Notes under the pieces: model-generated
The model's database searches: none
What the model saw: the letters and a program-made list of their open reading frames with translations, nothing else
Told to the model about the DNA's origin: nothing
Shown: positions 1 to 64,000 of the stretch, in pieces
How the letters are laid out: each line of letters starts with the position of its first letter
How positions within the stretch are numbered: position 1 is the stretch's first letter
Position numbers and translations under genes: made by a program
Assembly (NCBI GenBank): GCA_016187945.1
Contig: JACPIT010000009.1
Location: forward strand, 62,001 to 126,000
Length of the DNA: 64,000 nt
Direction: 5' to 3'
DNA from: Opitutia bacterium
GTDB lineage: Bacteria > Verrucomicrobiota > Verrucomicrobiia > Opitutales > Opitutaceae

Positions 1-1664
1 AGGTCGGCGTAGAGCGCGCGCAGTTGGATCGCGCCCATCATGTAGCCGACCTGGTAGAGCGGCGAATAGTCGCCGTTGAACGAGCGGCGCACTTCGCCGG
101 TCGCGGTGTGGCGGTCGTGGCCGACTCGATCGACGAGGAAGTCGATGCACTGCTGCGGCGTCCAGCGGCCGAGGTGGAAATTGAGCGAAAAAATGATGCG
201 CGCGCACCGATGGGTCCGCCAGAAGAGCGCGCCGGCGCGGTCGAGCGGCTTTTGTTGGTAACCGAGACCCCAGAGGTGCATCTCCCACCACAGCGCCCAG
301 CCCTCGATCCAGAACGGCGTGTCGAAGAGGCGCCGGTGTTGGTTGTAGCGATCGAGATACCAGAACTGCATGTGGTGCCCCGGGATCAGTTCGTGGAAGA
401 CCGTCGCGTGACACAGGTGGACGTTGTTCGCGCGGAGGCTGTCGAGCTTGTCCTTGTGGTCCATCGCGTCGGTCGGGAACGAGACGATGATGCGATCGCC
501 GCCGAGGAAGAACGGATTCACCTTCTGTCGCTCGGGCGACATCATCGTCATCGTCCAGTCGTCGATCATGTGCGGCGGCACCGTCACGAGGTCGCGCTTC
601 GTGAGGAAGTCCACCGCCTCATACGCGAGGCCTGCGATCATCTCCGGCTGGTCGCCGGGCGCGACGTAGTCCGCCTTCATTTTTTCCAACGCCTGCTTCC
701 AGTCGTCGCCGCAGCCGAGTTCCTGCGCGACCTTCCGCCACTCGGCCTCGCACCAGGCGAATTCCTTTTCGGCGACGGCGATGAGTTGCTCGGGCGTGTA
801 GGGAATCATCTCGTGCTCGAGATCGACCGCGAGGCCGTCGGCGCCGATCGGATCGCCGACGATCGGCTCGTCTTCGCCGGGCTTCGCACCGACGATTTTC
901 TCGCGGAGAAACTTCGCGTAGTCGTCGAACGCGACGGTGAGTTTCTTGTAGGGCTCGCGCGTCCACCAACCGAACTCCGGGTCGTAGCCGTCGTAGTGCT
1001 TGAACCAATCGGCGAGCTGCTTGCCCGTGGCGTCGAGCTGGTTGATCGCGCGAAGTGCGACGATCTTGTTCGGCTTGAGCGCGTTCTCCGCCGGCTTGTC
1101 GCTCAGGCCCGACTCGAGGGCCTTTTTCACCGCCTCGAGTTGCACGCGCGCGTCGGCGAGCGTGGCCGCGGAGGCTTTGCCGTCCGGGCGCGCGTAGCCG
1201 CGGCGTGTTTCCTGGAGCGACTCGAGTTGCTCGAAAAACGGCAGCAGCGGCACGATCTCGGCCATGCGCTTCTGCTGGCGATCGAGGAGCGCGAGTTGGA
1301 ACTTCAGCTCGGCTTTCATCAGATGCCAGTCGATGCGACCTTCGACGCCGAGTTGCTCGTAGTTCATCGCAGCCAGCTTCGTCAGCCACGCGCGGTAGAA
1401 CTCGCCCAAACGCCGCAGGCGCAGCGGGGAATTCTCCACCGGGTGCATAACGAGCAATCCCTCGCGGTCGGCGTTGTAGCGCTCGACGAGTTCGCGCAGT
1501 TCGCTCGATTGCGGGCGCGCGAACGGCGCGAGGTCGGGCACGTAGTCGGCGGCGGGACGCTGCGCTTGCAGCGGCTGGCCGTGGCGGAAATTTTCGTCGG
1601 CGGCGCGCGCCGCGAGAGTCGAGAGGCCGAAAGCGAGCAGACAGCGGACAGCGTGGTGCTTCAT
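1..1664 (-). CDS. DUF885 family secreted protein, C-terminus cut by window edge
   Basis: The minus strand is open from an ATG at 1664 through the window start, giving about 554 visible residues. The N-terminus (MKHHAVRCLLAFGLSTLAARA) looks like a signal peptide, so the protein is probably exported. Around residue 423-432 lies HELIPGHHMQ, a zinc-peptidase-like HExxxxHH motif typical of DUF885 proteins, which resemble M2/M3-type metallopeptidases. The following segment rich in W, H and R (FWIEGWALWWE) is also characteristic of the family. The long plus-strand frame over this region is only its antisense shadow. The substrate is unknown; peptidase activity is a family-level inference. Confidence 0.85.
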   Translation of the reverse strand, partial: MKHHAVRCLLAFGLSTLAARAADENFRHGQPLQAQRPAADYVPDLAPFARPQSSELRELVERYNADREGLLVMHPVENSPLRLRRLGEFYRAWLTKLAAMNYEQLGVEGRIDWHLMKAELKFQLALLDRQQKRMAEIVPLLPFFEQLESLQETRRGYARPDGKASAATLADARVQLEAVKKALESGLSDKPAENALKPNKIVALRAINQLDATGKQLADWFKHYDGYDPEFGWWTREPYKKLTVAFDDYAKFLREKIVGAKPGEDEPIVGDPIGADGLAVDLEHEMIPYTPEQLIAVAEKEFAWCEAEWRKVAQELGCGDDWKQALEKMKADYVAPGDQPEMIAGLAYEAVDFLTKRDLVTVPPHMIDDWTMTMMSPERQKVNPFFLGGDRIIVSFPTDAMDHKDKLDSLRANNVHLCHATVFHELIPGHHMQFWYLDRYNQHRRLFDTPFWIEGWALWWEMHLWGLGYQQKPLDRAGALFWRTHRCARIIFSLNFHLGRWTPQQCIDFLVDRVGHDRHTATGEVRRSFNGDYSPLYQVGYMMGAIQLRALYAD

Positions 1665-1733
1665 AGGCGAACGGAGTGCGCGGAGTCTTCCGCGAAACCG
1701 CGGAGCCGCAAGCGCGAACTCCTGGGGCAGCAG

Positions 1734-1809
1734 CCTGTAGCGGCGATCTATGACCGCCGAGAGAAACTCGCGGCGGATGCGTTCGGCGGTCACAGACCGC
1801 CGCTACAGG
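1734..1809. repeat. Imperfect inverted repeat between DUF885 and GH127 genes
   Basis: CCTGTAGCGGCG at the left edge is answered by CGCCGCTACAGG at the right, with a second nested pair (GACCGCCGA / TCGGCGGTC). It lies one base beyond the GH127 stop and could act as a 3' stem-loop for that gene. It belongs to the 'word-arm' repeat class seen throughout this window. Confidence 0.7.
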
Positions 1810-1810
1810 T

Positions 1811-3751
1811 TCACTTCACCGCACGCCACACCGCCATCGGGGCGAGGCCGCGGTTGTTCCAGGCGAAATACGGGATCGCAGTCGCGCCGTCGACGTCGAG
1901 CGTCACGAGGCGTCCGAGCGGGCTGCTCTGCTCGCGGGTCACCGTGTGTGGCCCCGCAGAGATCGCGGTCGGCAGCGGCTGGTCAGCTTGTTCGAAACAA
2001 TAGACCACCGGGCCGCGTTCGAACGCGATCTGCCCGCGCGCCGCATCGACTTTCTCGTGCGCGACGACGGTGTGCACCGGCATCGGCAGCTCGAGTTCGA
2101 CGCGATCGCCCGCCTGCCAACGCCGCTCGAGCGTCAGGTAGCCGTGCGCGTCCGGCGAAGCGGTCACGCGTTCGCCATTCACCGTCACCTGCCACGCGGA
2201 CGCACTCGGCTCGCGATAGGCGTAGAGATCGGACGGCACCGGCCGGCCTTGCACCCAGCCGGGCAAGCGGAGCCTCACGGTGAATTTCGCCGGACTTGCC
2301 GGTGAGAGCGTGAGCTTGATGCCGCCGTTCCACGGGTAATCGGTCGTTTGCGCGAGCTTCACAACCGTGCCGGCGACGCGCGCCTCGCCCTCGCTCGCCG
2401 CGTAGAAATTCACGAACAGCGCGTCGTCCTTCACCGCGTAGAAATACCCCGTGAGCGCCGCGAGCGTGCGCATGAGATTCGGCGGGCAGCACGCGCAACC
2501 GAACCAGGGCGCGCGACCGGCGTGCTCGTGGTTGTTCTTCTTCTGGCCGTCGTAGACGAGCGGGTTCGGATAAAAGAACCGGTCGCCACCGACCGACACG
2601 CCGCTGATGAAGCCGTTGAAGGCCGTGCGCTCGAACACGTCCATGTAGCGCGCGTCGCCGGAGAGCAGAAACATCCGATGCGCCCACATCATCAGCGCGA
2701 CGGCGGCGCAGGTTTCGTTGTAGGCGTCGTGCGGCAACTCGTAGTCGGCTCCGTAGGCCTCGCCCTTCGCGAGCGCTCCGACGCCGCCCGTGAGGTAGAG
2801 TTTGCGCGACACCATGTTTTGCCAGATGTGCTCGATCGCGTGCGCGTAACGCACGTCTCCCGTCAGCGCCGCGATGTCGGCCATGCCGGAATAAAGGTAG
2901 TTCGCGCGCACGGCGTGGCCGACCGCCTCGGTCTGATCGACGACGAGCGCGTGTTGCTGGCTGTAGGGATTGCCGCCGGGACCGCGCGCATCGAGGAAGA
3001 TTTGCGCGAGCTTCAGCCAGCGCGCATCGCCGCTGACGCGGTAGAGCTTCACGAGTCCCATTTCGACGATCTCGTGGCCAGGGGCGATGCGGCGCTTGCC
3101 GTCGCCGAAGTCGCGCCAGAGCAGCTCGGCATTTTTCAGGCAGACATCGAGCAGCGTGCGTTTGCCCGTCGCCTGAAAGTGCGCCACGCCCGCCTCGTAG
3201 AGATGACCGCAGTTGTAGAGTTCGTGACTGAGTTTGGGATCTTTCTCCCAGCGCTTGGCGCCGACCCAATCGTGGCCGGGCGCGTCGGGATGCATCGTGC
3301 GGAACGTGTAGAGGTAGCCGTCGGGCTCCTGCGCGGCGGCGATGCGTGCAATCCAGCCGTCGAGCATCGCCTCGAGCGCCGGATCGGGCTGCATGCTGAG
3401 CGCGTAGGACGCGCCCTCGATCGCCTTGTAGGCGTCGGTGTCGTCAAACGGGTAGATCGTCGGCGGTTTGATCTGAAAATCCTTCTCGCCCGCCGCGCGG
3501 CGGCGCATGACCTCGGCCGCAAGATCGAAATTTTTCAGGCGGCCCGACTCTTCGCATTGCGCGAGCGCGAACGGAATCGTGACGGTGCGATTGGTTTCCT
3601 GTTTCGCCTTCCAGAAGCCGTCCGTCACGCGCACGGCCGTGAACGGCACGGGCTGGATCGGATAATCGGCCGCGCGAAGCGAGGCGCTTCCGACCACACA
3701 GGACAGCAACGCAGCAACCAACCTCGAGGTGACAACATGCGGGGTAGCCAT
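1811..3751 (-). CDS. Glycoside hydrolase family 127 (beta-L-arabinofuranosidase-like)
   Basis: A 646-residue protein, close to the usual GH127 length. The chosen start is ATG 3751 (MATPHVVTSRLVAALL), because it gives a clean signal peptide ending near SLRAADYP; the frame stays open upstream but that part looks non-coding. Family landmarks include the entry segment VRVTDGFWKAKQETNR, a conserved YNETCAAV near residue 345 and the CACCPPN cysteine cluster near residue 416. In characterised members these positions hold the catalytic or zinc-binding cysteines. GH127 enzymes retain configuration and release L-arabinofuranose from plant glycans. The export signal suggests periplasmic action. The exact substrate is inferred from the family only. 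Confidence 0.9.
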   Translation of the reverse strand: MATPHVVTSRLVAALLSCVVGSASLRAADYPIQPVPFTAVRVTDGFWKAKQETNRTVTIPFALAQCEESGRLKNFDLAAEVMRRRAAGEKDFQIKPPTIYPFDDTDAYKAIEGASYALSMQPDPALEAMLDGWIARIAAAQEPDGYLYTFRTMHPDAPGHDWVGAKRWEKDPKLSHELYNCGHLYEAGVAHFQATGKRTLLDVCLKNAELLWRDFGDGKRRIAPGHEIVEMGLVKLYRVSGDARWLKLAQIFLDARGPGGNPYSQQHALVVDQTEAVGHAVRANYLYSGMADIAALTGDVRYAHAIEHIWQNMVSRKLYLTGGVGALAKGEAYGADYELPHDAYNETCAAVALMMWAHRMFLLSGDARYMDVFERTAFNGFISGVSVGGDRFFYPNPLVYDGQKKNNHEHAGRAPWFGCACCPPNLMRTLAALTGYFYAVKDDALFVNFYAASEGEARVAGTVVKLAQTTDYPWNGGIKLTLSPASPAKFTVRLRLPGWVQGRPVPSDLYAYREPSASAWQVTVNGERVTASPDAHGYLTLERRWQAGDRVELELPMPVHTVVAHEKVDAARGQIAFERGPVVYCFEQADQPLPTAISAGPHTVTREQSSPLGRLVTLDVDGATAIPYFAWNNRGLAPMAVWRAVK

Positions 3752-3873
3752 GCGCCGGAGTTTTGCGTGCCGAATCCGCCGTGCAAGCGTGCGGCCGACG
3801 GAATGTGCAGGACAGTAAAGGCGGTCGCCGCGGTCCCCAGCGGCGACGCGAACGCAGCGAATGCCGCACCAAC

Positions 3874-3902
3874 AAAAAGGCGCCGGCGGGAACGCCGGCG
3901 CC
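3874..3902 (-). terminator. Rho-independent terminator for the TonB receptor
   Basis: A perfect 10-bp stem (GGCGCCGGCG / CGCCGGCGCC, loop GGAA) is followed on the minus strand by TTTTTG. It lies downstream of the minus-strand TonB receptor ending at 4008 and upstream of the GH127 start, separating the two transcripts. Confidence 0.8.
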
Positions 3903-3912
3903 GAAGTGGCAG

Positions 3913-3996
3913 GGTGGAACGCGTTGACCTCAACGCGTTCTGGAATTGAACCTGCGAAGGGGACGTTCGAGCGCATTGAGGTCAATGCGCTCCACC
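3913..3996. repeat. Double-palindrome repeat, 'GCGTTGACCTCAACGC' family
   Basis: Each half is a palindrome (AACGCGTTGACCTCAACGCGTT; AGCGCATTGAGGTCAATGCGCT), and GGTGG/CCACC close the outer ends. The same design occurs at 46089-46144 inside nuoM2. It lies between the TonB receptor stop and its terminator. Confidence 0.8.
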
Positions 3997-4007
3997 TTCG
4001 CCTCTGC

Positions 4008-5888
4008 TCAGAACTTCCACTCGACGCCGGCGAACACGCCGGCGCCGGGCTGCGGGTAACCGTGGACTTCCTCGTAGCGCTCATCGAGGAGGTTTTCCAC
4101 GCGCGCCTTCACGGCGAGCGTCGGCGTCGCCTGCCATGCGGCGTAGACGCGCGCGACGGTGTAGTCTTCGCCGTCGATCGTCGCGAAGGTCGCGGCGTTC
4201 ACGTCCTCGCGCTGCGCCACGAAGACGACGCCGGCGCCGGCGCTGAAGCCGCTGCCGAAGTCGTGCCACACGTCTGCGGAGCCGCTGTGCCGCGGGCGGC
4301 GGAGCAGGCGCGTGTGCTGCGTGAGATTTTCCGCTTCAAGGTAGGTGTAGGCGAAGCGCGCCTCGGTGGCGCTCGCACCGGGGAGCTTGAATTTGCCGGA
4401 GAGTTCCACGCCGCGCGTGCGCGCGCGCTCGACGTTTTGCACGGTGCTCGGGAACGCCGCGAAATCGAACGTGATGAGGTTCGTCAGGCGCGTGTCGAAC
4501 CACGTTGCGCTGAGCGTGCCGCGATTCTGCGCGAGATAGAAATCGACGCCCGCGTCCCACCCGCGCGCCTTTTCGGGCGCGAGTTTCGGGTTGCCGACGT
4601 AGAACGAACTCTGGCCGTAGAGATCGAGAAACGACGGCGCGCGGAAGCCCGTGCCGTAGCTCGCGCGGAGTTTCACGCGTTGTTGCGCAACGAGCCACGC
4701 GGCGGTGGCGCGGCCGGTCGTGGCGCGACCGAAGGTGTCGAAGTCGTCGCTGCGCAGGCCCGCGGTGAGGTAGACGTTTTCGACCGGGTTGAACTCGTCC
4801 TGCACGAACACCGCGAAGAGCTGCTGGTGCTTGTTGATGTTGCCGAAACCGGTGTTGACGGTGTGGTTCACCTCCGCGGTGACGCCGGCGGTGACGCGCT
4901 GCTTCTCGACGCCGGTGTGGGTCGCTTGCCAATCGAGCACGCCGCGGCGGTTTTTCACGACGGAAATTTCGGTGCCGAACGCGCCGGGGTTTTCCGAGAC
5001 GAAGCGTCGGTCCTGTCCGCCGAGCACGGCGCGACTCGTGAGCGTGGGCGACGGGGCGAAGTCCGCGAAGACGGTCACGAGCTGATTGCTCTCGCGATCC
5101 TGGTTGTCGGGGTCGTTCGCGCCCCACCCGATCGCCGCGCCGGGCGAGCCGTAGACGCCGTTGAAGCCGCGCCACGTCGCGCCGATGGCGACCGCATCGC
5201 TCACGCGATGATCGACGCGCAGCACGTAGGTGGCAGAATCAAAATCGTTGTTCGCGCGGTCGTTGTCCGTGTGCCCGCCGAGCGCGGAGAACGAAAACGC
5301 GTTCTTCGCATCGCCGCGTTGCGCGGTGACAGCGCCCTGGATCGTGCCGAACGAGCCGGCCTCGGCGGTGATGCTGCCGCTCGCGGCACCGCGGCCGCGC
5401 TGCGCGCGCAGCGAGACGACACCGCCGACGGCCTCGCCGCCGTAGAGCGTGCTCTGCGGACCGTGCGCGATCTCGAGCGAGTCGCACGCGCTGACGCACG
5501 CGCCGCCAAGTGCGACGGCGTAGTCGGTGTTCGGATCGTTGAAGCGAATGCCGTCGACGAGGAAGAGCGTCTGGTTGCTGTTCGTGCCGCGGAGAAACAG
5601 CGACGTCGAGCCACCCGCGCCGCCGGACGCGAACGCCGGCGCGCCGGGCACGCCGGAGAGCGCGGAGCGGATTCCCGTGAGTTGCTGCCGCGCGAGATCG
5701 GCGGCGCTGAGCGTGTCGACCGCGGTGCCGAGCGTGTTCGCGGCGGCCGGAGTGCGCGTGGCGGTGACGACGTAGTCGTCGACTTTCGTGGGCGCGGCGT
5801 CTTGCGCGAGCGCGAGGAGCGCCGGCGCGAAGCCGGCGGCGAGGAGGAGCGAGCGTCGGAGCGACGTCGCGAATTGAGGAGCGGACAT
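4008..5888 (-). CDS. TonB-dependent outer-membrane receptor, probable corrinoid (BtuB-like) transporter
   Basis: A 626-residue protein with a signal peptide (about residues 1-26), then a TonB-box/plug segment beginning DDYVVTATRTP, typical of BtuB-like receptors. Plug motifs follow (LFLRGTNSNQTLFLVDG, STLYGGEAVGGVVSLR). The C-terminal beta-barrel ends in an aromatic residue (EWKF), as expected for outer-membrane insertion. At 626 aa it is short and BtuB-sized. The leader contains a probable cobalamin riboswitch and the divergent neighbour is B12-dependent methionine synthase, so cobalamin or another corrinoid is the likely cargo. The cargo assignment is inference from context plus plug similarity. 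Confidence 0.85.
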   Translation of the reverse strand: MSAPQFATSLRRSLLLAAGFAPALLALAQDAAPTKVDDYVVTATRTPAAANTLGTAVDTLSAADLARQQLTGIRSALSGVPGAPAFASGGAGGSTSLFLRGTNSNQTLFLVDGIRFNDPNTDYAVALGGACVSACDSLEIAHGPQSTLYGGEAVGGVVSLRAQRGRGAASGSITAEAGSFGTIQGAVTAQRGDAKNAFSFSALGGHTDNDRANNDFDSATYVLRVDHRVSDAVAIGATWRGFNGVYGSPGAAIGWGANDPDNQDRESNQLVTVFADFAPSPTLTSRAVLGGQDRRFVSENPGAFGTEISVVKNRRGVLDWQATHTGVEKQRVTAGVTAEVNHTVNTGFGNINKHQQLFAVFVQDEFNPVENVYLTAGLRSDDFDTFGRATTGRATAAWLVAQQRVKLRASYGTGFRAPSFLDLYGQSSFYVGNPKLAPEKARGWDAGVDFYLAQNRGTLSATWFDTRLTNLITFDFAAFPSTVQNVERARTRGVELSGKFKLPGASATEARFAYTYLEAENLTQHTRLLRRPRHSGSADVWHDFGSGFSAGAGVVFVAQREDVNAATFATIDGEDYTVARVYAAWQATPTLAVKARVENLLDERYEEVHGYPQPGAGVFAGVEWKF

Positions 5889-5985
5889 GATCTGCTTTCC
5901 TTAGCGGCAAGAGCAGAGCCACGCCCGCGCGCCGGCTTTGCTGCGTCGGCGCACGAAACAGGTTTCCACTCCCACCCTTCACTTG

Positions 5986-6024
5986 CCCCGACGAAGTCGG
6001 GGTTGGCTCCAACGAGTCGGAGCC
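5986..6024 (-). repeat. Two adjacent hairpins in the receptor leader
   Basis: CCCCGACGAAGTCGGGG (5986-6002) is followed at once by GGCTCCAACGAGTCGGAGCC (6005-6024). Both are strong stem-loops between the riboswitch and the receptor start. They could form the expression platform or be another double-palindrome repeat like the one in nuoC; the sequence does not decide. Confidence 0.6.
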
Positions 6025-6073
6025 TGATGCGATGAAGTTTCCGCGGCGCGCGAACGCGTCGACGGAAGGTGAG

Positions 6074-6335
6074 TCTCGGCAGCCAGATGTTCGGACTCCG
6101 CACTCCGCGCGTGGCGCCAAGGGCCAAGTAACAAGGGCCAAGTAGCAAGAATCAGCTCTTGTTACTTGTGACTTGTTACCTGTCACTTCGCGCACCGCGC
6201 ACCGCCTCCTCGCCTTCACTCGCACTCGAGTGCGAATTGGCGTTGTCCCGGCCTGCCCGGGATGAGGACGCGTCATGCGTTACCGCAGCGCAACTGTGGC
6301 CGGTTTGCACGGCCTTCCCTGCGTCTGCCAAGTTG
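6074..6335 (-). promoter_or_regulatory. Probable cobalamin riboswitch upstream of the TonB receptor
   Basis: Read on the minus strand, the expected B12-element landmarks appear in order. A 5' strand TTGGCAG (6325-6331) pairs with CTGCCGA at the 3' end. AGGGAAGG (the conserved GGGAA) is followed by a stem-loop around GTGCAAA and the core-like GTTGCGCTGCGGTAA. Next comes a GCCA...GAAGGC stem-loop at 6212-6241. A B12-box-like GAGTCCGAACATCTGGCTGC lies near 6078-6099. The order matches known cobalamin riboswitches, but spacing before the B12 box is too long by about 68 nt, because an inverted repeat (6119-6186) interrupts a variable stem. Ligand binding and mechanism are inferred. Confidence 0.68.
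6119..6186. repeat. Inverted repeat, 'AAGTAACAAG' family, inside the riboswitch
   Basis: The left arm reiterates CAAGTAACAAG/CAAGTAGCAAG and the right arm answers with CTTGTTACTTG/ACTTGTTACC around a short loop (ATCAGC). It lies between the GCCA...GAAGGC hairpin and the B12 box, apparently at the tip of a weak GC-rich stem, so core pairings would survive. Confidence 0.75.
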
Positions 6336-6339
6336 ACGG

Positions 6340-6739
6340 AGAAAGAACTCAGGAGCGGGAAGAAATCCCGCGCCGCGCGAAACGCGCAAGCGCAATCACT
6401 GCGCGCCGGTTGCGGTGACGCGATGCGCAGCGCGCCGACATCGACGTAGCAGCCGAGGTGACGAGGCTGTTTCGTCGACCCAGCAAGGCGGTGGCGCACG
6501 AGCCGCGCCACTCGCTCGATGGCGGACCGAGGAGTTGCACCAGAGCGCGCAACCGGCGGGCTTCGTGCGTCTCTCACAGCCTCCTCACGTCGGCTGCTAC
6601 GAGGGTCGGCTGCGACTAAGTCGGCGCGCGGCCGAATCGCGGACTGTCATAAAAACTTCGCGCGCCCGCGGCGGCGGCGCACACGACTGTTGCGTTTCTC
6701 GCATCATCGAATCTTGATGCATCGATACGAACTAACCGC
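6340..6739. other. Gene-free divergent region upstream of metH
   Basis: About 400 bases between the riboswitch 5' end and the metH start. Open frames here are short and show no protein-like pattern. It must contain the promoters for metH and for the divergent TonB receptor, but I see no convincing -35/-10 pair. No second riboswitch could be recognised on the metH strand. Confidence 0.4.
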
Positions 6740-10681
<3,942 letters not shown>

Positions 10682-10872
10682 GTTCGAACGACGGGGGGCG
10701 GTTGCCGTCGACCGCCCTCGTTGCATTCCAACCGAGTCACCGCTCCCACAAAGGTCACGCGAAGGTCGGCGTCTGACTCGTCGGCACGGGCTCGAATTGG
10801 GCGCCGCAAGGGACAAGTTCGCCCCGATCGAAGCGGCGGACGCGACTTCGCCGCCGCTCCGTCGCGGCCACG

Positions 10873-12843
10873 TTACGAGGTGATGGCGACCGTGATGTTG
10901 CCGAGGTTGTCCTTCAGTCCGGCGCCGTAGCGTCCGTTCAGGTCGTCGTTGATGCAGAGCTGCAGGTTGCCGCTCTGTCCGCTCGGGACCGACGTGGGGC
11001 CGTCGCCAACGAGGAATACCGGCCCGCTTCCGATGCGGCCGATCAGCGCGCCTTCGTTCTGACCATCCATCGTGTAGCCGGGTTGGTTGGCGACGTAGTT
11101 CGGATTGCCGGCGGCGTCGAACAGCTCGCCGTTGTTGTCATGCGGATTCGACGTCCAGAGCCCGCGCACGTAGGCGATGCTCACGCCCTGGCCCGCCGTC
11201 ACGGTGACGCCGGTGTCCTGCCAGCCTTGCGTCGACTGCACGGTGAACAACATCGTGAACGCGCCCGTCACCGCATCGATCACCGGCGTCCGCGCTGTGC
11301 GCGAATCGAGCGGCAGCGCGGGTGCGTTCCCGCTCTGGTTCCACGGCTGCGAGGGCGTGCGGCCCGCACCCGGCGCGACGGCGTAGAGCCCGAAGCCGTC
11401 GTTGTCCCAATAATAATTCGGAAAGCCGCACGCGATCGGGCCGCCATACCACGTGAACACGTTCGGGATCGCGAAACTGCCGCCGGCGCCGCCGCTCGGC
11501 GCGTTCGGACCGGTGGCGGCGGGACAGGTTTGGGCCGGCGCGATGCCGTAGCCCGACTGGTTCCACCATTCGTCGCAGAACTCGAAATAGCAGAGCCCGA
11601 GGCAAACGGACTCCGCGTAGGCCGCGGGCAGCATCGTATCGAGCACGGTGGCAACGTTGGCCTGCGTCGTCGCGTCGGAATAGATGCCCTGCGAAATCGT
11701 CGTCGTCCCCCCGGCCGTCGTGCCGCCGCTGCCCGGAGCGGCGAAGGTCACCGTCGGCGCGGAGAGATAGCCGCTGCCGGCATTGGTGATCGTCACTCCG
11801 GTGACGACGCCGTTCGCCACCGTCGCGATCCCCGTGGCGGTCGTGCCGCCGGTCGGGGCGGCGGCGAAGGTCACCGCGGGCGGCGTCGTGTAGCCGCTGC
11901 CGCCGGAGGAAACGACGACGGCGGAGACCATTCCCGCCATCGGGCACAGCGTGTCGGCCGTGACGCGGCTCGTGGCGGGGAAACCGTATTCGGTGAGGAT
12001 CACCGGCTTCAACGCCGCGCCGGTCAGCAACGCGTAACCGGTGTTGAAGCCCTCGCTGCCGCCGAACACTGAGGCGAAGCTCTGCGGCTGGTAGCTGTTC
12101 ACGCCCCAGAAATCGATCGCCGGACACGTCGCCATGTAATTCGCGGCGTTCGCGCAGATGCCGGGATCGTCGTGGTTCGCGATGCCGACGAGCTTGTCCG
12201 GCGCCGCCGTCTTCGCGATCTGCGCCGCCACCTGCACCTGGCCCCACCAATACGTCGCGTTCGCCGTCGGCCCGTAGGTGTCGACGTTGCCGTCGTCCAC
12301 CTCGTTCGCGATGATGAAACCGAGCACCGCCGGATGGTCGGCAACCTCGCTCACGGTCTGCTGCAGCGCCGTCTGCCACCACGACGCCGACGGTTGCGGC
12401 GTTTGGTTGAGGATGAACATCTGCTGCGGCAGCGGGATGCCGACGATCACGAACAGCCCTGCATCGTAGCAGGCATCGAGGAACGCCCGGTGCGTGTAAC
12501 TCGCGCCGGGCGACGGCGGCGGCACCGTCGGCACCGCATCGAGGAAGCTATACACGCGGATCGTGTTCGCGCCGAGCTGCGCGATCTTCGGGAGGTCGTT
12601 GGACCACGTGCCGCTCCAGTTGCTGACATTGCCGAATGCGTCCCAGAACCAGTCGCCGAGATGGTCGCCATACCAGTTGTTCGAGCCGCCGACCGGCGCC
12701 GGCGAATAACACACGCCCTTGATCACGAAGCCCGTCGGCGCGCCGCCGTTGAGCGAATACGTGAGCGAGGCGGTCGGCGGTGTCGTCGAGGTATCGAGCG
12801 AACACTGCCAGCGAGTCGTGATGGGCGCGGAGGATTTGGTCAT
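10873..12843 (-). CDS. Glycoside-hydrolase-like TIM-barrel protein with inserted beta repeats
   Basis: A 656-residue protein from ATG 12843 (MTKSSAPITTRW). A (beta/alpha)8 hydrolase pattern is visible: VIKGVCYSP at strand 1, LGANTIRVYSF at strand 2, GFIIANEVDDGN carrying a likely acid/base Asn-Glu, and KPVILTEYGFPA with a likely nucleophile Glu. This resembles clan-A and beta-glucan-active families, but I cannot assign a GH number. Between the nucleophile strand and the last barrel helix, residues ~304-380 hold two copies of a GSGY-(T/L)-(T/S)-x-P-x-VTF repeat, an insertion found in secreted adhesin-like proteins. No signal peptide is evident. The C-terminal ~100 residues look like a beta-sandwich. 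Confidence 0.7.
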   Translation of the reverse strand: MTKSSAPITTRWQCSLDTSTTPPTASLTYSLNGGAPTGFVIKGVCYSPAPVGGSNNWYGDHLGDWFWDAFGNVSNWSGTWSNDLPKIAQLGANTIRVYSFLDAVPTVPPPSPGASYTHRAFLDACYDAGLFVIVGIPLPQQMFILNQTPQPSASWWQTALQQTVSEVADHPAVLGFIIANEVDDGNVDTYGPTANATYWWGQVQVAAQIAKTAAPDKLVGIANHDDPGICANAANYMATCPAIDFWGVNSYQPQSFASVFGGSEGFNTGYALLTGAALKPVILTEYGFPATSRVTADTLCPMAGMVSAVVVSSGGSGYTTPPAVTFAAAPTGGTTATGIATVANGVVTGVTITNAGSGYLSAPTVTFAAPGSGGTTAGGTTTISQGIYSDATTQANVATVLDTMLPAAYAESVCLGLCYFEFCDEWWNQSGYGIAPAQTCPAATGPNAPSGGAGGSFAIPNVFTWYGGPIACGFPNYYWDNDGFGLYAVAPGAGRTPSQPWNQSGNAPALPLDSRTARTPVIDAVTGAFTMLFTVQSTQGWQDTGVTVTAGQGVSIAYVRGLWTSNPHDNNGELFDAAGNPNYVANQPGYTMDGQNEGALIGRIGSGPVFLVGDGPTSVPSGQSGNLQLCINDDLNGRYGAGLKDNLGNITVAITS

Positions 12844-13091
12844 GGGGAGCGGAGGTGAGGCATCCGGTTCCTCGGGCGTGGCGGTGACGCCGCGTCCCAA
12901 GGCCGGAATCGGGGTTGATGTGACGAGGTGCCGAAACCGGCACCCTTCCCATGCGCAATCTCCCGCCGCAAAGATGCCATCGAGCAGGAAAAAAATCCCG
13001 CCATCCTCGAACTCACGCGCCCCAAAAATCCGCCATTATTCCGCAGGCGGTAGACGGACCGCACTGCCCGCCACGCTCGACGTCTGCTTTT

Positions 13092-13178
13092 AACCAAAGA
13101 TAACACGGAGATCGCGGAGGACAGACTCATCGACGCCAGCGTGCCCCGTCGATCCGTCTGTATCCGTGCAATCCCTGG
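13092..13178. repeat. Inverted repeat, 'AACACGGAGA' family
   Basis: The left arm CAAAGATAACACGGAGATCG is mirrored by TCGATCCGTCTGTATCCGTG and CCTGGG. First of three such elements filling a gene-free stretch (12844-13644). Upstream of it, 12844-13091 holds nothing I can recognise. Confidence 0.6.
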
Positions 13179-13229
13179 GAACCCGAACGTGCAACCGCGG
13201 CACGGAATCATCAGCCAGACATCGCACAC

Positions 13230-13332
13230 GCCGAAGATGCAAAGGGCGCGAAGAACAGCAATCCAGCCCGTGTGATTCCACGTCTGAACACCGCATCTAT
13301 TTTTGCGCCTCTTGTGCTTTTCGTGGCTCCCC
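13230..13332. repeat. Inverted repeat, second of the 13-kb cluster
   Basis: The left arm GAAGATGCAAAGGGCGCGAA is answered by GCATCTATTTTTGCGCCTC and TTGTGCTTTTCGTGGC. The arms are diverged but the base-pairing pattern is clear by eye. Confidence 0.5.
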
Positions 13333-13477
13333 CAAACCCCGCCCTCCGGTTTGTCTCCGCATTTCCTCTGTGAGGAAATCTGGAATCATCCCGACGAACC
13401 GAGGACTTCCCACGTTCCGAGCGGAGCGACATTGGACAACACCCGAATCACACGAAGCAAACCTGACCAGAAATTGC

Positions 13478-13625
13478 CCACGGAAGACACGGAGCACAGA
13501 AACCGAACCGGGCAGAGAGGAGCCACAAAGAGGCACAAAAAACACGAAGAGCGCCTCTCCGTTTTCGTGCCTTCTTGTGCCCTTTCGTGACCCAACTCCT
13601 TCGGTGTATTCCGTGTGTTTCGTGG
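13478..13625. repeat. Long nested inverted repeat, 'CACGAA/CACGGA' family
   Basis: Outer arms: CCACGGAAGACACGGAG against CGTGTGTTTCGTGG. Inner arms: CACAAAGAGGCACAAAAAAC against TTCGTGCCTTCTTGTGCCC. It ends 19 bases beyond the stop of the minus-strand AlkD-like gene and could serve as its 3' stem-loop. Confidence 0.7.
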
Positions 13626-13644
13626 TCAACCGGGATCGGCCTGT

Positions 13645-14310
13645 TCACTTCTGCCGCTTCACCATCGCGTCGATCCAGATCGGCGCGAAGGGCGACGTGC
13701 AGCCTTTTGAGACGGGATAGTCGCGATAGACCCCGAGTTTCTCCCCGATCGCCACCGCGCGCTTCCGCAGCGCCGGGTGATTGATGCCGATCTTCGCCAG
13801 ACAGGAATTCATCGTCCACTGCACCTCCGGCGCCGCCTTTGCCATCTGCTGCTCGATGCGATCGAGCAACGCCGGCAAATCCAATCCCTCCGCCTCGTCC
13901 GCCGCGCGCTCGCCGGTCAGATACCAACCCGCGCGCGCCGCCCAGACGTTCTGGTTGTTCATCCAACCCTCGCGCAGCGACTCCTTCGCCGGGTGCTGGT
14001 CGATGACGTAGCTGCAAAGCCAGTCCGCCACCCACGACCAACTCGTCGTGCGCACCAAGCCGTCGAGTTCCTCCGCCGACAATTTCTTCGGCTCGAGGAT
14101 CAACACTGCCAAATGCTGCGCCTCGACATTGCCCGTCTTCCACAACGCGAGCCCGAGCTTATGGTCCGTCTTGATCTTCTTCGCCAGCGTCCGGATGTCG
14201 CCATGCTTGACGCCGAACTGCTCCGCCGGCGCCCCACGCTTCATCATCTGCGCGCGCAGCTTTTCGTCACCGAGGGCCTTGAGTTGAGCGAGGGCTTCTT
14301 TGGTGGTCAT
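13645..14310 (-). CDS. DNA alkylation repair (AlkD-like HEAT-repeat) protein
   Basis: A 221-residue all-helical protein from ATG 14310 (MTTKEALAQLKALGDEK). The pattern YGVKHGDIRTLAKKI-like (here FGVKHGDIRTLAKKIKTD), W-rich NVEAQHLAVLIL and TTSWSWVADWLC matches the DNA alkylation repair family, whose members remove bulky alkylated bases using a HEAT-repeat groove. The conserved W/D positions of the family (Trp-x-x-x-D around VADW) are present. It stands alone between inverted repeats; the damage substrate is inferred from family only. Confidence 0.8.
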   Translation of the reverse strand: MTTKEALAQLKALGDEKLRAQMMKRGAPAEQFGVKHGDIRTLAKKIKTDHKLGLALWKTGNVEAQHLAVLILEPKKLSAEELDGLVRTTSWSWVADWLCSYVIDQHPAKESLREGWMNNQNVWAARAGWYLTGERAADEAEGLDLPALLDRIEQQMAKAAPEVQWTMNSCLAKIGINHPALRKRAVAIGEKLGVYRDYPVSKGCTSPFAPIWIDAMVKRQK

Positions 14311-14332
14311 GGCGTGGCGCAGTCTGCCAGCA

Positions 14333-14436
14333 GACTTGGCCACAAAAAGCACAAAGAACGCAAAAGGCCCGCATCCGAAATCCGGATTGGTCTCTGTGCT
14401 CTCAGCGACCTCTGTGTTGAAGCGTTTCGCCTCGCA
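14333..14436. repeat. Inverted repeat upstream of AlkD-like gene
   Basis: The left arm GCCACAAAAAGCACAAAGAA is answered by TCTGTGCTCTC and CGACCTCTGTGTTGAAGCG. It belongs to the 'cacaaag/cacagag' word family and separates the divergent AlkD-like and HNH genes. Confidence 0.55.
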
Positions 14437-14490
14437 GGAATGCCGATCAGCAGCACCGCGCGCGTGTGGAAACAATTTTCTCATCGCCGA

Positions 14491-15318
14491 ATGCCTTTGC
14501 TTCTCCTGAATGATGACTCCGTGAAGAGGAAGAAAATACCCAATTCGGTTAGATTCGAGGTATTCAAGCGCGACAAATTTTGCTGCCAGTTTTGCGGACG
14601 AAAAGCACCCGACGTCGTGCTTCAAATCGACCACCTCCACCCGCACTCGAAGGGAGGAAACGACAATATCCTAAACCTCATCACTAGCTGCGCGGAATGT
14701 AATTCAGGGAAGAGCAACAAGCCACTTTCGGCAACGATCATGGTCGACAGGACTCGAGATCAGCTCGCTGAATTGGCAGAGCGCCGGCAACAGCTCGAGA
14801 TGATGGTTCAATGGAAAGAATCTCTTTCCTCGACCGACGACATGCTAACGAACTCAATTCGAAAGCGCCTTGAAAACATCTCCGGCTACAAATTGCTCGA
14901 CGAAGATGTGGTGAAGATCCGGAGGCTGATACACGAATTCGGCTATGATGATGTAAGCGATGCTGTTCCGATTGCGGCCGACCAATACTTTGAATGGCGC
15001 GATGGCAAGGTCGTGTCGGCGAGCTTGGATACTGCAATTTCTAAACTGGGCGGAATCTGCAAACGTAGAGCCCAGAAGCGGGCGAACCCCAAAGAAGATC
15101 AGCTCTACTTTGCGCTGAATATCTGGAAGAAAAACTCCGGCGAACAGCATTCTCTCACCATCGCGCGCGCAATGAATGCAATTCGGGACGCGAACGATCG
15201 CGGGGTTTCAATCTCGCGGATCAAGAGCATCTGCGGATCTGCCGGCTGGATTACCCGCTTGGAAAATGAATTGGAAGCTGAGCCCGGCACCAACCTTTCG
15301 ACTCAAAGTGAAGGTTGA
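14491..15318 (+). CDS. HNH endonuclease-domain protein
   Basis: About 275 residues if ATG 14491 is used; GTG 14521 (VKRKKIPNSVRF) is an alternative, and no clear ribosome site decides. The N-terminal HNH module is complete: FEVFKRDKFCCQFCG (zinc CxxC), LQIDHLHPHSKGG (catalytic His), and TSCAECNSGKSNK with the second CxxC and the Asn. The C-terminal ~180 residues are helical and unrecognised, possibly DNA-binding. The gene is visibly richer in A/T than its neighbours and uses A/T-ending codons, suggesting recent acquisition. Its role (restriction, repair or mobile-element derived) cannot be told from sequence. Confidence 0.75.
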   Translation: MPLLLLNDDSVKRKKIPNSVRFEVFKRDKFCCQFCGRKAPDVVLQIDHLHPHSKGGNDNILNLITSCAECNSGKSNKPLSATIMVDRTRDQLAELAERRQQLEMMVQWKESLSSTDDMLTNSIRKRLENISGYKLLDEDVVKIRRLIHEFGYDDVSDAVPIAADQYFEWRDGKVVSASLDTAISKLGGICKRRAQKRANPKEDQLYFALNIWKKNSGEQHSLTIARAMNAIRDANDRGVSISRIKSICGSAGWITRLENELEAEPGTNLSTQSEG

Positions 15319-15348
15319 ATGCACGTTCACGATGACTAGTTTTGAGCC

Positions 15349-15573
15349 ATGACCCGCCTTCAGGAATTGGAACAGCAGGCCGGAGAGTTGTCGGAGGCCG
15401 AGCGCGCTGCGTTGGTCACGCGATTGCTCGCGTCCTTGCCGCCTGTGCTCGCGGATGCTGACGGCGGAGTTGCAGAAGCTGCGCGCCGCGATGCCGATCT
15501 CGACGCCAATCCTTCCGCAGGTCTCACCGATCAACAATTTCGGGCCGCCATCGCTGCTTCCCGAAAACGATGA
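15349..15573 (+). CDS. Addiction-module antitoxin-like protein
   Basis: A 74-residue acidic helical protein (MTRLQELEQQAGELSEAERA) of the 'putative addiction module component' family, normally the upstream partner of a ParE/RelE-type toxin. The stop overlaps the start of a toxin remnant (ATGA), preserving the usual two-gene order. A second, less decayed pair occurs at 48004-48515. With the toxin broken, this gene may be relict or act on other modules. Confidence 0.7.
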   Translation: MTRLQELEQQAGELSEAERAALVTRLLASLPPVLADADGGVAEAARRDADLDANPSAGLTDQQFRAAIAASRKR

Positions 15574-15679
15574 ACCTGCTCTATCACCGCGACGTCCAGC
15601 GCAACACGTCGACGGTGCGGGGCTCGACTACTTGCTCGACGACGTGACCGCGAATCGGCTGCCGGAACTTGCAGCGTAG
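15570..15679 (+). pseudogene. Frameshifted ParE/RelE-type toxin remnant
   Basis: From ATG 15570 (overlapping the antitoxin stop) the frame encodes MNLLYHRDVQR, a good ParE/RelE-family start, then runs to an early TGA at 15645. Shifting by one base restores VDGAGLDYLLDDVTANRLPE up to 15679. The remainder of a ~95-residue toxin is missing and the 3' end overlaps the next convergent gene, so this is a truncated relic. Confidence 0.6.
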
Positions 15680-16164
15680 AGCAGCCGCTTTTTGAGCGGC
15701 GTATATCCGGGGTGGCGGACGAGGAGGTCCGCCAGCTTTTCGACCCGCGCAAACCACGCGTAGGTCATCGCGATCGGGCGCCCCGGATCCGAAAACTCCA
15801 TCTGCAGTCGCGTCTCGTTGAGCATCGTGCGCGATGATTTTTCCTTCCGCGTGTCGTTGGCCGCGAGGTATTCGAGTTTGGTGCCGCCTCCCGTTGCCGG
15901 CGTGCAGACGATCCGATAACAGGCATCCATGCCCCGCGCATCGTAGATGGCGTCGGACAGATGGACGCGACCGTCGGCGTTCTTCATCAGCTCCCGCACG
16001 ACCAGGAATTCATCCGCAGCGAGCCGCACGCGGGCTTCATAGACGGTTGCCGTGGGAAGTTCGGGAAACTTCGGCGGCACGGAACGAAAGCTCACCGGTT
16101 GGGCCAGCGCGGCATTGAGCAGCACGGCGGCGAACACGCCGACCACGAGGAGTTTCTTCATCAT
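15628..16164 (-). CDS. Hypothetical exported protein
   Basis: 178 residues from ATG 16164 (MMKKLLVVGVFAAVLLNAALAQ), with a clear signal peptide cleaved after ALA. The mature part (YEARVRLAADEFLVVRELMK; ACYRIVCTP; NETRLQMEFSDPGR) has no family I recognise. Its last ~17 codons overlap the toxin relic on the other strand, so its C-terminus may have been rebuilt by that rearrangement. Confidence 0.6.
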   Translation of the reverse strand: MMKKLLVVGVFAAVLLNAALAQPVSFRSVPPKFPELPTATVYEARVRLAADEFLVVRELMKNADGRVHLSDAIYDARGMDACYRIVCTPATGGGTKLEYLAANDTRKEKSSRTMLNETRLQMEFSDPGRPIAMTYAWFARVEKLADLLVRHPGYTPLKKRLLYAASSGSRFAVTSSSK

Positions 16165-16320
16165 AGATTGGCCCGTGCCGACCAAAGCGAAATCCCGCCC
16201 TCTCGCAACTGCACAATGCCTCTTAAGGCGGTCGCTTCCACCGTCGACCCTCATTCGCCCTTCGGCCCAGCGGGTGGCTATTCCCTTGTCGCTTAGCCAC
16301 GCCGCTTCAGCCTGCGGCGC

Positions 16321-16842
16321 ATGAGCCCCATCCCGTCGAAGAAGCGTGCTCCGCAGGTTTGCATCCTTGGCAGTGCTGAACCGGGCTCACCGGCCTATGA
16401 ACTTGCCGGAGCGGCCGGCGAAATGCTCGCGCGGCGCGGGGTGACGGTCGTCAGCGGGTGCGGGGCGCCGGCGACGCGCGTCGCGGCGGAGCGGGCGTTG
16501 GCGGCGGGCGGGACCGTCGTCTCCATCGTGCCGCATGACGACATCGGCGTGAAGGACTGGCCGTGCTCCGTGCTCATCCCGTGCGGCATGGGCGATGCGC
16601 GGAATCTTCTGATGGCGCTCGCGGGCGACGCTTGTCTCGTCATCGGCGGGCGCGCGGGGACGAAGTCCGAGGTTTGCCTCGCGTGGCTGCACAAGCGTCC
16701 GCTGTTGCCGCTCACCGGTTGCGGCGGCTGGTCGGACTCGCTCGAGCGCGATCCGCCGGACGAGCGCAAGAACTCCCCCATTCTCCCGTGGTGTTCGATC
16801 GCGGAGCTGGAAGCGCAGCTCCGCAAACTCGGAATTGCTTAA
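16321..16842 (+). CDS. LOG/SLOG-family nucleotide-binding protein (TIGR00725-like)
   Basis: 173 residues. Rossmann-like start VCILGSAEPGSPAYELA, then VTVVSGCGAPATRVAAERA and the diagnostic loop VIGGRAGTKSEV (GGxxGTxxE), which binds a nucleotide or ribosyl ligand in LOG/'lysine decarboxylase-like' proteins. Related enzymes cleave cytokinin ribotides or sense nucleotides. No neighbour indicates a pathway, and a standalone enzymatic role is inference. Confidence 0.75.
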   Translation: MSPIPSKKRAPQVCILGSAEPGSPAYELAGAAGEMLARRGVTVVSGCGAPATRVAAERALAAGGTVVSIVPHDDIGVKDWPCSVLIPCGMGDARNLLMALAGDACLVIGGRAGTKSEVCLAWLHKRPLLPLTGCGGWSDSLERDPPDERKNSPILPWCSIAELEAQLRKLGIA

Positions 16843-16909
16843 CCACGAAACACACGAATCACACGAAAGGAAGCGCTCCGAGTTTCGTGTATTTCGTGTG
16901 TTTCTTGGT
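16842..16909. repeat. Inverted repeat, 'CACGAAACACACGAA' family
   Basis: ACCACGAAACACACGAATCA at the left is mirrored by TTCGTGTGTTTCTTGGT at the right, with inner CACGAAAGG / TTTCGTG. It starts in the stop codon of the LOG gene and probably acts as a 3' stem-loop. Confidence 0.75.
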
Positions 16910-16971
16910 GATCTCGTCAGCGACCCGAGTCCGCCCGCGAACTACACCCATGAGCGCGAATTCGCGTTCAG

Positions 16972-17150
16972 CCTAGAAAGCGCAGTCGGACCACTGATTT
17001 TCACTGATGAGCACTCATCGAAGCAGACTTGGACGCCGCCTTCGACCACCTGGCAGGTGAGTCACCTCACGCCGCTCTCGGCCTTCTCATTCATCAGTGC
17101 GCATGAGTGTTCATCAGTGGTTAATCCTCTGCGGAATTTAGGCGCATTCG
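16972..17150. repeat. Dispersed ~180-bp element, copy 1
   Basis: Near-identical over its whole length to 26012-26193, by eye about 85%. Ends are imperfectly inverted: ACCACTGATTTTCACTGATG at the left, ATCAGTG...TCATCAGTGGT at the right. The conserved interior (AGCACTCATCGAAGCAGA; CACCTGGCAGGTG) shows it is a true repeat family rather than just two hairpins. It lies between the convergent LOG and YkgJ genes. Confidence 0.85.
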
Positions 17151-17202
17151 CGTGATGTCCGATTTCGCTTCGCTCGGAACGCGGGCGACTCGCGCGTATC
17201 GC

Positions 17203-17757
17203 TTACTCCGCCAGACTCGTCTTCTCGGCGCGGGTGTAGAAACGCTCGTGCGCGAGCAGCTTCAGGCGGTGGATGACGAGGCTCAGGTCTGCGAAGAGCG
17301 CCAGCTTGGCCGGATCGGAAGGATCGGCACGGAGGCGATCATCCATGCGGTGAAAGCGCTCGCCGAGAGACATCTCGTCCTCGTGGTCGCCCAATCGACG
17401 CAGCAGACGGCGCGCTTTGTCGCCGAGTCGCCGGGTCTTGGTGGCCAGGCGCAACGCGGCGGCGAGTTCGATTTCGCCCGCGACGGTTTGCTTGAACAAT
17501 TTGCACTCGAACGTCCGGCACTGCTTCGGTCGATCCGCGTAGAGCCGACAAGTGCGATCGGCGCACAAGGCGGCGCAGGGTTGCGGGAAGCGCGAGACCG
17601 GTGCGTGCCCGCGATAAGTGACCACAGGCAGGCCCAACGCGGTCAGTTTCCGGGCGCTGTCGCCGCGCTCGAGTTGCACGCCGTCGAAGAGCGTGCCGTC
17701 GCAACACAGGCCGCAGGCGAGGCAGAGTTGTCCGGTGGGAGTCAAGCCCCGCAGCAT
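17203..17757 (-). CDS. YkgJ-family CxxCxxCC cysteine-cluster protein
   Basis: 184 residues. The N-terminal CLACGLCCDGTLF and the later C-x-x-x-C...CRLYADRPKQCRTFEC pattern are those of the zinc/iron-chelating YkgJ domain. Members are thought to bind Fe or Zn; the biochemical role is unclear. The C-terminal ~70 residues are helical and charged. The gene is downstream of the minus-strand paralog at 17914-19269, separated by 156 bases with no recognisable feature. Confidence 0.8.
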   Translation of the reverse strand: MLRGLTPTGQLCLACGLCCDGTLFDGVQLERGDSARKLTALGLPVVTYRGHAPVSRFPQPCAALCADRTCRLYADRPKQCRTFECKLFKQTVAGEIELAAALRLATKTRRLGDKARRLLRRLGDHEDEMSLGERFHRMDDRLRADPSDPAKLALFADLSLVIHRLKLLAHERFYTRAEKTSLAE

Positions 17758-17913
17758 CCGGCATCGTCGGGCCGGAGCGCAAGCAGGAGATCATCCGCGG
17801 CGCCGCCTTCGATTCAAATTCTCGACCGAGCAGATCGGGGCCGCCGAGCGCGTTCCCCGCATTGGGAGATCCTCTCCGGAGCGGCCGGCGCACTGAGTTG
17901 CCGCGAGCGGACG

Positions 17914-19269
17914 CTACTTCTTCACCTCGATCGGTGGCCGCGGAAAGGTCTGGCGGTGACGCACGCGGCGCTCCTCGGCGCCGGTGACGGCGCCGTTCGC
18001 AGCGAGTTTGAATTCGACCGTCAATCGGCCGTCGGCGGAGACGAAGAGGCGGTCGCCCGCGGGATAAAGCACGGTCGGTTTGCCGCTGCGGTATTGCCAA
18101 AGCCAGGTGTCGTTCTCCCGGACGAGCATGCGGCTCGGTTTGGTCGCTTTGTCCTTCTTCGCCTTCACGAGAGTCCCGTAACTGCCCTCGAAGCGCGCAT
18201 ACGCCGCCGCGTCGAACGCGCCCAGCCGCGCGGGTGACACGAACGGATCCTTCGCATACTCGGCGTTCCTCACTTTCTGTTTCTCGATCGCCGCCATAAC
18301 GCGCTCGTGCGTCTGCTCCTCGCTGTCGTTGAATTTGAAGTCGGGCATCAGCACCTGCAGGTAGGCGCCGGTGAGCGCCTTGATGTCGTCTTTGCTCCAG
18401 CCGCTGCGCGCCTGCAGCACGGTCAGGAACAGCATCGCCTTCCGGAAACCCTCGACGGCCTTCTTGATCGCGGGCCGGAACACCACCATCGCGCTGCGAA
18501 CCGTCGCACGTTTGAGGAAACCCATTTTCTCCCGCTCCATCACCTGCGTGATCATCTGGTCGATGACGCCATCGAACGCGTGCCGCGGCGGCAGGTAGAA
18601 GACCCAGTCGTATTTCGCGAATGCGTTGCTCTCGAGGTCGGCGACCGTGAGCGCGCGGAGCTTGGCCGTGAGCCGCGCGTCGTCGAAACCCTCCGCCCAC
18701 GCGAGTTGGTAAAGTTTCGCGCTCACGCCCTCCAGCGGCACCGGCAGCGCCGGCACGAGCGCGTCGAACGAAATGTTCGGGCCATTCCGGTCGGGGTCGC
18801 GCTGTTTTTCGTCGAGATTCAGCGTCGTCTTCCAAGCGATCAGTTGCGCGTCGAGCGCGCGCGCGAGCTCCGCCATCCCCGGCTGGAGCTGGCCGGCCTC
18901 GGCCAGCGCGATGAATTTTCGCATCGTCACGACCGGATGCGGCTCGCCGTCGCGGCCGACGATGACGAGTCCCGCGCCGGTGGACTTGTTCATCGTCTCG
19001 AAAGCCACGCGCAGGACTTCTTCGGCAAAATCCGTGGCGTAGCGCCGGTCGGAATTCGTGCGCGCGTAGACGGCGAGGGAAATTTTTTCGCCCTTCACCA
19101 CGAACGGCGCGAGTTTCACGTCCTTGCCGAACTCCTCGTCGCTCGCCGCGGTCACGCTCGCGGCAGCCGGAGCGGGCGGCGCCGCACGGGCGACGACAAA
19201 CGCCGCGAGCATGGCAGCAAGGCGAAGACTGATCAGGGGCCGAAGCAAAGGAGGGCGCAGGGGACGCAT
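17914..19269 (-). CDS. Exported protein, paralog A of a two-member local family
   Basis: 451 residues from ATG 19269 (MRPLRPPLLRPLISLRLAAM), with a signal peptide. The mature part starts near DEEFGKDVKLAPFVVKGEKI and contains RRYATDFAEEVLRVAFE, GAGLVIVGRDGEPHPV, PLEGVSAKLYQLAWAEGFDDA and YDWVFYLPPRHAFDGV. The same motifs in the same order occur in the protein at 23006-24064, so the two are paralogs. Paralog A has an extra ~100-residue C-terminal domain rich in beta strands. I know no functional assignment. Confidence 0.75.
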   Translation of the reverse strand: MRPLRPPLLRPLISLRLAAMLAAFVVARAAPPAPAAASVTAASDEEFGKDVKLAPFVVKGEKISLAVYARTNSDRRYATDFAEEVLRVAFETMNKSTGAGLVIVGRDGEPHPVVTMRKFIALAEAGQLQPGMAELARALDAQLIAWKTTLNLDEKQRDPDRNGPNISFDALVPALPVPLEGVSAKLYQLAWAEGFDDARLTAKLRALTVADLESNAFAKYDWVFYLPPRHAFDGVIDQMITQVMEREKMGFLKRATVRSAMVVFRPAIKKAVEGFRKAMLFLTVLQARSGWSKDDIKALTGAYLQVLMPDFKFNDSEEQTHERVMAAIEKQKVRNAEYAKDPFVSPARLGAFDAAAYARFEGSYGTLVKAKKDKATKPSRMLVRENDTWLWQYRSGKPTVLYPAGDRLFVSADGRLTVEFKLAANGAVTGAEERRVRHRQTFPRPPIEVKK

Positions 19270-19452
19270 CCGATTGGTCCTTTCGGAAGCCGAAAGGTTC
19301 CGCAGGCGACGCAGTCTCTCCCTCGCCGCCGGCGTCGCGACGCCTCCGGTTTGGAGGCACCGACCGCCATGCGCAGCGAACCGCACCGATCCAGCCGCCT
19401 ATGGCCTCGAAACCGCCAAAGACTCATTTCTCCGTTTCAAGAACCGGCTTCT

Positions 19453-20058
19453 TCATCTGCTGTGATCAGAGTGCACCTGAGCCGCGATGTGTGCGAGCAG
19501 ATCGGCGCGACCGTCTTTGGTCTTCGAGGAGGTGACGAAAATCGTCGGCTCCGGAACGTGGTCGTTCAGCACGGTTTTTCGGAAACGGTCGATGGCGGCG
19601 TGCGTGGCGGACTTCGACTGCTTGTCCGCCTTGGTGAAGATGAGCGAGCACGCGACGCGCTCGTCGCGCAGCCAGCCGAGGAAGTCGATGTCGATGCCTT
19701 GCGGGGGCAGACGCGAGTCGATCAGCACGTAAGTGTGGCGCAGGGTGTCGCGCCGCGTGAGGAAGGCGGCGACAGCCTCGTTGAACGTGGCGCGCTCCTG
19801 TTTCGAAACGTGCGCGTAGCCGTAGCCGGGCAGATCGACGAGGCGCCAGCTCGCGTTGAAGGTGAAGAAATTCATCAGGCGCGTCTTGCCCGGCAGATCG
19901 GAGACCTTCGCGAGGTCGCGCTTTTCGGCGAGCAGGTTGATGAGCGAGGATTTGCCGACATTGGAGCGGCCGATGAGCGCGAACTCCGGCAGCGGCAGGC
20001 GCGGACAGGCCGCGAGATTGGGCGCGCTGAGCTCGAAGGTGGCCGATTTGATTTTCAT
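19453..20058 (-). CDS. engB: Ribosome biogenesis GTPase EngB/YsxC
   Basis: 201 residues from ATG 20058 (MKIKSATFELSAPN); ATG 20073 is an alternative five codons upstream. All G motifs are present: G1 GRSNVGKSSL, G2 region KTRLMNFF, G3 DLPGYGYA, G4 FTKAD, G5 TSSKT. EngB is an essential GTPase for 50S subunit assembly. Length and motif spacing are normal. Confidence 0.95.
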   Translation of the reverse strand: MKIKSATFELSAPNLAACPRLPLPEFALIGRSNVGKSSLINLLAEKRDLAKVSDLPGKTRLMNFFTFNASWRLVDLPGYGYAHVSKQERATFNEAVAAFLTRRDTLRHTYVLIDSRLPPQGIDIDFLGWLRDERVACSLIFTKADKQSKSATHAAIDRFRKTVLNDHVPEPTIFVTSSKTKDGRADLLAHIAAQVHSDHSR

Positions 20059-20175
20059 GGAGGCAAACCGCATTGGGACGGCCCGCGCGGGAATAGCGAA
20101 CTTAACCGCGACGACCGGGAACCGTGATACCCGCGCGCGATTGACGCGAGGAGGACGTCGGCGCAGATTCCCGCC

Positions 20176-20517
20176 ATGCAAGCCCGCCGAGTGCTGCTCC
20201 TGCTCGCCGCCGCGCTGATGGTTTTCGCGGCCGGTTGCGCCTCCCCAAAGTCCAGTCGCGCGAAGCAACGCTTCCGCGACGCCCCGGGCAGTTTCGGTGA
20301 CACCACCGCGCGCACCACTTACGTCGACGGGCGCGTCGACGAACTCACGGCCGCCGGCATGAGCCGCGAAACCGCCACGGCGCGCGCCTCGCGCGAGTGG
20401 TTCGCCCGGGCGCCCGTTGCCGCGCAGGAGCCGACGGCTTACGAATACGAGCGCCGCAAGGCCCAGGCCGATTTGGACGCCTACCTCGCCGAGTATCGCA
20501 GCACCGCGAAGCGGTGA
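20176..20517 (+). CDS. Small lipoprotein
   Basis: 113 residues. N-terminus MQARRVLLLLAAALMVFAAG-C carries a lipobox (AAGC, Cys near residue 21), so the protein is probably lipid-anchored. The mature part is Arg/Ala-rich and helical with no recognised domain. After the stop the same frame stays open for about 50 more codons and encodes a hydrophobic stretch (see findings). Confidence 0.65.
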   Translation: MQARRVLLLLAAALMVFAAGCASPKSSRAKQRFRDAPGSFGDTTARTTYVDGRVDELTAAGMSRETATARASREWFARAPVAAQEPTAYEYERRKAQADLDAYLAEYRSTAKR

Positions 20518-20688
20518 AGCGAACCCGTCAAGCCGACGGGCGTCCTACGCTCACTCGCGCTGTCGCTGGTCGGGGCCGTCGTGCCCGCCCTCGGTCTGGC
20601 GATTCATCGCCTCTGGAAACTCCGCCGTTCCGGCGTGGAGGCTGACTGGCGCCGCATTCACTTCCGTTGGAAGTGAGCGCTCCGATCG

Positions 20689-21501
20689 TCAGTCCGCCTT
20701 GCTCACGAGCGCGAGCAACGCGTGCCAGCTCTCGCCGGTGGGGTCTTCGTCGGCGGGGAAATGCGTTTCGCGGCGCGTAGTCACGCGATCGCGGTCGTCG
20801 ACGCTGTTCCAGTAATGCGCGATGCGCTCCACTTGCACGTCGCCGGGCGCGCGCGCGGGGGCGCTCGTGATCTCGAGCGTCTGCGCGCTCACGCCGAAAC
20901 CGGCGAAGCGGCCCTCGAGTCTGCGACCGAGCTGCGTCCAGACCTCCGCGGCGGCGTCCGAGCCGAGACCGTTCTGCAAATCCGCGAGAAATTGCCGGCG
21001 CAACTCGTCGCCCGCGGCGGCGTAGGCGGGGATTTCCACGCGAAAATGGCCGGGGGCAACCTCCTGCGCGATCGCGATCTGCGCCTCGTAGTTGTGCCGC
21101 ACGGCTTGGGCCTGCACGACGGCCGCGGTGAGCGCGGCCCATTGCTTGGTGGTGAGATCGAGTTCCGTGTCGGCCGCGAGCAGGTGCAAATCGCACAGCG
21201 TCGTGAACTGCGTGCTCTCCGCCGCCGAAAGCGTCTCGATGCGCCGCTCGCGCGGCTCGACCGCCGTCGGCGTGGCCGCGTCGGTCGCCTCGGCCGACTC
21301 GAACCGCACGACGCGCTCGGCCGGCACGAGCACCGGGGCGAGTGCGATCGTCTTTTCGCGCGCCGGAACCATCCAACTGCGGAGCCATTCGCCGCCCACG
21401 ATCCCGAGAATGCCCAATGCAGTCACGAGCAAGAAGAGGCGGTGACGGGGGTTGCGCACGACGCCGGCGATTCGGCCCGATCCGCCGGCGGATCGCGACA
21501 A
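20689..21501 (-). CDS. Hypothetical membrane-anchored protein
   Basis: 270 residues. One N-terminal membrane segment (LFLLVTALGILGIVGGEWL, about residues 22-40) is followed by a soluble, helical, probably periplasmic part without a recognised domain. ATG 21501 is the first in-frame start. It is on its own between lipoprotein and HxlR genes. Confidence 0.6.
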   Translation of the reverse strand: MSRSAGGSGRIAGVVRNPRHRLFLLVTALGILGIVGGEWLRSWMVPAREKTIALAPVLVPAERVVRFESAEATDAATPTAVEPRERRIETLSAAESTQFTTLCDLHLLAADTELDLTTKQWAALTAAVVQAQAVRHNYEAQIAIAQEVAPGHFRVEIPAYAAAGDELRRQFLADLQNGLGSDAAAEVWTQLGRRLEGRFAGFGVSAQTLEITSAPARAPGDVQVERIAHYWNSVDDRDRVTTRRETHFPADEDPTGESWHALLALVSKAD

Positions 21502-21697
21502 AATTTTCGCCGATTTTCCTAAAGTTTTCCCGGTTTCGGCCGACGGGGCGCGCGATCACGATCCGGGATCGCATCCCGGACGCGCCGGGCAACGCCGCAA
21601 CGCCCTCGCTCCGGCGACGCGCAACAGCCACGCGCCCGCCATCGCCGTCGGGGGACGCCGCGCATTCGCCCGCTGCGTCGATCCGCGGGCGGAACGA

Positions 21698-22135
21698 TCA
21701 ACGGCGCGCGGCTTCGAGTTCCCGCAAAAGCGCGGTCCGAAGGCGACCGGCCATTTTTTCGGGATGCGACTGCATTTCGCGCAGCACGGCGGCGGGCGCC
21801 GCATGGTCGGGCGTGTATTTGGCGCCCCAGAGCACCAATTCGATCAGGAGCGGGATGAGATCGATGCCTTTTTCGGCGAGCAGGTAGACGTATTTCTTGC
21901 CGTCGGTCGCGTGATCGAAGCGGGCGACGATTCCGGCGCATTGCAGCCGCTCCAAGCGCTCCGTGAGGATGTTCGTCGAGATGCCTTCGCCGGCGCCGAG
22001 GAACTGACCGAACTCGCGAAACCCGCGAAACACCAGATCCCGCACGATGAGCAACGACCAGCGGTCGCCCAGCACGTCGAGGGCGTTGGCGATCGGGCAA
22101 TCGGAGCGGCGCGGGCTCTTCTTCTTTCCGGACAT
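21698..22135 (-). CDS. HxlR-family winged-helix regulator
   Basis: 145 residues from ATG 22135 (MSGKKKSPRRSDCPIANALD). The HxlR signature is clear: a conserved Cys followed by NALDVLGDRWSLLIVRDL, REFGQFLGAGEGISTNILTERLERL (recognition helix) and DGKKYVYLLAEKG (wing). The single N-terminal Cys may serve for thiol or aldehyde sensing, as in other family members. It is divergent from the membrane protein at 22217, and the shared intergenic region carries two matching palindromes, so autoregulation and control of the neighbour are likely. Confidence 0.88.
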   Translation of the reverse strand: MSGKKKSPRRSDCPIANALDVLGDRWSLLIVRDLVFRGFREFGQFLGAGEGISTNILTERLERLQCAGIVARFDHATDGKKYVYLLAEKGIDLIPLLIELVLWGAKYTPDHAAPAAVLREMQSHPEKMAGRLRTALLRELEAARR

Positions 22136-22155
22136 GGCTGCACGATCCGTTTTCA

Positions 22156-22206
22156 ACTTGCATAATGCAAGTGAAACCGCGCACCCTTCACTTGCACAAA
22201 GCAAGT
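22156..22206. promoter_or_regulatory. Pair of operator palindromes for the HxlR regulator
   Basis: ACTTGCATAATGCAAGT (22156-22172) and ACTTGCACAAAGCAAGT (22190-22206) share the half-site ACTTGC with 5-bp spacers. Their centres are 34 bp apart, about three helical turns, in the divergent promoter region. This is the expected layout for a dimeric HxlR protein; binding is inferred. Confidence 0.7.
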
Positions 22207-22216
22207 TATCCCCGCC

Positions 22217-22633
22217 ATGCTCCTGAAATACCTCTACGCCGCCCTCGCCTATACCGGGGTCACGTTCGCGCTGGCCGCACCGTGGCACTTCGTGCTCTTC
22301 CCCGACCTCTACCACTCCTTCCGCCTCTACAATCGCGCGGAGCCGATCGTCCCGCTCGGCCTGCTCTCGATGCTCATCCAGGGCGTCGTGCTCGCCCTGT
22401 TGTATCCGCGCTGGTATCGCGGCGGCTCGCCGCTCGCCGAAGGCGTGAAGTTCGGCCTGCTGCTCGGGCTGTTTCTCTTCAGCGTGTCGACGCTCGCGAA
22501 CGCCGCGAAGATCGAGGTGACCGGGCTCGGGCGCTTCGTCGGCGTGCAGGCAATTTTCCATTTCCTCCAGTTCGCGCTCGCGGGTGCGGCGATCGGGCTC
22601 GTGTTCGGCCGGCTCGAGCGGAGCGCGGCCTGA
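22217..22633 (+). CDS. Small four-helix membrane protein
   Basis: 138 residues with four predicted membrane segments (TGVTFALAAPWHFVLF; LGLLSMLIQGVVLALLY; FGLLLGLFLFSVSTLAN; FHFLQFALAGAAIGLVFG). It resembles DUF1761-type proteins of unknown function. It is the apparent target of the divergent HxlR regulator. Confidence 0.75.
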   Translation: MLLKYLYAALAYTGVTFALAAPWHFVLFPDLYHSFRLYNRAEPIVPLGLLSMLIQGVVLALLYPRWYRGGSPLAEGVKFGLLLGLFLFSVSTLANAAKIEVTGLGRFVGVQAIFHFLQFALAGAAIGLVFGRLERSAA

Positions 22634-22645
22634 CTTCGCCGCAGC

Positions 22646-22975
22646 GTGCACAGCGACCCGAAACTCACCGCGCGCGTCAGCGCTGCCACGCAGGACTGGC
22701 GCGGCGTCGAAGCGAAAAAGATGTTCGGCGGCATCGCCTGGATGCTGCGCGGCAACATGTGCGCGGGCGTCTGGCACGACCGCCTCATCGTCCGGTGTGT
22801 GCCGGAGGATTGGCCGGCGCACTTGAAAGAAAAACACGTGCGCGAGATGGACATCACCGGCCGCAGCATGAAGGGCTGGCTGATGGTCGAGCCAGCGGCC
22901 ATTCGCACGGCGAGCGGCCTGAAGCGCTGGCTCGAGGTCTCGCGTCGCTTCGTTTCCACGCTGCCGGCCAAGTAG
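22646..22975 (+). CDS. TfoX N-terminal domain protein
   Basis: 109 residues from GTG 22646, 12 bases after the membrane protein stop, so probably co-transcribed. The sequence WRGVEAKKMFGGIAWMLRGNMCAGV matches the TfoX N-terminal domain (MFGG motif), found alone in many small proteins. A competence role should not be assumed for a stand-alone domain. Confidence 0.8.
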   Translation: MHSDPKLTARVSAATQDWRGVEAKKMFGGIAWMLRGNMCAGVWHDRLIVRCVPEDWPAHLKEKHVREMDITGRSMKGWLMVEPAAIRTASGLKRWLEVSRRFVSTLPAK

Positions 22976-23005
22976 TCTGCGCCGCACGGGCGCGGCCGGC
23001 TTTCC

Positions 23006-24064
23006 TCAATGCACCGGCGTCGCGGCCGGTTCGGCGGCGGTCTTTGCGGCGGCGGCGCGCAGCGCGCCCAGCTCCGCGCGCACGGCGGCGACCGCGCGTT
23101 CGTGCTCCGGGCCGGCGTGCTTCGGCTCGTCGGGCAGGTCCGGCATCAGCTCCTCGACGTAGGCGCCCATCAACCGCGAAACGGCGTCCTCACCGAGGCG
23201 GGTGCGTGCCTGGACGACAGTCTGGAACATCAGGCCTTTTCGCACACCTTCGATCGCTTTCCGGATTTTCGGTTTCACGACGAGCATGACGCCCTTCACG
23301 GCCATGCGCCCGACGATGCCGACTTCGCCGTCTTTCAGCGCATCGGAGATGATTCCGTCGAGCACGTCGTCGAACGCACCTTTGGGCGGCAGGTAGAAAA
23401 CCCAGTCGTAATGCGCGAAGAGATCGCGCTCGAGGTCGGCCGCGCGCAGGGCGCGGAGCTTCGCCTCGACGCGAGCGTCGTCGAATTTCTCGAACCAGGC
23501 CAACTGGTAGAGTTGCGCGCCGATCCCTTCGAGCGGCAACGGCAGCGCGGTGACGATCCGCTCGAATTCCAGGTCGACGTTGCCGCCCTGCTTTTCGCCG
23601 GCGCCGCGGCCCTTGTCCGAGCTGTGCTCCCAATGGTCGAGCATCTTGAACAGCTCCGGTCCGCGCGCGGCGATTGCCGGATCGAGCGCGCCAGCATCGG
23701 CGAGCGCGAGGAATTTTCTGAAAAAACGGATCGGGTGCGGCTCGCCTTTCTTGCCGACGATCACGAGGCCTTTGCCCGTCGAATCGGTCACGCCGGCCTC
23801 CCAGACGACACGCAGCACTTCCTCGGCAAACTCCTCGCCGTAGCTCCGGTCGCGTCCGGAGCGCGCGTGAATCGACACCGAGAGTTGCTGCCCGCGCACC
23901 ACGAACGGCGCCAGCCGCACCAAGCGCGAGAACTCGTCCTTGGCCAGCACGCCGGTCGGCGGCACCACCTCTCCGGCAAAGGCAGCGGGCGCGGAAAACG
24001 CGACGACGGCAGCGAAACACAAACGGACGAGGGCGAAAAACGAGGACGGCCTGCGGTGTGACAT
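23006..24064 (-). CDS. Exported protein, paralog B of a two-member local family
   Basis: 352 residues from ATG 24064 (MSHRRPSSFFALVRLCFAAV), with a signal peptide ending near AFAG. It shares with the 17914-19269 protein the segments LVRLAPFVVRG, GEEFAEEVLRV, GKGLVIVGKKGEPHP, PLEGIGAQLYQLAWFEKFDDAR and YDWVFYLPPKGAFDDV. It lacks the ~100-residue C-terminal domain of paralog A and ends in an Ala-rich tail. No function is known to me. Confidence 0.72.
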   Translation of the reverse strand: MSHRRPSSFFALVRLCFAAVVAFSAPAAFAGEVVPPTGVLAKDEFSRLVRLAPFVVRGQQLSVSIHARSGRDRSYGEEFAEEVLRVVWEAGVTDSTGKGLVIVGKKGEPHPIRFFRKFLALADAGALDPAIAARGPELFKMLDHWEHSSDKGRGAGEKQGGNVDLEFERIVTALPLPLEGIGAQLYQLAWFEKFDDARVEAKLRALRAADLERDLFAHYDWVFYLPPKGAFDDVLDGIISDALKDGEVGIVGRMAVKGVMLVVKPKIRKAIEGVRKGLMFQTVVQARTRLGEDAVSRLMGAYVEELMPDLPDEPKHAGPEHERAVAAVRAELGALRAAAAKTAAEPAATPVH

Positions 24065-24249
24065 GAGGACGCTGTGAATACACGGCGACCGGGCGGGCAG
24101 TTGCACGAATGTTTTCGGCCATCGGGCGCGAAGGCGCCTCCACCTCGGTCGGCGGCGTCCGTCGCCGCGGTCGCGCGATAATGTTCGCGCAAATTCGTCG
24201 TTTCGCCCGCGCGCCCGCCCGTGTAGTCGTTCGGCCCTGCTGTTTCCCC

Positions 24250-25869
24250 ATGCTCCGCCGTCTCGCCCCGCTCCTCGCCCTCGCCTCTCCGCTTGCACCG
24301 TCCGCCGTCGCCGCCGACACCGTCGCCGCACCGCGCGTCATTGCCGCCGACCTCGCGCAGGCGCGCGGGCCGATGAGCCGCATGTATAACTTCTGCGTCG
24401 GCGCCGGTCGTGCCAACGAGGGACTGCGCGCCGACTGGCAGCGACAACTCCGCTTCGTGCGCGAGCAATGCGGCTTCCGCTACCTCCGTTTTCACGGGCT
24501 GTTCTGCGACGACATGGGCGTCTACTTCGAGGACAAGCAGGGGCGCCCGATCTACAACTGGCAGTATGTCGACGAGCTCTTCGATTTTCTCCTCAGCATC
24601 GGCGTGAAGCCGTTCGTCGAGCTCAGCTTCATGCCCGAGGCGCTCGCCAGCGGGAAGGACACGATCTTCTGGTATCGCGCGAACGTCACGCCGCCGAAGG
24701 ACTACGCGAAATGGCAGGCGTTGATCGCGGCCTTCACGCGGCACGTCACCGAGCGCTACGGCGCCGACGAGGTGCGTTCGTGGTATTTCGAGGTCTGGAA
24801 CGAGCCGAACCTCGCCGACTTCTGGATCGGCAAGAGCAGCGGCCGCAGCTACCAGGATTTTCTGCCCATCGGCCTCGCCGAATACAAAAAGCTCTACGCC
24901 GACACCGCTCGCGCTGTGAAATCCGTCGACGCCACGTATCGCGTCGGCGGTCCCGCGACCGCCGGCGAAGGCTGGATCGACGAGACGCTGGCGTTTTGCG
25001 CCGAGCAGAAAGTGCCCCTCGATTTCGTGAGCACGCACAGTTACGCGACGATGAGCGGCTACCTCGACGAGACCGGCAACGCCGGCACCGTGCTCTCGTC
25101 CGATCGCGACGCGATCACGTCCGGTGTGCGGCGCGTCCGCGCGAAGATCGACGCCTCGCCCTACCGCGATCGCGAGCTGCACTACACCGAGTGGAGCACG
25201 TCCTACACGCCCACCGATCCCGTGCACGACAGCTATCACAGCGCCGCCTTCATCCTCGACAAGATCCGCCACATCGGCGCCGCGGCGGACTCGATGTCGT
25301 ATTGGACGTTCACCGACATCTTCGAGGAAAACGGCCCGCGCACGACGCCGTTTCACGGCGGCTTCGGCCTGCTGAATTACCAAGACCTGCCGAAGCCGTC
25401 GTTCTACGCCTACCAATTTCTCCACCGCCTCGGCGACACCGAGGTCGCGTGCGCCGACGCGGATGCGTTCGTGTGTCGCGATGCGCGCGGCAGCGCGCAG
25501 GCGCTGTTCTGGGACTTCACGCTCACGCATCCCGGTCCGTCGATCATCAATCAGGAGTTCTACGCGCGCGATCAGCCCGCGAAGGACAAAGGCCCCGCCG
25601 AGCTGCGTCTCAGCGGCTTGAAACCCGGCGCGTATCGCGTCCGCGCGACGCTCGTCGGCTACCACAAGAACGACGTCCAATCCGCCTGGCGCGATCTCGG
25701 CGCGCCCGCCCAGCTCACGCGCGCGCAGGTCGCCACGCTCCGCGCCGCCGCCGCCGGCGCGCCGGCGCTCGACGAAACCGTCACGATCGGCGCCGACGGG
25801 AAATTTGCGCGCCCGTTCCCGCTCCGGGAGAACGACGTCTGGTTCGTCGAGTTGCAGCCCGCGAAGTAG
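24250..25869 (+). CDS. Glycoside hydrolase family 39 (beta-xylosidase-like)
   Basis: 539 residues from ATG 24250 (MLRRLAPLLALASPLAPSAVAA), with a signal peptide. GH39 hallmarks: the acid/base motif FEVWNEPNLADFW near residue 182 and the nucleophile segment LHYTEWSTSY near 313, plus the N-terminal GFRYLRFHGLF. The C-terminal ~110 residues form a beta-sandwich typical of the family. GH39 enzymes cleave beta-xylosides or alpha-L-iduronides with retention; xyloside activity is the more likely here, but this is not decided by the sequence. Confidence 0.9.
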   Translation: MLRRLAPLLALASPLAPSAVAADTVAAPRVIAADLAQARGPMSRMYNFCVGAGRANEGLRADWQRQLRFVREQCGFRYLRFHGLFCDDMGVYFEDKQGRPIYNWQYVDELFDFLLSIGVKPFVELSFMPEALASGKDTIFWYRANVTPPKDYAKWQALIAAFTRHVTERYGADEVRSWYFEVWNEPNLADFWIGKSSGRSYQDFLPIGLAEYKKLYADTARAVKSVDATYRVGGPATAGEGWIDETLAFCAEQKVPLDFVSTHSYATMSGYLDETGNAGTVLSSDRDAITSGVRRVRAKIDASPYRDRELHYTEWSTSYTPTDPVHDSYHSAAFILDKIRHIGAAADSMSYWTFTDIFEENGPRTTPFHGGFGLLNYQDLPKPSFYAYQFLHRLGDTEVACADADAFVCRDARGSAQALFWDFTLTHPGPSIINQEFYARDQPAKDKGPAELRLSGLKPGAYRVRATLVGYHKNDVQSAWRDLGAPAQLTRAQVATLRAAAAGAPALDETVTIGADGKFARPFPLRENDVWFVELQPAK

Positions 25870-26011
25870 CGATCGCCGCGCACGGAAACGCGCACGCGTT
25901 TCCTTCGCCGCCAGCTTCCGAACCCGACAGACGGCGAACGCCGCCATCCTGCTCGCGCGAGCCGGCGTCGCCTTCGCGCACTTTCCGGCATCCCTCCCCC
26001 TCTCTTGTGAA

Positions 26012-26193
26012 CCTGGAAAGCGCAGTTGAACCACTGATTTTCACTGATGAGCACTCATCGAAGCAGACCCGCATCGCCGTGATCGCCCACCTGGCAGGTG
26101 GGCCACCTCACGCCGCGCTTTTCGGCCTTCTTATTCATCAGTGTGCATCAGTGGTCATCAGTGGTTAATCTTCCGCGGAATTTAGGGCGAATC
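26012..26193. repeat. Dispersed ~180-bp element, copy 2
   Basis: Second copy of the element at 16972-17150, in the same orientation and again between convergent genes (GH39 and the IMPase). The ends, the internal AGCACTCATCGAAGCAGA tract and the CACCTGGCAGGTG palindrome are conserved. No gene is present in 25870-26549 apart from this and two further repeats. Confidence 0.85.
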
Positions 26194-26432
26194 GCCGACA
26201 GGCTGTGCGGACGTTTCGTGCGGTAGCGCGGGTGGGCGCCGCTGTCCCCAGCAGCGCCTTCAGCTTGCGCTGCCCTTGACGATGTTCGCGTCATCGCCAG
26301 GGACGGCGACGCCCCCCCTCGGAGCCGCTCGCGAAAATGGCGATGCGTGCAGGCTATTTCCGCGACGGCCTTGGTTTCTCCGTCGGCAGCCCGCTGGCGA
26401 CTCGTTCGAGCGCGGCAAGCGCTTCGAGGCAA

Positions 26433-26456
26433 TCGCGGCATAAAGCCGCTCCTACA
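26433..26456. repeat. Solitary arm of the 56.4-kb inverted repeat
   Basis: These 24 bases (TCGCGGCATAAAGCCGCTCC then TACA) match the right arm of the perfect repeat at 56442-56517 at 23 of 24 positions. No complementary arm lies next to it. Confidence 0.75.
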
Positions 26457-26479
26457 ATTCACGCGAGCGTGGGCTCGGG

Positions 26480-26541
26480 GTAGCGCGGTGCTTCAGCCCG
26501 CGACCGAGGACTTTCCCGCGCGGGCTGAAGCACCGCGCTAC
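26480..26541. repeat. Perfect 23-bp inverted repeat
   Basis: GTAGCGCGGTGCTTCAGCCC plus GCG at 26480-26502 is exactly complementary to 26519-26541, with a 16-base loop. It ends 8 bases from the IMPase stop and could act as a bidirectional 3' stem-loop; no T-run follows. Confidence 0.85.
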
Positions 26542-26549
26542 TTTCCCGC

Positions 26550-27356
26550 TCACCGCACCGATTGCAGCACGCGCAGCATCGCCGCGTGGAGGCGGCCGTT
26601 GCTCGCGACGTAGCGACCGCGGTCGGCGCGTTGCGGGCCAGGCGCGCCGGCGTAGTCGGTGACCGTGCCGCCGGCTTCCGCGACGAGCAGCACGCCCGCC
26701 ATCGCGTCCCACGGATTCAGATAATTTTCCCAGTAGCCGTCGAGCCGACCGGCCGCCACGTAGGCGAGGTCGAGCGCCGCGCTGCCGAGCCGGCGCTCGC
26801 CGCGGATGTGTTTCAGAAACGCCGACCACTCGCGCTCGTTGTTGTCCGGATTCGTGTGCTTGTCGTAGGGGAAGCCGGTCGAGACGACGGCGTCGTTGAG
26901 TTCCTCGGTCGCGGTGACACGCAACGGCTGGCCGTTGAGCTGCGCGCCGCCGCCGCGCGTGGCGGTGAAGAGTTCGTCGCGCGTCGGATCGTAGATCACG
27001 CCGAGCAGCGGCTGACGGTCGGGCGTCGCGAGCGCGATGCTGGTGCAGAAATGCGGGAGCTTCGCCGCGAAGTTTACCGTGCCGTCGATCGGATCGACGA
27101 ACCAGTGAAACGGCGCCGCGGCGGCCGGCGCGCCTTGTCCGCCGCCTTCCTCGCCGACGATGTGATGCTGCGGAAACCGCGCGATCAGCTCGCGCACGAT
27201 GAACGCCTCCGCCTCGGTGTCGGCCGCGGTCACGACGTCCGAGCGCGTGGATTTGCGCGCCGAGATCGGGATGGGCGCGGCGAAGTGGCGGAGGACGATC
27301 TTCCCCGCACCGCGCGCGATGGCGGCGACGTCGTCGAGAATGGCGACCGGTTGCAT
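26550..27356 (-). CDS. Inositol monophosphatase family protein
   Basis: 268 residues from ATG 27356 (MQPVAILDDVAAIARGAGK). Metal-binding motifs are complete: VGEEGG, the signature WFVDPIDGTVNF, and YLNPWDAMAGVLLVAEAGG. The family dephosphorylates inositol-1-phosphate or related sugar phosphates with Mg2+, and some members act in rRNA maturation (SuhB). The substrate is not determined by sequence. The gene is isolated at the 3' side of a repeat-rich convergent region. Confidence 0.92.
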   Translation of the reverse strand: MQPVAILDDVAAIARGAGKIVLRHFAAPIPISARKSTRSDVVTAADTEAEAFIVRELIARFPQHHIVGEEGGGQGAPAAAAPFHWFVDPIDGTVNFAAKLPHFCTSIALATPDRQPLLGVIYDPTRDELFTATRGGGAQLNGQPLRVTATEELNDAVVSTGFPYDKHTNPDNNEREWSAFLKHIRGERRLGSAALDLAYVAAGRLDGYWENYLNPWDAMAGVLLVAEAGGTVTDYAGAPGPQRADRGRYVASNGRLHAAMLRVLQSVR

Positions 27357-27502
27357 GGCGACACGCTCGACCAAGCGCGCGGCCGGAGCGAATCCGAAAC
27401 GTGTCAGCGCGCCGCGCAACTCCCCGAACCGCCCCCGCCCGCCGTCAATCCACGCGGCGACTCGCGCGTCGCGCTCCGATGCGACCGCCGGCCCGCCAGC
27501 GA

Positions 27503-28144
27503 TCACTTCGGCCGCGTGGTGAGCATTTGCAGGTAGAGTTCGCGCAGCTTTTTGATCTCCGCCTCGTTCTCGCCGGCGAGTGCAGCGAGCTGAATCGCAT
27601 CGCCGACCTCGCCCGCCTCGGGCGCGAACTGCTCGCGGCTCTCGGCGTCGGCCGCCCGCGCGTCGCCGGAGGTCAGCAGACCGAAGCCGAACGAGAACTT
27701 GTTCAGCGCGCGATCGAGCGCGGAGAGGTGCTTCTTTTGCAGCCGCGCGCGCCGCTCGCTCGGCGACAGGTAGGGATCCGCCGCGTCGACTGACGCGTCG
27801 AGCGCGTCCGAGGCGCCGATGCGCGGCAGTTTCACGCGCGGGAGCTGCCGCTGCGCGCGCACCTCGACCGGAGCGAGCACGACGATGCCGGGCGCGGTCT
27901 CCGGCGGCGCGGTCGGTTTCGACTCGGCCGCCGAGGCGCGGCGCTCGGGCTCCGCGGTTTTCTTCTCCGCTTCGTCGGCCCGGCGTTTCTCCGCCGCGGC
28001 GCGGATCGCCGGATCGTAGCGCGGGAGCGATTGTCGCACGGCCTCGGCGATCTTGTCGCTCGCGTGCGCGCTCCACGCCACACACAGCATGCCCGCCATG
28101 ACGGCGGCTCGCCGGCCACAAGCCGATCGGGGTGAAAATTTCAT
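27503..28144 (-). CDS. Hypothetical exported charged protein
   Basis: 213 residues from ATG 28144 (MKFSPRSACGRRAAVMAGML), with a signal peptide ending near SAHA. The mature region begins SDKIAEAVRQSLPRYDP, then a Lys/Glu/Arg-rich stretch likely to form a coiled coil, a short VVLAPVEVRAQRQLP segment and a helical C-terminus. No domain is recognised. It lies divergent to the ADOP permease. Confidence 0.6.
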   Translation of the reverse strand: MKFSPRSACGRRAAVMAGMLCVAWSAHASDKIAEAVRQSLPRYDPAIRAAAEKRRADEAEKKTAEPERRASAAESKPTAPPETAPGIVVLAPVEVRAQRQLPRVKLPRIGASDALDASVDAADPYLSPSERRARLQKKHLSALDRALNKFSFGFGLLTSGDARAADAESREQFAPEAGEVGDAIQLAALAGENEAEIKKLRELYLQMLTTRPK

Positions 28145-28260
28145 CGTGCGGCCCAGTTGCCCGACCGGTGCGGCACGGCTGGGTTCCGGAAAACGTGCAA
28201 ACGAAGTAACCTTTCGCGCCTCGCCCGGTATTCGATGCAGCGCGCCACGCGTCCGCAACC

Positions 28261-30696
28261 ATGCACACTCTGATCCAGGATGTCCGCTTCGGCGTCCGCA
28301 CCTTGCTCAAGAACCCGGGCTTCTCGCTCGTCGCCCTGCTCACGCTCGCGCTCGCCCTCGGGGCGAACACCGCGATCTTCTCCTTCGTCGACGGCGTGCT
28401 GCTCAAGCCGCTGCCCTACCCCGACGCCGATCGCATCGTCCGTGTGCTCGAAGCTCCACCTGGCGGCGGGCGCAACGGCATCTCGACGCTCAACTACCTC
28501 GATTGGGCGCGCGACAACCGGAGCTTCGAGTTCATCGCCGCGCGCACCGGCGGCTCGGCCACGCTCACCGGCAGCGACGAACCCGTGCGCCTGTCGGGCG
28601 CGCAGGTGACGGCGCAGTTCTTCGACGTGTTCGGCGCGAAGGCGGCGCTCGGCCGCACGTTTTTGCCCGGCGAGGACCAGCCGGGGCGCTCGCACGTGGT
28701 CGTGATCGCCGATTCGCTCTGGCGCACGCAATTCGGCAGCGATCCGCAAATCCTGGGGCGCAAAATCGTCCTCGATAGCGAGCCCTACGAAATCGTTGGC
28801 GTGATGCCCCGCGGCACCGCGTTCGACCGCGGCTACGCGCGCTTCTGGCGGCCGCTGGTGTTCAAGCCGGAGAACATGACGCGCAACTTCCACTGGTTCG
28901 GCGCCGTCGCGAAACTGAAACCCGGCGTCACGCTCGAGCAGGCGCAGGCCGACATGGACACGATCGGCAAGCGCATCGCGGCCGATTTTCCCGACTCGAA
29001 CAAAGGCTGGGGCGTCGGCGTCGATCTCCTCGGCGAAGCCATCGTGAACGACGACCTGCGTCGCTCGCTCTACGTGCTGCTCGCGGCCGTCGGCATGGTG
29101 CTGCTGATCGCGTGCGCGAATCTCGCCAATCTGTCTTTGATGCGCGTCGTGGGCCGCGAGCGCGAGATCGCCGTCCGCACCGCGCTCGGCGCGGGTCGCT
29201 GGACGCTCGCACGGCAATTTCTCACCGAGAGCGTCGTGCTGTCGCTCGGCGGCGGCGCGGTCGGCGTCGCCCTCGGCTACGGTGCGATGCAGGCGCTCAA
29301 GGCCGCCGCGCCGTCCTACGCGATTCCGAGCGAGGTCGTCGTCACGCTCGACTGGCGCGTGGCGCTGTTCGCGTTCGCGTTGTCGCTGCTCACCGGCGCG
29401 CTGGTGGGCCTGTTGCCCGCGTGGCAGGCGGCGAAGCCGGATCTCACGCAATCGCTCAAGCAAGGCGGCGGCTCGGGCACGGGACACGGACACTCGCGCG
29501 TCCGTGGCGCGCTGGTCGTCGTGGAAGTCGCGCTGGCGTTCGTGCTGTTGGCGGGCGCCGGCTTGCTGATCCGCAGCCTCGGCAAACTCGGCGAAGTCGA
29601 TCCGGGCTTCAACGCGACGAACGTGCTGACGTTTCGCCTGCCGATGGCCGAAACGCGTTTCGCCAGCCCGGAAGCGCTGAGCACTTATCTGCGCACCGTC
29701 TCCGCCCGACTCGCGGCGCTGCCGGGCGTCACCGACCTCGCGCTGAGCACGGCGCTGCCGATGCAGGGCTGGGGCTACGGCATGCCTTATCTCGTCGCCG
29801 ATAAGCCGACCGTCGATCGCGCGAACCGCCGCGCCGGCTATTTCAAAATGGTCAGCCCGAGTTATCACCGCGCGCTCCAGATGCGGTTGGTCAAAGGCCG
29901 TCTGCTCGACGAACGCGACGTCCGCGGCGGCCCGCCCGCGATGGTGATCAACGAGACGATGGCCAAGCGCGAGTTCGCCGGCGTCGATCCGATCGGCAAG
30001 CGCATCCTCGTGCAGGAAATCGTTCCCGGCAAAACGCAGCTCGGCGACGAGATCCCGTGGGAGATCGTCGGCGTGGTGGCCGACGAGAAAGTCGGCGGCC
30101 TCGACGACATCGAAGGCGCGCCCGGCATGTATGTTTCCAATGCCCAAAGCCCGAGCTACGGCGCCGGCGTGCTGCTGCGCGGCGCGGGCGACACCTCGCT
30201 GTTGCGCGAGGCGGTGCGCAAGGCCATCCGCGAGGTCGATCGCGATCAGGTCGTCGCCGACATGAAGACGCTCGAGGAGATCAAGGAGGAGTCGCTCGGC
30301 AACAACCGGTTTCGCGCGCTGCTGCTCGGCAGTTTCGCCGGCGTGTCGCTGCTGCTCTCGGCGGTCGGCATCTACGGCGTGATTTCGTATTCGGTCACGC
30401 AGCGCACGCGGGAAATCGGCATTCGCGCCGCGCTCGGCGCGAGCGAGCGCGATGTCGTCCGGCTCGTGTTGCGGCACGGCATGGGTCTGACGACGCTCGG
30501 CTTGCTCGTGGGCATCGGCGGCGCGCTCGGTCTCACGCAACTGCTCGGCACGCTCGTCTTCGGCATCGGCAGCCGCGATCCGTTGACGCTCGGATCGGTC
30601 GCCGTCGCGCTCGGCGCGGTGGCTTTGGCCGCCTGCCTGATCCCCGCCCGCCGCGCCACACGCGTGAGCCCGGTGATCGCGCTGCGGTCGGATTGA
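28261..30696 (+). CDS. ADOP-type (MacB/FtsX-like) permease
   Basis: 811 residues with two MacB-periplasmic/FtsX halves. The N-terminal [20 protein letters not shown] helix is followed by [20 protein letters not shown], typical of acidobacterial-type duplicated orphan permeases. Membrane blocks lie near residues 20-45, 275-300, 330-395, 420-440 and three at the C-terminus. [13 protein letters not shown] and [13 protein letters not shown] are the paired FtsX family motifs. No ATPase gene is adjacent, as is usual for this group. The exported substrate is unknown. Confidence 0.88.
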
Positions 30697-30715
30697 GCCG
30701 GACTCATGCCGTCGT

Positions 30716-30844
30716 CCGCGAATTTCGCGAATTCGCGCGAATGAAAAATTGTCGATCTCTGGGTCGATCGATCGGTGCGCTCGATCAAGCAGGCCGGAGG
30801 GAGACTTTCCCTCTGAATTCGCGACAATTCGCGCCATTCGCGGG
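30716..30844. repeat. Inverted repeat, 'TTCGCGAATTCGCG' family
   Basis: CCGCGAATTTCGCGAATTCG at the left is answered by GAATTCGCGACAATTCGCGC and CATTCGCGG at the right. It follows the ADOP permease stop, and no gene is present between it and the tRNA-Pro. Confidence 0.75.
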
Positions 30845-30956
30845 AGGTCTTCTGAATGGGCCCGACTGAGGCGCCGTGGCCGCCGCGAGAATGGCCGGGC
30901 GGACGAGACTGGCGCGGCATTCGGCGCGTTCGAATGCGCCGAAGGCGCACAGAAAA

Positions 30957-31033
<77 letters not shown>

Positions 31034-31229
31034 ATGATTCATCGGAAGGACGAAGAAGCCCCACGCGTTCCAGCGAGGCAAGTCATTATTTTTCGGGCGC
31101 TCGCCGCAGGCCGAAACTCGCCGCCGCCGCCTCGCCACGCCGCTTCTCGCGAGCGCGCCAGAGCGCCCGCACTCCCTGCGCCGACGCGCTGGACAACCCG
31201 CCCCCCGCCGCGCAATCTGCGGCCTCGTT

Positions 31230-31306
31230 GTCCCCGTAGCTCAGCTGGATAGAGCAGCGGTTTTCTAAACCGCTGGTCGCGTGTTCGAGTCACGCCGGGG
31301 ACGCCA
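31230..31306 (+). tRNA. tRNA-Arg(TCT)
   Basis: 77 nt including CCA. Acceptor GTCCCCG/CGGGGAC, anticodon stem GCGGT/ACCGC with loop TTTCTAA (anticodon TCT), T-loop GTTCGAGTC. Confidence 0.95.
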
Positions 31307-31327
31307 CTTTCACTCGGAAAACACGAC

Positions 31328-31353
31328 GCCCTCCGGCGGGAAGCACGGAGGGC
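31328..31353. terminator. Stem-loop between convergent tRNA genes
   Basis: GCCCTCCG / CGGAGGGC (8-bp stem, 10-base loop) lies between tRNA-Arg (+) and tRNA-Ala (-). On the minus strand GTTTTCC follows a few bases later. A shared bidirectional terminator is likely. Confidence 0.6.
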
Positions 31354-31362
31354 GCGGGAAAT

Positions 31363-31438
31363 TGGTGGAGCAGATCGGGATCAAACCGACGACCTCGTCG
31401 TTGCGAACGACGCGCTCTATCAACTGAGCTACTGCCCC
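31363..31438 (-). tRNA. tRNA-Ala(CGC)
   Basis: 76 nt including CCA. Acceptor GGGGCAG/CTGCTCC (one G-T pair), anticodon stem CGTCG/CGACG with loop TTCGCAA (anticodon CGC), D-arm AGCTCAGTTGATAGAGC. Confidence 0.95.
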
Positions 31439-31621
31439 GAAGGGAGGTGTTTGTTTGCAGGCCGTTTTCGCCGGAGTAAACTAAAATTTTTCGGTCATCG
31501 CGCACTTGTTGCCGGAAATCTACCGAGGGCGGACCGGGACTGGCCTTGAATTTGCTGTTGCAGTGGCGCCCGCCCAGCGGGAAACAGACCCTCCGACAAT
31601 TTCCGACGAGCCCTTATTGCC

Positions 31622-32032
31622 ATGAAGAAGACCAACAAGAAGACGACCGCCACGACCACCGCTACCGCCGCCGCCCCCAAGGCCGCCAAAGCCACCAAGG
31701 CCCCGGCCAAAAAAGCCGCCGCCCCTGCTTCCGCCGCGTCGGTCGCCCGCCGCAAGTCGGTCGAGCAGCCCGAGCCGCCCGCGACCTTCATCCAGGCGCG
31801 CGTGGACATCGGCTTCGGCAACCACCTCTACCTCCGCGGCGAAGGCCCGGGCCTGAGCTGGGACCATGGCGTCGCGATGGACTGCATCGCCGCCGACGGC
31901 TGGGCGTCCACGCTCAAAGGCGCGACCGCTCCCGTGGTTTTCAAAGTGCTCCTCAACGACGTCTCTTGGTGCGGCGGTAACGACTACGTCGTCGAGCCCG
32001 GCCAAAGCGTCACGGTCACGCCGACGTTCTGA
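31622..32032 (+). CDS. Small basic protein with C-terminal carbohydrate-binding-like fold
   Basis: 136 residues. The first ~45 are Lys/Ala/Thr-rich low complexity (MKKTNKKTTATTTATAAAPK), resembling histone-H1-like tails. The rest (QARVDIGFGNHLYLRGEGPG; LSWDHGVAMDC; VVFKVLLNDVSWCGGNDYVV) resembles a starch/glycogen-binding beta-sandwich (CBM20/48-like). No signal peptide is present, so it is probably cytoplasmic. The combination suggests a nucleic-acid- or surface-binding tail on a sugar- or protein-binding module; function is unknown. Confidence 0.7.
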   Translation: MKKTNKKTTATTTATAAAPKAAKATKAPAKKAAAPASAASVARRKSVEQPEPPATFIQARVDIGFGNHLYLRGEGPGLSWDHGVAMDCIAADGWASTLKGATAPVVFKVLLNDVSWCGGNDYVVEPGQSVTVTPTF

Positions 32033-32166
32033 GGGGCCGGGTGGCGTTTCGACGGTAGGGCGGCGAGTCCCTTCGCCACCGGGCCTGGGGCTTTCGCACG
32101 CGCCGCCGGGACTCTCGCACCCGTCGCCGCCAAGGCGCGGCGCGGAACGAAGTCCGCGCCCCGCCC

Positions 32167-32868
32167 TCAATCTCGATCCGGATTGATCGCGCACAACGCC
32201 GCGCGGACGTCTTCCGCGTCCATTTTTTCTCCATCGGCGCGCACCGGCTCGAGCACCGTGCAGCGCAACTTCACCCGCGAAAACGGCCACGGGATGTAGA
32301 GCCGGTCCCAACTGCGCAGACGCTTCGCCCGCGTGAACTCCGCGCCGAGCAGCACCATCGGCGCGTTCAGCCGCCGCGTCACGACGAGCACGCCAGGTTC
32401 CACAACATACATCGGCCCGCGCGGGCCGTCCGGCGTGATGCCGATGTCGTGCCCCTCGCGCATGCGATCGATGAGCAGCCGCGCGGCCTCGCGACCGAGA
32501 TTGCTGCTGGAGCCGCGGACCGGATGGATGCCGATCATCCGATAAAACGCCGCGAGCCACGCGCCGTCCTTGCTCGCACTGACGAGGCCGTAGACGCGCC
32601 GCTGCGTGCGGAAGCGGCGGAAGAACTCCGGCGAGAGAAACAAACGATTGTGCCAAATCACGACCGCCGCGGGGACGTCGGACTTCGTGAGACGCCTCAC
32701 CGTCTCCGCGTCCGCCTCCAGCCGCAGCGTGCGCACCCAGACGCGCAACAGTGCGGCGACACACCAGAGCGCCGCACGCCGCCAGCCGCGCACTTCGTTG
32801 ATCAGGTCTGAGGTCTGCGTTTCCAGAGCCCTCGTTATGCGCGGAGCGGCCCGCAGCCGCCAAGACAA
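32167..32868 (-). CDS. DUF374 lysophospholipid-acyltransferase-family protein
   Basis: About 233 residues if TTG 32868 is used; a downstream start is possible. The DUF374 pattern is present: VVIWHNRLFLSPEFFR, LVSASKDGAWLAAFY, GIHPVRGSSSNLGREAARL and GITPDGPRGPMY. These match acyltransferases of the LpxL/PlsC superfamily, where HNR/HD-type and GPRGP loops form the active site. It probably acylates lipid A-like or phospholipid acceptors at the inner membrane. A hydrophobic N-terminal helix (ALWCVAALLRVWV) supports membrane location. Confidence 0.82.
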   Translation of the reverse strand: MSWRLRAAPRITRALETQTSDLINEVRGWRRAALWCVAALLRVWVRTLRLEADAETVRRLTKSDVPAAVVIWHNRLFLSPEFFRRFRTQRRVYGLVSASKDGAWLAAFYRMIGIHPVRGSSSNLGREAARLLIDRMREGHDIGITPDGPRGPMYVVEPGVLVVTRRLNAPMVLLGAEFTRAKRLRSWDRLYIPWPFSRVKLRCTVLEPVRADGEKMDAEDVRAALCAINPDRD

Positions 32869-32887
32869 AGTTCGGCCAACGCCGGCC

Positions 32888-33298
32888 TCACTCGTAGAAA
32901 AAAGTGAACGTCATCGTCTGCTGCCGGCTGAGCTTCGCGATCATCGCATCGGTCCACTTCGCGCCGAGCGGGCCGGCCGCAAGAGCGCTCGTGCACGCAA
33001 AAATTCCCTGCGTCCCCGCATCGCCCTCTGTTTTCAAAATGGTGACCATCCCGTCGGCATTGATCGTGAATTTCACCACTACGTGAGTGCCGGTGTGCGG
33101 TGCCACACGAGACTCGTCGAGAATCGCAAACCAGCGCGCCTCCACCGTCGCGATCGCGCCTCGGAGGTAATCAGCAAACTCAGCCCATTCCGATTGCGAA
33201 TCGATCTTGATCGAGTCGGCGGCGGATACTCTCGCAGGCGGAACAGGCACGGCGCACCCAGCGAGTGCGAGGAAAAACAGGGCGATGAACAGCCGCAT
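32888..33298 (-). CDS. Lipoprotein with TonB-C-like domain
   Basis: 136 residues from ATG 33298 (MRLFIALFFLALAGC), with a lipobox ending in Cys 15. The mature part (HVVVKFTINADGMVTILKTE) follows the V-x-F-x-I-x-x-x-G pattern of TonB C-terminal domains. It is 19 bases from the DUF374 gene in the same orientation and may be co-transcribed. Confidence 0.7.
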   Translation of the reverse strand: MRLFIALFFLALAGCAVPVPPARVSAADSIKIDSQSEWAEFADYLRGAIATVEARWFAILDESRVAPHTGTHVVVKFTINADGMVTILKTEGDAGTQGIFACTSALAAGPLGAKWTDAMIAKLSRQQTMTFTFFYE

Positions 33299-33409
33299 CA
33301 CAAAGCCGAACTGTGGATCGCCGCGATCAAGACGCAAGCCACCGACAGGGCTCGACGAACGGCATTGCGCCTTTCGCGTCCATTCGTGTGTTTCGTGGGC
33401 AACTCCCGC

Positions 33410-33940
33410 ATGCCCCCGCTCCCGCCCTGTCCCCACCTCCCTACTCCGCCCGCGGCGATGCATGCCGGTGCCCTCACGGCGCACGGCGAGGCGCGCGATG
33501 CCGACTTCTACCTCACGGCCCTGACCTACGGTCACTACCTCTGGCAACGCGGACTCGCCGCGCGCGCCACGCTCTGCCTCGACCGCGCGCTCGGCGCCGA
33601 TTTGGGCGGCGACGAACCGGTGCTGCGCGAGTGGCCGCTGCCCTACGCCGCAATGCGCTGGTTTCTTGCCCACACGCCGCCCGAAATCTTCATCGGCAAC
33701 CCGCGCGTGCATTTCCAGCATCTCGCGGATCGCATGAACGAGCCACGCCGTGACCAACGTCGCTGGCGCGCGTGGGCGTGCTGGGCCCTCGCTCGCGCGA
33801 CGCGCCCCGAATGGCCTTGCGATCCGAAGCATCGTGTCGTCGAGCCGTCGCTCGACGAAATCGCAGCGCGGCTTGTGCACCACGGCATCGCCGGCGAAGC
33901 CGCGCTTTGGCGCAGCGTGGTCGAAACACGCCCCCTATAA
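33410..33940 (+). CDS. Hypothetical protein, Trp/Arg-rich
   Basis: 176 residues from ATG 33410 (MPPLPPCPHLPTPPAA); ATG 33458 is an alternative. Contains DADFYLTALTYGHYLWQRGL and a W-rich WRAWACWALARATRPEWPC. Helical throughout, no recognised family. A strong hairpin follows the stop. Confidence 0.65.
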   Translation: MPPLPPCPHLPTPPAAMHAGALTAHGEARDADFYLTALTYGHYLWQRGLAARATLCLDRALGADLGGDEPVLREWPLPYAAMRWFLAHTPPEIFIGNPRVHFQHLADRMNEPRRDQRRWRAWACWALARATRPEWPCDPKHRVVEPSLDEIAARLVHHGIAGEAALWRSVVETRPL

Positions 33941-33946
33941 AGCGGT

Positions 33947-33979
33947 AACCGGCCGCGGTGCTAAGCGCCGCGGCCGGTT
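33947..33979. terminator. Bidirectional stem-loop between convergent genes
   Basis: A perfect 12-bp stem (AACCGGCCGCGG / CCGCGGCCGGTT) with loop TGCTAAGCG lies between the plus-strand gene ending at 33940 and the minus-strand ferredoxin ending at 34008. No long T-run, so termination is inferred. Confidence 0.65.
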
Positions 33980-34007
33980 GAACACACGAACTAACACACA
34001 AATTGTT

Positions 34008-34241
34008 TTAGGCGCCGTCGTCGCCGATCGAGGCGGTCGCGCAGCTCTCGGCGGCTTCCTTGCACTTGGCGATCTCTTCGTCGCTCACCGGCTGCTTCGT
34101 GACGTAGGACGTGCCGGTTTCCTCGTTGCGCGCGAAATTGTCCGGCGCGATCACGCGGCATTGGTCGCAGTCGATGCAGCTCGAGTCGACGTAGAAGCGA
34201 CCCGCGACGTTGTAGGAGAGACGATCAGTGAGAGTGGCCAT
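34008..34241 (-). CDS. Single-cluster [4Fe-4S] ferredoxin
   Basis: 77 residues (MATLTDRLSYNVAGRFYVDS). SSCIDCDQCRVIAPDNF provides three cysteines (CxxCxxC) and SCATASI the fourth, where most ferredoxins have Cys-Pro. This is the pattern of small low-potential Fd_4-type ferredoxins. It is divergent from nuoA, 218 bases away; because the operon lacks the NADH module, a role as electron donor to it is tempting but is inference. Confidence 0.88.
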   Translation of the reverse strand: MATLTDRLSYNVAGRFYVDSSCIDCDQCRVIAPDNFARNEETGTSYVTKQPVSDEEIAKCKEAAESCATASIGDDGA

Positions 34242-34459
34242 GGTGGAGGAGGAGTGACGCGCTCACTTTACCCGAACGCGGCGGCGCGCGCTCGCCACGC
34301 CTTGCCGGGCACTTCGCGTTTCTTGGTGAAACGATATTAGTTGCACCCGCCCTAATCGCGCGCCGCAGCCAACGGATGCCCAGCTTCTGACAATTAACGG
34401 AACGGTTCCGGCGTTGAATCGGGATTGGCAGATTCCGAAGCTCGACTTACCTAAAAAAC
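34242..34459. promoter_or_regulatory. Divergent promoter region, ferredoxin and nuo operon
   Basis: The only sizeable non-coding stretch upstream of nuoA. It is less GC-rich near 34390-34455 than the surrounding DNA and must hold the nuo promoter. I cannot assign boxes with confidence. Confidence 0.35.
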
Positions 34460-34831
34460 ATGAACGGCCATCCCCACGCATTCCTGGCCCTCTTCCTTGG
34501 CGTTGCCGTCGCCTTCCCGCTGATCCTTTTGGGTGTCGCGCAGCTTTGGGTGCGGCTCTTCCAGCCGGCCAAGCCGAACGCGCTCAAGAACGCCACCTAC
34601 GAGTGCGGCCTCGCTCCCGCCGGCGATTCGTGGATCCAGTTCAAAGCACACTATTATCTCTACGCGATTCTCTTCCTGATCTTCGACGTCGAGGTGCTCT
34701 TCCTTCTGCCCTTCGCCGTCGCCTTCACCGGACTGCCGGCGGGCGCTCTCGTCGCGATGCTGGTGTTCATTCTTCTCCTCGCCGAAGGCCTCGTGTGGGC
34801 CTGGGCGAGCGGCTACCTGAACTGGAAATGA
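34460..34831 (+). CDS. nuoA: NADH-quinone oxidoreductase subunit A
   Basis: 123 residues with three membrane helices. [36 protein letters not shown] is the conserved TM1-2 loop and TM2, split here by function: the Cys-containing loop contacts the quinone channel. First gene of the operon; the stop overlaps nuoB (ATGA). Confidence 0.96.
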
Positions 34832-35556
34832 GCGACGCTCCCTCCACGCCTTCGCCTGCGGCGCAGCCGCTGGACGAATCTCGCCGTAGCTCCCCGAGCG
34901 AAGGCGGAAACGCCCCCGCACCCTTCCCGGCCGCGGGCAATATCTCCGACGCGGAACGCGAGGAGTTGCGCCGCCACGGCATCCTGCTCACCTCGCTCGA
35001 AGAGCTCTACAACTGGGGCCGCGCGAACTCGATCTGGCCGCTCCAATTCGGCCTCGCCTGCTGCGCCATCGAGATGATCGCGGCCGCCACCGCGCGCTTC
35101 GATATCGCGCGCTTCGGCGCCGAGATTTTCCGTCCGTCGCCGCGCCAAGCCGACCTCATGATCGTCTCCGGCACGGTCACGAAGAAAATGGCGCCGCAAG
35201 TCGTCCGCCTCTGGAACCAGATGCCCGAGCCGAAATACTGTATCGCCATGGGCGCGTGCGCGATTTCCGGCGGTCCGTTCAAGCAAGGCTACAACGTCCT
35301 GAAGGGCGTCGACCGTTTCATCCCGGTGGATATCTACATCCCGGGCTGCCCGCCGCGTCCCGAAGCGCTGCTCAACGGCCTCGTCGAACTCCAGAAAAAG
35401 ATCCAGGCCGAGCGCGTCGCCGGCCCGCAGGCCGCCAAGCACCTCCGCTCGGACGTCCAAAGCGAGTTCCCCGTTCCCGAATACGGCGAGCACGACATCG
35501 TGCCCTCGAAAAATCCCGACGTGTGGTCGCCGCCGTCGTTCCCGCGCAAGGCCTGA
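34828..35556 (+). CDS. nuoB: NADH-quinone oxidoreductase subunit B
   Basis: 242 residues, start overlapping nuoA. Cluster-N2 ligands are present: GLACCAIEM (two adjacent Cys), MGACAISGG and PGCPPRPE. An N-terminal extension of ~45 residues (Ser/Pro/Ala-rich) and a C-terminal extension of ~40 residues make it longer than usual. NuoB passes electrons from N2 to quinone. Confidence 0.97.
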
Positions 35557-35559
35557 GCC

Positions 35560-36279
35560 ATGGAAACTCTCGAACAAATCCGCGACCGTATCGTCGCGCG
35601 CTTTCCCGGCGCCAAGGTCTCGATCCAGCTCAACCCCGGCGCCGCCGCCGAGCACTCGCTGCTCATCGACTCGAAGCTCGGCCGTGAGATCGCGCTCTTC
35701 CTCCGCGACGACGAGGCGCTCCAACTCGATTACTGCTCCAACGCCACCGGCGTCGACTGGCTCGATAAGGAAATCGTCGACGTGAAGAAGACCACCGTCC
35801 CCGACCCCGCCGGTGGTCCGGCCAAAGTCGTCGAGGAGAAATCGAAGCGCACTGAGCCCGGCTACCTTGAGGCCGTCTATCACCTCTACTCGATGGCGCT
35901 GAAGCATGGCCCGGTGATCGTCCGCATGCGCACCGGCAACCGCAGCGACGACGTGAAGCTCCCCTCGCTCACGCCGGTGTGGCGGTCGTGCGATTTTCAG
36001 GAACGCGAAATTTTTGACCTCTACGGCATCGTTTTCGAAGGCCATCCGGATCTCCGTCGTCTCCTGATGTGGGACGAGTTCAAGGATCACCCGATGCGCA
36101 AGGACTACGTCGCGCCGGACGATTTCGAATATGAGCCGACGCCGCACGACGCCGTGCTGGCCCGCGCGAAGCAGCACTACCCATCGCCCGCTCCTGTAGC
36201 CGGGGTCGCCGACCCCGGCCCGGGCTCCACGAGCCCGGCGACAAAGCCCGCAGCGCCCGCTCCGGAGGTGAAGCCATGA
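35560..36279 (+). CDS. nuoC: NADH-quinone oxidoreductase subunit C
   Basis: 239 residues. The C-terminal signature of the 30-kDa subunit is present: CDFQEREIFDLYGIVFEGHPDLRR shortened here to its core EREIFDLYGI, then MRKDYVAPDDFEY. Residues ~211-228 (VAGVADPGPGSTSP) are encoded by an in-frame double hairpin, forming a disordered tail. Stop overlaps nuoD (ATGA). Confidence 0.95.
   Translation: METLEQIRDRIVARFPGAKVSIQLNPGAAAEHSLLIDSKLGREIALFLRDDEALQLDYCSNATGVDWLDKEIVDVKKTTVPDPAGGPAKVVEEKSKRTEPGYLEAVYHLYSMALKHGPVIVRMRTGNRSDDVKLPSLTPVWRSCDFQEREIFDLYGIVFEGHPDLRRLLMWDEFKDHPMRKDYVAPDDFEYEPTPHDAVLARAKQHYPSPAPVAGVADPGPGSTSPATKPAAPAPEVKP
36193..36243. repeat. In-frame double hairpin in the nuoC tail
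   Basis: GCCGGGGTCGCCGACCCCGG is followed by GGGCTCCACGAGCCC, with TGTAGCCGG and CCGGCGACA closing the ends. Same double-palindrome design as 3913-3996, different sequence. Confidence 0.7.
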
Positions 36280-37478
36280 ATTCCTCCGGTCTCTCAGCTC
36301 TCAACTCTCAACTCTCAGCTCCCGCCGGGCTCGGTGGGATCACCGGCCCGACCGTCCGCGCCGTGAAGGACCCGTTCCACGGCGACCTCCTCGAAGTCTC
36401 GATGGGACCGCAGCACCCCTCGACGCACGGCGTGTTCCGCATGGTCGCCACGCTCGACGGCGAACAGATCGTGAAGCTGAAGCCCGTCTTCGGCTACCTG
36501 CACCGCAATCACGAGAAAATCGCCGAGAACACGAGCTACCTCGCGTCGATGCCTTACACGGACCGGCTCGACTACCTCTGCTCGCTCTCGACGAATTGGG
36601 CCTACGCGCTCGCCGTCGAGAAGCTCGCCGGCCAGGCCGTCCCCGATCGCGCGCAATACCTCCGCATCATCCTCGCGGAAATGACGCGCCTGGTGAACCA
36701 CACCTGTCTCGTCGGCTTCCTCTTCAACGACCTCGGCACCTCGTTCACACCACTCCTCTACGGCTTCCGCGAACGCGAAAAATTCCTCGATCTTTTCGAG
36801 GCGCTCACCGGCTCGCGCATGATGTGCAACTACCAGCGCTTCGGCGGCTGCCGCGTCGACCCGACGCCCGAGTGGCTCGCCGCCGCCGCGAAGCTCGTCG
36901 CCGATTATCCGCGCTTCCTCGACGAGTGGGAGCAGATGCTCACCGGCAACGAGATCATGCTCGCCCGCACGCAAGGCATCGGCGTCCTCGACGCGAAAGC
37001 CGCCATCAACGCCGGCATCACCGGCCCGTGCCTCCGCGCCTCCGGCTACAACTACGACGTCCGCAAAGTCGACGGCTACGGCTTCTACCCGCGTTTCGAT
37101 TTCCGCGTCCCGCTCGGCGAGCACGGCGACACCTACGACCGCTACATGATGCGCATTCTCGAAATGCGCGAGTCGGTCAAAATTCTCCAACAAGCCTTCC
37201 GCGATCTCCCCGCCGGCCCGATCATGGACCCGAAGGCGAAGATCCGCGGCTTCCGCCCGAAAGCCGGCGAAGCCTACGGCCGCATCGAGAGCCCGAAGGG
37301 CGAACTCGGTTTCTATCTCATCAGCGACGGCATGCCGAATCCGTATCGTTACCGCGTCCGTCCGCCGACCCTCATCAACCTGACGCTGCTCGAGGAAATG
37401 TGCCTCGGCCACACCGTCGCCGACTCCGTCGTCATCCTCGGCAGCATCGACATCGTCCTCGGAGAAGTGGACCGATGA
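36276..37478 (+). CDS. nuoD: NADH-quinone oxidoreductase subunit D
   Basis: 400 residues with SMGPQHPSTHGVFRM, the quinone-site signature of the 49-kDa subunit, and GERYMMRI-type helices (YDRYMMRILEMRES). The first ~16 residues (MNSSGLSALNSQLSAP) are encoded by a reiterated CTCTCAACT tract placed right after the ATGA overlap. It resembles one arm of the repeats between the later genes. Separate NuoC and NuoD rather than a fusion. Confidence 0.97.
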   Translation: MNSSGLSALNSQLSAPAGLGGITGPTVRAVKDPFHGDLLEVSMGPQHPSTHGVFRMVATLDGEQIVKLKPVFGYLHRNHEKIAENTSYLASMPYTDRLDYLCSLSTNWAYALAVEKLAGQAVPDRAQYLRIILAEMTRLVNHTCLVGFLFNDLGTSFTPLLYGFREREKFLDLFEALTGSRMMCNYQRFGGCRVDPTPEWLAAAAKLVADYPRFLDEWEQMLTGNEIMLARTQGIGVLDAKAAINAGITGPCLRASGYNYDVRKVDGYGFYPRFDFRVPLGEHGDTYDRYMMRILEMRESVKILQQAFRDLPAGPIMDPKAKIRGFRPKAGEAYGRIESPKGELGFYLISDGMPNPYRYRVRPPTLINLTLLEEMCLGHTVADSVVILGSIDIVLGEVDR

Positions 37479-37481
37479 ACG

Positions 37482-37640
37482 CATTTTCGATTTTCGATGG
37501 CAGAAGCCCTGCGGGCTGGACTCGATTTTCGATTGGCGGCTCCGCCGCCCGTCTGAACCGCGCGTCGAGCGGCATCGGCCGCGCGCGGAGCTTCGAGCAT
37601 CCCGAAAATCCAAAATCGAGAATCCAAAATCGAAAATAGC
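37482..37640. repeat. nuoD-nuoI junction repeat, 'ATTTTCGATTTTC' family
   Basis: Left arm CATTTTCGATTTTCGATGG plus GACTCGATTTTCGATTGG; right arm CCGAAAATCCAAAATCGAGA and CCAAAATCGAAAATAG. An ATG at 37475 overlaps the nuoD stop (ATGA) and opens a 54-codon frame (MNAFSIFDGRSPAGW...) through the whole repeat. It ends at TAG 37637, four bases before the nuoI start. Confidence 0.85.
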
Positions 37641-37643
37641 CCC

Positions 37644-38270
37644 ATGCTCGGCACCGGACTCCTCAAAGGCCTCGCCGTCACCGCGAAAAATTTCGTCGGG
37701 AGCTACACCACGCCCGAGCGCATGGTGACGGTCTCGTATCCCGAAGAAAAAGCTCCCATCGGCGAAAACTACCGCAGTTTCCCCTTCCTCGTCAGCGAAA
37801 CCGCCGAGGATCCGATGGGCACGCTGCGCTGCGTCGCCTGCCAGATTTGCGAAAAGGAATGCCCGCCGCAGTGCATCTACATCGAGAAATCGAAGGACAA
37901 AAAGCCCGACGCGACCGGCAAGCAGCAGTTCTACCCCGCGATCTTCGACATCGACACCTCCGTGTGCATGAGCTGCGGCATCTGCGCCGAGGTCTGCCCG
38001 TTCGATTCGATCAAGATGGATAAGGTCTTCGAGGTCGCGCAGTCGAACCGCTTCCAAGGTCTCCTCGTCACCCGCGAACAGCTCGCGAAGTCCAACGCTT
38101 ACTACAACGAGATCCGCCCGGTCGAAGCCGCCGAAGTCGACGCGCGCCTCGCCGCCGACCGCAAAGCCGCCGAAGAAAAAGCCAAGGCCGCCGCTGCCGC
38201 CGCCGCCGCCAAAGCCGCCGCCGCGAAGGCCGCCGCAACACCCCCGGCGAAACCCGACGCCAGCGCCTGA
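37644..38270 (+). CDS. nuoI: NADH-quinone oxidoreductase subunit I
   Basis: 208 residues with two [4Fe-4S] motifs: CVACQICEKECPPQC and CMSCGICAEVCPFDS (clusters N6a and N6b). These carry electrons towards NuoB. The last ~50 residues are Ala/Lys-rich low complexity, absent from typical NuoI, and may be a flexible tail. Confidence 0.97.
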   Translation: MLGTGLLKGLAVTAKNFVGSYTTPERMVTVSYPEEKAPIGENYRSFPFLVSETAEDPMGTLRCVACQICEKECPPQCIYIEKSKDKKPDATGKQQFYPAIFDIDTSVCMSCGICAEVCPFDSIKMDKVFEVAQSNRFQGLLVTREQLAKSNAYYNEIRPVEAAEVDARLAADRKAAEEKAKAAAAAAAAKAAAAKAAATPPAKPDASA

Positions 38271-38272
38271 GC

Positions 38273-38397
38273 AGTGGAAGCTCCAAGCGCCAACCTCCAA
38301 GCACCAGTGAATCTCCAATCCACCAACTCCCAATTTTTCAGCCCTTTGAAGCTTGGTGCTTCTCTGGAGCTTGGATGTTGGAGCTTGGAGCTTTTCC
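38273..38397. repeat. nuoI-nuoH junction repeat, 'AGCTCCAA' family
   Basis: GGAAGCTCCAAGCGCCAACC at the left is answered by GGATGTTGGAGCTTGGAGCT at the right. A GTG at 38274, four bases after the nuoI stop, opens a 47-codon frame whose TGA (38415-38417) overlaps the nuoH ATG. Confidence 0.85.
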
Positions 38398-38413
38398 CCC
38401 TCCGCGCGACCGC

Positions 38414-39661
38414 ATGAGCGCCAACTCAGTTTCCGATTCCTTCCTCGAAGTCCTCCCGCTCATCGTGCGCGACGAGATCGTGGGCCTGTTCCCCGAGTCG
38501 CTGCAGTGGCTCGTCAGCTCGCTCATCACGATCGTCGTGATCCTCGCGGTCTTCGGCCTGTTCTTCGCGTTCACCACGATCGCCGAGCGCAAACTTCTCT
38601 CGCGCCTCCAAAACCGCCTCGGCCCGAACCGCGCCGGTCTGCCGAAGTTTTCCGTCCTGCCGTTTCACCTGAAGCACCGCCTCTGGGGCCTCACGCAACC
38701 GTTCGCCGACGCCGTGAAGGCGCTCACGAAGGAAGACGTCGTGCCCGCCACCGCCGACAAGCTCCTGCACTTCCTCGCGCCCGTCACCGTCGTCGCGTTC
38801 TCGCTGCTCGGTTACGCCGTGCTGCCGTTCGGCCGCCACATGGTGCCGGTCGATCTCGATGCCGCGGTGCTCTACTTCTTCGCCGCCGGCGCCGCCACGG
38901 AACTCGCGATCTTCATGGCCGGTTGGTCGAGCCGGAACAAATACTCGCTCCTCGCCGCCATGCGCGCGCTCGCGCAACTCATCAGCTACGAGTTGCCGCT
39001 GATTCTCTCCGTCGTGCCCGTCATCCTCATCGTCGGCACGCTCTCGACGCAGGAAATCGTCACCGCGCAAGGCGGCTGGGCGCTCGGCTTCCTCCCGCAA
39101 TGGCACGTGTTCACGCCGTGGGGCTTCGCGGGCTTCATCATCTTCCTCGTCGCCGCGCTGGCCGAGAGCAACCGTTCGCCCTTCGACTTGCCCGAGGCTG
39201 AGTCCGAGCTCATCGCCGGCCACCTCACGGAATACTCCGGCTTCAAATACGCGCTCTTCTTCATGGCGGAGTATTTCGGCCTGTTCGCGTTGAGCGGTCT
39301 CGGCATCACGATCTTCCTCGGCGGCTGGCAGGCGCCCCTCCCGTTTCTCGAGTTCATCCCGTCCTACCTCTGGTTCATCGGGAAACTCATCGTGATGGTG
39401 GTCTTCTTCATCTGGGTGCGCGGCACGCTGCTCCGCCTGCGCATCGACCAGCTCACCCGCCTCGCCTGGCAATTCCTCGTGCCGCTCGCGCTGCTCAACG
39501 TCGCCAACGCCGCGTTCTGGGCACTGACGGCCTCGTGGACCGGCCCGCTGCAACTCGCGCGCTGGGCGATCTCCGCCGCGATCATCGTCGTGCCCTTCCT
39601 CGTCATCGGCCGCCGCCTCAACAAAGGCCGAGCCCCCCGCACCTACCGCTACGCCCAATGA
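38414..39661 (+). CDS. nuoH: NADH-quinone oxidoreductase subunit H
   Basis: 415 residues from ATG 38414 (MSANSVSDSFLEVLPL). Eight membrane segments, with RLQNRLGPNRAG near the start, ESNRSPFDLPEAESELIAG in the conserved quinone-cavity loop and FFIWVRGTLLRLRIDQL late. NuoH forms the quinone chamber and links redox chemistry to the pumping arm. Slightly longer than usual at the N-terminus. Confidence 0.97.
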   Translation: MSANSVSDSFLEVLPLIVRDEIVGLFPESLQWLVSSLITIVVILAVFGLFFAFTTIAERKLLSRLQNRLGPNRAGLPKFSVLPFHLKHRLWGLTQPFADAVKALTKEDVVPATADKLLHFLAPVTVVAFSLLGYAVLPFGRHMVPVDLDAAVLYFFAAGAATELAIFMAGWSSRNKYSLLAAMRALAQLISYELPLILSVVPVILIVGTLSTQEIVTAQGGWALGFLPQWHVFTPWGFAGFIIFLVAALAESNRSPFDLPEAESELIAGHLTEYSGFKYALFFMAEYFGLFALSGLGITIFLGGWQAPLPFLEFIPSYLWFIGKLIVMVVFFIWVRGTLLRLRIDQLTRLAWQFLVPLALLNVANAAFWALTASWTGPLQLARWAISAAIIVVPFLVIGRRLNKGRAPRTYRYAQ

Positions 39662-39772
39662 CATTTTCGATTTTCGATTCTCGATTTTCGATTTCTCGCG
39701 CCGCATTGGACGCCGCGCGCGCGATCTCGGATTTCTGCCCAATCGAAAATCGAAAATCCAAAATAGAAAATC
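39661..39772. repeat. nuoH-nuoJ junction repeat, 'ATTTTCGATTTTC' family
   Basis: Left arm CATTTTCGATTTTCGATTCT; right arm CAATCGAAAATCGAAAATCC then AAAATAGAAAATC. ATG 39658 overlaps the nuoH stop, and the 40-codon frame (MTFSIFDSRFSISRA...) ends at TGA 39778-39780, which overlaps the nuoJ GTG start. Confidence 0.88.
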
Positions 39773-39776
39773 TCTC

Positions 39777-40280
39777 GTGACCGCGCTCTTCCTCATCGCC
39801 TTCGTCACTCTCGCGGCCGCCGCGGTCGCGATGTCGCTGCGCAACCTGATCCACAGCGCGCTCCTGCTCATCGCCAGTTGGGCCGGCCTCGCGGGCCTCT
39901 ACCTCTGGTCGGGCGCACAGTTCGTGGCCTTCGCGCAGATCCTCGTCTACGTCGGCGCGATCTCGATGGTCGTGCTCTTCGCGGTGCTCCTCACTAAGCA
40001 AGGTGGCGATCTCGGCCCGATCGAACCGGCGTCCATCTCGCGCGCCATGCTCGCCATCATCGCGGCCGGCGGCGTCGCCGGCGTGTTGATCGGCGCGATC
40101 CTCGGCACGCCGCTCGGCAACGTCGCTTCCGCCGCGCCTGTCACGGTCAGCGTCCGCGACTTGGGCGAACAACTCATGGGCAAGCACGCGCTCTCGCTTC
40201 TCATCGTCGGCCTCATCCTGACCGTCGCGCTCCTTGGCGCCGTCGTGATCGCCGCGCAAGACAAGGAGGACGCGCCATGA
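39777..40280 (+). CDS. nuoJ: NADH-quinone oxidoreductase subunit J
   Basis: 167 residues from GTG 39777 with five membrane segments. AQILVYVGAISMVVLFAVLL carries the pi-bulge TM3 pattern of NuoJ, needed for coupling quinone reduction to the membrane arm. Its stop overlaps an ATG preceded by AAGGAGG, which opens the next junction frame rather than nuoK. Confidence 0.95.
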   Translation: MTALFLIAFVTLAAAAVAMSLRNLIHSALLLIASWAGLAGLYLWSGAQFVAFAQILVYVGAISMVVLFAVLLTKQGGDLGPIEPASISRAMLAIIAAGGVAGVLIGAILGTPLGNVASAAPVTVSVRDLGEQLMGKHALSLLIVGLILTVALLGAVVIAAQDKEDAP

Positions 40281-40289
40281 ATCCCGAAT

Positions 40290-40384
40290 CTTTCCTCTTT
40301 CTCTTAATCTTTCTCTCTGCCTTTCACTCCTCCGCGGCGATCTTCGGACCTGACGAAAGAGAAAGATTAAGAGGAAAGAGAACG
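40290..40384. repeat. nuoJ-nuoK junction repeat, 'CTTTCTCTTAATC' family
   Basis: TTTCCTCTTTCTCTTAATCT at the left, AGATTAAGAGGAAAGAGAA at the right. ATG 40277 overlaps the nuoJ stop; the 43-codon frame (MNPESFLFLLIFLSAF...ERLRGKR) ends at TGA 40406-40408, overlapping the nuoK ATG. A second GGGAGG precedes nuoK. Confidence 0.9.
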
Positions 40385-40404
40385 GTTTCTACGGGAGGTG
40401 CGTC

Positions 40405-40716
40405 ATGACTCCGCTCCAAATCTGCCTCGTCATCTCGACGCTGCTCTTCTGCGTCGGCCTGATCGGCGCCCTCTCGCGCAGCAACAGCATCCTCGTGCTC
40501 CTCGGCATCGAGCTGATGCTGAACGCCGCCAACCTGAACTTCATCGCCTTCTGGCGTTACGGTCCGCACCCGGAGGCCGGCACCGGCGTCATCTTCGTCC
40601 TCTTCTCGATCGCCGTCGCTGCCGCCGAAGCCGCCGTCGGCTTGGCGCTCGTCATCGCGATCTACCGGCATCGCCGCAGCCTGCGGTTGCAAGAGGCCAC
40701 AGACCTGAAGGGCTGA
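40405..40716 (+). CDS. nuoK: NADH-quinone oxidoreductase subunit K
   Basis: 103 residues, three membrane helices. The two buried glutamates of the proton path are visible in LLGIELMLNAANLNF (TM2) and VAAAEAAVGLALV (TM3). Start ATG 40405 is preceded by GGGAGG. Confidence 0.96.
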   Translation: MTPLQICLVISTLLFCVGLIGALSRSNSILVLLGIELMLNAANLNFIAFWRYGPHPEAGTGVIFVLFSIAVAAAEAAVGLALVIAIYRHRRSLRLQEATDLKG

Positions 40717-40728
40717 CGACGAAACGCG

Positions 40729-40850
40729 CCAAAGCTCCAAGCTCCAACCTCCAAGCACCAGTGAATTTTCAATCCACCCAATCCCCACGTTCCGCCCCTT
40801 TGAAGTTTGATGCTTCTCTGGTGCTTGGATCTTGGAGCTTGGAGCTTTCC
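40729..40850. repeat. nuoK-nuoL junction repeat, 'AGCTCCAA' family
   Basis: AAAGCTCCAAGCTCCAACCT at the left, GGATCTTGGAGCTTGGAGCT at the right; close relative of the nuoI-nuoH element, including the central CCTTTGAAG...TGCTTCTCTGG. The frame ending at TGA 40869-40871 (overlapping the nuoL ATG) is open across the whole repeat back to the nuoK stop, but no ATG or GTG start lies at its left edge (only CTG 40713). Confidence 0.85.
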
Positions 40851-40867
40851 CAGCCGCGCGCGCACTC

Positions 40868-42895
40868 ATGACTCTCGCTGCTTCCCAACTCTGGCTCATC
40901 CCCGCACTGCCGCTTGCCGCCGCCGCGATCGGCTCGCTCACGCCGCGCAACGGCCGCGCGATCGCCGCCGGCGCCGCGATCCTCTCGATGGCCGCCGCGT
41001 TCGTCGTATCGTGCTTCGCGCTCTCGACCGCGCTCGCCGATCCGGCCAAGCACCTCGTCGCCAACTTCGCGTGGTTCGACCTCGGCACCGGCGCGCTGCG
41101 CCTCGGCTTCCTGCTCGATCCGCTCACCGCGTTCATGTGCACGATGGTCACGCTCGTGGGCCTGCTGATCTTCATCTTCAGCACCGGCTACATGAAGGAA
41201 GACGCCAATTTCACGCGCTTCTTCTGTTTCCTGAGCCTCTTCGCCGCCGCGATGCTCGGCCTGCTCGTCGCCAACAGCCTGTTGCTCCTCTTCGTCTGCT
41301 GGGAACTCGTCGGCCTCGCCTCGTATCTGCTCATCGGTTTCTGGTTCCACAAACCGTCCGCCGCCGCCGCCGCGAAAAAAGCTTTCATCACCACGCGCAT
41401 CGGCGACCTCGGCTTCCTGCTCGGCCTGCTCTGGCTCCAACACTCGGCCGGCACGCTGCTGTTCTTCGATAACGGCCACGGCGTCCTCGAGTCGTCGGTG
41501 CTCCAGTCGCTCCTCGGCCAGCAAGTCTGCGGCGGCCTCGCCGCCTCGACGGCCATCGGCCTGCTCATCTTCTGCGGCGCGGTCGGCAAGTCCGGCCAAT
41601 TCCCGCTGCACGTCTGGCTCCCCGACGCGATGGAAGGCCCGACGCCCGTCTCCGCGCTCATCCACGCCGCCACGATGGTCGCCGCCGGCGTGTTCCTCAT
41701 CGCCCGCGTTTATCCGCTGATGGCGATCGACCAGATGCTCGCCAACGTCCCCGTGCACGCGCTCACCGTCGTCGCCTTCATCGGCGCGATCACGGCGCTC
41801 ATGGGCGCCTGCATCGCCGTCGCGCAAAACGACATCAAGCGCATCCTCGCCTTCTCCACCGTCTCGCAGCTCGGCTACATGATGCTCGCGATCGGCGTCG
41901 GCTCGTGGACCGCCGCGATCTTCCACCTGCTCACGCACGCCTTCTTCAAGGCCCTGCTCTTCCTCGGCGCCGGCTCGGTCATCCACGCCGCGCACCATGA
42001 GCAAGACATCCGCGCACTCGGCGGCTTGCGCGGACCCATGAAGGTCACGTTCGCCACCTTCGCCGTCGGCATGATGGCGCTCGCCGGCGTGCCGTTCCTC
42101 TTCTCCGGTTTCTGGTCCAAGGAGTCCATCTTGCACGCCGCGCACGTTTGGGACGTCTCGCACATTCCCTTCTACGCCGCGATCGTCGCCGTCGTCCTCA
42201 CCGCGTTCTACAACACGCGCCTGATGGCCGAGACGTTCTTCGGCAAACCCCGCTCGCACGCCTCCGAGCACGCGCACGAAAACGGCCCCGCGATGACCGT
42301 TCCGCTCATCATCCTCGCCACTTTCGCCGTCACGCTCGGCTTCCTCGGCACGCCCGCCTACCCGTGGCTGCAAGCGATGCTCGAAGGCCAGCACGCCGTC
42401 CACGGCCACTCGCTCCTCGAAGGCGCCGGCCTGATGGTCACCTCGATCGTGCTCGTCGCCGTCGGCATCGGCGCCGGCTGGGCGATCTACGGCAACAAGC
42501 CGCGCTCGACCGCCACCGCGCGCGACCCGCTTGAGCAACGCGCCCCCGGCGTGTTCGCCGCGCTCGGTAACCGCCTCGGCTTCGACGAACTCTACGCCGC
42601 CACCGCCTTCAAGGCCAACGACGCCCTCGCCGCGCTCTCCGACTGGTTCGATCGCTACGTGTGGGACGGCGCCGTGCGCCTCCTCGCCGGACTCGGTGAG
42701 TTCACCGGCGTCGTCAACCGCGACGCCGACGAGCAGGGCCTCAACGGCGGCTTCAACTCCGCCGCCGAGTCGCTCCGCACCACCGGCTTCGCCTACTCGA
42801 AGCGGCAAACCGGCGATGCCCACGGCTACCTCCGCACGCTGGTCCTCGGTTTCGTGATCGTCCTCCTCGTCGTCATCTTCGGAGGTGCGCGATGA
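40868..42895 (+). CDS. nuoL: NADH-quinone oxidoreductase subunit L
   Basis: 675 residues from ATG 40868 (MTLAASQLWLIPALPL), an antiporter-like pump subunit. Key motifs: CWELVGLASYLLIGFW with the functional TM5 Glu, KSGQFPLHVWLPDAMEGPTPVSALIHAATMVAAG shortened to its core HVWLPDAMEGPTPVSALIH, and QNDIKRILAFSTVSQLGYM. It exceeds the usual ~610 residues, mostly in the C-terminal part that forms the lateral helix, which would fit a complex with an extra NuoM. Its stop overlaps an ATG (42892) preceded by GGAGG. Confidence 0.96.
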   Translation: MTLAASQLWLIPALPLAAAAIGSLTPRNGRAIAAGAAILSMAAAFVVSCFALSTALADPAKHLVANFAWFDLGTGALRLGFLLDPLTAFMCTMVTLVGLLIFIFSTGYMKEDANFTRFFCFLSLFAAAMLGLLVANSLLLLFVCWELVGLASYLLIGFWFHKPSAAAAAKKAFITTRIGDLGFLLGLLWLQHSAGTLLFFDNGHGVLESSVLQSLLGQQVCGGLAASTAIGLLIFCGAVGKSGQFPLHVWLPDAMEGPTPVSALIHAATMVAAGVFLIARVYPLMAIDQMLANVPVHALTVVAFIGAITALMGACIAVAQNDIKRILAFSTVSQLGYMMLAIGVGSWTAAIFHLLTHAFFKALLFLGAGSVIHAAHHEQDIRALGGLRGPMKVTFATFAVGMMALAGVPFLFSGFWSKESILHAAHVWDVSHIPFYAAIVAVVLTAFYNTRLMAETFFGKPRSHASEHAHENGPAMTVPLIILATFAVTLGFLGTPAYPWLQAMLEGQHAVHGHSLLEGAGLMVTSIVLVAVGIGAGWAIYGNKPRSTATARDPLEQRAPGVFAALGNRLGFDELYAATAFKANDALAALSDWFDRYVWDGAVRLLAGLGEFTGVVNRDADEQGLNGGFNSAAESLRTTGFAYSKRQTGDAHGYLRTLVLGFVIVLLVVIFGGAR

Positions 42896-42903
42896 GCACC
42901 AGC

Positions 42904-43006
42904 TCTTTCCTCTTTCTCTTAATCTTTCTCTTTCTCTCGGCCTTTTTCCGGTCATCTGCGTCTTCGCTCCCTGACGAAAAAGAAAGATTAAGAGGAAAGA
43001 GAAAGA
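42904..43006. repeat. nuoL-nuoM1 junction repeat, 'CTTTCTCTTAATC' family
   Basis: TTTCCTCTTTCTCTTAATCT at the left, AAAGATTAAGAGGAAAGAGA at the right. ATG 42892 overlaps the nuoL stop; the 50-codon frame (MSTSSFLFLLIFLFLS...EKERLRGKRK) ends at TGA 43042-43044, overlapping the nuoM1 ATG. GGAGG precedes both starts. Confidence 0.92.
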
Positions 43007-43040
43007 TGGCCGGCCTGCTCTCGAACGGAGGCCTCGTCCG

Positions 43041-44561
43041 ATGAACAATCTCCCGCTCCTCTCGCTCATCATCTTCGTGCCGTGGGCCGGCGCGCTTCTG
43101 CTCGCCCTCACGCCCAAGCTCCCTGCCGGCGCCAGCCGCGCGCTCGCGCTGTTCTTCAGCCTCTCGACGCTCGCGCTCGGCACAACCGTCCTCTCGGGCT
43201 TCGATCCGCACGAGACGACGCTCCAGCTCGTCGAGAAGCACGCGTGGATCTCCGCGCTGAACGTCCGCTACCACCTCGGTCTCGACGGCCTCAGCCTCGT
43301 GCTCGTGCTGCTTACCGGCGTCATCGCGCCGGTCGCGCTCTTCGGCACCGTCCGCGCCGCGAAACAGCCCGCACTCTACGCCGCGCTATTCCTCTTCCTG
43401 CAAGGTGCCGCGCTCGGCGTGTTCCTCGCGCTCGATTTCTTCGCCTGGTTCATCTTCTGGGAACTGAGCCTCGTCCCCGCGTTCTTCCTCATCAAGCTAT
43501 GGGGCGGCCCCGGCGCCACGCGCGCGGCCTACCAGTTCGTGATCTACACCATCGGCGGCAGCGCGTTCATGCTGCTCGGCTTCGCCGCGCTCTACGCCGC
43601 CACCGGCACGTTCGACTTCGTGCAACTCGCCGCGCTCGCCCAGTCCGGCGCGCTCACCGGCAAACTCGCCGCGCTCGGCAGCTTCTGGCCGCACATCGTT
43701 TTCCTCGGCGTGCTGCTCGGCCTCGCGGTGAAGGTTCCGCTCTTCCCCTTCCACACGTGGCTGCCCTCGGCCTACGCCGAAGCTCCCACCGGCGCGTCGA
43801 TGTTCCTCACCGGCGTGATGTCGAAGATGGGCGTCTATGGTTTTCTGCGGATTCTCTGGGCTCTCTTCCCGTCGCAACTGCACGCCGCCGCACCCTGCCT
43901 CATCTGGCTCGCCGTCGCCGGCGTCGTGCTCGGCGCCTACGCCGCGCTCAAGCAGACCGACCTCAAGCGCATGGTCGCCTACTCGTCGGTCAACCACCTG
44001 AGCTACTGCCTGCTCGCGCTCTTCGCCGTGTCGATGGCCGGCAAGCCCGGTGAAGCCTCCGCGTCCGCGCTCAGCGGCGCGATCCTGCAAATGTTCAACC
44101 ACGGCCTCTCCGCCGCCGCGTTGTTCTTCTGCGTCGGCCTGATGGGAAACCGCTCCGGCGGCCTGCGCGGCCTGAACGATTTCGGCGGCGTCCGCACCGC
44201 GGCTCCCGTCTTCGCCGGTCTGTGCGGCATCTCGATGTTTTCCTCGCTCGGCCTGCCCGGCCTCAACGGCTTCGTCGGCGAGTTCCTGATTTTCCGCGGT
44301 GTCTTCGGCCTCGCGCCGTGGACCGCCGCCGTCTCGACGCTCGGCCTGCTCGCCACCGCGCTCTTCCTGCTCACGTTTTGGCAACGCGTCTTTCACGGTC
44401 CCGGCAAGGGCGCCGGCATCAACTTCCGTGACCTCGACGCCGGCGAAATCGTGACACTGCTCCCGCTGATCGCGCTGATGTTCGTCCTCGGCATCGTCCC
44501 GCAACTCCTCGCCGGTCTCATCAACCCGCTCGTCACCGCGTGGGTGAGCCACCTGCCATGA
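43041..44561 (+). CDS. nuoM: NADH-quinone oxidoreductase subunit M, first copy
   Basis: 506 residues with about 14 membrane helices. FFAWFIFWELSLVPAFFL carries the TM5 Glu, KVPLFPFHTWLPSAYAEAPT the TM7-8 Lys and loop, and LKQTDLKRMVAYSSVNHLSY the second Lys. First of two NuoM-type antiporter-like subunits in tandem. Its stop overlaps ATG 44558. Confidence 0.95.
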   Translation: MNNLPLLSLIIFVPWAGALLLALTPKLPAGASRALALFFSLSTLALGTTVLSGFDPHETTLQLVEKHAWISALNVRYHLGLDGLSLVLVLLTGVIAPVALFGTVRAAKQPALYAALFLFLQGAALGVFLALDFFAWFIFWELSLVPAFFLIKLWGGPGATRAAYQFVIYTIGGSAFMLLGFAALYAATGTFDFVQLAALAQSGALTGKLAALGSFWPHIVFLGVLLGLAVKVPLFPFHTWLPSAYAEAPTGASMFLTGVMSKMGVYGFLRILWALFPSQLHAAAPCLIWLAVAGVVLGAYAALKQTDLKRMVAYSSVNHLSYCLLALFAVSMAGKPGEASASALSGAILQMFNHGLSAAALFFCVGLMGNRSGGLRGLNDFGGVRTAAPVFAGLCGISMFSSLGLPGLNGFVGEFLIFRGVFGLAPWTAAVSTLGLLATALFLLTFWQRVFHGPGKGAGINFRDLDAGEIVTLLPLIALMFVLGIVPQLLAGLINPLVTAWVSHLP

Positions 44562-44576
44562 TTTTCACTCGAAAAA

Positions 44577-44750
44577 CTGAAACGCGAAGGACGCAGAGAT
44601 CGCGGAGGTTTCTCTTTGTTCTTCTCACACCAAGGCAGCAAAGAAAGCAAAGCACCGAGCAGTTCCCCGTCCTTCGCTCCCTTCGCTTCCTTCGTGTAAA
44701 CTCGCCGGTTTTCCTCCTCCGCGCTCTCCGCGACCTCCGCGTTGAAATGT
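44577..44750. repeat. nuoM1-nuoM2 junction repeat, 'CGCAGAGATCGCGG' family
   Basis: Outer arms AACGCGAAGGACGCAGAGAT and CGCGGAGG against CCTCCGCGCTCTCCGCGACC and TCCGCGTT; inner arms AGCAAAGAAAGCAAAGCACC against CGCTCCCTTCGCTTCCTTCG. ATG 44558 overlaps the nuoM1 stop; the 70-codon frame (MIFTRKTETRRTQRSRR...) ends at TGA 44768-44770, overlapping the nuoM2 ATG. Confidence 0.85.
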
Positions 44751-44766
44751 TTGGATCGACCGCCTC

Positions 44767-46314
44767 ATGAACGCGCTTCCCTGCACCATCTACGTGTCCT
44801 TCGCCGGCGCCGCGCTCGCGCTGCTGGCCGGAGCGCGCTCGGCGCAACTGGCGCGCGTCGTCGCCCTCGTCACCGCTCTGACCGCCTTCGGCCTCGCGCT
44901 CTGGGCAGGCGCACACTTCACGCCGACCAACTCGCTCCAGACGCTCGTCGACGCCCCGTGGATCGCCGAACTCGGCGTTCGCTACCACCTCGCCGCCGAC
45001 GGCATCAGCATGACGCTGATGGTCCTCACCGGCCTCGCCGCGACCGTCGGCGTGCTGTTCTCCTGGAACATCGAGGAACGCGTCGGTGAATTCTTCGCGC
45101 TCTACCTCGCGCTCATCGGCGGCGTCTTCGGCGTGTTCCTCAGCGCCGACGGCTTCGTGCTCTTCGTCTTCTACGAAATCGCGATCGTCCCGAAATACTT
45201 CCTCATCGCGAACTGGGGCTCCACCAACCGCGAATACGGCGCGATGAAGCTCGTGCTCTACTCGTTCGCCGGCAGCGCGCTCGTCATGGCCGGCCTGCTC
45301 TGGGCCTACGCGGCGTCGGGCGGCGTCGGCTTCGGCCTCGCCGAGCTCGCGCAAGCCGCCACGCAGTTCACGCGCTTCGAGCAACTCGGCATGTTCGCGC
45401 TCGTCTTCACGGGTTTCGCGATTCTCGCCGGCATGTTCCCCTTCCACACCTGGGCGCCCACCGGCCACGTCGCCGCGCCCACCGCCGCCTCGATGCTGCT
45501 CGCCGGCGTCGTCATGAAACTCGGCGCCTACGGCTGCCTGCGCGTCGCGATGGCGACGTTCCCGACCGGCCTCGCCACCTTCGCGCCCGTCATCGCCTGG
45601 CTCGCCATCATCGGCATCGTCTACGCCGGCCTGATCGCGCTCGTGCAGGAGGACTTCAAATTCGTCATCGGTTACTCGAGCGTCAGCCACATGGGCTTCG
45701 TGCTGCTCGGCCTTGCCGCCGCCAACACCGTCGCCGCCAGCGGCGCCGTGCTGCAGATGTTTTCGCACGGCATCGTCGCCGGCCTGCTCTTCGCCGTCGT
45801 CGGCCGCATGGTTTACGACCGCACGCACACCCGCAAACTCGCCGATCTCCGCGCGATGCCGCTGCACCGGCTCCTGCCGTTCGCCGCGGTGACGTTCGTC
45901 ATCGCCGGCCTCGCCTCGATGGGCATGCCGGGCTTCAGCGGCTTCCCCGCCGAACTGACGATCCTCGTCGGCACCTGGAAAACCTCGCCGCTCTGGGCGC
46001 TCGTCGCCGCCACCGGCGTGCTGATCGCCGCCGCCTTCACGCTGCGCGCGATCCAAGTCTCCTTCTTCGGCAAGACCGACGCCGCCAAGGTGGAGCGCGT
46101 TGACCTCAACGCGCTCGAGCCGGTTGAGGTCAACCGGCTCCACCCCGGACATCATGACCTCCCACCGATCACCTGGCCCGAAAAAGCCGGCGCGATCCTC
46201 ATGATCGCCGCGATGGTTTACCTCGGCCTGAATCCCGACGCGCTGCTCGACTGGATCCGCCCCGCGCTCGAATCCCCGCTCTTCCGCGCCGCGCTGACAG
46301 GAGGTGCGTCATGA
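44767..46314 (+). CDS. nuoM: NADH-quinone oxidoreductase subunit M, second copy
   Basis: 515 residues, an additional NuoM-type pump subunit. VLFVFYEIAIVPKYFLIANW has the TM5 Glu; GMFPFHTWAPTGHVAAPTAA and LVQEDFKFVIGYSSVSHMGF carry the expected Lys/His sites (Phe-Lys replaces Leu-Lys in the latter). It is divergent from the first copy, so an old duplication. Residues ~441-460 (VERVDLNALEPVEVNRLHPG) come from an in-frame double palindrome in a loop before the last helix. Stop overlaps ATG 46311, preceded by GGAGG. Confidence 0.93.
   Translation: MNALPCTIYVSFAGAALALLAGARSAQLARVVALVTALTAFGLALWAGAHFTPTNSLQTLVDAPWIAELGVRYHLAADGISMTLMVLTGLAATVGVLFSWNIEERVGEFFALYLALIGGVFGVFLSADGFVLFVFYEIAIVPKYFLIANWGSTNREYGAMKLVLYSFAGSALVMAGLLWAYAASGGVGFGLAELAQAATQFTRFEQLGMFALVFTGFAILAGMFPFHTWAPTGHVAAPTAASMLLAGVVMKLGAYGCLRVAMATFPTGLATFAPVIAWLAIIGIVYAGLIALVQEDFKFVIGYSSVSHMGFVLLGLAAANTVAASGAVLQMFSHGIVAGLLFAVVGRMVYDRTHTRKLADLRAMPLHRLLPFAAVTFVIAGLASMGMPGFSGFPAELTILVGTWKTSPLWALVAATGVLIAAAFTLRAIQVSFFGKTDAAKVERVDLNALEPVEVNRLHPGHHDLPPITWPEKAGAILMIAAMVYLGLNPDALLDWIRPALESPLFRAALTGGAS
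46089..46144. repeat. In-frame double palindrome inside nuoM2
   Basis: GAGCGCGTTGACCTCAACGC (ending GCTC) then CCGGTTGAGGTCAACCGG, enclosed by GGTGGAG/CTCCACC. Same family as 3913-3996, with which it shares the GTTGACCTCAAC core. Confidence 0.88.
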
Positions 46315-46319
46315 TCCCC

Positions 46320-46438
46320 GAATCTTTCCTCTTTCTCTTAATCTTTCTCTTTCTCCTGCCTTTCTCCGCCGCCGTGCACCTCCACCTGCGTTCCCAAACT
46401 GGAGAAAGATTAAGAGAAAGAGGAAAGAGAAAGATTGG
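46320..46438. repeat. nuoM2-nuoN junction repeat, 'CTTTCTCTTAATC' family
   Basis: AATCTTTCCTCTTTCTCTTA at the left, TAAGAGAAAGAGGAAAGAGA at the right. ATG 46311 overlaps the nuoM2 stop; the 52-codon frame (MIPESFLFLLIFLFLL...ERLRERGKRK) ends at TGA 46467-46469, overlapping the nuoN ATG. Ribosome sites GGAGG precede both starts. Confidence 0.92.
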
Positions 46439-46465
46439 CAGCCTGCGGCTGCAGGAGGCGCAGTC

Positions 46466-47941
46466 ATGAACGCTTTGAGCTACGCTGAACTCGCCCGGGC
46501 GTTCCTGCCCGAAATCAATCTCACCGTCGGCGCACTGTTCGTGCTCGGTTTCGATCTCGCCACCGGTCGCGGCAAAACCACCGCGCAACGCCTGCGCCCC
46601 GCCGTGTTCTTCGGCATGATCGCGATCATCGCCGCCCTCTACGCGACGATCAGCGCCGGCGTCGGCGGCCCCGTCTTCGGCGGCATCTTTTCCCTCGACG
46701 CGCTCACGCTCGCCACCCGCCTCGGCGTGCTCCTGCTCGCCTGGCTCACGCTCGGCCTGCTCAACGACGTCGTCGCGCTCCGTCACCCGGCCGAATACGT
46801 CGCGATCATCCTGCTCGCCACCGCCGGCTTCACGCTCATGGCGGGCGCGCAACAGCTCCTCGTCGCCTTCCTCGCGCTCGAACTCGCCAGCCTCGCGCTC
46901 TACATCCTCGCGGGCTGGGACAAGACCTCGCCGCAATCCGCCGAAGCCGCGCTGAAGTATTTTCTCTTCGGCGCGATGTCGGCGGCGTTCCTCCTCTTCG
47001 GTTTCAGCCTGCTCTACGGCGTCACCGGCTCGATCGATCTCCCGATCATCGCGATGCAGATTTCGGTCACCAGCATGTCGCCGCTCGTCGTGGTTGCGCT
47101 CGCGATGATCATCGTCGCCTTCGGCTACAAGGCCGCCGCCGCGCCATTCCACCTCTGGGCGCCCGACGCCTACCAAGGCGCGCCCGCCTCCTCCGCCGCG
47201 CTCATTGCCTCGGCCTCGAAACTGGCCGGCTTCGTCTTCTTCCTGCGTCTGCTCTGGCCGGGACTCGGCTTCACCGCCGGTCGCATCAGCGAGCTGCCCC
47301 TCGTCGTCGGCTGGGCGCCCATGGTCGCGCTGCTCGCACTCGCCTCGCTGCTCGTCGGCAATTTCGGCGCGCTCGCGCAATCCAACGTCCGCCGCCTGCT
47401 CGCCTACTCGGCCATCGCCCACGCTGGCGCCATGCTGCTCGGCGTCATCGCCGCCGGCCGCGCCGGCCCCGGCCCCGTTTTCTACTACGCGGCCACCTAC
47501 GGCCTCGCGACCGTCGGCTGCTTCGGCGTCGTCGCCATCGTCGAGCGGGCCGGCCGCTGCCAGAACCTCACCGATCTCGCCGGCCTCCACAAACGCTCGC
47601 CGCTGCTCGCCGGCTGCCTCGCGGTCTTCGTGCTGTCGCTCGCGGGCGTGCCGCCGCTGGCCGGTTTCTTCGGTAAATTCTCCGTCTTTGCCTCCGCGCT
47701 GAAACTCTCCGGTCTGCACGGTCCGGTCGGCTGGCTCGCCTTCGCCGCCATCGCGCTCAGCGCCGTCGGCCTCTACTATTATCTGCTCATCCTGAAGCAG
47801 GCCCTCGTCGCCGCGCCGCAGGAAAACGCCGCGACGAAGATCGAAGTGCCCGTCCAAGCCGGCCTCGCCCTCCTGATCGCCGGCACCCTGATCGTCCTCC
47901 TCGGCCTCTTCCCGTCGAAGATTCTGCAGCTATTCAGCTAA
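46466..47941 (+). CDS. nuoN: NADH-quinone oxidoreductase subunit N
   Basis: 491 residues from ATG 46466 (MNALSYAELARAFLPE), preceded by GCAGGAGGCG. Third type of antiporter-like subunit: LALELASLALYILAG with the TM5 Glu, FKAAAAPFHLW-type segment (GYKAAAAPFHLWAPDAYQGA), and LAQSNVRRLLAYSAIAHAGA. Last gene of the operon; no nuoE, nuoF or nuoG follow, and a toxin-antitoxin pair comes next. Confidence 0.96.
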   Translation: MNALSYAELARAFLPEINLTVGALFVLGFDLATGRGKTTAQRLRPAVFFGMIAIIAALYATISAGVGGPVFGGIFSLDALTLATRLGVLLLAWLTLGLLNDVVALRHPAEYVAIILLATAGFTLMAGAQQLLVAFLALELASLALYILAGWDKTSPQSAEAALKYFLFGAMSAAFLLFGFSLLYGVTGSIDLPIIAMQISVTSMSPLVVVALAMIIVAFGYKAAAAPFHLWAPDAYQGAPASSAALIASASKLAGFVFFLRLLWPGLGFTAGRISELPLVVGWAPMVALLALASLLVGNFGALAQSNVRRLLAYSAIAHAGAMLLGVIAAGRAGPGPVFYYAATYGLATVGCFGVVAIVERAGRCQNLTDLAGLHKRSPLLAGCLAVFVLSLAGVPPLAGFFGKFSVFASALKLSGLHGPVGWLAFAAIALSAVGLYYYLLILKQALVAAPQENAATKIEVPVQAGLALLIAGTLIVLLGLFPSKILQLFS

Positions 47942-48003
47942 CCCCTCGTTCACGCTCTGGAAAGGCCCTTGCGGAGCATCCACGCCGGGCTAGTTTGCCC
48001 TTC

Positions 48004-48219
48004 ATGAGCATCGCCGAACTGCGAAAACTGCCCGCCGACGAGAAGCTGAAAATCATCGAGGCACTCTGGAGCGATCTCGCCGGCGACGAGGCCGCGTTCG
48101 ACAGCCCGGCGTGGCACGAGACGGCATTGCGTGAAACCGCGTCCGATTACGCGGCCGGCAAGATCGAAACTGTCGATTGGGAAGCCGCGAAAAAAGAACT
48201 GCGCCAGCGGTTCGAATGA
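48004..48219 (+). CDS. Addiction-module antitoxin
   Basis: 71 residues from ATG 48004 (MSIAELRKLPADEKLKIIEA), an acidic helical 'addiction module component' protein. Its stop overlaps the toxin start (ATGA), the usual coupled arrangement. Same family as the protein at 15349. Confidence 0.8.
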   Translation: MSIAELRKLPADEKLKIIEALWSDLAGDEAAFDSPAWHETALRETASDYAAGKIETVDWEAAKKELRQRFE

Positions 48220-48515
48220 GAGTCCGCGTTCTCCGTTCTGCGTTGGCGGACCTGGCGACCGGCCGTCAATTTTACGACCGACATGGCGCAACGGTTGGGG
48301 CCTATTTCTTCGACAGCCTCTTCGCCGAAATCGATTCGCTCGTCCTGCATGGCGGCATTCACCCTGTTCGCTTCGGTTTTCACCGCCTGTTGGCGAAGCG
48401 CTTTCCGTTCGCGATCTATTACCAGGTAATCGGCAGCGAGGTTCTCGTCTTTCGCGTCCTCGACTGCCGGCGCGACCCGAACTGGATTCGCGCCGCATTG
48501 AAAAAGCCGCACTGA
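48216..48515 (+). CDS. ParE/RelE-type toxin
   Basis: 99 residues (MRVRVLRSALADLATGRQFYD). Family landmarks: ADLATGRQFYDRHG (helical hairpin), FRLLAKRFPFAIYY-like strand (HRLLAKRFPFAIYYQV) and the C-terminal VLDCRRDPNWIRA. Toxins of this fold inhibit gyrase or cleave mRNA on the ribosome; which one is not decided. Complete, unlike the relic at 15570. Confidence 0.8.
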   Translation: MRVRVLRSALADLATGRQFYDRHGATVGAYFFDSLFAEIDSLVLHGGIHPVRFGFHRLLAKRFPFAIYYQVIGSEVLVFRVLDCRRDPNWIRAALKKPH

Positions 48516-48610
48516 TCGCCAGCACTCTTTCGGCCCTCGTGTGTTTCGTGGGCAGCGTCCGCGAGTTTCGCGTCTCGCCTTTCCGCTTCGGCCGGCTTCA
48601 GTGCGGCGCG

Positions 48611-50629
48611 ATGCTCGGAATCCGCACCTGGCTCGGGCTCGCCTTGGCGAGCTTCGCGAGCGCCCAGTCCATCGAAACGCTCCCGCCGTTCGGCGTGACC
48701 GCGGCGCGATCGTCGCGCGCCGAAACCGAATCGGCCGCGTTCACCCGCGAGTTCAGCAGCGACGAACTCGCGAACGCTCCCGCGCTCGACGACGCGCTGC
48801 GCACCGATCCGGCGTTCAGTCTCTTCCGGCGCACCGGCAGCCTCGCGGCGCATCCGACCGCGCAAGGCGTCTCCCTGCGCGGCATCGGCCCGAGCGGCGC
48901 GAGTCGTTCGCTCGTGCTGCTCGACGGCGTGCCGCTCAACGATCCCTTCGGCGGCTGGGTGCAGTGGACGCAAATCCCATCGCTCTCGCTCGCCTCCGCC
49001 GAGATCGCGCGCGGCGGCGGCTCCGGCACGTGGGGCAATGCCGCGCTCGGCGGCACGATCGCACTCGTCTCCGCGCCGGTGGCCCGCGCTGACGGCGCCC
49101 TTCGCCTCGAAGCCGCCCAGCGCGACACCTGGCTCGCCGAATTCTCCACCGGCGCCGCCAGCGCGCGCGCCGCGCTGCGCGTCGACGCGCGTGCCTTCAC
49201 GACCGACGGCTATCACCCGCTCGCGCCCGCCGACCGCGGCGCCATCGACACGCCGCTCTCCGGTGAACACGCGGCCGTGCAGCTTCGCTCGCAAGGTTCG
49301 CTCGGCTGCGTCGAGGCGACGCTCACGCTCCGCCATTTCGAGGACGACCGCGTCAACGGCACGGTCGGCCAGCGCAACGCCACGCGCCAGAACTTCGCCG
49401 CGCTCGCGCTCCGCGGCTCCGCGCCGACGCGCGACTGGCAACTCACACTCTACGGCCAGGGCCAGACCTTGCGCAGCACGTTCACCGCCGCCTCGCTCGA
49501 CCGCACCACTGAGACGCCGGCGAACGACCAGTTCGACGTCCCCGCCACCGCCGCCGGCGCCGCGTTCACCGTCGAATGGCGCGAAGCCGGCCAACGCACC
49601 ACCGCCGGCGCCGACCTGCGCCGTGTCCGCGGCGAGACGCGCGAAGATTTTCTGTTTTCCAACGGCGCTTTCACGCGCCGCCGTTTCGCCGGCGGCTCAC
49701 AGACGCTCGGCGGCATCTTCGTGGCCCACGATCGCCGCCTCGTCGACGCCTGGCACGGCTCGCTCAGCCTCCGCGCCGACGGCTGGCAACTCGCCGACGG
49801 CCACCGCCGCGAGATCAACCGCATCACCGGCACATCGACGCGCACGGACATTTTCCCCGATCGTTCCGGCGCGACGTGGAGCGCAAGCGCCGGCCTCGTC
49901 TGGTCGCCCGCCGAACGCTGGCGGGCGCGCGCCTCGGCTTATCGCGCGTTCCGCCTGCCGACGCTCAACGAACTCTACCGCCCCTTCCGCGTCGGCAACG
50001 TCAACACCGAGGCGAATCCCGCGCTGCGCCCCGAGTCTCTTCTCGGCGCCGAAATCGGCGGCGACTACCGCGCCGGCGCATTCACCGCGAGCGTCACCGG
50101 TTTCGCCAACCGCCTCGACGACGCCGTCGGCAACGTGACGCTCGCCGCCACGCCAACGCTGGTCTCGCGCGAACGCCGCAATCTCGACCGTATCGACAAC
50201 CGCGGCGCCGAGGTGCGCGTGACGTGGTCCGCGAACGCCCGCCTCTCGCTCGACGCCGCGTGGCTGTGGAGCGACTCCGAGATCGCACGCGCCGCGAGTC
50301 AGCCGTCGCTGGTCGGCAAGCGCCTCGCGCAAGCCCCGCGCCACGTCGCGACCGCCGGCGCGCAACTCGCGCTCGCGCGCGGCTGGACGCTGCGCGCGCA
50401 AGGCCGCTGGACGGCGCGCCAGTTCGAGGACGACGAGAATCGCCTCACGCTCGGAGCCGCGGGCACGCTCGATTTGTTCCTCTCAGGGCGGATTGCGGAG
50501 CACACGATGCTCACGCTCGCGCTCGACAACGTCACCGACACCTCGGTGCCCGTCGCGCGCGCCGCCAACGGTCAGACCAGTTACGCCGCTCCGCGCACGT
50601 GGCGGATCGGCCTGCGCGTGGGATGGTGA
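48611..50629 (+). CDS. TonB-dependent outer-membrane receptor
   Basis: 672 residues from ATG 48611 (MLGIRTWLGLALASFASAQS), with a signal peptide. Plug motifs: LPPFGVTAARS, AHPTAQGVSLRGIGPSGASR, LVLLDGVPLNDPFGGW and GNAALGGTI; barrel end RIGLRVGW with a terminal aromatic residue. BtuB/FecA-like plug order. No riboswitch is evident upstream and the neighbours do not reveal the cargo. Confidence 0.88.
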   Translation: MLGIRTWLGLALASFASAQSIETLPPFGVTAARSSRAETESAAFTREFSSDELANAPALDDALRTDPAFSLFRRTGSLAAHPTAQGVSLRGIGPSGASRSLVLLDGVPLNDPFGGWVQWTQIPSLSLASAEIARGGGSGTWGNAALGGTIALVSAPVARADGALRLEAAQRDTWLAEFSTGAASARAALRVDARAFTTDGYHPLAPADRGAIDTPLSGEHAAVQLRSQGSLGCVEATLTLRHFEDDRVNGTVGQRNATRQNFAALALRGSAPTRDWQLTLYGQGQTLRSTFTAASLDRTTETPANDQFDVPATAAGAAFTVEWREAGQRTTAGADLRRVRGETREDFLFSNGAFTRRRFAGGSQTLGGIFVAHDRRLVDAWHGSLSLRADGWQLADGHRREINRITGTSTRTDIFPDRSGATWSASAGLVWSPAERWRARASAYRAFRLPTLNELYRPFRVGNVNTEANPALRPESLLGAEIGGDYRAGAFTASVTGFANRLDDAVGNVTLAATPTLVSRERRNLDRIDNRGAEVRVTWSANARLSLDAAWLWSDSEIARAASQPSLVGKRLAQAPRHVATAGAQLALARGWTLRAQGRWTARQFEDDENRLTLGAAGTLDLFLSGRIAEHTMLTLALDNVTDTSVPVARAANGQTSYAAPRTWRIGLRVGW

Positions 50630-50794
50630 ATCGCTCCCGTTGCGACGGGAATCCCGGGGCCGCTGCGTCACGCATCCGCCCCACCGCGCCAGCCGCGCCT
50701 CGCCCGATACCGAGCGCGCCGCCGCGCGTGTAGCGTGCGTTTCCTGCGTTCACCCCGGCGCAAGCAACGTCAACCCAGTCAGTCCTCTCATCCC

Positions 50795-51298
50795 ATGCCC
50801 GACGCTCCGGAACGCCAACAACTCATCGCCTGGCTCAACGACGCTCACGCGATGGAACTCAGTCTCGCCAAGGTCCTCGAGAACCACGCCGAAGACGCCG
50901 ATCGCCTGCCCGACATCCGCGCCCGCGACGAGGACCACCTCGCCGAAACGCGCGAGCACGCCCGCAAACTCGAACGCTGCCTCGATCAGCTTGGCGCGAG
51001 CAAACCTTCCGCCGTCAAAAACGCCATCGGCACCGTGATGGGCAAGATGCAGGGCGCGCTGTCCGCGCCGTTCGGCGACGAGATCATGAAGAACGCGATC
51101 TCCGACTTCGCCGCCGAGCACATGGAGATCGCCTGCTACCGCGCTCTCGTCATCGCGGCCGAGGAGATCGGCGAAGTGCAGGTGGCCCGCATCTGTAACG
51201 AGATCCTCGCCGACGAAGAGAGCATGGCGCAATGGCTCGATCAGCGCCTGCCGGAAATCACACGCCAGTCGCTGCACCACGCGCCCGCGTCGCGCTGA
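50795..51298 (+). CDS. DUF892 (YciE-type) ferritin-like protein
   Basis: 167 residues from ATG 50795 (MPDAPERQQLIAWLNDAHAM). A four-helix bundle pattern with Glu/His positions (HAMELSLAKVLENH; EDHLAETREHARKLE; AEHMEIACYRALVIAAEE; CNEILADEESMAQWL), as in DUF892/YciE. The family is stress-associated; iron binding is inferred from the motif. Confidence 0.85.
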   Translation: MPDAPERQQLIAWLNDAHAMELSLAKVLENHAEDADRLPDIRARDEDHLAETREHARKLERCLDQLGASKPSAVKNAIGTVMGKMQGALSAPFGDEIMKNAISDFAAEHMEIACYRALVIAAEEIGEVQVARICNEILADEESMAQWLDQRLPEITRQSLHHAPASR

Positions 51299-51304
51299 CG
51301 ACAG

Positions 51305-51326
51305 GGCGCGGACCCCGTTCCGCGCC
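51305..51326 (+). terminator. Weak stem-loop after DUF892 gene
   Basis: GGCGCGGA / TCCGCGCC (8-bp stem, 6-base loop) starts 7 bases after the stop. No T-run follows, so termination is uncertain. Confidence 0.4.
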
Positions 51327-51377
51327 GGGCCCGCGGCGGCGATCAACGTCGTCCCCCTGACTCGCGATTTTCGTTTC

Positions 51378-51617
51378 ATGCTCGGTCCCTCTCCTCGTCA
51401 AACCTCGCTACTGGTCCGCTTCGCCGTCGTCGCGCTCACGCTGCTGGCGCTGGTGAAATTTCTGCCGCCGGCGGCCGGCGCGGAGCGTCCGGGCGGCGAT
51501 GCCGTCAGCGACCGCACGATCGAACCGCCCGCGGAGCCGGTGCAGTGCGGGACGAACCCGGCCCCGTGGCAGCGGCCGGGTTTGCGCGCGGCGGGAGGAT
51601 TTCCTGCTGTTTTCTAA
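51378..51617 (+). CDS. Small hypothetical protein with N-terminal membrane segment
   Basis: 79 residues (MLGPSPRQTSLLVRFAVVAL), with one hydrophobic segment (VRFAVVALTLLALVKFLPP) that is either a signal peptide or an anchor. The remainder is Pro/Gly-rich. Coding is uncertain; there is no recognised homologue. Confidence 0.4.
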   Translation: MLGPSPRQTSLLVRFAVVALTLLALVKFLPPAAGAERPGGDAVSDRTIEPPAEPVQCGTNPAPWQRPGLRAAGGFPAVF

Positions 51618-51682
51618 TTAAGGCGTAGGTTTCGGTTGTCAGGGTGCGGCAGACTGATTCCGTTGGGGCCTCCCCACCCCCA

Positions 51683-52801
51683 ATGCTTGCTCGTCTGCGC
51701 CAAGCCCTCTTCATCCCCGAAAGCGGTCTGTTGCTCGTCGTGTTCGTGCTCGGCGCGGCGCTGTGGTTCTTCAGCGGCACGGTGCGCACGCCGATTTTTG
51801 AAACGGCGCCCGACGGCCCGCGTCAACGTGTGTTCACCACCAACGCCGCCGGCGAGCGCGTGCCGGCGTTCGCGGAACAGAACAAATTTCTCAACGCCCG
51901 CAACCTCGCCCAGCTCGCCAAAGACACCAGCTTCATCGCCATCATGGCGGTCGGCATGTCGATCGTCATCATCGCCGGCGGCATCGATCTGTCGGTCGGC
52001 TCGATCTACGCCCTGGCCTCCGTGCTCGGCGCGCTGGCGTTCCAGCAATTCGGTCCGGACGGGCCGCACGCCGCAGCCTCGCCGTGGGCGGGCGTGATGC
52101 TCGGCTCGCTCGCCTGCCTGGGCACGGCCGCGCTGTGCGGATTGGTCAACGGCGGCCTGATCGTCGCGCTGCGCGTGCACCCGTTCATCATCACGCTCGG
52201 CGCCATGGCGATCTTGCGAGGCATCGCGTTCGTCGTGACGCGCGGGCAATCCGTCGGCGGATTTCCGCCGGCTTTCCGCGAGATCGTGCGCTTCGAAGTC
52301 GGCAACGGCCTCAGTTTCGTCCCGCTGGCGGTGATGCTGCTCGTGCTCGCGGCCGGCTGGATTTTTCTCGGCCGACTCGCCGCCGGCCGGCGCGTCTATG
52401 CCGTCGGCGGCAACGAACTCGCGGCCCGCTTCTCCGGCATCCGCGTCGAGCGCGTGAAGCTCGGCATCTATCTCCTCTCCGGCCTGTGCGCCGGCATCTC
52501 GGCGCTGGTCGCTCTCGGCTACTACGGCTCGGCCTCGTCGGGCGACGGCCAGGGTTACGAGTTGAACGTCATCGCTGCTGCCGTCGTCGGCGGAGCCAGC
52601 CTCACCGGCGGCAAAGGCACCGCCCTCGGCGCGATCCTCGGCGCGCTGGTGATCCAGATGATTTCCTCCGGCATCGTGATCCTCGGCATCGATCAAAACT
52701 ACAGCCAGATCATCATCGGCGTGGTCGTGATCGCCGCCGTCGTGCTCGACAACGTCAACAACTGGCTCGCGCGCCGCCGGCAGTCGCGCGCCGCCGCCTG
52801 A
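51683..52801 (+). CDS. Sugar ABC transporter permease (RbsC-like)
   Basis: 372 residues from ATG 51683 (MLARLRQALFIPESGLLLVV). About ten membrane segments with the family core MSIVIIAGGIDLSVGSIYAL and the C-terminal GGASLTGGKGTALGAILGAL, as in RbsC/XylH-type permeases. A ~50-residue insertion after TM1 (FETAPDGPRQRVFTTN) is unusual. First gene of a sugar-uptake operon. Confidence 0.93.
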   Translation: MLARLRQALFIPESGLLLVVFVLGAALWFFSGTVRTPIFETAPDGPRQRVFTTNAAGERVPAFAEQNKFLNARNLAQLAKDTSFIAIMAVGMSIVIIAGGIDLSVGSIYALASVLGALAFQQFGPDGPHAAASPWAGVMLGSLACLGTAALCGLVNGGLIVALRVHPFIITLGAMAILRGIAFVVTRGQSVGGFPPAFREIVRFEVGNGLSFVPLAVMLLVLAAGWIFLGRLAAGRRVYAVGGNELAARFSGIRVERVKLGIYLLSGLCAGISALVALGYYGSASSGDGQGYELNVIAAAVVGGASLTGGKGTALGAILGALVIQMISSGIVILGIDQNYSQIIIGVVVIAAVVLDNVNNWLARRRQSRAAA

Positions 52802-52808
52802 TTTCCCC

Positions 52809-53759
52809 ATGAAACTACCCTCCACGCTCCTGTTCGCTTCGCTGCTCGCCGTCGTGGCGAGCGCCGCTCCCCGCACGATCACGCTCGGCCTCGTCGCCAA
52901 ATCCCAGGGCAATCCGGTCTTCCAAGCCGCGCGCGTCGGCGCCGAAGATGCCGCCGCCGATCTCGGCAAAAAACTCGGCCTCACCATCAAGATCGACTGG
53001 CGCACGCCGAACGAGGAAGACGCCCAGAAGCAAGCCGAGGCCATCGAGCAGCTCGTCCTCGCCGGCGCCGAGGGCATCGCCGTCTCCTGCTCCGACGCCA
53101 ACAAGCTCACTGACGCGATCAACTCCGCCGTGAACAACGGCGTGCCCGTCGTCACCTTCGATTCCGACGCGCCGAACTCGAAGCGTTTCGCCACCTACGG
53201 CATCGACGACCTCGAGTGCGGCAAGCAGACGATGGAAGAACTCGCTCGCGTGCTCGGCGGCAAAGGCATCATCGCCGTCCTCGCCGGCAACCAGAACGCC
53301 CCGAATCTCCAGCGCCGCGTCGCCGGCGTCCGAGAAGCCGCGAAGAAGTATCCCGGCATCGCGATCCGCGACGTCTATTACCACAAAGAGACGCCGCAAG
53401 ACGCCGCCGCCAAAGTCGAACAGGTCATGCAGGCCAATCCCGACATCACCGGCTGGGCCATGATCGGCGGTTGGGCGCTCTTCACCGACAACGCGCTCAA
53501 ATGGCAGCCCGGCACCGTGCAATGCGTCTCGGTCGACGCGCTCCCCGCGCAACTCGCCTACATCCGTTCCGGCCACGTCCCCGTCCTCCTCGGCCAGCAG
53601 TGCTATCAGTGGGGCTATCGCTCCGTCGGCCTGCTGATCGACAAGATCGTCCTCAAGAAGGATCCGCCCGCCGTGAAGGAAATCAGCGCCCTCGTTCCGG
53701 TCACGAAGGACAACGTCGACGATTACGCCAAGAACTGGGCCAAGTGGCTGCGCAAGTGA
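52809..53759 (+). CDS. Sugar ABC transporter substrate-binding protein (RbsB-like)
   Basis: 316 residues with a signal peptide (MKLPSTLLFASLLAVVASAA). Two-lobed periplasmic-binding fold: GLVAKSQGNPVFQAARVG, IEQLVLAGAEGIAVSCSDA, VPVVTFDSDAPNSKR and CVSVDALPAQLAYIRSG. It follows the permease by 7 bases. The ligand sugar is unknown. Confidence 0.93.
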   Translation: MKLPSTLLFASLLAVVASAAPRTITLGLVAKSQGNPVFQAARVGAEDAAADLGKKLGLTIKIDWRTPNEEDAQKQAEAIEQLVLAGAEGIAVSCSDANKLTDAINSAVNNGVPVVTFDSDAPNSKRFATYGIDDLECGKQTMEELARVLGGKGIIAVLAGNQNAPNLQRRVAGVREAAKKYPGIAIRDVYYHKETPQDAAAKVEQVMQANPDITGWAMIGGWALFTDNALKWQPGTVQCVSVDALPAQLAYIRSGHVPVLLGQQCYQWGYRSVGLLIDKIVLKKDPPAVKEISALVPVTKDNVDDYAKNWAKWLRK

Positions 53760-53768
53760 CGCCCCGTC

Positions 53769-53823
53769 GGTAGGGCGAGTCGTCCCCGACGAGCCGCGGC
53801 TCCGCGAGACGCTTCGCCCTGCC
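53769..53823. repeat. Inverted repeat between binding protein and ATPase
   Basis: GTAGGGCGA / TCGCCCTGC enclose two small hairpins (GTCGTCCCCGACGA; GCGGCTCCGC). No translated bridge: an in-frame TAG follows the binding-protein stop quickly. It could attenuate the ATPase relative to the binding protein. Confidence 0.7.
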
Positions 53824-53833
53824 ATCCCACCCG

Positions 53834-55324
53834 ATGCCCTATCTCGAATTCAACGCGATCACCAAGCGCTTCCCCGGCGTGCGCGCGTTGGATCGCGTGA
53901 GCTTGAGCATCGAACGCGGCACGTGCCACGCGCTGATCGGCGAAAACGGCGCGGGCAAGAGCACGCTCGGAAAAATCCTCGCCGGCGTCTACACGGCCGA
54001 CGAAGGCGAAATCCGGCTCGACGGCCGCGTCATCCAACCCGACTCGCCGCTGGCCGCACGCGCACTCGGCATCGCGATGGTGCACCAGGAACTCGCGTTC
54101 TGCCCGAACCTCTCCATCGCCGAAAATCTCTGCCTCGGCGACCTGCCGCGCAACCGCCTCGGCTGGGTCGATCGCGCCGCGCTCCGCGCACGCGCGCGTG
54201 CGATGCTCGACTCCATCCACGCCGACCTCGACCCCGATCGGCTCATCGGCACGCTCTCGACCGGTCAGGAGCAGCTCGTGCAGATCGCCGCCGCCGTCGG
54301 CACCGGCGCGCAAATCATCGTGATGGACGAGCCCACGAGTTCGCTTTCCGCCGGCGAGACCCAGGAGTTGTTCGCCCTCGTGCGAAAACTGAAAGCCCGC
54401 GGCCTCACGCTCATCTACGTCTCGCACCGCATGGAGGAGCTGTTCGCGCTGTGCGACAACATCTCCGTGCTCCGCGACGGCCGCCACGTCGCGACCAGCC
54501 GCATCGCCGACACGACGCCCCACCAGGTGGTCACGCAGATGATCGGCCGCGAGCTGCTCGTGCAGGAGCCGAAGCACCTGCATCGCACGCGCGGTCCGCA
54601 GCGTCTCGTCGTCGACGGCCTCACGCATCCGACCCGCTTTCGCGACGTTTCGCTCGCCGTCCATGCCGGCGAAATCGTCGGCTTCGCCGGCCTCGTCGGC
54701 GCCGGCCGCAGCGAAGTCGCGCAAGCCTTGCTCGGCCTCGACCCCGACGCCACCGGCACGCTCCGCATCGCCGACAACGAGATCGCCGTCGGCTCGATCG
54801 ATGCCTCGCTGCGCGCCGGACTCGGTTTGTTGCCCGAAGACCGCAAGCGGCAGGGCCTCGTGCTCGGGCTGAACTGCCGCGAGAACAACTCCCTCGCGTC
54901 GCTCCCCGCGCTCAGCCGCGCCGGCTGGATGCGCAGGACCGAAGAGCGCACGATCGCACAGCGTTTCGCCAAGCGCCTGAACTTGAAAGCCCCCTCGCTC
55001 GAGACCGGCGTCGGCACTCTCAGCGGCGGCAACCAGCAAAAGGTCGCGCTCGCGAAATGGCTCACGCGCGACTGCTCGGTGCTGATCGTCGACGAACCGA
55101 CGCGCGGCATCGACGTCGGCGCGAAGGCGGAAATTTATCAGCTGCTCGACGAACTCGCCGCCGAGGGCAAAGCGATCCTGATGATCTCATCCGAGCTGCC
55201 GGAACTCATCGGCCTCTGCGGCCGCATCCTCGTGATGCGCGGCGGCCGCCTCGTCGGCGAAGTGCCGCGCGCGGAGTTCAGCGAGGCGCGCCTGATGCAG
55301 CTCATGGCCGGCGTCGCCGCCTGA
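53834..55324 (+). CDS. Sugar ABC transporter ATP-binding protein (RbsA-like)
   Basis: 496 residues with two ATPase halves. First half: Walker A GENGAGKST, signature LSTGQEQLVQIA, Walker B IIVMDEPTSSL. Second half: degenerate Walker A GLVGAGRSEV, signature LSGGNQQKVALAKWL, Walker B VLIVDEPTRGID. This asymmetry is normal in the RbsA/XylG group. Confidence 0.95.
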   Translation: MPYLEFNAITKRFPGVRALDRVSLSIERGTCHALIGENGAGKSTLGKILAGVYTADEGEIRLDGRVIQPDSPLAARALGIAMVHQELAFCPNLSIAENLCLGDLPRNRLGWVDRAALRARARAMLDSIHADLDPDRLIGTLSTGQEQLVQIAAAVGTGAQIIVMDEPTSSLSAGETQELFALVRKLKARGLTLIYVSHRMEELFALCDNISVLRDGRHVATSRIADTTPHQVVTQMIGRELLVQEPKHLHRTRGPQRLVVDGLTHPTRFRDVSLAVHAGEIVGFAGLVGAGRSEVAQALLGLDPDATGTLRIADNEIAVGSIDASLRAGLGLLPEDRKRQGLVLGLNCRENNSLASLPALSRAGWMRRTEERTIAQRFAKRLNLKAPSLETGVGTLSGGNQQKVALAKWLTRDCSVLIVDEPTRGIDVGAKAEIYQLLDELAAEGKAILMISSELPELIGLCGRILVMRGGRLVGEVPRAEFSEARLMQLMAGVAA

Positions 55325-55338
55325 GCGCGATTTTTCTC

Positions 55339-56424
55339 ATGAAAAAACTCGGACTCGGCGTGCTCGGCCTCGGTGAAGGCCGCAGCATCCTCTCAGCCGG
55401 CGTCCACAGCGAGCTGTGGGACGTCGTCGCGCTCTGCGACCTCAACGACGCGCTCGGTCGCGAGCGCTGCGCGGAGTTTTCGTTGCCGTTCGAGAAATTC
55501 ACGCGCGACTACGCCGCACTGCTCGCGAATCCCGCCATCGACGTCGTCGGCATCTACACGCCCGACCACCTGCACGCGGACCACGTCATCGCGGCGTTGC
55601 GCGCGGGCAAGCACGTCGTCTGCACGAAACCGTTTCTGCACGACCTCAGCCGCGCCGCCGAAGTCCGCGCCGCCGCAGCCGCATCGGGCAAGCGCGTGAT
55701 GGTCGGACAGAGTTCGCGCTTCTTCGCGCCGTTCGCGCGCCAGCGCGAGCACTTCGAGGCCGGCGTTTTCGGCGCGCTCAACTCCGTCGAGGCCTACTAC
55801 AACGCCGACCACCGCTGGTTCCTCGCCAAGGGCTGGGCCAAGACCGACGCGTTCAAGTGGCTCTACGGCGGCCTGAGTCATCCGGTCGATTTCATTCGCT
55901 GGTATCTGCCCGACATCGAGGAAGTGATGGGCTACTCGCGCCTGAGCGAGAACGGTCGCGCGCTCGGGCTCGTGCACGCCGACACGTTTCACTTCATTTA
56001 CCAATCGCGTTCCGGTCCAATCGCGCGCGTCAGCGGCACCTACACGAGCCCGGTGACGCCGAACGCGCGCGACAGCAACATGAGCTGCGTGCTGCGTGGC
56101 GCGCTCGGTGCCGGGCAGGCCGACTACTACGATCTGCGCTACGCCTGGAAGACCGACACGCAGTCCGTCGTCGAGACGTTCGAGGACAAGGACGACTACT
56201 TTTTCCGCTTCGGCGGCCACTCGCACCACGCCGGCGAATATCAAAACTACATCGAGTATTTCGCCCGCTGCCTCGCCGAAGGCCGCAAGCCCACGCCCGA
56301 CGTCGACGAAGGCATCGTCACCGTCGCGCTGATGCAGGCGATGGAAGAATCCTGCGCCACCGGCCGTCCGGTGAAGTTGTGCGACGTGCTCGCGCGGCAC
56401 GGCCTCGAAGCGCTCACGCCATGA
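55339..56424 (+). CDS. Gfo/Idh/MocA-family oxidoreductase
   Basis: 361 residues from ATG 55339 (MKKLGLGVLGLGEGRSIL). Rossmann GLGEGRS, then VVGIYTPDHLHADHVIAAL and KHVVCTKPFLHD with the EKP-type Lys (here TKP), and a C-terminal substrate domain (KWLYGGLSHPVDFIRWY). Acts on sugars or inositols using NAD(P). It follows the ABC genes by 14 bases and probably oxidises the imported sugar. Confidence 0.92.
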   Translation: MKKLGLGVLGLGEGRSILSAGVHSELWDVVALCDLNDALGRERCAEFSLPFEKFTRDYAALLANPAIDVVGIYTPDHLHADHVIAALRAGKHVVCTKPFLHDLSRAAEVRAAAAASGKRVMVGQSSRFFAPFARQREHFEAGVFGALNSVEAYYNADHRWFLAKGWAKTDAFKWLYGGLSHPVDFIRWYLPDIEEVMGYSRLSENGRALGLVHADTFHFIYQSRSGPIARVSGTYTSPVTPNARDSNMSCVLRGALGAGQADYYDLRYAWKTDTQSVVETFEDKDDYFFRFGGHSHHAGEYQNYIEYFARCLAEGRKPTPDVDEGIVTVALMQAMEESCATGRPVKLCDVLARHGLEALTP

Positions 56425-56441
56425 GCATCGGCGCGAAGCGT

Positions 56442-56517
56442 TGTAGGAGCGGCTTTACGCCGCGATACGAACGCGGCACGCGCACCGAACCGGTCGCGGC
56501 GTAAAGCCGCTCCTACA
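56442..56517. repeat. Perfect 24-bp inverted repeat
   Basis: TGTAGGAGCGGCTTTACGCC (plus GCGA) at 56442-56465 is exactly complementary to 56494-56517. An ATG at 56421 overlaps the Gfo/Idh stop (ATGA) and reads 27 codons into the repeat, but stops at TAA 56502. A single arm of the same sequence lies at 26433-26456. Confidence 0.9.
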
Positions 56518-56543
56518 CCCGAGCCGCCAACCCCAACCACCCC

Positions 56544-57923
56544 GTGTCCACGACCTCCACCACCACACGCCTCAGCTACGCGGCGAGCGACGTCGCCGGG
56601 CAACTCCTGTTCTGCTGGGTGATGTGGTATCTGCCGTATTTTTATACGGACACCTACGGCATCCCCGCCGCGACCGTCGGCACGATTCTGCTCGTCGCGC
56701 GCTGGGTGGATGCGATCGACGCGCCGGTGTGGGGCCTGATCTTCGATCGCACGCGCAGCCGCTGGGGCAAGAGCCGGCCGTGGTTCCTCTGGCTGTCGGG
56801 GCCGTTCGCGGTCTTCGGCGTGCTCACGTTTCTCACGCCCGAGTTGAGCCAAGGCGCGAAGGTCGCCTACGCCGCGGTGACCTACATCGCCTGCAACGTT
56901 CTCTACACCGGCATCAACACACCGGTGACCTCGATCCTCTCCGCGCTCACGCCCGATCCCCGCGAACGCGTCACGCTCACGACGTTTCGCATGCTCGGCT
57001 CCAAGCTCGGCGTGCTGATCGTCAACCTCACCGGCCTCGAACTCGTGCGCGTGCTCGGCCAGGGCGACGATCGGCGCGGCTACGCGATCGCCGTGCCGAT
57101 CTTCGCGGCGGTGTCGCTCGCGCTCTTCCTCGCGGCGTTTCGCAATCTCCGCGAAACCGTTCCGGTCGAAACGAAGCCGTTGCCGTTGCGCGGCACGTTC
57201 GGTGCGCTGCGCGGGAACTGGCCGTGGTTCATCATTTTTGCCAGCAGCCTCCTCTTCTGGATCGGCTTCATCTCCCGCGTGACCGTCGCGCCGCACTTCC
57301 TCGAATACGTGCTGCACCGCCCCGACCTGCTGAAGCTGGCCAACGGTCTCGACTTCGCCTCGCTCGCGACCGCGCTGCTGCTGCCGTGGTTCTGCCGCCG
57401 CGCCGCGAAGGCGACCGTCTGGGCGCTCGGCCTCGCGGGCATGCTCGTCGGACAACTCGTGATCTTTCTCGGCGTCCAGCAAGGCCACTCGCTCCCGCTG
57501 ATCCTGGCGGGTTGGACGCTCGGCTTCGTCGCCAGCGGCGCGGCGATGGCGATGCCGTTCTCGGTGCTTTCCGACAGCGTCGATTACGGCGAATGGAAAA
57601 CCGGCATTCGCGCCGCGGGCCTGCTCACGGCGGTCGGCGCGGCGTTTTGCCTGAAAGCCGGCGCCGGTCTCGGTGGCGCACTTCCGATGTGGTTGCTCGA
57701 CGCCGCCGGCTACGTGCCGAAGGCCGCGCAAACGGCCGCCGCCGCGCACGCGATCGAGTTCGGCGTCGTATGGTTGCCCGCCGCGGCCTTCGCCCTCGCA
57801 CTCGTGCCGGTGCTCTTCTACCGCCGCTTCGAGCGTCTCGAACCGCAGATCGCCGCCGACCTCGCGCGGCGCCGTGCCGGAGCCGTCGCCCAGCAAAAAG
57901 GCCCCGAGGAAATCGGGGCCTAA
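56544..57923 (+). CDS. GPH-family sugar/glycoside MFS transporter
   Basis: 459 residues from GTG 56544 (MSTTSTTTRLSYAASDVAGQ). Twelve membrane segments; TFLTPELSQGAKVAYAAVTY and RTRSRWGKSRPWFLWLSGPF match the glycoside-pentoside-hexuronide:cation symporter family, including the R-x-x-x-G-K-x-R-P loop. It completes a sugar locus with both ABC and secondary uptake. The 3' end contains the terminator of the facing tRNA. Confidence 0.93.
   Translation: MSTTSTTTRLSYAASDVAGQLLFCWVMWYLPYFYTDTYGIPAATVGTILLVARWVDAIDAPVWGLIFDRTRSRWGKSRPWFLWLSGPFAVFGVLTFLTPELSQGAKVAYAAVTYIACNVLYTGINTPVTSILSALTPDPRERVTLTTFRMLGSKLGVLIVNLTGLELVRVLGQGDDRRGYAIAVPIFAAVSLALFLAAFRNLRETVPVETKPLPLRGTFGALRGNWPWFIIFASSLLFWIGFISRVTVAPHFLEYVLHRPDLLKLANGLDFASLATALLLPWFCRRAAKATVWALGLAGMLVGQLVIFLGVQQGHSLPLILAGWTLGFVASGAAMAMPFSVLSDSVDYGEWKTGIRAAGLLTAVGAAFCLKAGAGLGGALPMWLLDAAGYVPKAAQTAAAAHAIEFGVVWLPAAAFALALVPVLFYRRFERLEPQIAADLARRRAGAVAQQKGPEEIGA
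57895..57920 (-). terminator. Terminator for tRNA-Asp, inside the MFS gene end
   Basis: On the minus strand GGCCCCGA-TTTCC-TCGGGGCC is followed by TTTTTG, a standard intrinsic terminator 6 bases beyond tRNA-Asp. It is read in frame as the last residues of the transporter. Confidence 0.82.
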
Positions 57924-57925
57924 AA

Positions 57926-58002
57926 TGGCGGGATGGACGGGACTCGAACCCGCGGCCTTCTGCGTGACAGGCAGACGCTCTAACCAGCTGAGCTACCACC
58001 CC
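57926..58002 (-). tRNA. tRNA-Asp(GTC)
   Basis: 77 nt including CCA. Acceptor GGGGTGG/CCATCCC (one G-T pair), anticodon stem TCTGC/GCAGA with loop CTGTCAC (anticodon GTC), T-arm CGGG-TTCGAGT-CCCG. Confidence 0.96.
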
Positions 58003-58047
58003 GTGAGGGACGAAAGAGGCCGCAACGTAGATTCCGACAAAGACGAG

Positions 58048-59019
58048 TCAAGCGCTCTTTGGAGGTTCTTGCGCAGAAATTTTTCCCAGCGTTTCGAGCG
58101 CCATCTGCCGGTCGATTTCGATCTGCGCGCGCAGCTCGTCCACTCCGGAAAACCTCTTCTCCGGCCGCAGGAAGCGCAGCCACTGCACCGTCGCGCGGTC
58201 GCCATAAGTGAGCCGCGTCGGCGCCAGCACATGCACTTCCAAGTGCGGCACGGGCGCACGGATTTCGACCGTCGGTCGCAGGCCGTAGTTGGCCACGCCC
58301 GGCAGCCGCTCGGCGTCGGGACCGGACACCATGACCGCATAGACGCCGTAGCGCGGCGCGAGCGCGGGCTGCCAGGTGAAATTGAGCGTCGGAAAACCGA
58401 GCGTGCGGCCGAGGCGTTTGCCCGGCTCGACCGTGCCGACCGAGAAATACGAGTAGCCGAGCAATGCGTTCGCCTGCTCGATCTCGCCCGCGGCGATGAG
58501 GTCGCGGATACGGCTGCTGCTGATCGGGGCGCCGTTGTGGTTGAGACGCGGCGCACTGTAGACGGCGAAACCCGCCTCGCGCGCGGCGGCGATCAATGTC
58601 GCCGTGTCGCCCTCGCGTCCGCGGCCGAAGCGGAAATTCTCTCCGACGTAGACCGCCTCGAGGCCGGGAAACGCGCGCTTGAGCAACGCCACGAACTCTC
58701 GCGCCGTCGTCGCGGCGAACTCGAGCGAGAACGGATGCTCGACGACGAAATCGAGCCCGAGCCGGCCGAGCAGTTCGCGTTTCATCGTCCGCGAGAGAAT
58801 CAACGGCGTCGGCTGAGCCGCTCGCAGGACGGCGCTGGGATGCGGCCAGAAGGTCAGCACGCCGGCGAAGCCGCGGGCGCGGCGCGCCGAGTGCACGGCG
58901 GCCTCGATCACAGACTGGTGGCCGAGGTGCACGCCGTCGAACATGCCGATGGCGAGATGAACCGGGCCGGCGGGCAGCGTCACCCGCTCGAGCGAGTCGA
59001 ACTGCCGCGGCGTGCTCAC
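58048..59019 (-). CDS. ribF: Bifunctional riboflavin kinase/FAD synthetase
   Basis: 323 residues from GTG 59019, overlapping the truB stop (GTGA). N-terminal FMN adenylyltransferase: [15 protein letters not shown] and [16 protein letters not shown]-terminal flavokinase: [22 protein letters not shown] and [12 protein letters not shown]. Converts riboflavin to FMN and FAD. End of the nusA-infB operon. Confidence 0.95.
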
Positions 59020-59747
59020 GAGTAGGCGACGCGGGGGGCGGCCTCGTGGATCGGGATGAGGCGCTTCTCGAGATCGGGCATGGGCATCGCCTCGATGTCG
59101 GCGAGCGTCGCGCATTGCTCGATGGTGAACTTGCCGCTGCCGGTGCGGCGCAGCGCCGAGAGGTGCGCGCCGCAGCCGAATTTTTCGCCGAGGTCGCTCG
59201 CGATCACCCGGACGTAAGTGCCTTTCGTGCACGCGAGGCGAAAGTGAATTTTCGGCGAAGCGAAGCCGAGCAGATCGAACGCGGTGACGCGGATGAAGCG
59301 CGGTTCGCGTTCCACTTCCTCGCCTTTGCGCGCGCTCTTGTAGAGCGGCACGCCGCCGATCTTCACGGCGGAAAACATCGGGGGCGTCTGGTATTGGTCG
59401 CCGAGAAAGCCCTTCATGGCTTCGAGCACTTGCGCTTCCGTGAGCGGCGGCACCGGTCGCGATTCCATCACTTCGCCCTCGGCGTCCTGCGTATTCGTCG
59501 TGGTGCCGAGCGTGACCTCGCCCTCGTAAATCTTGTCCTCGCTGATGAGGTATTGGGAAATCTTCGTCGCCTTGCCGATGAGCATGACGAGCAGGCCGGT
59601 CGCGAGCGGATCGAGCGTGCCGGCGTGGCCGATGCGCTGAATCTGAAATTTGCGCCGCAGGCGATAGACGACGTCGTGGGACGTCATGCCGGTGGGTTTG
59701 TCGACGAGCAGGACGCCCTCGACTTCCTTGGGGGAGCGGAGACTCAT
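59016..59747 (-). CDS. truB: tRNA pseudouridine(55) synthase
   Basis: 243 residues from ATG 59747 ([20 protein letters not shown]). [20 protein letters not shown] holds the catalytic Asp; [18 protein letters not shown] and [13 protein letters not shown] are family motifs. Both ends overlap neighbours (ATGA with the DHH gene, GTGA with ribF). Confidence 0.96.
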
Positions 59748-60745
59748 TGGGCTTTGAGAGCGTCGATTTCCCGCAGGCGCTGCGCAAACGCCGCAATCAG
59801 CTTCGGGTAGAACGAGGACAACGTGTCCCGAAAATTCAGCCCGGCGGCGCTGGCGTGACCGCCGCCGTTGAACTGCGCCGCGATCGAGTCGACGCGGTAA
59901 ACCGCGTCCTGCGCGCGAAGGCTGGCTTTGATCACCCCGGGGCGCTCCTCGATCAACGCGCCGATGGCGACGCCGTCGAGCGAACGCGCGTAGTCGACGA
60001 GGCCCTCGGTATCCTCGACGGTGGCGCCGACCTGATCGAAAATTCCCTGTGGCAGAAGGCCCACGCACACGCGGCCGCCGCACTCGAGTTTCAGCGAGCT
60101 GATGAAATGCTGGAGCAGTTTCAGTTTTCCGAGCGACTCGCGTTCGTAGAGTTCCTGGCCGGCTTGCGCGGGGTTCGCGCCGCGCGCGAGGAGTTCGCCG
60201 GCGAGAGTGAAAACGCGCTGCGAAGTCGAAGCGAAGCGGAACTGACCGGTGTCGGTCATGATGCCGGTGTAGAGCGCTTGCGCGGACACGGCGTCGATCG
60301 GCACGCCGGCATCGAGGAAGAGTCCGGCCAGAACCTCGGCGGTGGCGGCGCTCTTCGTATCGACGAAATTGTGCTGCGCGAAGCCCACGTTCGAGAGGTG
60401 ATGGTCGAAGCAGCCAAACGCGTCGGGATAGAGATCGCGCGTCTTGTCGCCCGCGCGGTTGTGATCCGCGCAGTCGGTGAAGACCGCGAGGCGTCCATCG
60501 TGCTCGATGTGGTCGCGTTGGAAGAAAGGCGTGTCGCCGAGCAGGAACTTGATCCGGCGCGGCACCGGATCGGGGTTGATCGCGATGGCGTCGATGCCGC
60601 GTGCGCGCAGCGCACGCGTGAGGGCGACTTGCGAGCCGATGCAGTCGCCGTCGGGGCGCTGGTGGCCGACCACCGCCACACGCTGGCCGTCGAGCGCTTT
60701 CAGGAAGTCGGCGAACTGCGTCTTGAACTCGGGATAGTGGCTCAT
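59744..60745 (-). CDS. DHH/DHHA1 phosphoesterase (NrnA-like)
   Basis: 333 residues from ATG 60745 ([20 protein letters not shown]). DHH motifs: [32 protein letters not shown], and DHHA1 GGGHASAAG. Such proteins degrade nanoRNA and pAp; the place between rbfA and truB is where NrnA-like genes are often found. ATGA overlaps on both sides. Confidence 0.93.
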
Positions 60746-61098
60746 TCGGGCTTCTTCCCTTGCTTGTCGATTTCGTCGAGCAGCGTCTCGATGCGAACGG
60801 CGCGTTCGCCGGAGGCGTCGTGGTGGAACGTGAGCGTCGGCACGTGGCGCATCACGACGTTCTTCGCGACGACGGCGCGAATCTCGGCGAGTTTCGAGCG
60901 GAGCCAGCGGCCCGTCTTCGCGATTTCTTCCGGATCGGAGCCGACGACGGTGTAGTAGACTTTCGCCTCGCGGAGATCGCCCGTGACGTCCGCGCCCGAG
61001 ATGGTCAGGCGCGTGGCCTCGCTCGTGTAGCGCTTGCGCAGGTAGGCGCTGATTTCGCGCTGGAGCAGCTCGTTGACGCGGAGAAGGCGGTTGGACAT
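60742..61098 (-). CDS. rbfA: 30S ribosome-binding factor A
   Basis: 118 residues ([20 protein letters not shown]), a type-II KH fold with the conserved [20 protein letters not shown] and [10 protein letters not shown]. Acts in late 30S maturation. Stop overlaps the DHH start. Confidence 0.95.
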
Positions 61099-61100
61099 GG

Positions 61101-61187
61101 GATTTTTGATTCTCGATTCCCGATTTTCGATTTTTCGAGCGGCGATGCGGCGCGAGTCGAAAATCGAAAATCAAAAATCGAAAATCA
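61101..61187. repeat. infB-rbfA junction repeat, 'ATTTTCGATTTTC' family
   Basis: GATTTTTGATTCTCGATTCC and CGATTTTCGA at the left; TCGAAAATCGAAAATCAAAA and ATCGAAAATCAGAG at the right. Same family as the nuoD-I and nuoH-J elements, but no ATGA overlap at either end. It overlaps the infB stop. Confidence 0.85.
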
Positions 61188-63722
61188 GAGCGAAGCTCTA
61201 ACCTTCTGGATTTCGAAGCACTCGATCTTGTCGCCGGGCTGGTAGCCGTCGTAGCCGTCGAGGCGGATGCCGCACTCGAGGCCGGCGCGGACTTCGTTCG
61301 CGTCGTCCTTGAAACGGCGAAGCGTGCCGACCTTGCCCTCGAAGAGCGAATCCTTGCCGCGGCGGACGCGGGCGGAGATGTTGCGGTTGATCTTGCCCTC
61401 GGTGACGAGGCAGCCGGCGACGAAGCCGTGCGAAATCGGGAACACCTGACGGACTTCGGCGACGCCGAGCTTGTTTTCCTTGAGATCGGGGTCGAGCAGG
61501 TCGGCCATCATCTCCTTCACGCGATCGCCGAGTTCGTAGATGATGTTGAAGTGCTCGATCGTGACGCCGTGATGCTTCGCGAGCGGCGTGACGCCGTTTT
61601 CCTGCTTGGTGTTGAAGCCGATGATAACGGCCTTCGCGGCGCTGGCCATGAGGACGTCGTTCTTCGTGACGATGCCGACGTCGGAGGCGACGATGTCGAG
61701 CTTCACCTTGGCGCTCTTGATGCCTTCGAGGACGCTGCGGACCGCTTCGACGGAGCCGTAGACATCGGACTTGAGGACGACCTTGAGCACCTTTTCCTGT
61801 GTCGCGGCGATGTTGGCGAAGAGCGCGTCGATCGACGTGTCCTTCGGGATCGCGGCGGCGGTGACGGCTTCCTTCTTGAGCAGATGTTCGGCTTCCTCGG
61901 CCAGCTTCTCGGCTTCGCGGGCGTTTTTGACCGCGATGAATTTCATGCCGGAGTCCGGCGTGCCCGACCAACCGATCACGCGCACGGGGGTGGACGGCGG
62001 GGCTTCCTTCACGTTGGCGCCGGCGTCGTCGAACATCGCGCGGACCTTGCACCAGTGCGGACCGCACACGAGCGCGTCGCCGACGCGGAGCGTGCCGCGT
62101 TGGACGATGACGGTCGCGAGCGGGCCGCGCCCGACTTCGACCTCGGACTCGATGACCACACCGCTGGCCTCGGCCTTCGGGTTGGCCTTCAAGTCGAGGA
62201 CTTCGGCGTTGAGGATAATGTAGTCGAGCAGCTCGGTGACGCCCTGGCCTTTGATCGCGGCGACCGGCACGGTGATCGTGTCACCGCCCCAGTCTTCGGG
62301 CGCGATGTTGCGCTCCTGCATCTGGCCCTTCACGCGGTCGAGGTTGGCGCCCTTCACGTCCATCTTGTTGACGGCGACCATGAGGGAAACCTTGGCGTTC
62401 TGCGCGTGCTTCAGCGCCTCGTCGGTCTGCGGCATGAAGCCGTCGTCGGCGGCGACGACGAGCACGGCGATGTCGGTGACGTTCGCGCCACGCTCGCGCA
62501 TCGCGGAGAAGGCGGCGTGGCCGGGCGTGTCGAGGAAAGTGATCTTCTTGCCGTTATGCTCGATCTGGTAGGCGCCGATGTGCTGCGTGATGCCGCCGAA
62601 TTCGCCGGCGGCGACGTTGGCCTTGCGAATGGCGTCGAGCAGCGAGGTCTTGCCGTGGTCGACGTGGCCCATGATGACGACGACGGGCGGACGGGCGGCG
62701 AGATTCTTGATGTCCTCTTCGCGTGCCTTTTCCTCGCGCGACTTTTTCTCCTCTTCCTTTTTAACCGCCGGGCTGACGGGCTGCTGTTCGCCGCGGTGCT
62801 TGATGTCGAGGAGGAAGCCGTGCTTCTCGGCGAGCTTGTTGGCCACCGCTTCGTCGATCGATTGGTTCATCGACGCGAAGATGCTCATCTCCATGAGCTC
62901 GGAGATCAGCTTGAAGGGCTTCAATCCGAGGGCGACGGCGAAGTCGCGGACGACGATCGGCGGCTTGAGGTGAATGATCTTCACGCCGCCCTCCTCCGTG
63001 ACGGTGACGGACGAGACGGTGGGCGTGGCCGGAGGAGCGGACGGCGCCTTGAAGGTCGGAGGCGGCGGCGTGGCCGGAGCGGGGCGCGCAGCGAGAGCCG
63101 GCGGGGGCGGCGGCTGGGTCGGAGCCTTCGACATCGGAGGCGGCGGCAGAGTCGGCGCGGCTTTCGCGATCGGAGCGGGAGCGACCGGCGCGGGTTTCGG
63201 CGCGAAGACCGGGGCGGGCGCGGCGGCCGGAGCGGCAGTGAACGCGCGCGGTGCGGCCGGCGGCGGCGGTGCGGCTTTGAAAACGGGCGGAGCGACGACG
63301 GGCGGCGGCGTTTTCGGAGCCGGAGCAGCCGGAGCGACGATGGCCGGCGCGGGCGGCGGCGCGACCGGAGCGGGCGCGGCGGCCGCAGCGGCAGCGGCCT
63401 TCGCGGCGGCGGCGGCTTTGGCGGCCTCTTCCTTTTCGCGCACGACGTCTTCCTTCGATTTCACGAAGACGCCGGCGGGCAGCTTGACTTGCGACACGAC
63501 CTCGGGCGCCGCCGGCGCGGGCTCGGCCGGAGCGGGCGCGGGCTCGGTCTCGATGATCTTGGCGCCCCAATGCTTCTCGATCTCGTCGTAGTAGATTTTG
63601 CTGACGGTGCTCGACACCGACTTGGTGTCAGACGAGACGTAGCCCTGCTCCTTGAGCCAGGAGAGCATCTCCTTTGGCTCAACTTTGTATTGCTTGGCGA
63701 TCTCGTGAATGCGGGCGCTCAT
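61185..63722 (-). CDS. infB: Translation initiation factor IF-2
   Basis: 845 residues. IF2_N domain ([20 protein letters not shown]), an Ala/Pro-rich linker of ~170 residues, a second IF2_N domain, then the GTPase: G1 [11 protein letters not shown] (~350), G3 [16 protein letters not shown]4 NKMDV, and C-terminal domains ending [11 protein letters not shown]. Start ATG 63722 lies 45 bases after nusA. Confidence 0.97.
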
Positions 63723-63767
63723 TAAGTCGGTGTCTTGGTAAGTAGAGTTGCGTGCGTGGTCGAAAAA

Positions 63768-64000
63768 TCAGGCTTGGGCTCCGGAAACCTTGGCGATGAC
63801 GCCGTGCGCTTCCTCTTCGGTGAAACCCATGTCGACGAGGTCGTTCGCCTCGACGCCCTCGAAGGCGGCCGGCGAATTGATGCCGTTGGCGACGAGGCGC
63901 TCGGCGATGGCTGCGTCGAAGCCGAAGGCGCCCACCAGCGCGCTGATGGCTTGGGCGCGCGGGTCGGAGGTGGTGGCTTTCCACTCTTCGATGTCGAGGC
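63768..64000 (-). CDS. nusA: Transcription factor NusA, C-terminal fragment
   Basis: The last ~77 codons of a minus-strand gene entering from the right edge: LDIEEWKATTSDPRAQA, FGFDAAIAERLVANG, SPAAFEGVEANDLVDMG, FTEEEAHGVIAKVSGAQA then TGA. These are helix-hairpin-helix repeats like the NusA C-terminus, and position directly upstream of infB supports it. The diagnostic S1/KH domains are outside the window. Confidence 0.75.
   Translation of the reverse strand, partial: LDIEEWKATTSDPRAQAISALVGAFGFDAAIAERLVANGINSPAAFEGVEANDLVDMGFTEEEAHGVIAKVSGAQA

Follow-up and report, generated by a model that had tools for sequence, protein, structure and literature searches.

Inserts at the stop/start overlaps between nuo genes, in the window and in relatives from its family, mostly take the form of one more short reading frame, which starts on the stop codon of the upstream gene and ends on the start codon of the downstream gene (a strict bridge). 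It is probable that these repeat inserts survive where translational coupling survives, by way of the mini-cistron that they add. The window analyzed is a stretch of 64,000 nucleotides from an Opitutia bacterium (contig JACPIT010000009.1, positions 62,001 to 126,000), and its nuo operon was compared with those of 98 relatives from the same family. Repeat inserts were met in ten genera, with up to eight per nuo operon, the number found in the window. Gene starts and ends were taken from the sequence, and the 9 of 12 genes from nuoD to nuoN had NCBIfam subunit-family matches, those of nuoI, nuoH, and nuoJ falling under the curated cut-offs (Table 1).

Table 1. Genes and intergenic inserts of the nuo operon, in window positions (M1 and M2, nuoM copies 1 and 2; SD, Shine-Dalgarno sequence)
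Feature	Gene or frame	Strand	Gap or insert (length)	Codons	Basis of assignment, or ends of frame	Inverted repeat
nuoA	34460-34831	+			Position and conservation in relatives	
nuoB	34828-35556	+			Position and conservation in relatives	
nuoC	35560-36279	+			Position and conservation in relatives	
nuoD	36276-37478	+			NCBIfam match	
D-I insert	37475-37639	+	37479-37643 (165 bp)	54	From ATG on the nuoD stop to a TAG lying 4 nt ahead of nuoI ATG; short-gap type, no strict bridge	
nuoI	37644-38270	+			NCBIfam, below curated cut-off	
I-H insert	38274-38417	+	38271-38413 (143 bp)	47	GTG at 38274, 3 nt past nuoI stop, to TGA overlapping nuoH ATG	I2
nuoH	38414-39661	+			NCBIfam, below curated cut-off	
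H-J bridge	39658-39780	+	39662-39776 (115 bp)	40	ATGA to GTGA, SD absent	I3
nuoJ	39777-40280	+			NCBIfam, below curated cut-off	
J-K bridge	40277-40408	+	40281-40404 (124 bp)	43	ATGA to ATGA, both with SD	I7
nuoK	40405-40716	+			NCBIfam match	
K-L insert	40713-40871	+	40717-40867 (151 bp)	52	Open into nuoL ATGA; nuoK stop overlapped only by CTG at 40713	I1
nuoL	40868-42895	+			NCBIfam match	
L-M1 bridge	42892-43044	+	42896-43040 (145 bp)	50	ATGA to ATGA, both with SD	I6
nuoM copy 1 (M1)	43041-44561	+			NCBIfam match	
M1-M2 bridge	44558-44770	+	44562-44766 (205 bp)	70	ATGA to ATGA, SD absent	
nuoM copy 2 (M2)	44767-46314	+			NCBIfam match	
M2-N bridge	46311-46469	+	46315-46465 (151 bp)	52	ATGA to ATGA, both with SD	I4, I5
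nuoN	46466-47941	+			NCBIfam match	

An earlier, sequence-only reading of the window had described an inverted repeat of 100-180 bp in every gap from nuoD to nuoN and essentially none at A-B, B-C, and C-D. The last three junctions are indeed essentially without insert (gaps of -4, 3, and -4 bp). The eight filled gaps turned out to span 115-205 bp, beyond the claimed size, and an inverted repeat was present in seven of them, among the best 25 of 28 pairs by length; within that same set the only pairing in the M1-M2 gap was between one arm and the downstream gene, so that the repeat there is degenerate. The frames were as described: in six gaps the first codon is an ATG that overlaps the stop of the gene before, seven (all but D-I) are open up to a TGA overlapping the next start, I-H from a GTG and K-L only from a CTG, and five do both, giving strict bridges of 40, 43, 50, 70, and 52 codons at H-J, J-K, L-M1, M1-M2, and M2-N, respectively.

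A stop/start overlap is the usual state of six of these junctions. Counting the relatives and the window together, the native overlap (gap of -4 or -1) was found at I-H in 53/73, H-J in 49/82, J-K in 69/82, L-M1 in 72/98, M1-M2 in 67/96, and M2-N in 83/90. The sites filled in the window can be seen empty elsewhere: L-M1 is empty (-4) in relative G001, and in both G001 and G007 M2-N is empty and M1-M2 has a -1 overlap. These overlap junctions are filled by inserts of differing sequence in different genomes. C-D natively overlaps too (51/67), and its sole filled row was in phase 2 and unbridged.

We then determined the phase of the inserts, phase 1 being the frame that ends on the next start and NTGA the motif of the left or right end. 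So that inserts of common descent would not be counted repeatedly, those of each junction were first clustered by blastn. Among the 49 groups with a left NTGA at overlap junctions, 44 were in phase 1, 4 in phase 0, and 1 in phase 2, while the 46 groups at the non-overlapping junctions D-I, K-L, and B-C were divided 18, 14, and 14 (binomial, 2.7e-16 for the excess; Fisher against the non-overlapping junctions, 2.8e-7); four A-B groups (two in phase 1, two in phase 0) were placed in neither class. Since open phase-0 inserts resemble N-terminal fusions and are therefore missed by the gap list, it is safer to compare phase 1 with phase 2, which gave 44 to 1 at overlaps (p 1e-12) and 18 to 14 at non-overlapping junctions. 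Counting six fusions as phase 0 still left 44/55 in phase 1 (p 2e-12), and a looser alignment grouping, which over-merges, gave 35/41.

The in-phase inserts were also open, in 59/62 rows, and the remaining two frames of those 59 were open 9 and 17 times. In a general bridge test of all ten junctions that had rows, 94/159 were bridges, against expectations of 15.6 for frame-shifted copies, 45 for the insert reverse-complemented, and 34.2 for shuffled inserts. At overlapping junctions, strict bridges made up 59 of the 84 filled rows; of the other 25, 12 had no left start and 13 had one but ended elsewhere. Where a left start was present (72 rows), the frame ended exactly on the overlap in 59, at most 15 nt before it in 4, and earlier in 9. 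These counts reject a chance origin of phase and openness, and wrong start calls cannot be the cause, as the gap modulo 3 is independent of the start chosen in the downstream frame. We excluded six rows whose downstream reading frame opens close to the stop of the gene before it, including one strict bridge (G128, M1-M2) and two I-H rows whose left ATGA is just the start of nuoH. At the six overlap junctions, nine rows measuring 36-60 or 450+ bp stood outside the phase and bridge tests, and three of them (G018, G162, and G198) are short strict bridges. Eight homologous bridge pairs were all open (chance 0.004); this was dropped as evidence because the pairs were picked among bridges, and homologues that are not open do exist. 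The bias of phase and the avoidance of stops that the sequence-only reading had proposed to look for in relatives were thus both found, and the frames at homologous junctions were not random or stopped (44/49 in phase, versus 18/46 at non-overlapping junctions), which supports its view of the inserts as probably preserving translational coupling.

The start signals at the right ends of the inserts match the native initiation habit of their own junctions. An SD was present at the right end of 20/25 inserts in J-K, L-M1, and M2-N and of 0/31 in H-J and M1-M2, and at empty sites the corresponding values were 192/222 and 1/108; in control inserts it was 6/71. The exception is I-H, where 2/3 bridges and 3/52 empty sites had an SD.

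Departures from the strict-bridge pattern were seen in genera g3 (1/9) and g6 (0/2), at H-J (strict bridges in only 11/21), and in the window's own genus, where G002 carries two unbridged inserts. The control junctions, in turn, are not free of coupling, as they also bridge at a short gap: 12/35 at D-I, 13/28 at K-L, and 4/8 at B-C, against shifted-copy expectations of 0.8, 3.0, and 0.5, respectively. Outside nuo the bias was weak: 9/16 in phase at the MoxR-DUF58 junction (p 0.05) and 16/35 (p 0.09) for double-NTGA gaps in three 400-kb stretches, whose gene calling was seeded with nuo genes. In rbfA-nrnA-truB-ribF, 2/86 junctions were filled, with 0 strict bridges.

The inserts belong to dispersed repeats. 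A genome-wide search, run for the D-I and M2-N queries only, gave 52 matches and 115 matching pieces, respectively, in the own genome, and in one 400-kb stretch each of the eight window inserts occurred at 3-5 sites, nuo included. Under permissive single linkage, in which any stretch in common at E<1e-3 joined two bridges, the 59 bridges formed 18 groups, the largest a chain of 36 that probably consists of several families joined via nested or simple stretches. GTAGG-type stem-loops were seen in several inserts. Some bridge peptides are hydrophobic (SFLFLLIFLFL).

The inserted RNA might need only to be covered by ribosomes, sparing the long operon Rho-mediated termination and leaving the overlap geometry as a by-product. 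Any translated insert would be shielded in this way, and the bridges are open. Frames running into the next gene would cover equally, yet no out-of-frame run past the next start was found in the 72 rows with a left start, a zero that is partly built in since the start rule barred in-frame run-ons from this count, and in-frame N-terminal extensions of at least 15 residues occurred in just 6/393 overlap rows. Five of these were at I-H (5/53 overlap rows), so insertion is tolerated there as an in-frame fusion too. The SD pattern, moreover, tracks the native junction. The scarcity of run-ons and fusions favors coupling as the constraint over Rho cover alone, and we regard Rho protection as an unlikely explanation. 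The ends themselves could come from the insertion mechanism, if the elements target and duplicate DTGA sites with no selection on frame. NTGA stood at both ends in 66/84 rows, the 16-nt stretches preceding the two ends were weakly alike within a genome (similarity of 6.20 versus 5.76; 2/2000 shuffles), and in G168, G172, and G175 the SD-start stretches at both L-M1 ends are near-identical. Duplication would set the ends and not the phase, however, and 60 of the 66 rows were in phase 1 despite varied lengths (2 in phase 2, 4 in phase 0); the sequence after NTGA showed no similarity between the ends (3.59 versus 3.50), leaving a long target-site duplication unsupported as a general rule. Such a mechanism acting alone is therefore very improbable.

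Two further explanations look to the product or to the RNA. The small proteins encoded by bridges could themselves be functional, e.g., in complex I; some have the hydrophobic character mentioned above, and a coupled cistron would be expected to be produced near subunit levels. Peptide constraint is weak, however (pooled pN/pS of 0.81 for eight chosen bridge pairs), and one junction often holds unlike bridge sequences in different genomes, which makes this reading barely credible. That the hairpins act as RNA elements, for stability or processing between subunit genes with the frame secondary, agrees with the inverted repeats that exceeded all 20 shuffles in 37/59 bridges; the other 22/59 did not exceed them by this ungapped score, a search of 33000-49000 gave no Rfam match at gathering score, and the phase is not predicted. 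We hold it to be highly improbable.

In the preferred reading, the insert kept as a coupling mini-cistron, dispersed and often palindromic repeats of several families would land on nuo stop/start overlaps, where the termination-reinitiation coupling of the gene pair would not withstand a spacer longer than about 20 nt. Passages of one study place the near loss of coupling at about 20 nt spacing and report heteromeric complexes as enriched in gene overlaps (PMC10666635). The survivors would chiefly be inserts with a start overlapping the upstream stop, an open frame, and a stop overlapping the downstream start, such that two coupled junctions take the place of one and the mini-cistron ferries the ribosome over the insert. 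Ribosomes would thus pass through the repeats and reinitiate at the right end, and other inserts would presumably be costly through lost coupling and not only through Rho polarity. Selection would act on the frame, its openness, and the native initiation signal (SD or none), and hardly on the peptide.

A precedent for repeat ORFs coupled to the next gene is given by the mycobacterial interspersed repetitive units (MIRUs), reportedly described by Supply et al. in 1997. MIRUs are presented as repeats of 40-100 bp, often in variable tandem arrays, inserted at start codons, with an ORF coupled to the gene by 4-nt spacing and held to leave gene expression nearly intact (PMC12548453, PMC2734929, PMC4128351). 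The nuo inserts are likewise dispersed in their own genome (D-I and M2-N) and, in the 59/84 rows that are strict bridges, sit at start codons with an ORF that shares 4 nt with the following gene; unlike MIRUs, they are not one homologous family but fall into several sequence groups, often with inverted repeats, across the ten genera. What is added here is a frame bias gauged against empty homologous sites.

Other known systems share single features. Rickettsia palindromic elements, palindromic repeats of ~150 bp, are, according to parts of PMC10969869, kept in frame within the ORF of a host gene and become part of its product, whereas a strict bridge starts and stops on codons of its own; comparable fusions at nuo overlaps form the rare separate class noted above. 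Enterobacterial RU-1 to RU-3 are small, mobile, ORF-carrying units reported as fused to other ORFs, and "operon" is absent from that text (PMC2759123). Opitutus terrae is given as highly enriched in GTAG REPs (RAYT-associated, multicopy stem-loops carrying a GTAG tag at one end), and REPs are known from between unidirectional genes; the accessible part of that source (PMC3733652) contains no description of coupling and 0 occurrences of "operon." A possible link to them is the GTAGG-type stem-loop of several nuo inserts; many inserts have the look of different families. Gene pairs that overlap at ATGA and undergo termination-reinitiation are covered in extracts of PMC6728339 and PMC10666635; strict bridges have the same -4 geometry on either side, and -4 or -1 overlaps are conserved at empty nuo sites, the difference being that a repeat insert, in place of a gene, serves as the coupled cistron. 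In mgtQ, as excerpts of PMC8092293 have it, an intercistronic short ORF affects translation of the second operon gene in a regulated, sequence-dependent manner, while the nuo bridges are not sequence-conserved between genera. A literature search, judged by titles and the beginnings of abstracts, found no paper describing such bridges in the window's family.

As a general rule, which we put forward tentatively, a foreign piece at a tightly coupled gene pair may persist mainly as an extra cistron repeating on both sides the initiation grammar of the junction (the same overlap, SD or none). Repeat insertions are natural experiments on translational coupling: across species, empty and filled junctions can be compared, and the inserts, through their phase, openness, and SD, indicate which gene pairs need coupling and by what signals. 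They also speak to the debate on whether ribosomes scan across long gaps after termination, an ability that would free the inserts from any need to be open and in phase, and they offer a route from repeats to short, probably translated ORFs. If the rule is true, this family would be steadily converting its mobile palindromes into mini-genes that are translated, as many as eight in one operon; these would keep supplying new small proteins and would serve as a natural indicator of the gene pairs that need coupling.

The plus-strand genes of the window run nuoA-B-C-D-I-H-J-K-L-M1-M2-N. The nine from nuoD to nuoN matched their own subunit families (NCBIfam; nuoI, nuoH, and nuoJ below the curated cut-offs), while nuoA, nuoB, and nuoC were identified by position and by conservation in relatives. 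The sequence-only reading had seen inverted repeats in all eight gaps from nuoD to nuoN and essentially none at A-B, B-C, and C-D, where the measured gaps were -4, 3, and -4. It had also described five junctions as bridged at both ends and seven gaps, all but D-I, as open into the next start. Both counts held: H-J, J-K, L-M1, M1-M2, and M2-N carry a frame starting at an ATG over the upstream TGA, with its own TGA overlapping the downstream start (a strict bridge), and I-H and K-L complete the seven. Two inserts were searched against the organism's own whole genome; that of D-I belongs to a dispersed family with 52 matches, and that of M2-N to one with 115 matching pieces, including the J-K and L-M1 inserts.

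Features of the nuo region in the window
Feature	Position	Gap (bp)	Frame or description
nuo cluster	34460-47941		nuoM twice; nuoE, F, and G absent between nuoA and nuoN
NuoB N-terminal module	34864-34908		15 translated residues (nuoB residues 13-27)
D-I		165	terminates at TAG, 4 nt ahead of nuoI
I-H		143	47 codons, from GTG 3 nt past stop into ATGA of nuoH
H-J		115	40 codons
J-K		124	43 codons
K-L		151	reaches ATGA of nuoL open, but from CTG only
L-M1		145	50 codons
M1-M2		205	70 codons
nuoM2 interior palindrome	46089-46144		in frame, residues 441-460, 86% complementary
M2-N		151	52 codons
Right tail of GGCAGCCTGCGGCTGCC type	46437-46465		
Probable toxin-antitoxin pair	48004-48515		directly past nuoN; Unstab_antitox PF09720 (50.1 bits) and ParE-like protein (20.6 bits, under cut-off 23)

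Searches with NuoL and NuoM located the operon in relatives, with matches in 118 of the 252 family genomes. We sampled 100 stretches from 98 relatives, leaving out 19, mostly the lowest scoring; with the window this gave 876 rows (one junction in one genome) from 99 genomes. Among relatives and window, the gap was -4 or -1 at I-H in 53/73, H-J in 49/82, J-K in 69/82, L-M1 in 72/98, M1-M2 in 67/96, and M2-N in 83/90. The closest relative by NuoL (G001, 92%) keeps the overlap at I-H, H-J, L-M1, M1-M2, and M2-N, all filled in the window; therefore, either the window gained these inserts recently or G001 recently lost them.

The proposal that insert length is biased to keep the coupling phase was upheld in the relatives. 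At these six natively overlapping junctions, we took the gaps of 61 to 449 bp that have a left NTGA and clustered them by sequence, junction by junction. Gap length was 1 modulo 3, the sole phase that ends the insert frame on the next start overlap, in 44 of 49 groups, 0 in four, and 2 in one (binomial, 2.7e-16); leaving out genera g3 and g6 gave 44/45, and a looser grouping 35/41. The control junctions without native overlap (D-I, K-L, and B-C) had 18, 14, and 14 groups in phases 1, 0, and 2, that is, 18/46 in phase 1. An open phase-0 insert would be a fusion to the downstream protein, invisible as a gap; the comparison of phases 1 and 2, unaffected by such fusions, was 44 to 1 (P = 1e-12), against 18 to 14 in the controls. 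Fusions, counted in overlap rows as downstream N-terminal extensions of at least 15 residues, occurred in 6/393 (5/53 at I-H and 1/72 at L-M1), with none at H-J, J-K, M1-M2, or M2-N. Entering all six as phase 0 still left 44/55 in phase 1 (P = 2e-12).

Stops were avoided as well, as had been suggested: 59 of 62 in-phase rows were open, the other two frames of these 59 inserts being open 9 and 17 times. A wider test (start at most 15 nt past the stop, end at most 15 nt before the next start) covered 165 filled rows, six of them set aside; 94 of 159 were bridged, against 15.6 expected from frame-shifted copies, 45 with the insert reverse-complemented, and 34.2 with it shuffled. Strict bridges, of 24 to 108 codons, were present in 36 of the 99 genomes and 10 genera. 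The 25 non-strict rows among 84 filled ones at the six junctions (12 without a start over the upstream stop, 13 with one and another end point) came from g3 (8/9 rows) and g6 (2/2), 10 together, and from g1 (6), g61 (5), g7 (3), and g16 (1). H-J was the least regular well-filled junction (11/21 strict), and C-D, natively overlapping in 51/67, had one filled row, unbridged. In g3 (loci L025, L079, and L094) the nuo gaps are filled and 1/9 rows is strict, as if coupling had been abandoned.

In empty sites, a Shine-Dalgarno (SD) sequence precedes the start at J-K (56/68), L-M1 (65/71), and M2-N (71/83) and is nearly absent at H-J (0/43) and M1-M2 (1/65). Bridge right ends match this habit, with SDs in 6/7, 11/15, and 3/3 at the former three and none at H-J (0/11) or M1-M2 (0/20), so the downstream start's usual mode of ribosome finding is reproduced, beyond mere preservation. 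Control-junction inserts had an SD in 6/71. I-H breaks the pattern (2/3 bridges vs 3/52 empty sites). The 16 nt upstream of both ends were slightly more alike within than between genomes (6.20 vs 5.76; 2/2000 shuffles), and the 12 nt after NTGA at both ends showed no extra within-genome similarity. In three L-M1 bridges, the stretch from SD to start is nearly the same at the two ends. CTTTCTC-kind bridges of two genera share right-tail variants, GGCAGCCTGCGGCTGCC, followed by an SD; besides the window, this type of tail occurs in G165 (J-K), G175 (L-M1 and M2-N), and G168 (L-M1), and own-genome matches of the window's CTTTCTC copy mostly stop short of it. The tail may be an exchangeable end module.

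What is selected could be mere ribosome cover of the insert or the geometry of reinitiation. Bridge peptides are unlike between junctions, often also between genera at one junction, and pooled pN/pS was 0.81 over eight homologous bridge pairs of our own choosing. The openness of all eight was dropped as independent evidence, since the pairs were picked among bridges. A left start is present in 72 rows; of their frames, 59 end on the overlap, 4 at most 15 nt before it, and 9 earlier, and none runs past out of frame into the next gene. Because out-of-frame run-past is absent from these rows and in-frame fusions are rare outside I-H, the reading frames favor reinitiation geometry over ribosome cover as the constraint. 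A published study (PMC10666635) reports that, in H. volcanii and E. coli, a spacing of ~20 nt nearly abolishes coupling; it also finds gene overlaps enriched among subunits of heteromeric complexes, which fits complex I.

Some repeats may lie within proteins. NuoH of G001 (locus L009) has an N-terminal extension, 32 residues over the median, starting MSADLFCRSLLAGD; in the L-M1 bridge of G008 (L011), a GTAGG stem-loop repeat encodes FCRSLLAGD, comparable to that extension, and at I-H repeats of this kind thus seem to be accepted as fusions to the protein. The nuoM2 stretch with the palindrome is highly variable in length and sequence (13 genomes aligned), with similar residues in some others; it has the appearance of a repeat inserted in frame, as Rickettsia palindromic elements are. 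The NuoB module is met again at the tail of NuoI or NuoC in several relatives (e.g., G001, G012, G160, and G164) and is perhaps another in-frame dispersed repeat.

Outside nuo, rbfA-nrnA-truB-ribF had 2 of 86 junctions filled and no strict bridge. The MoxR-DUF58 junction (30 relatives, L229-L258) is a second repeat-insertion hotspot, where the repeats are varied and the frame bias is weaker; it is often filled, with 9/16 double-NTGA gaps (NTGA at both ends) in phase and 7 strict bridges. Across three 400-kb stretches, 24/43 double-NTGA gaps were in phase and 20 bridged, 8 of these nuo; the non-nuo ones were in phase in 16/35 (P = 0.09), left-start-only gaps in 17/72, and gaps without a left start in 68/192.

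As described in the Brown and Wade review of translational coupling (PMC12548453), MIRUs are mobile repeats whose insertion at a start codon leaves their own ORF coupled at -4 spacing. The principle of insertion plus coupling is identical in the nuo bridges. The original 1997 MIRU paper reportedly gave DTGA target sites. Unlike MIRUs, the nuo inserts are varied (18 groups among 59 bridges under permissive linkage, one chain holding 36) and often palindromic (37/59 above all shuffles), span ten genera in one operon, and have empty homologous sites, so that the frame bias is measurable.
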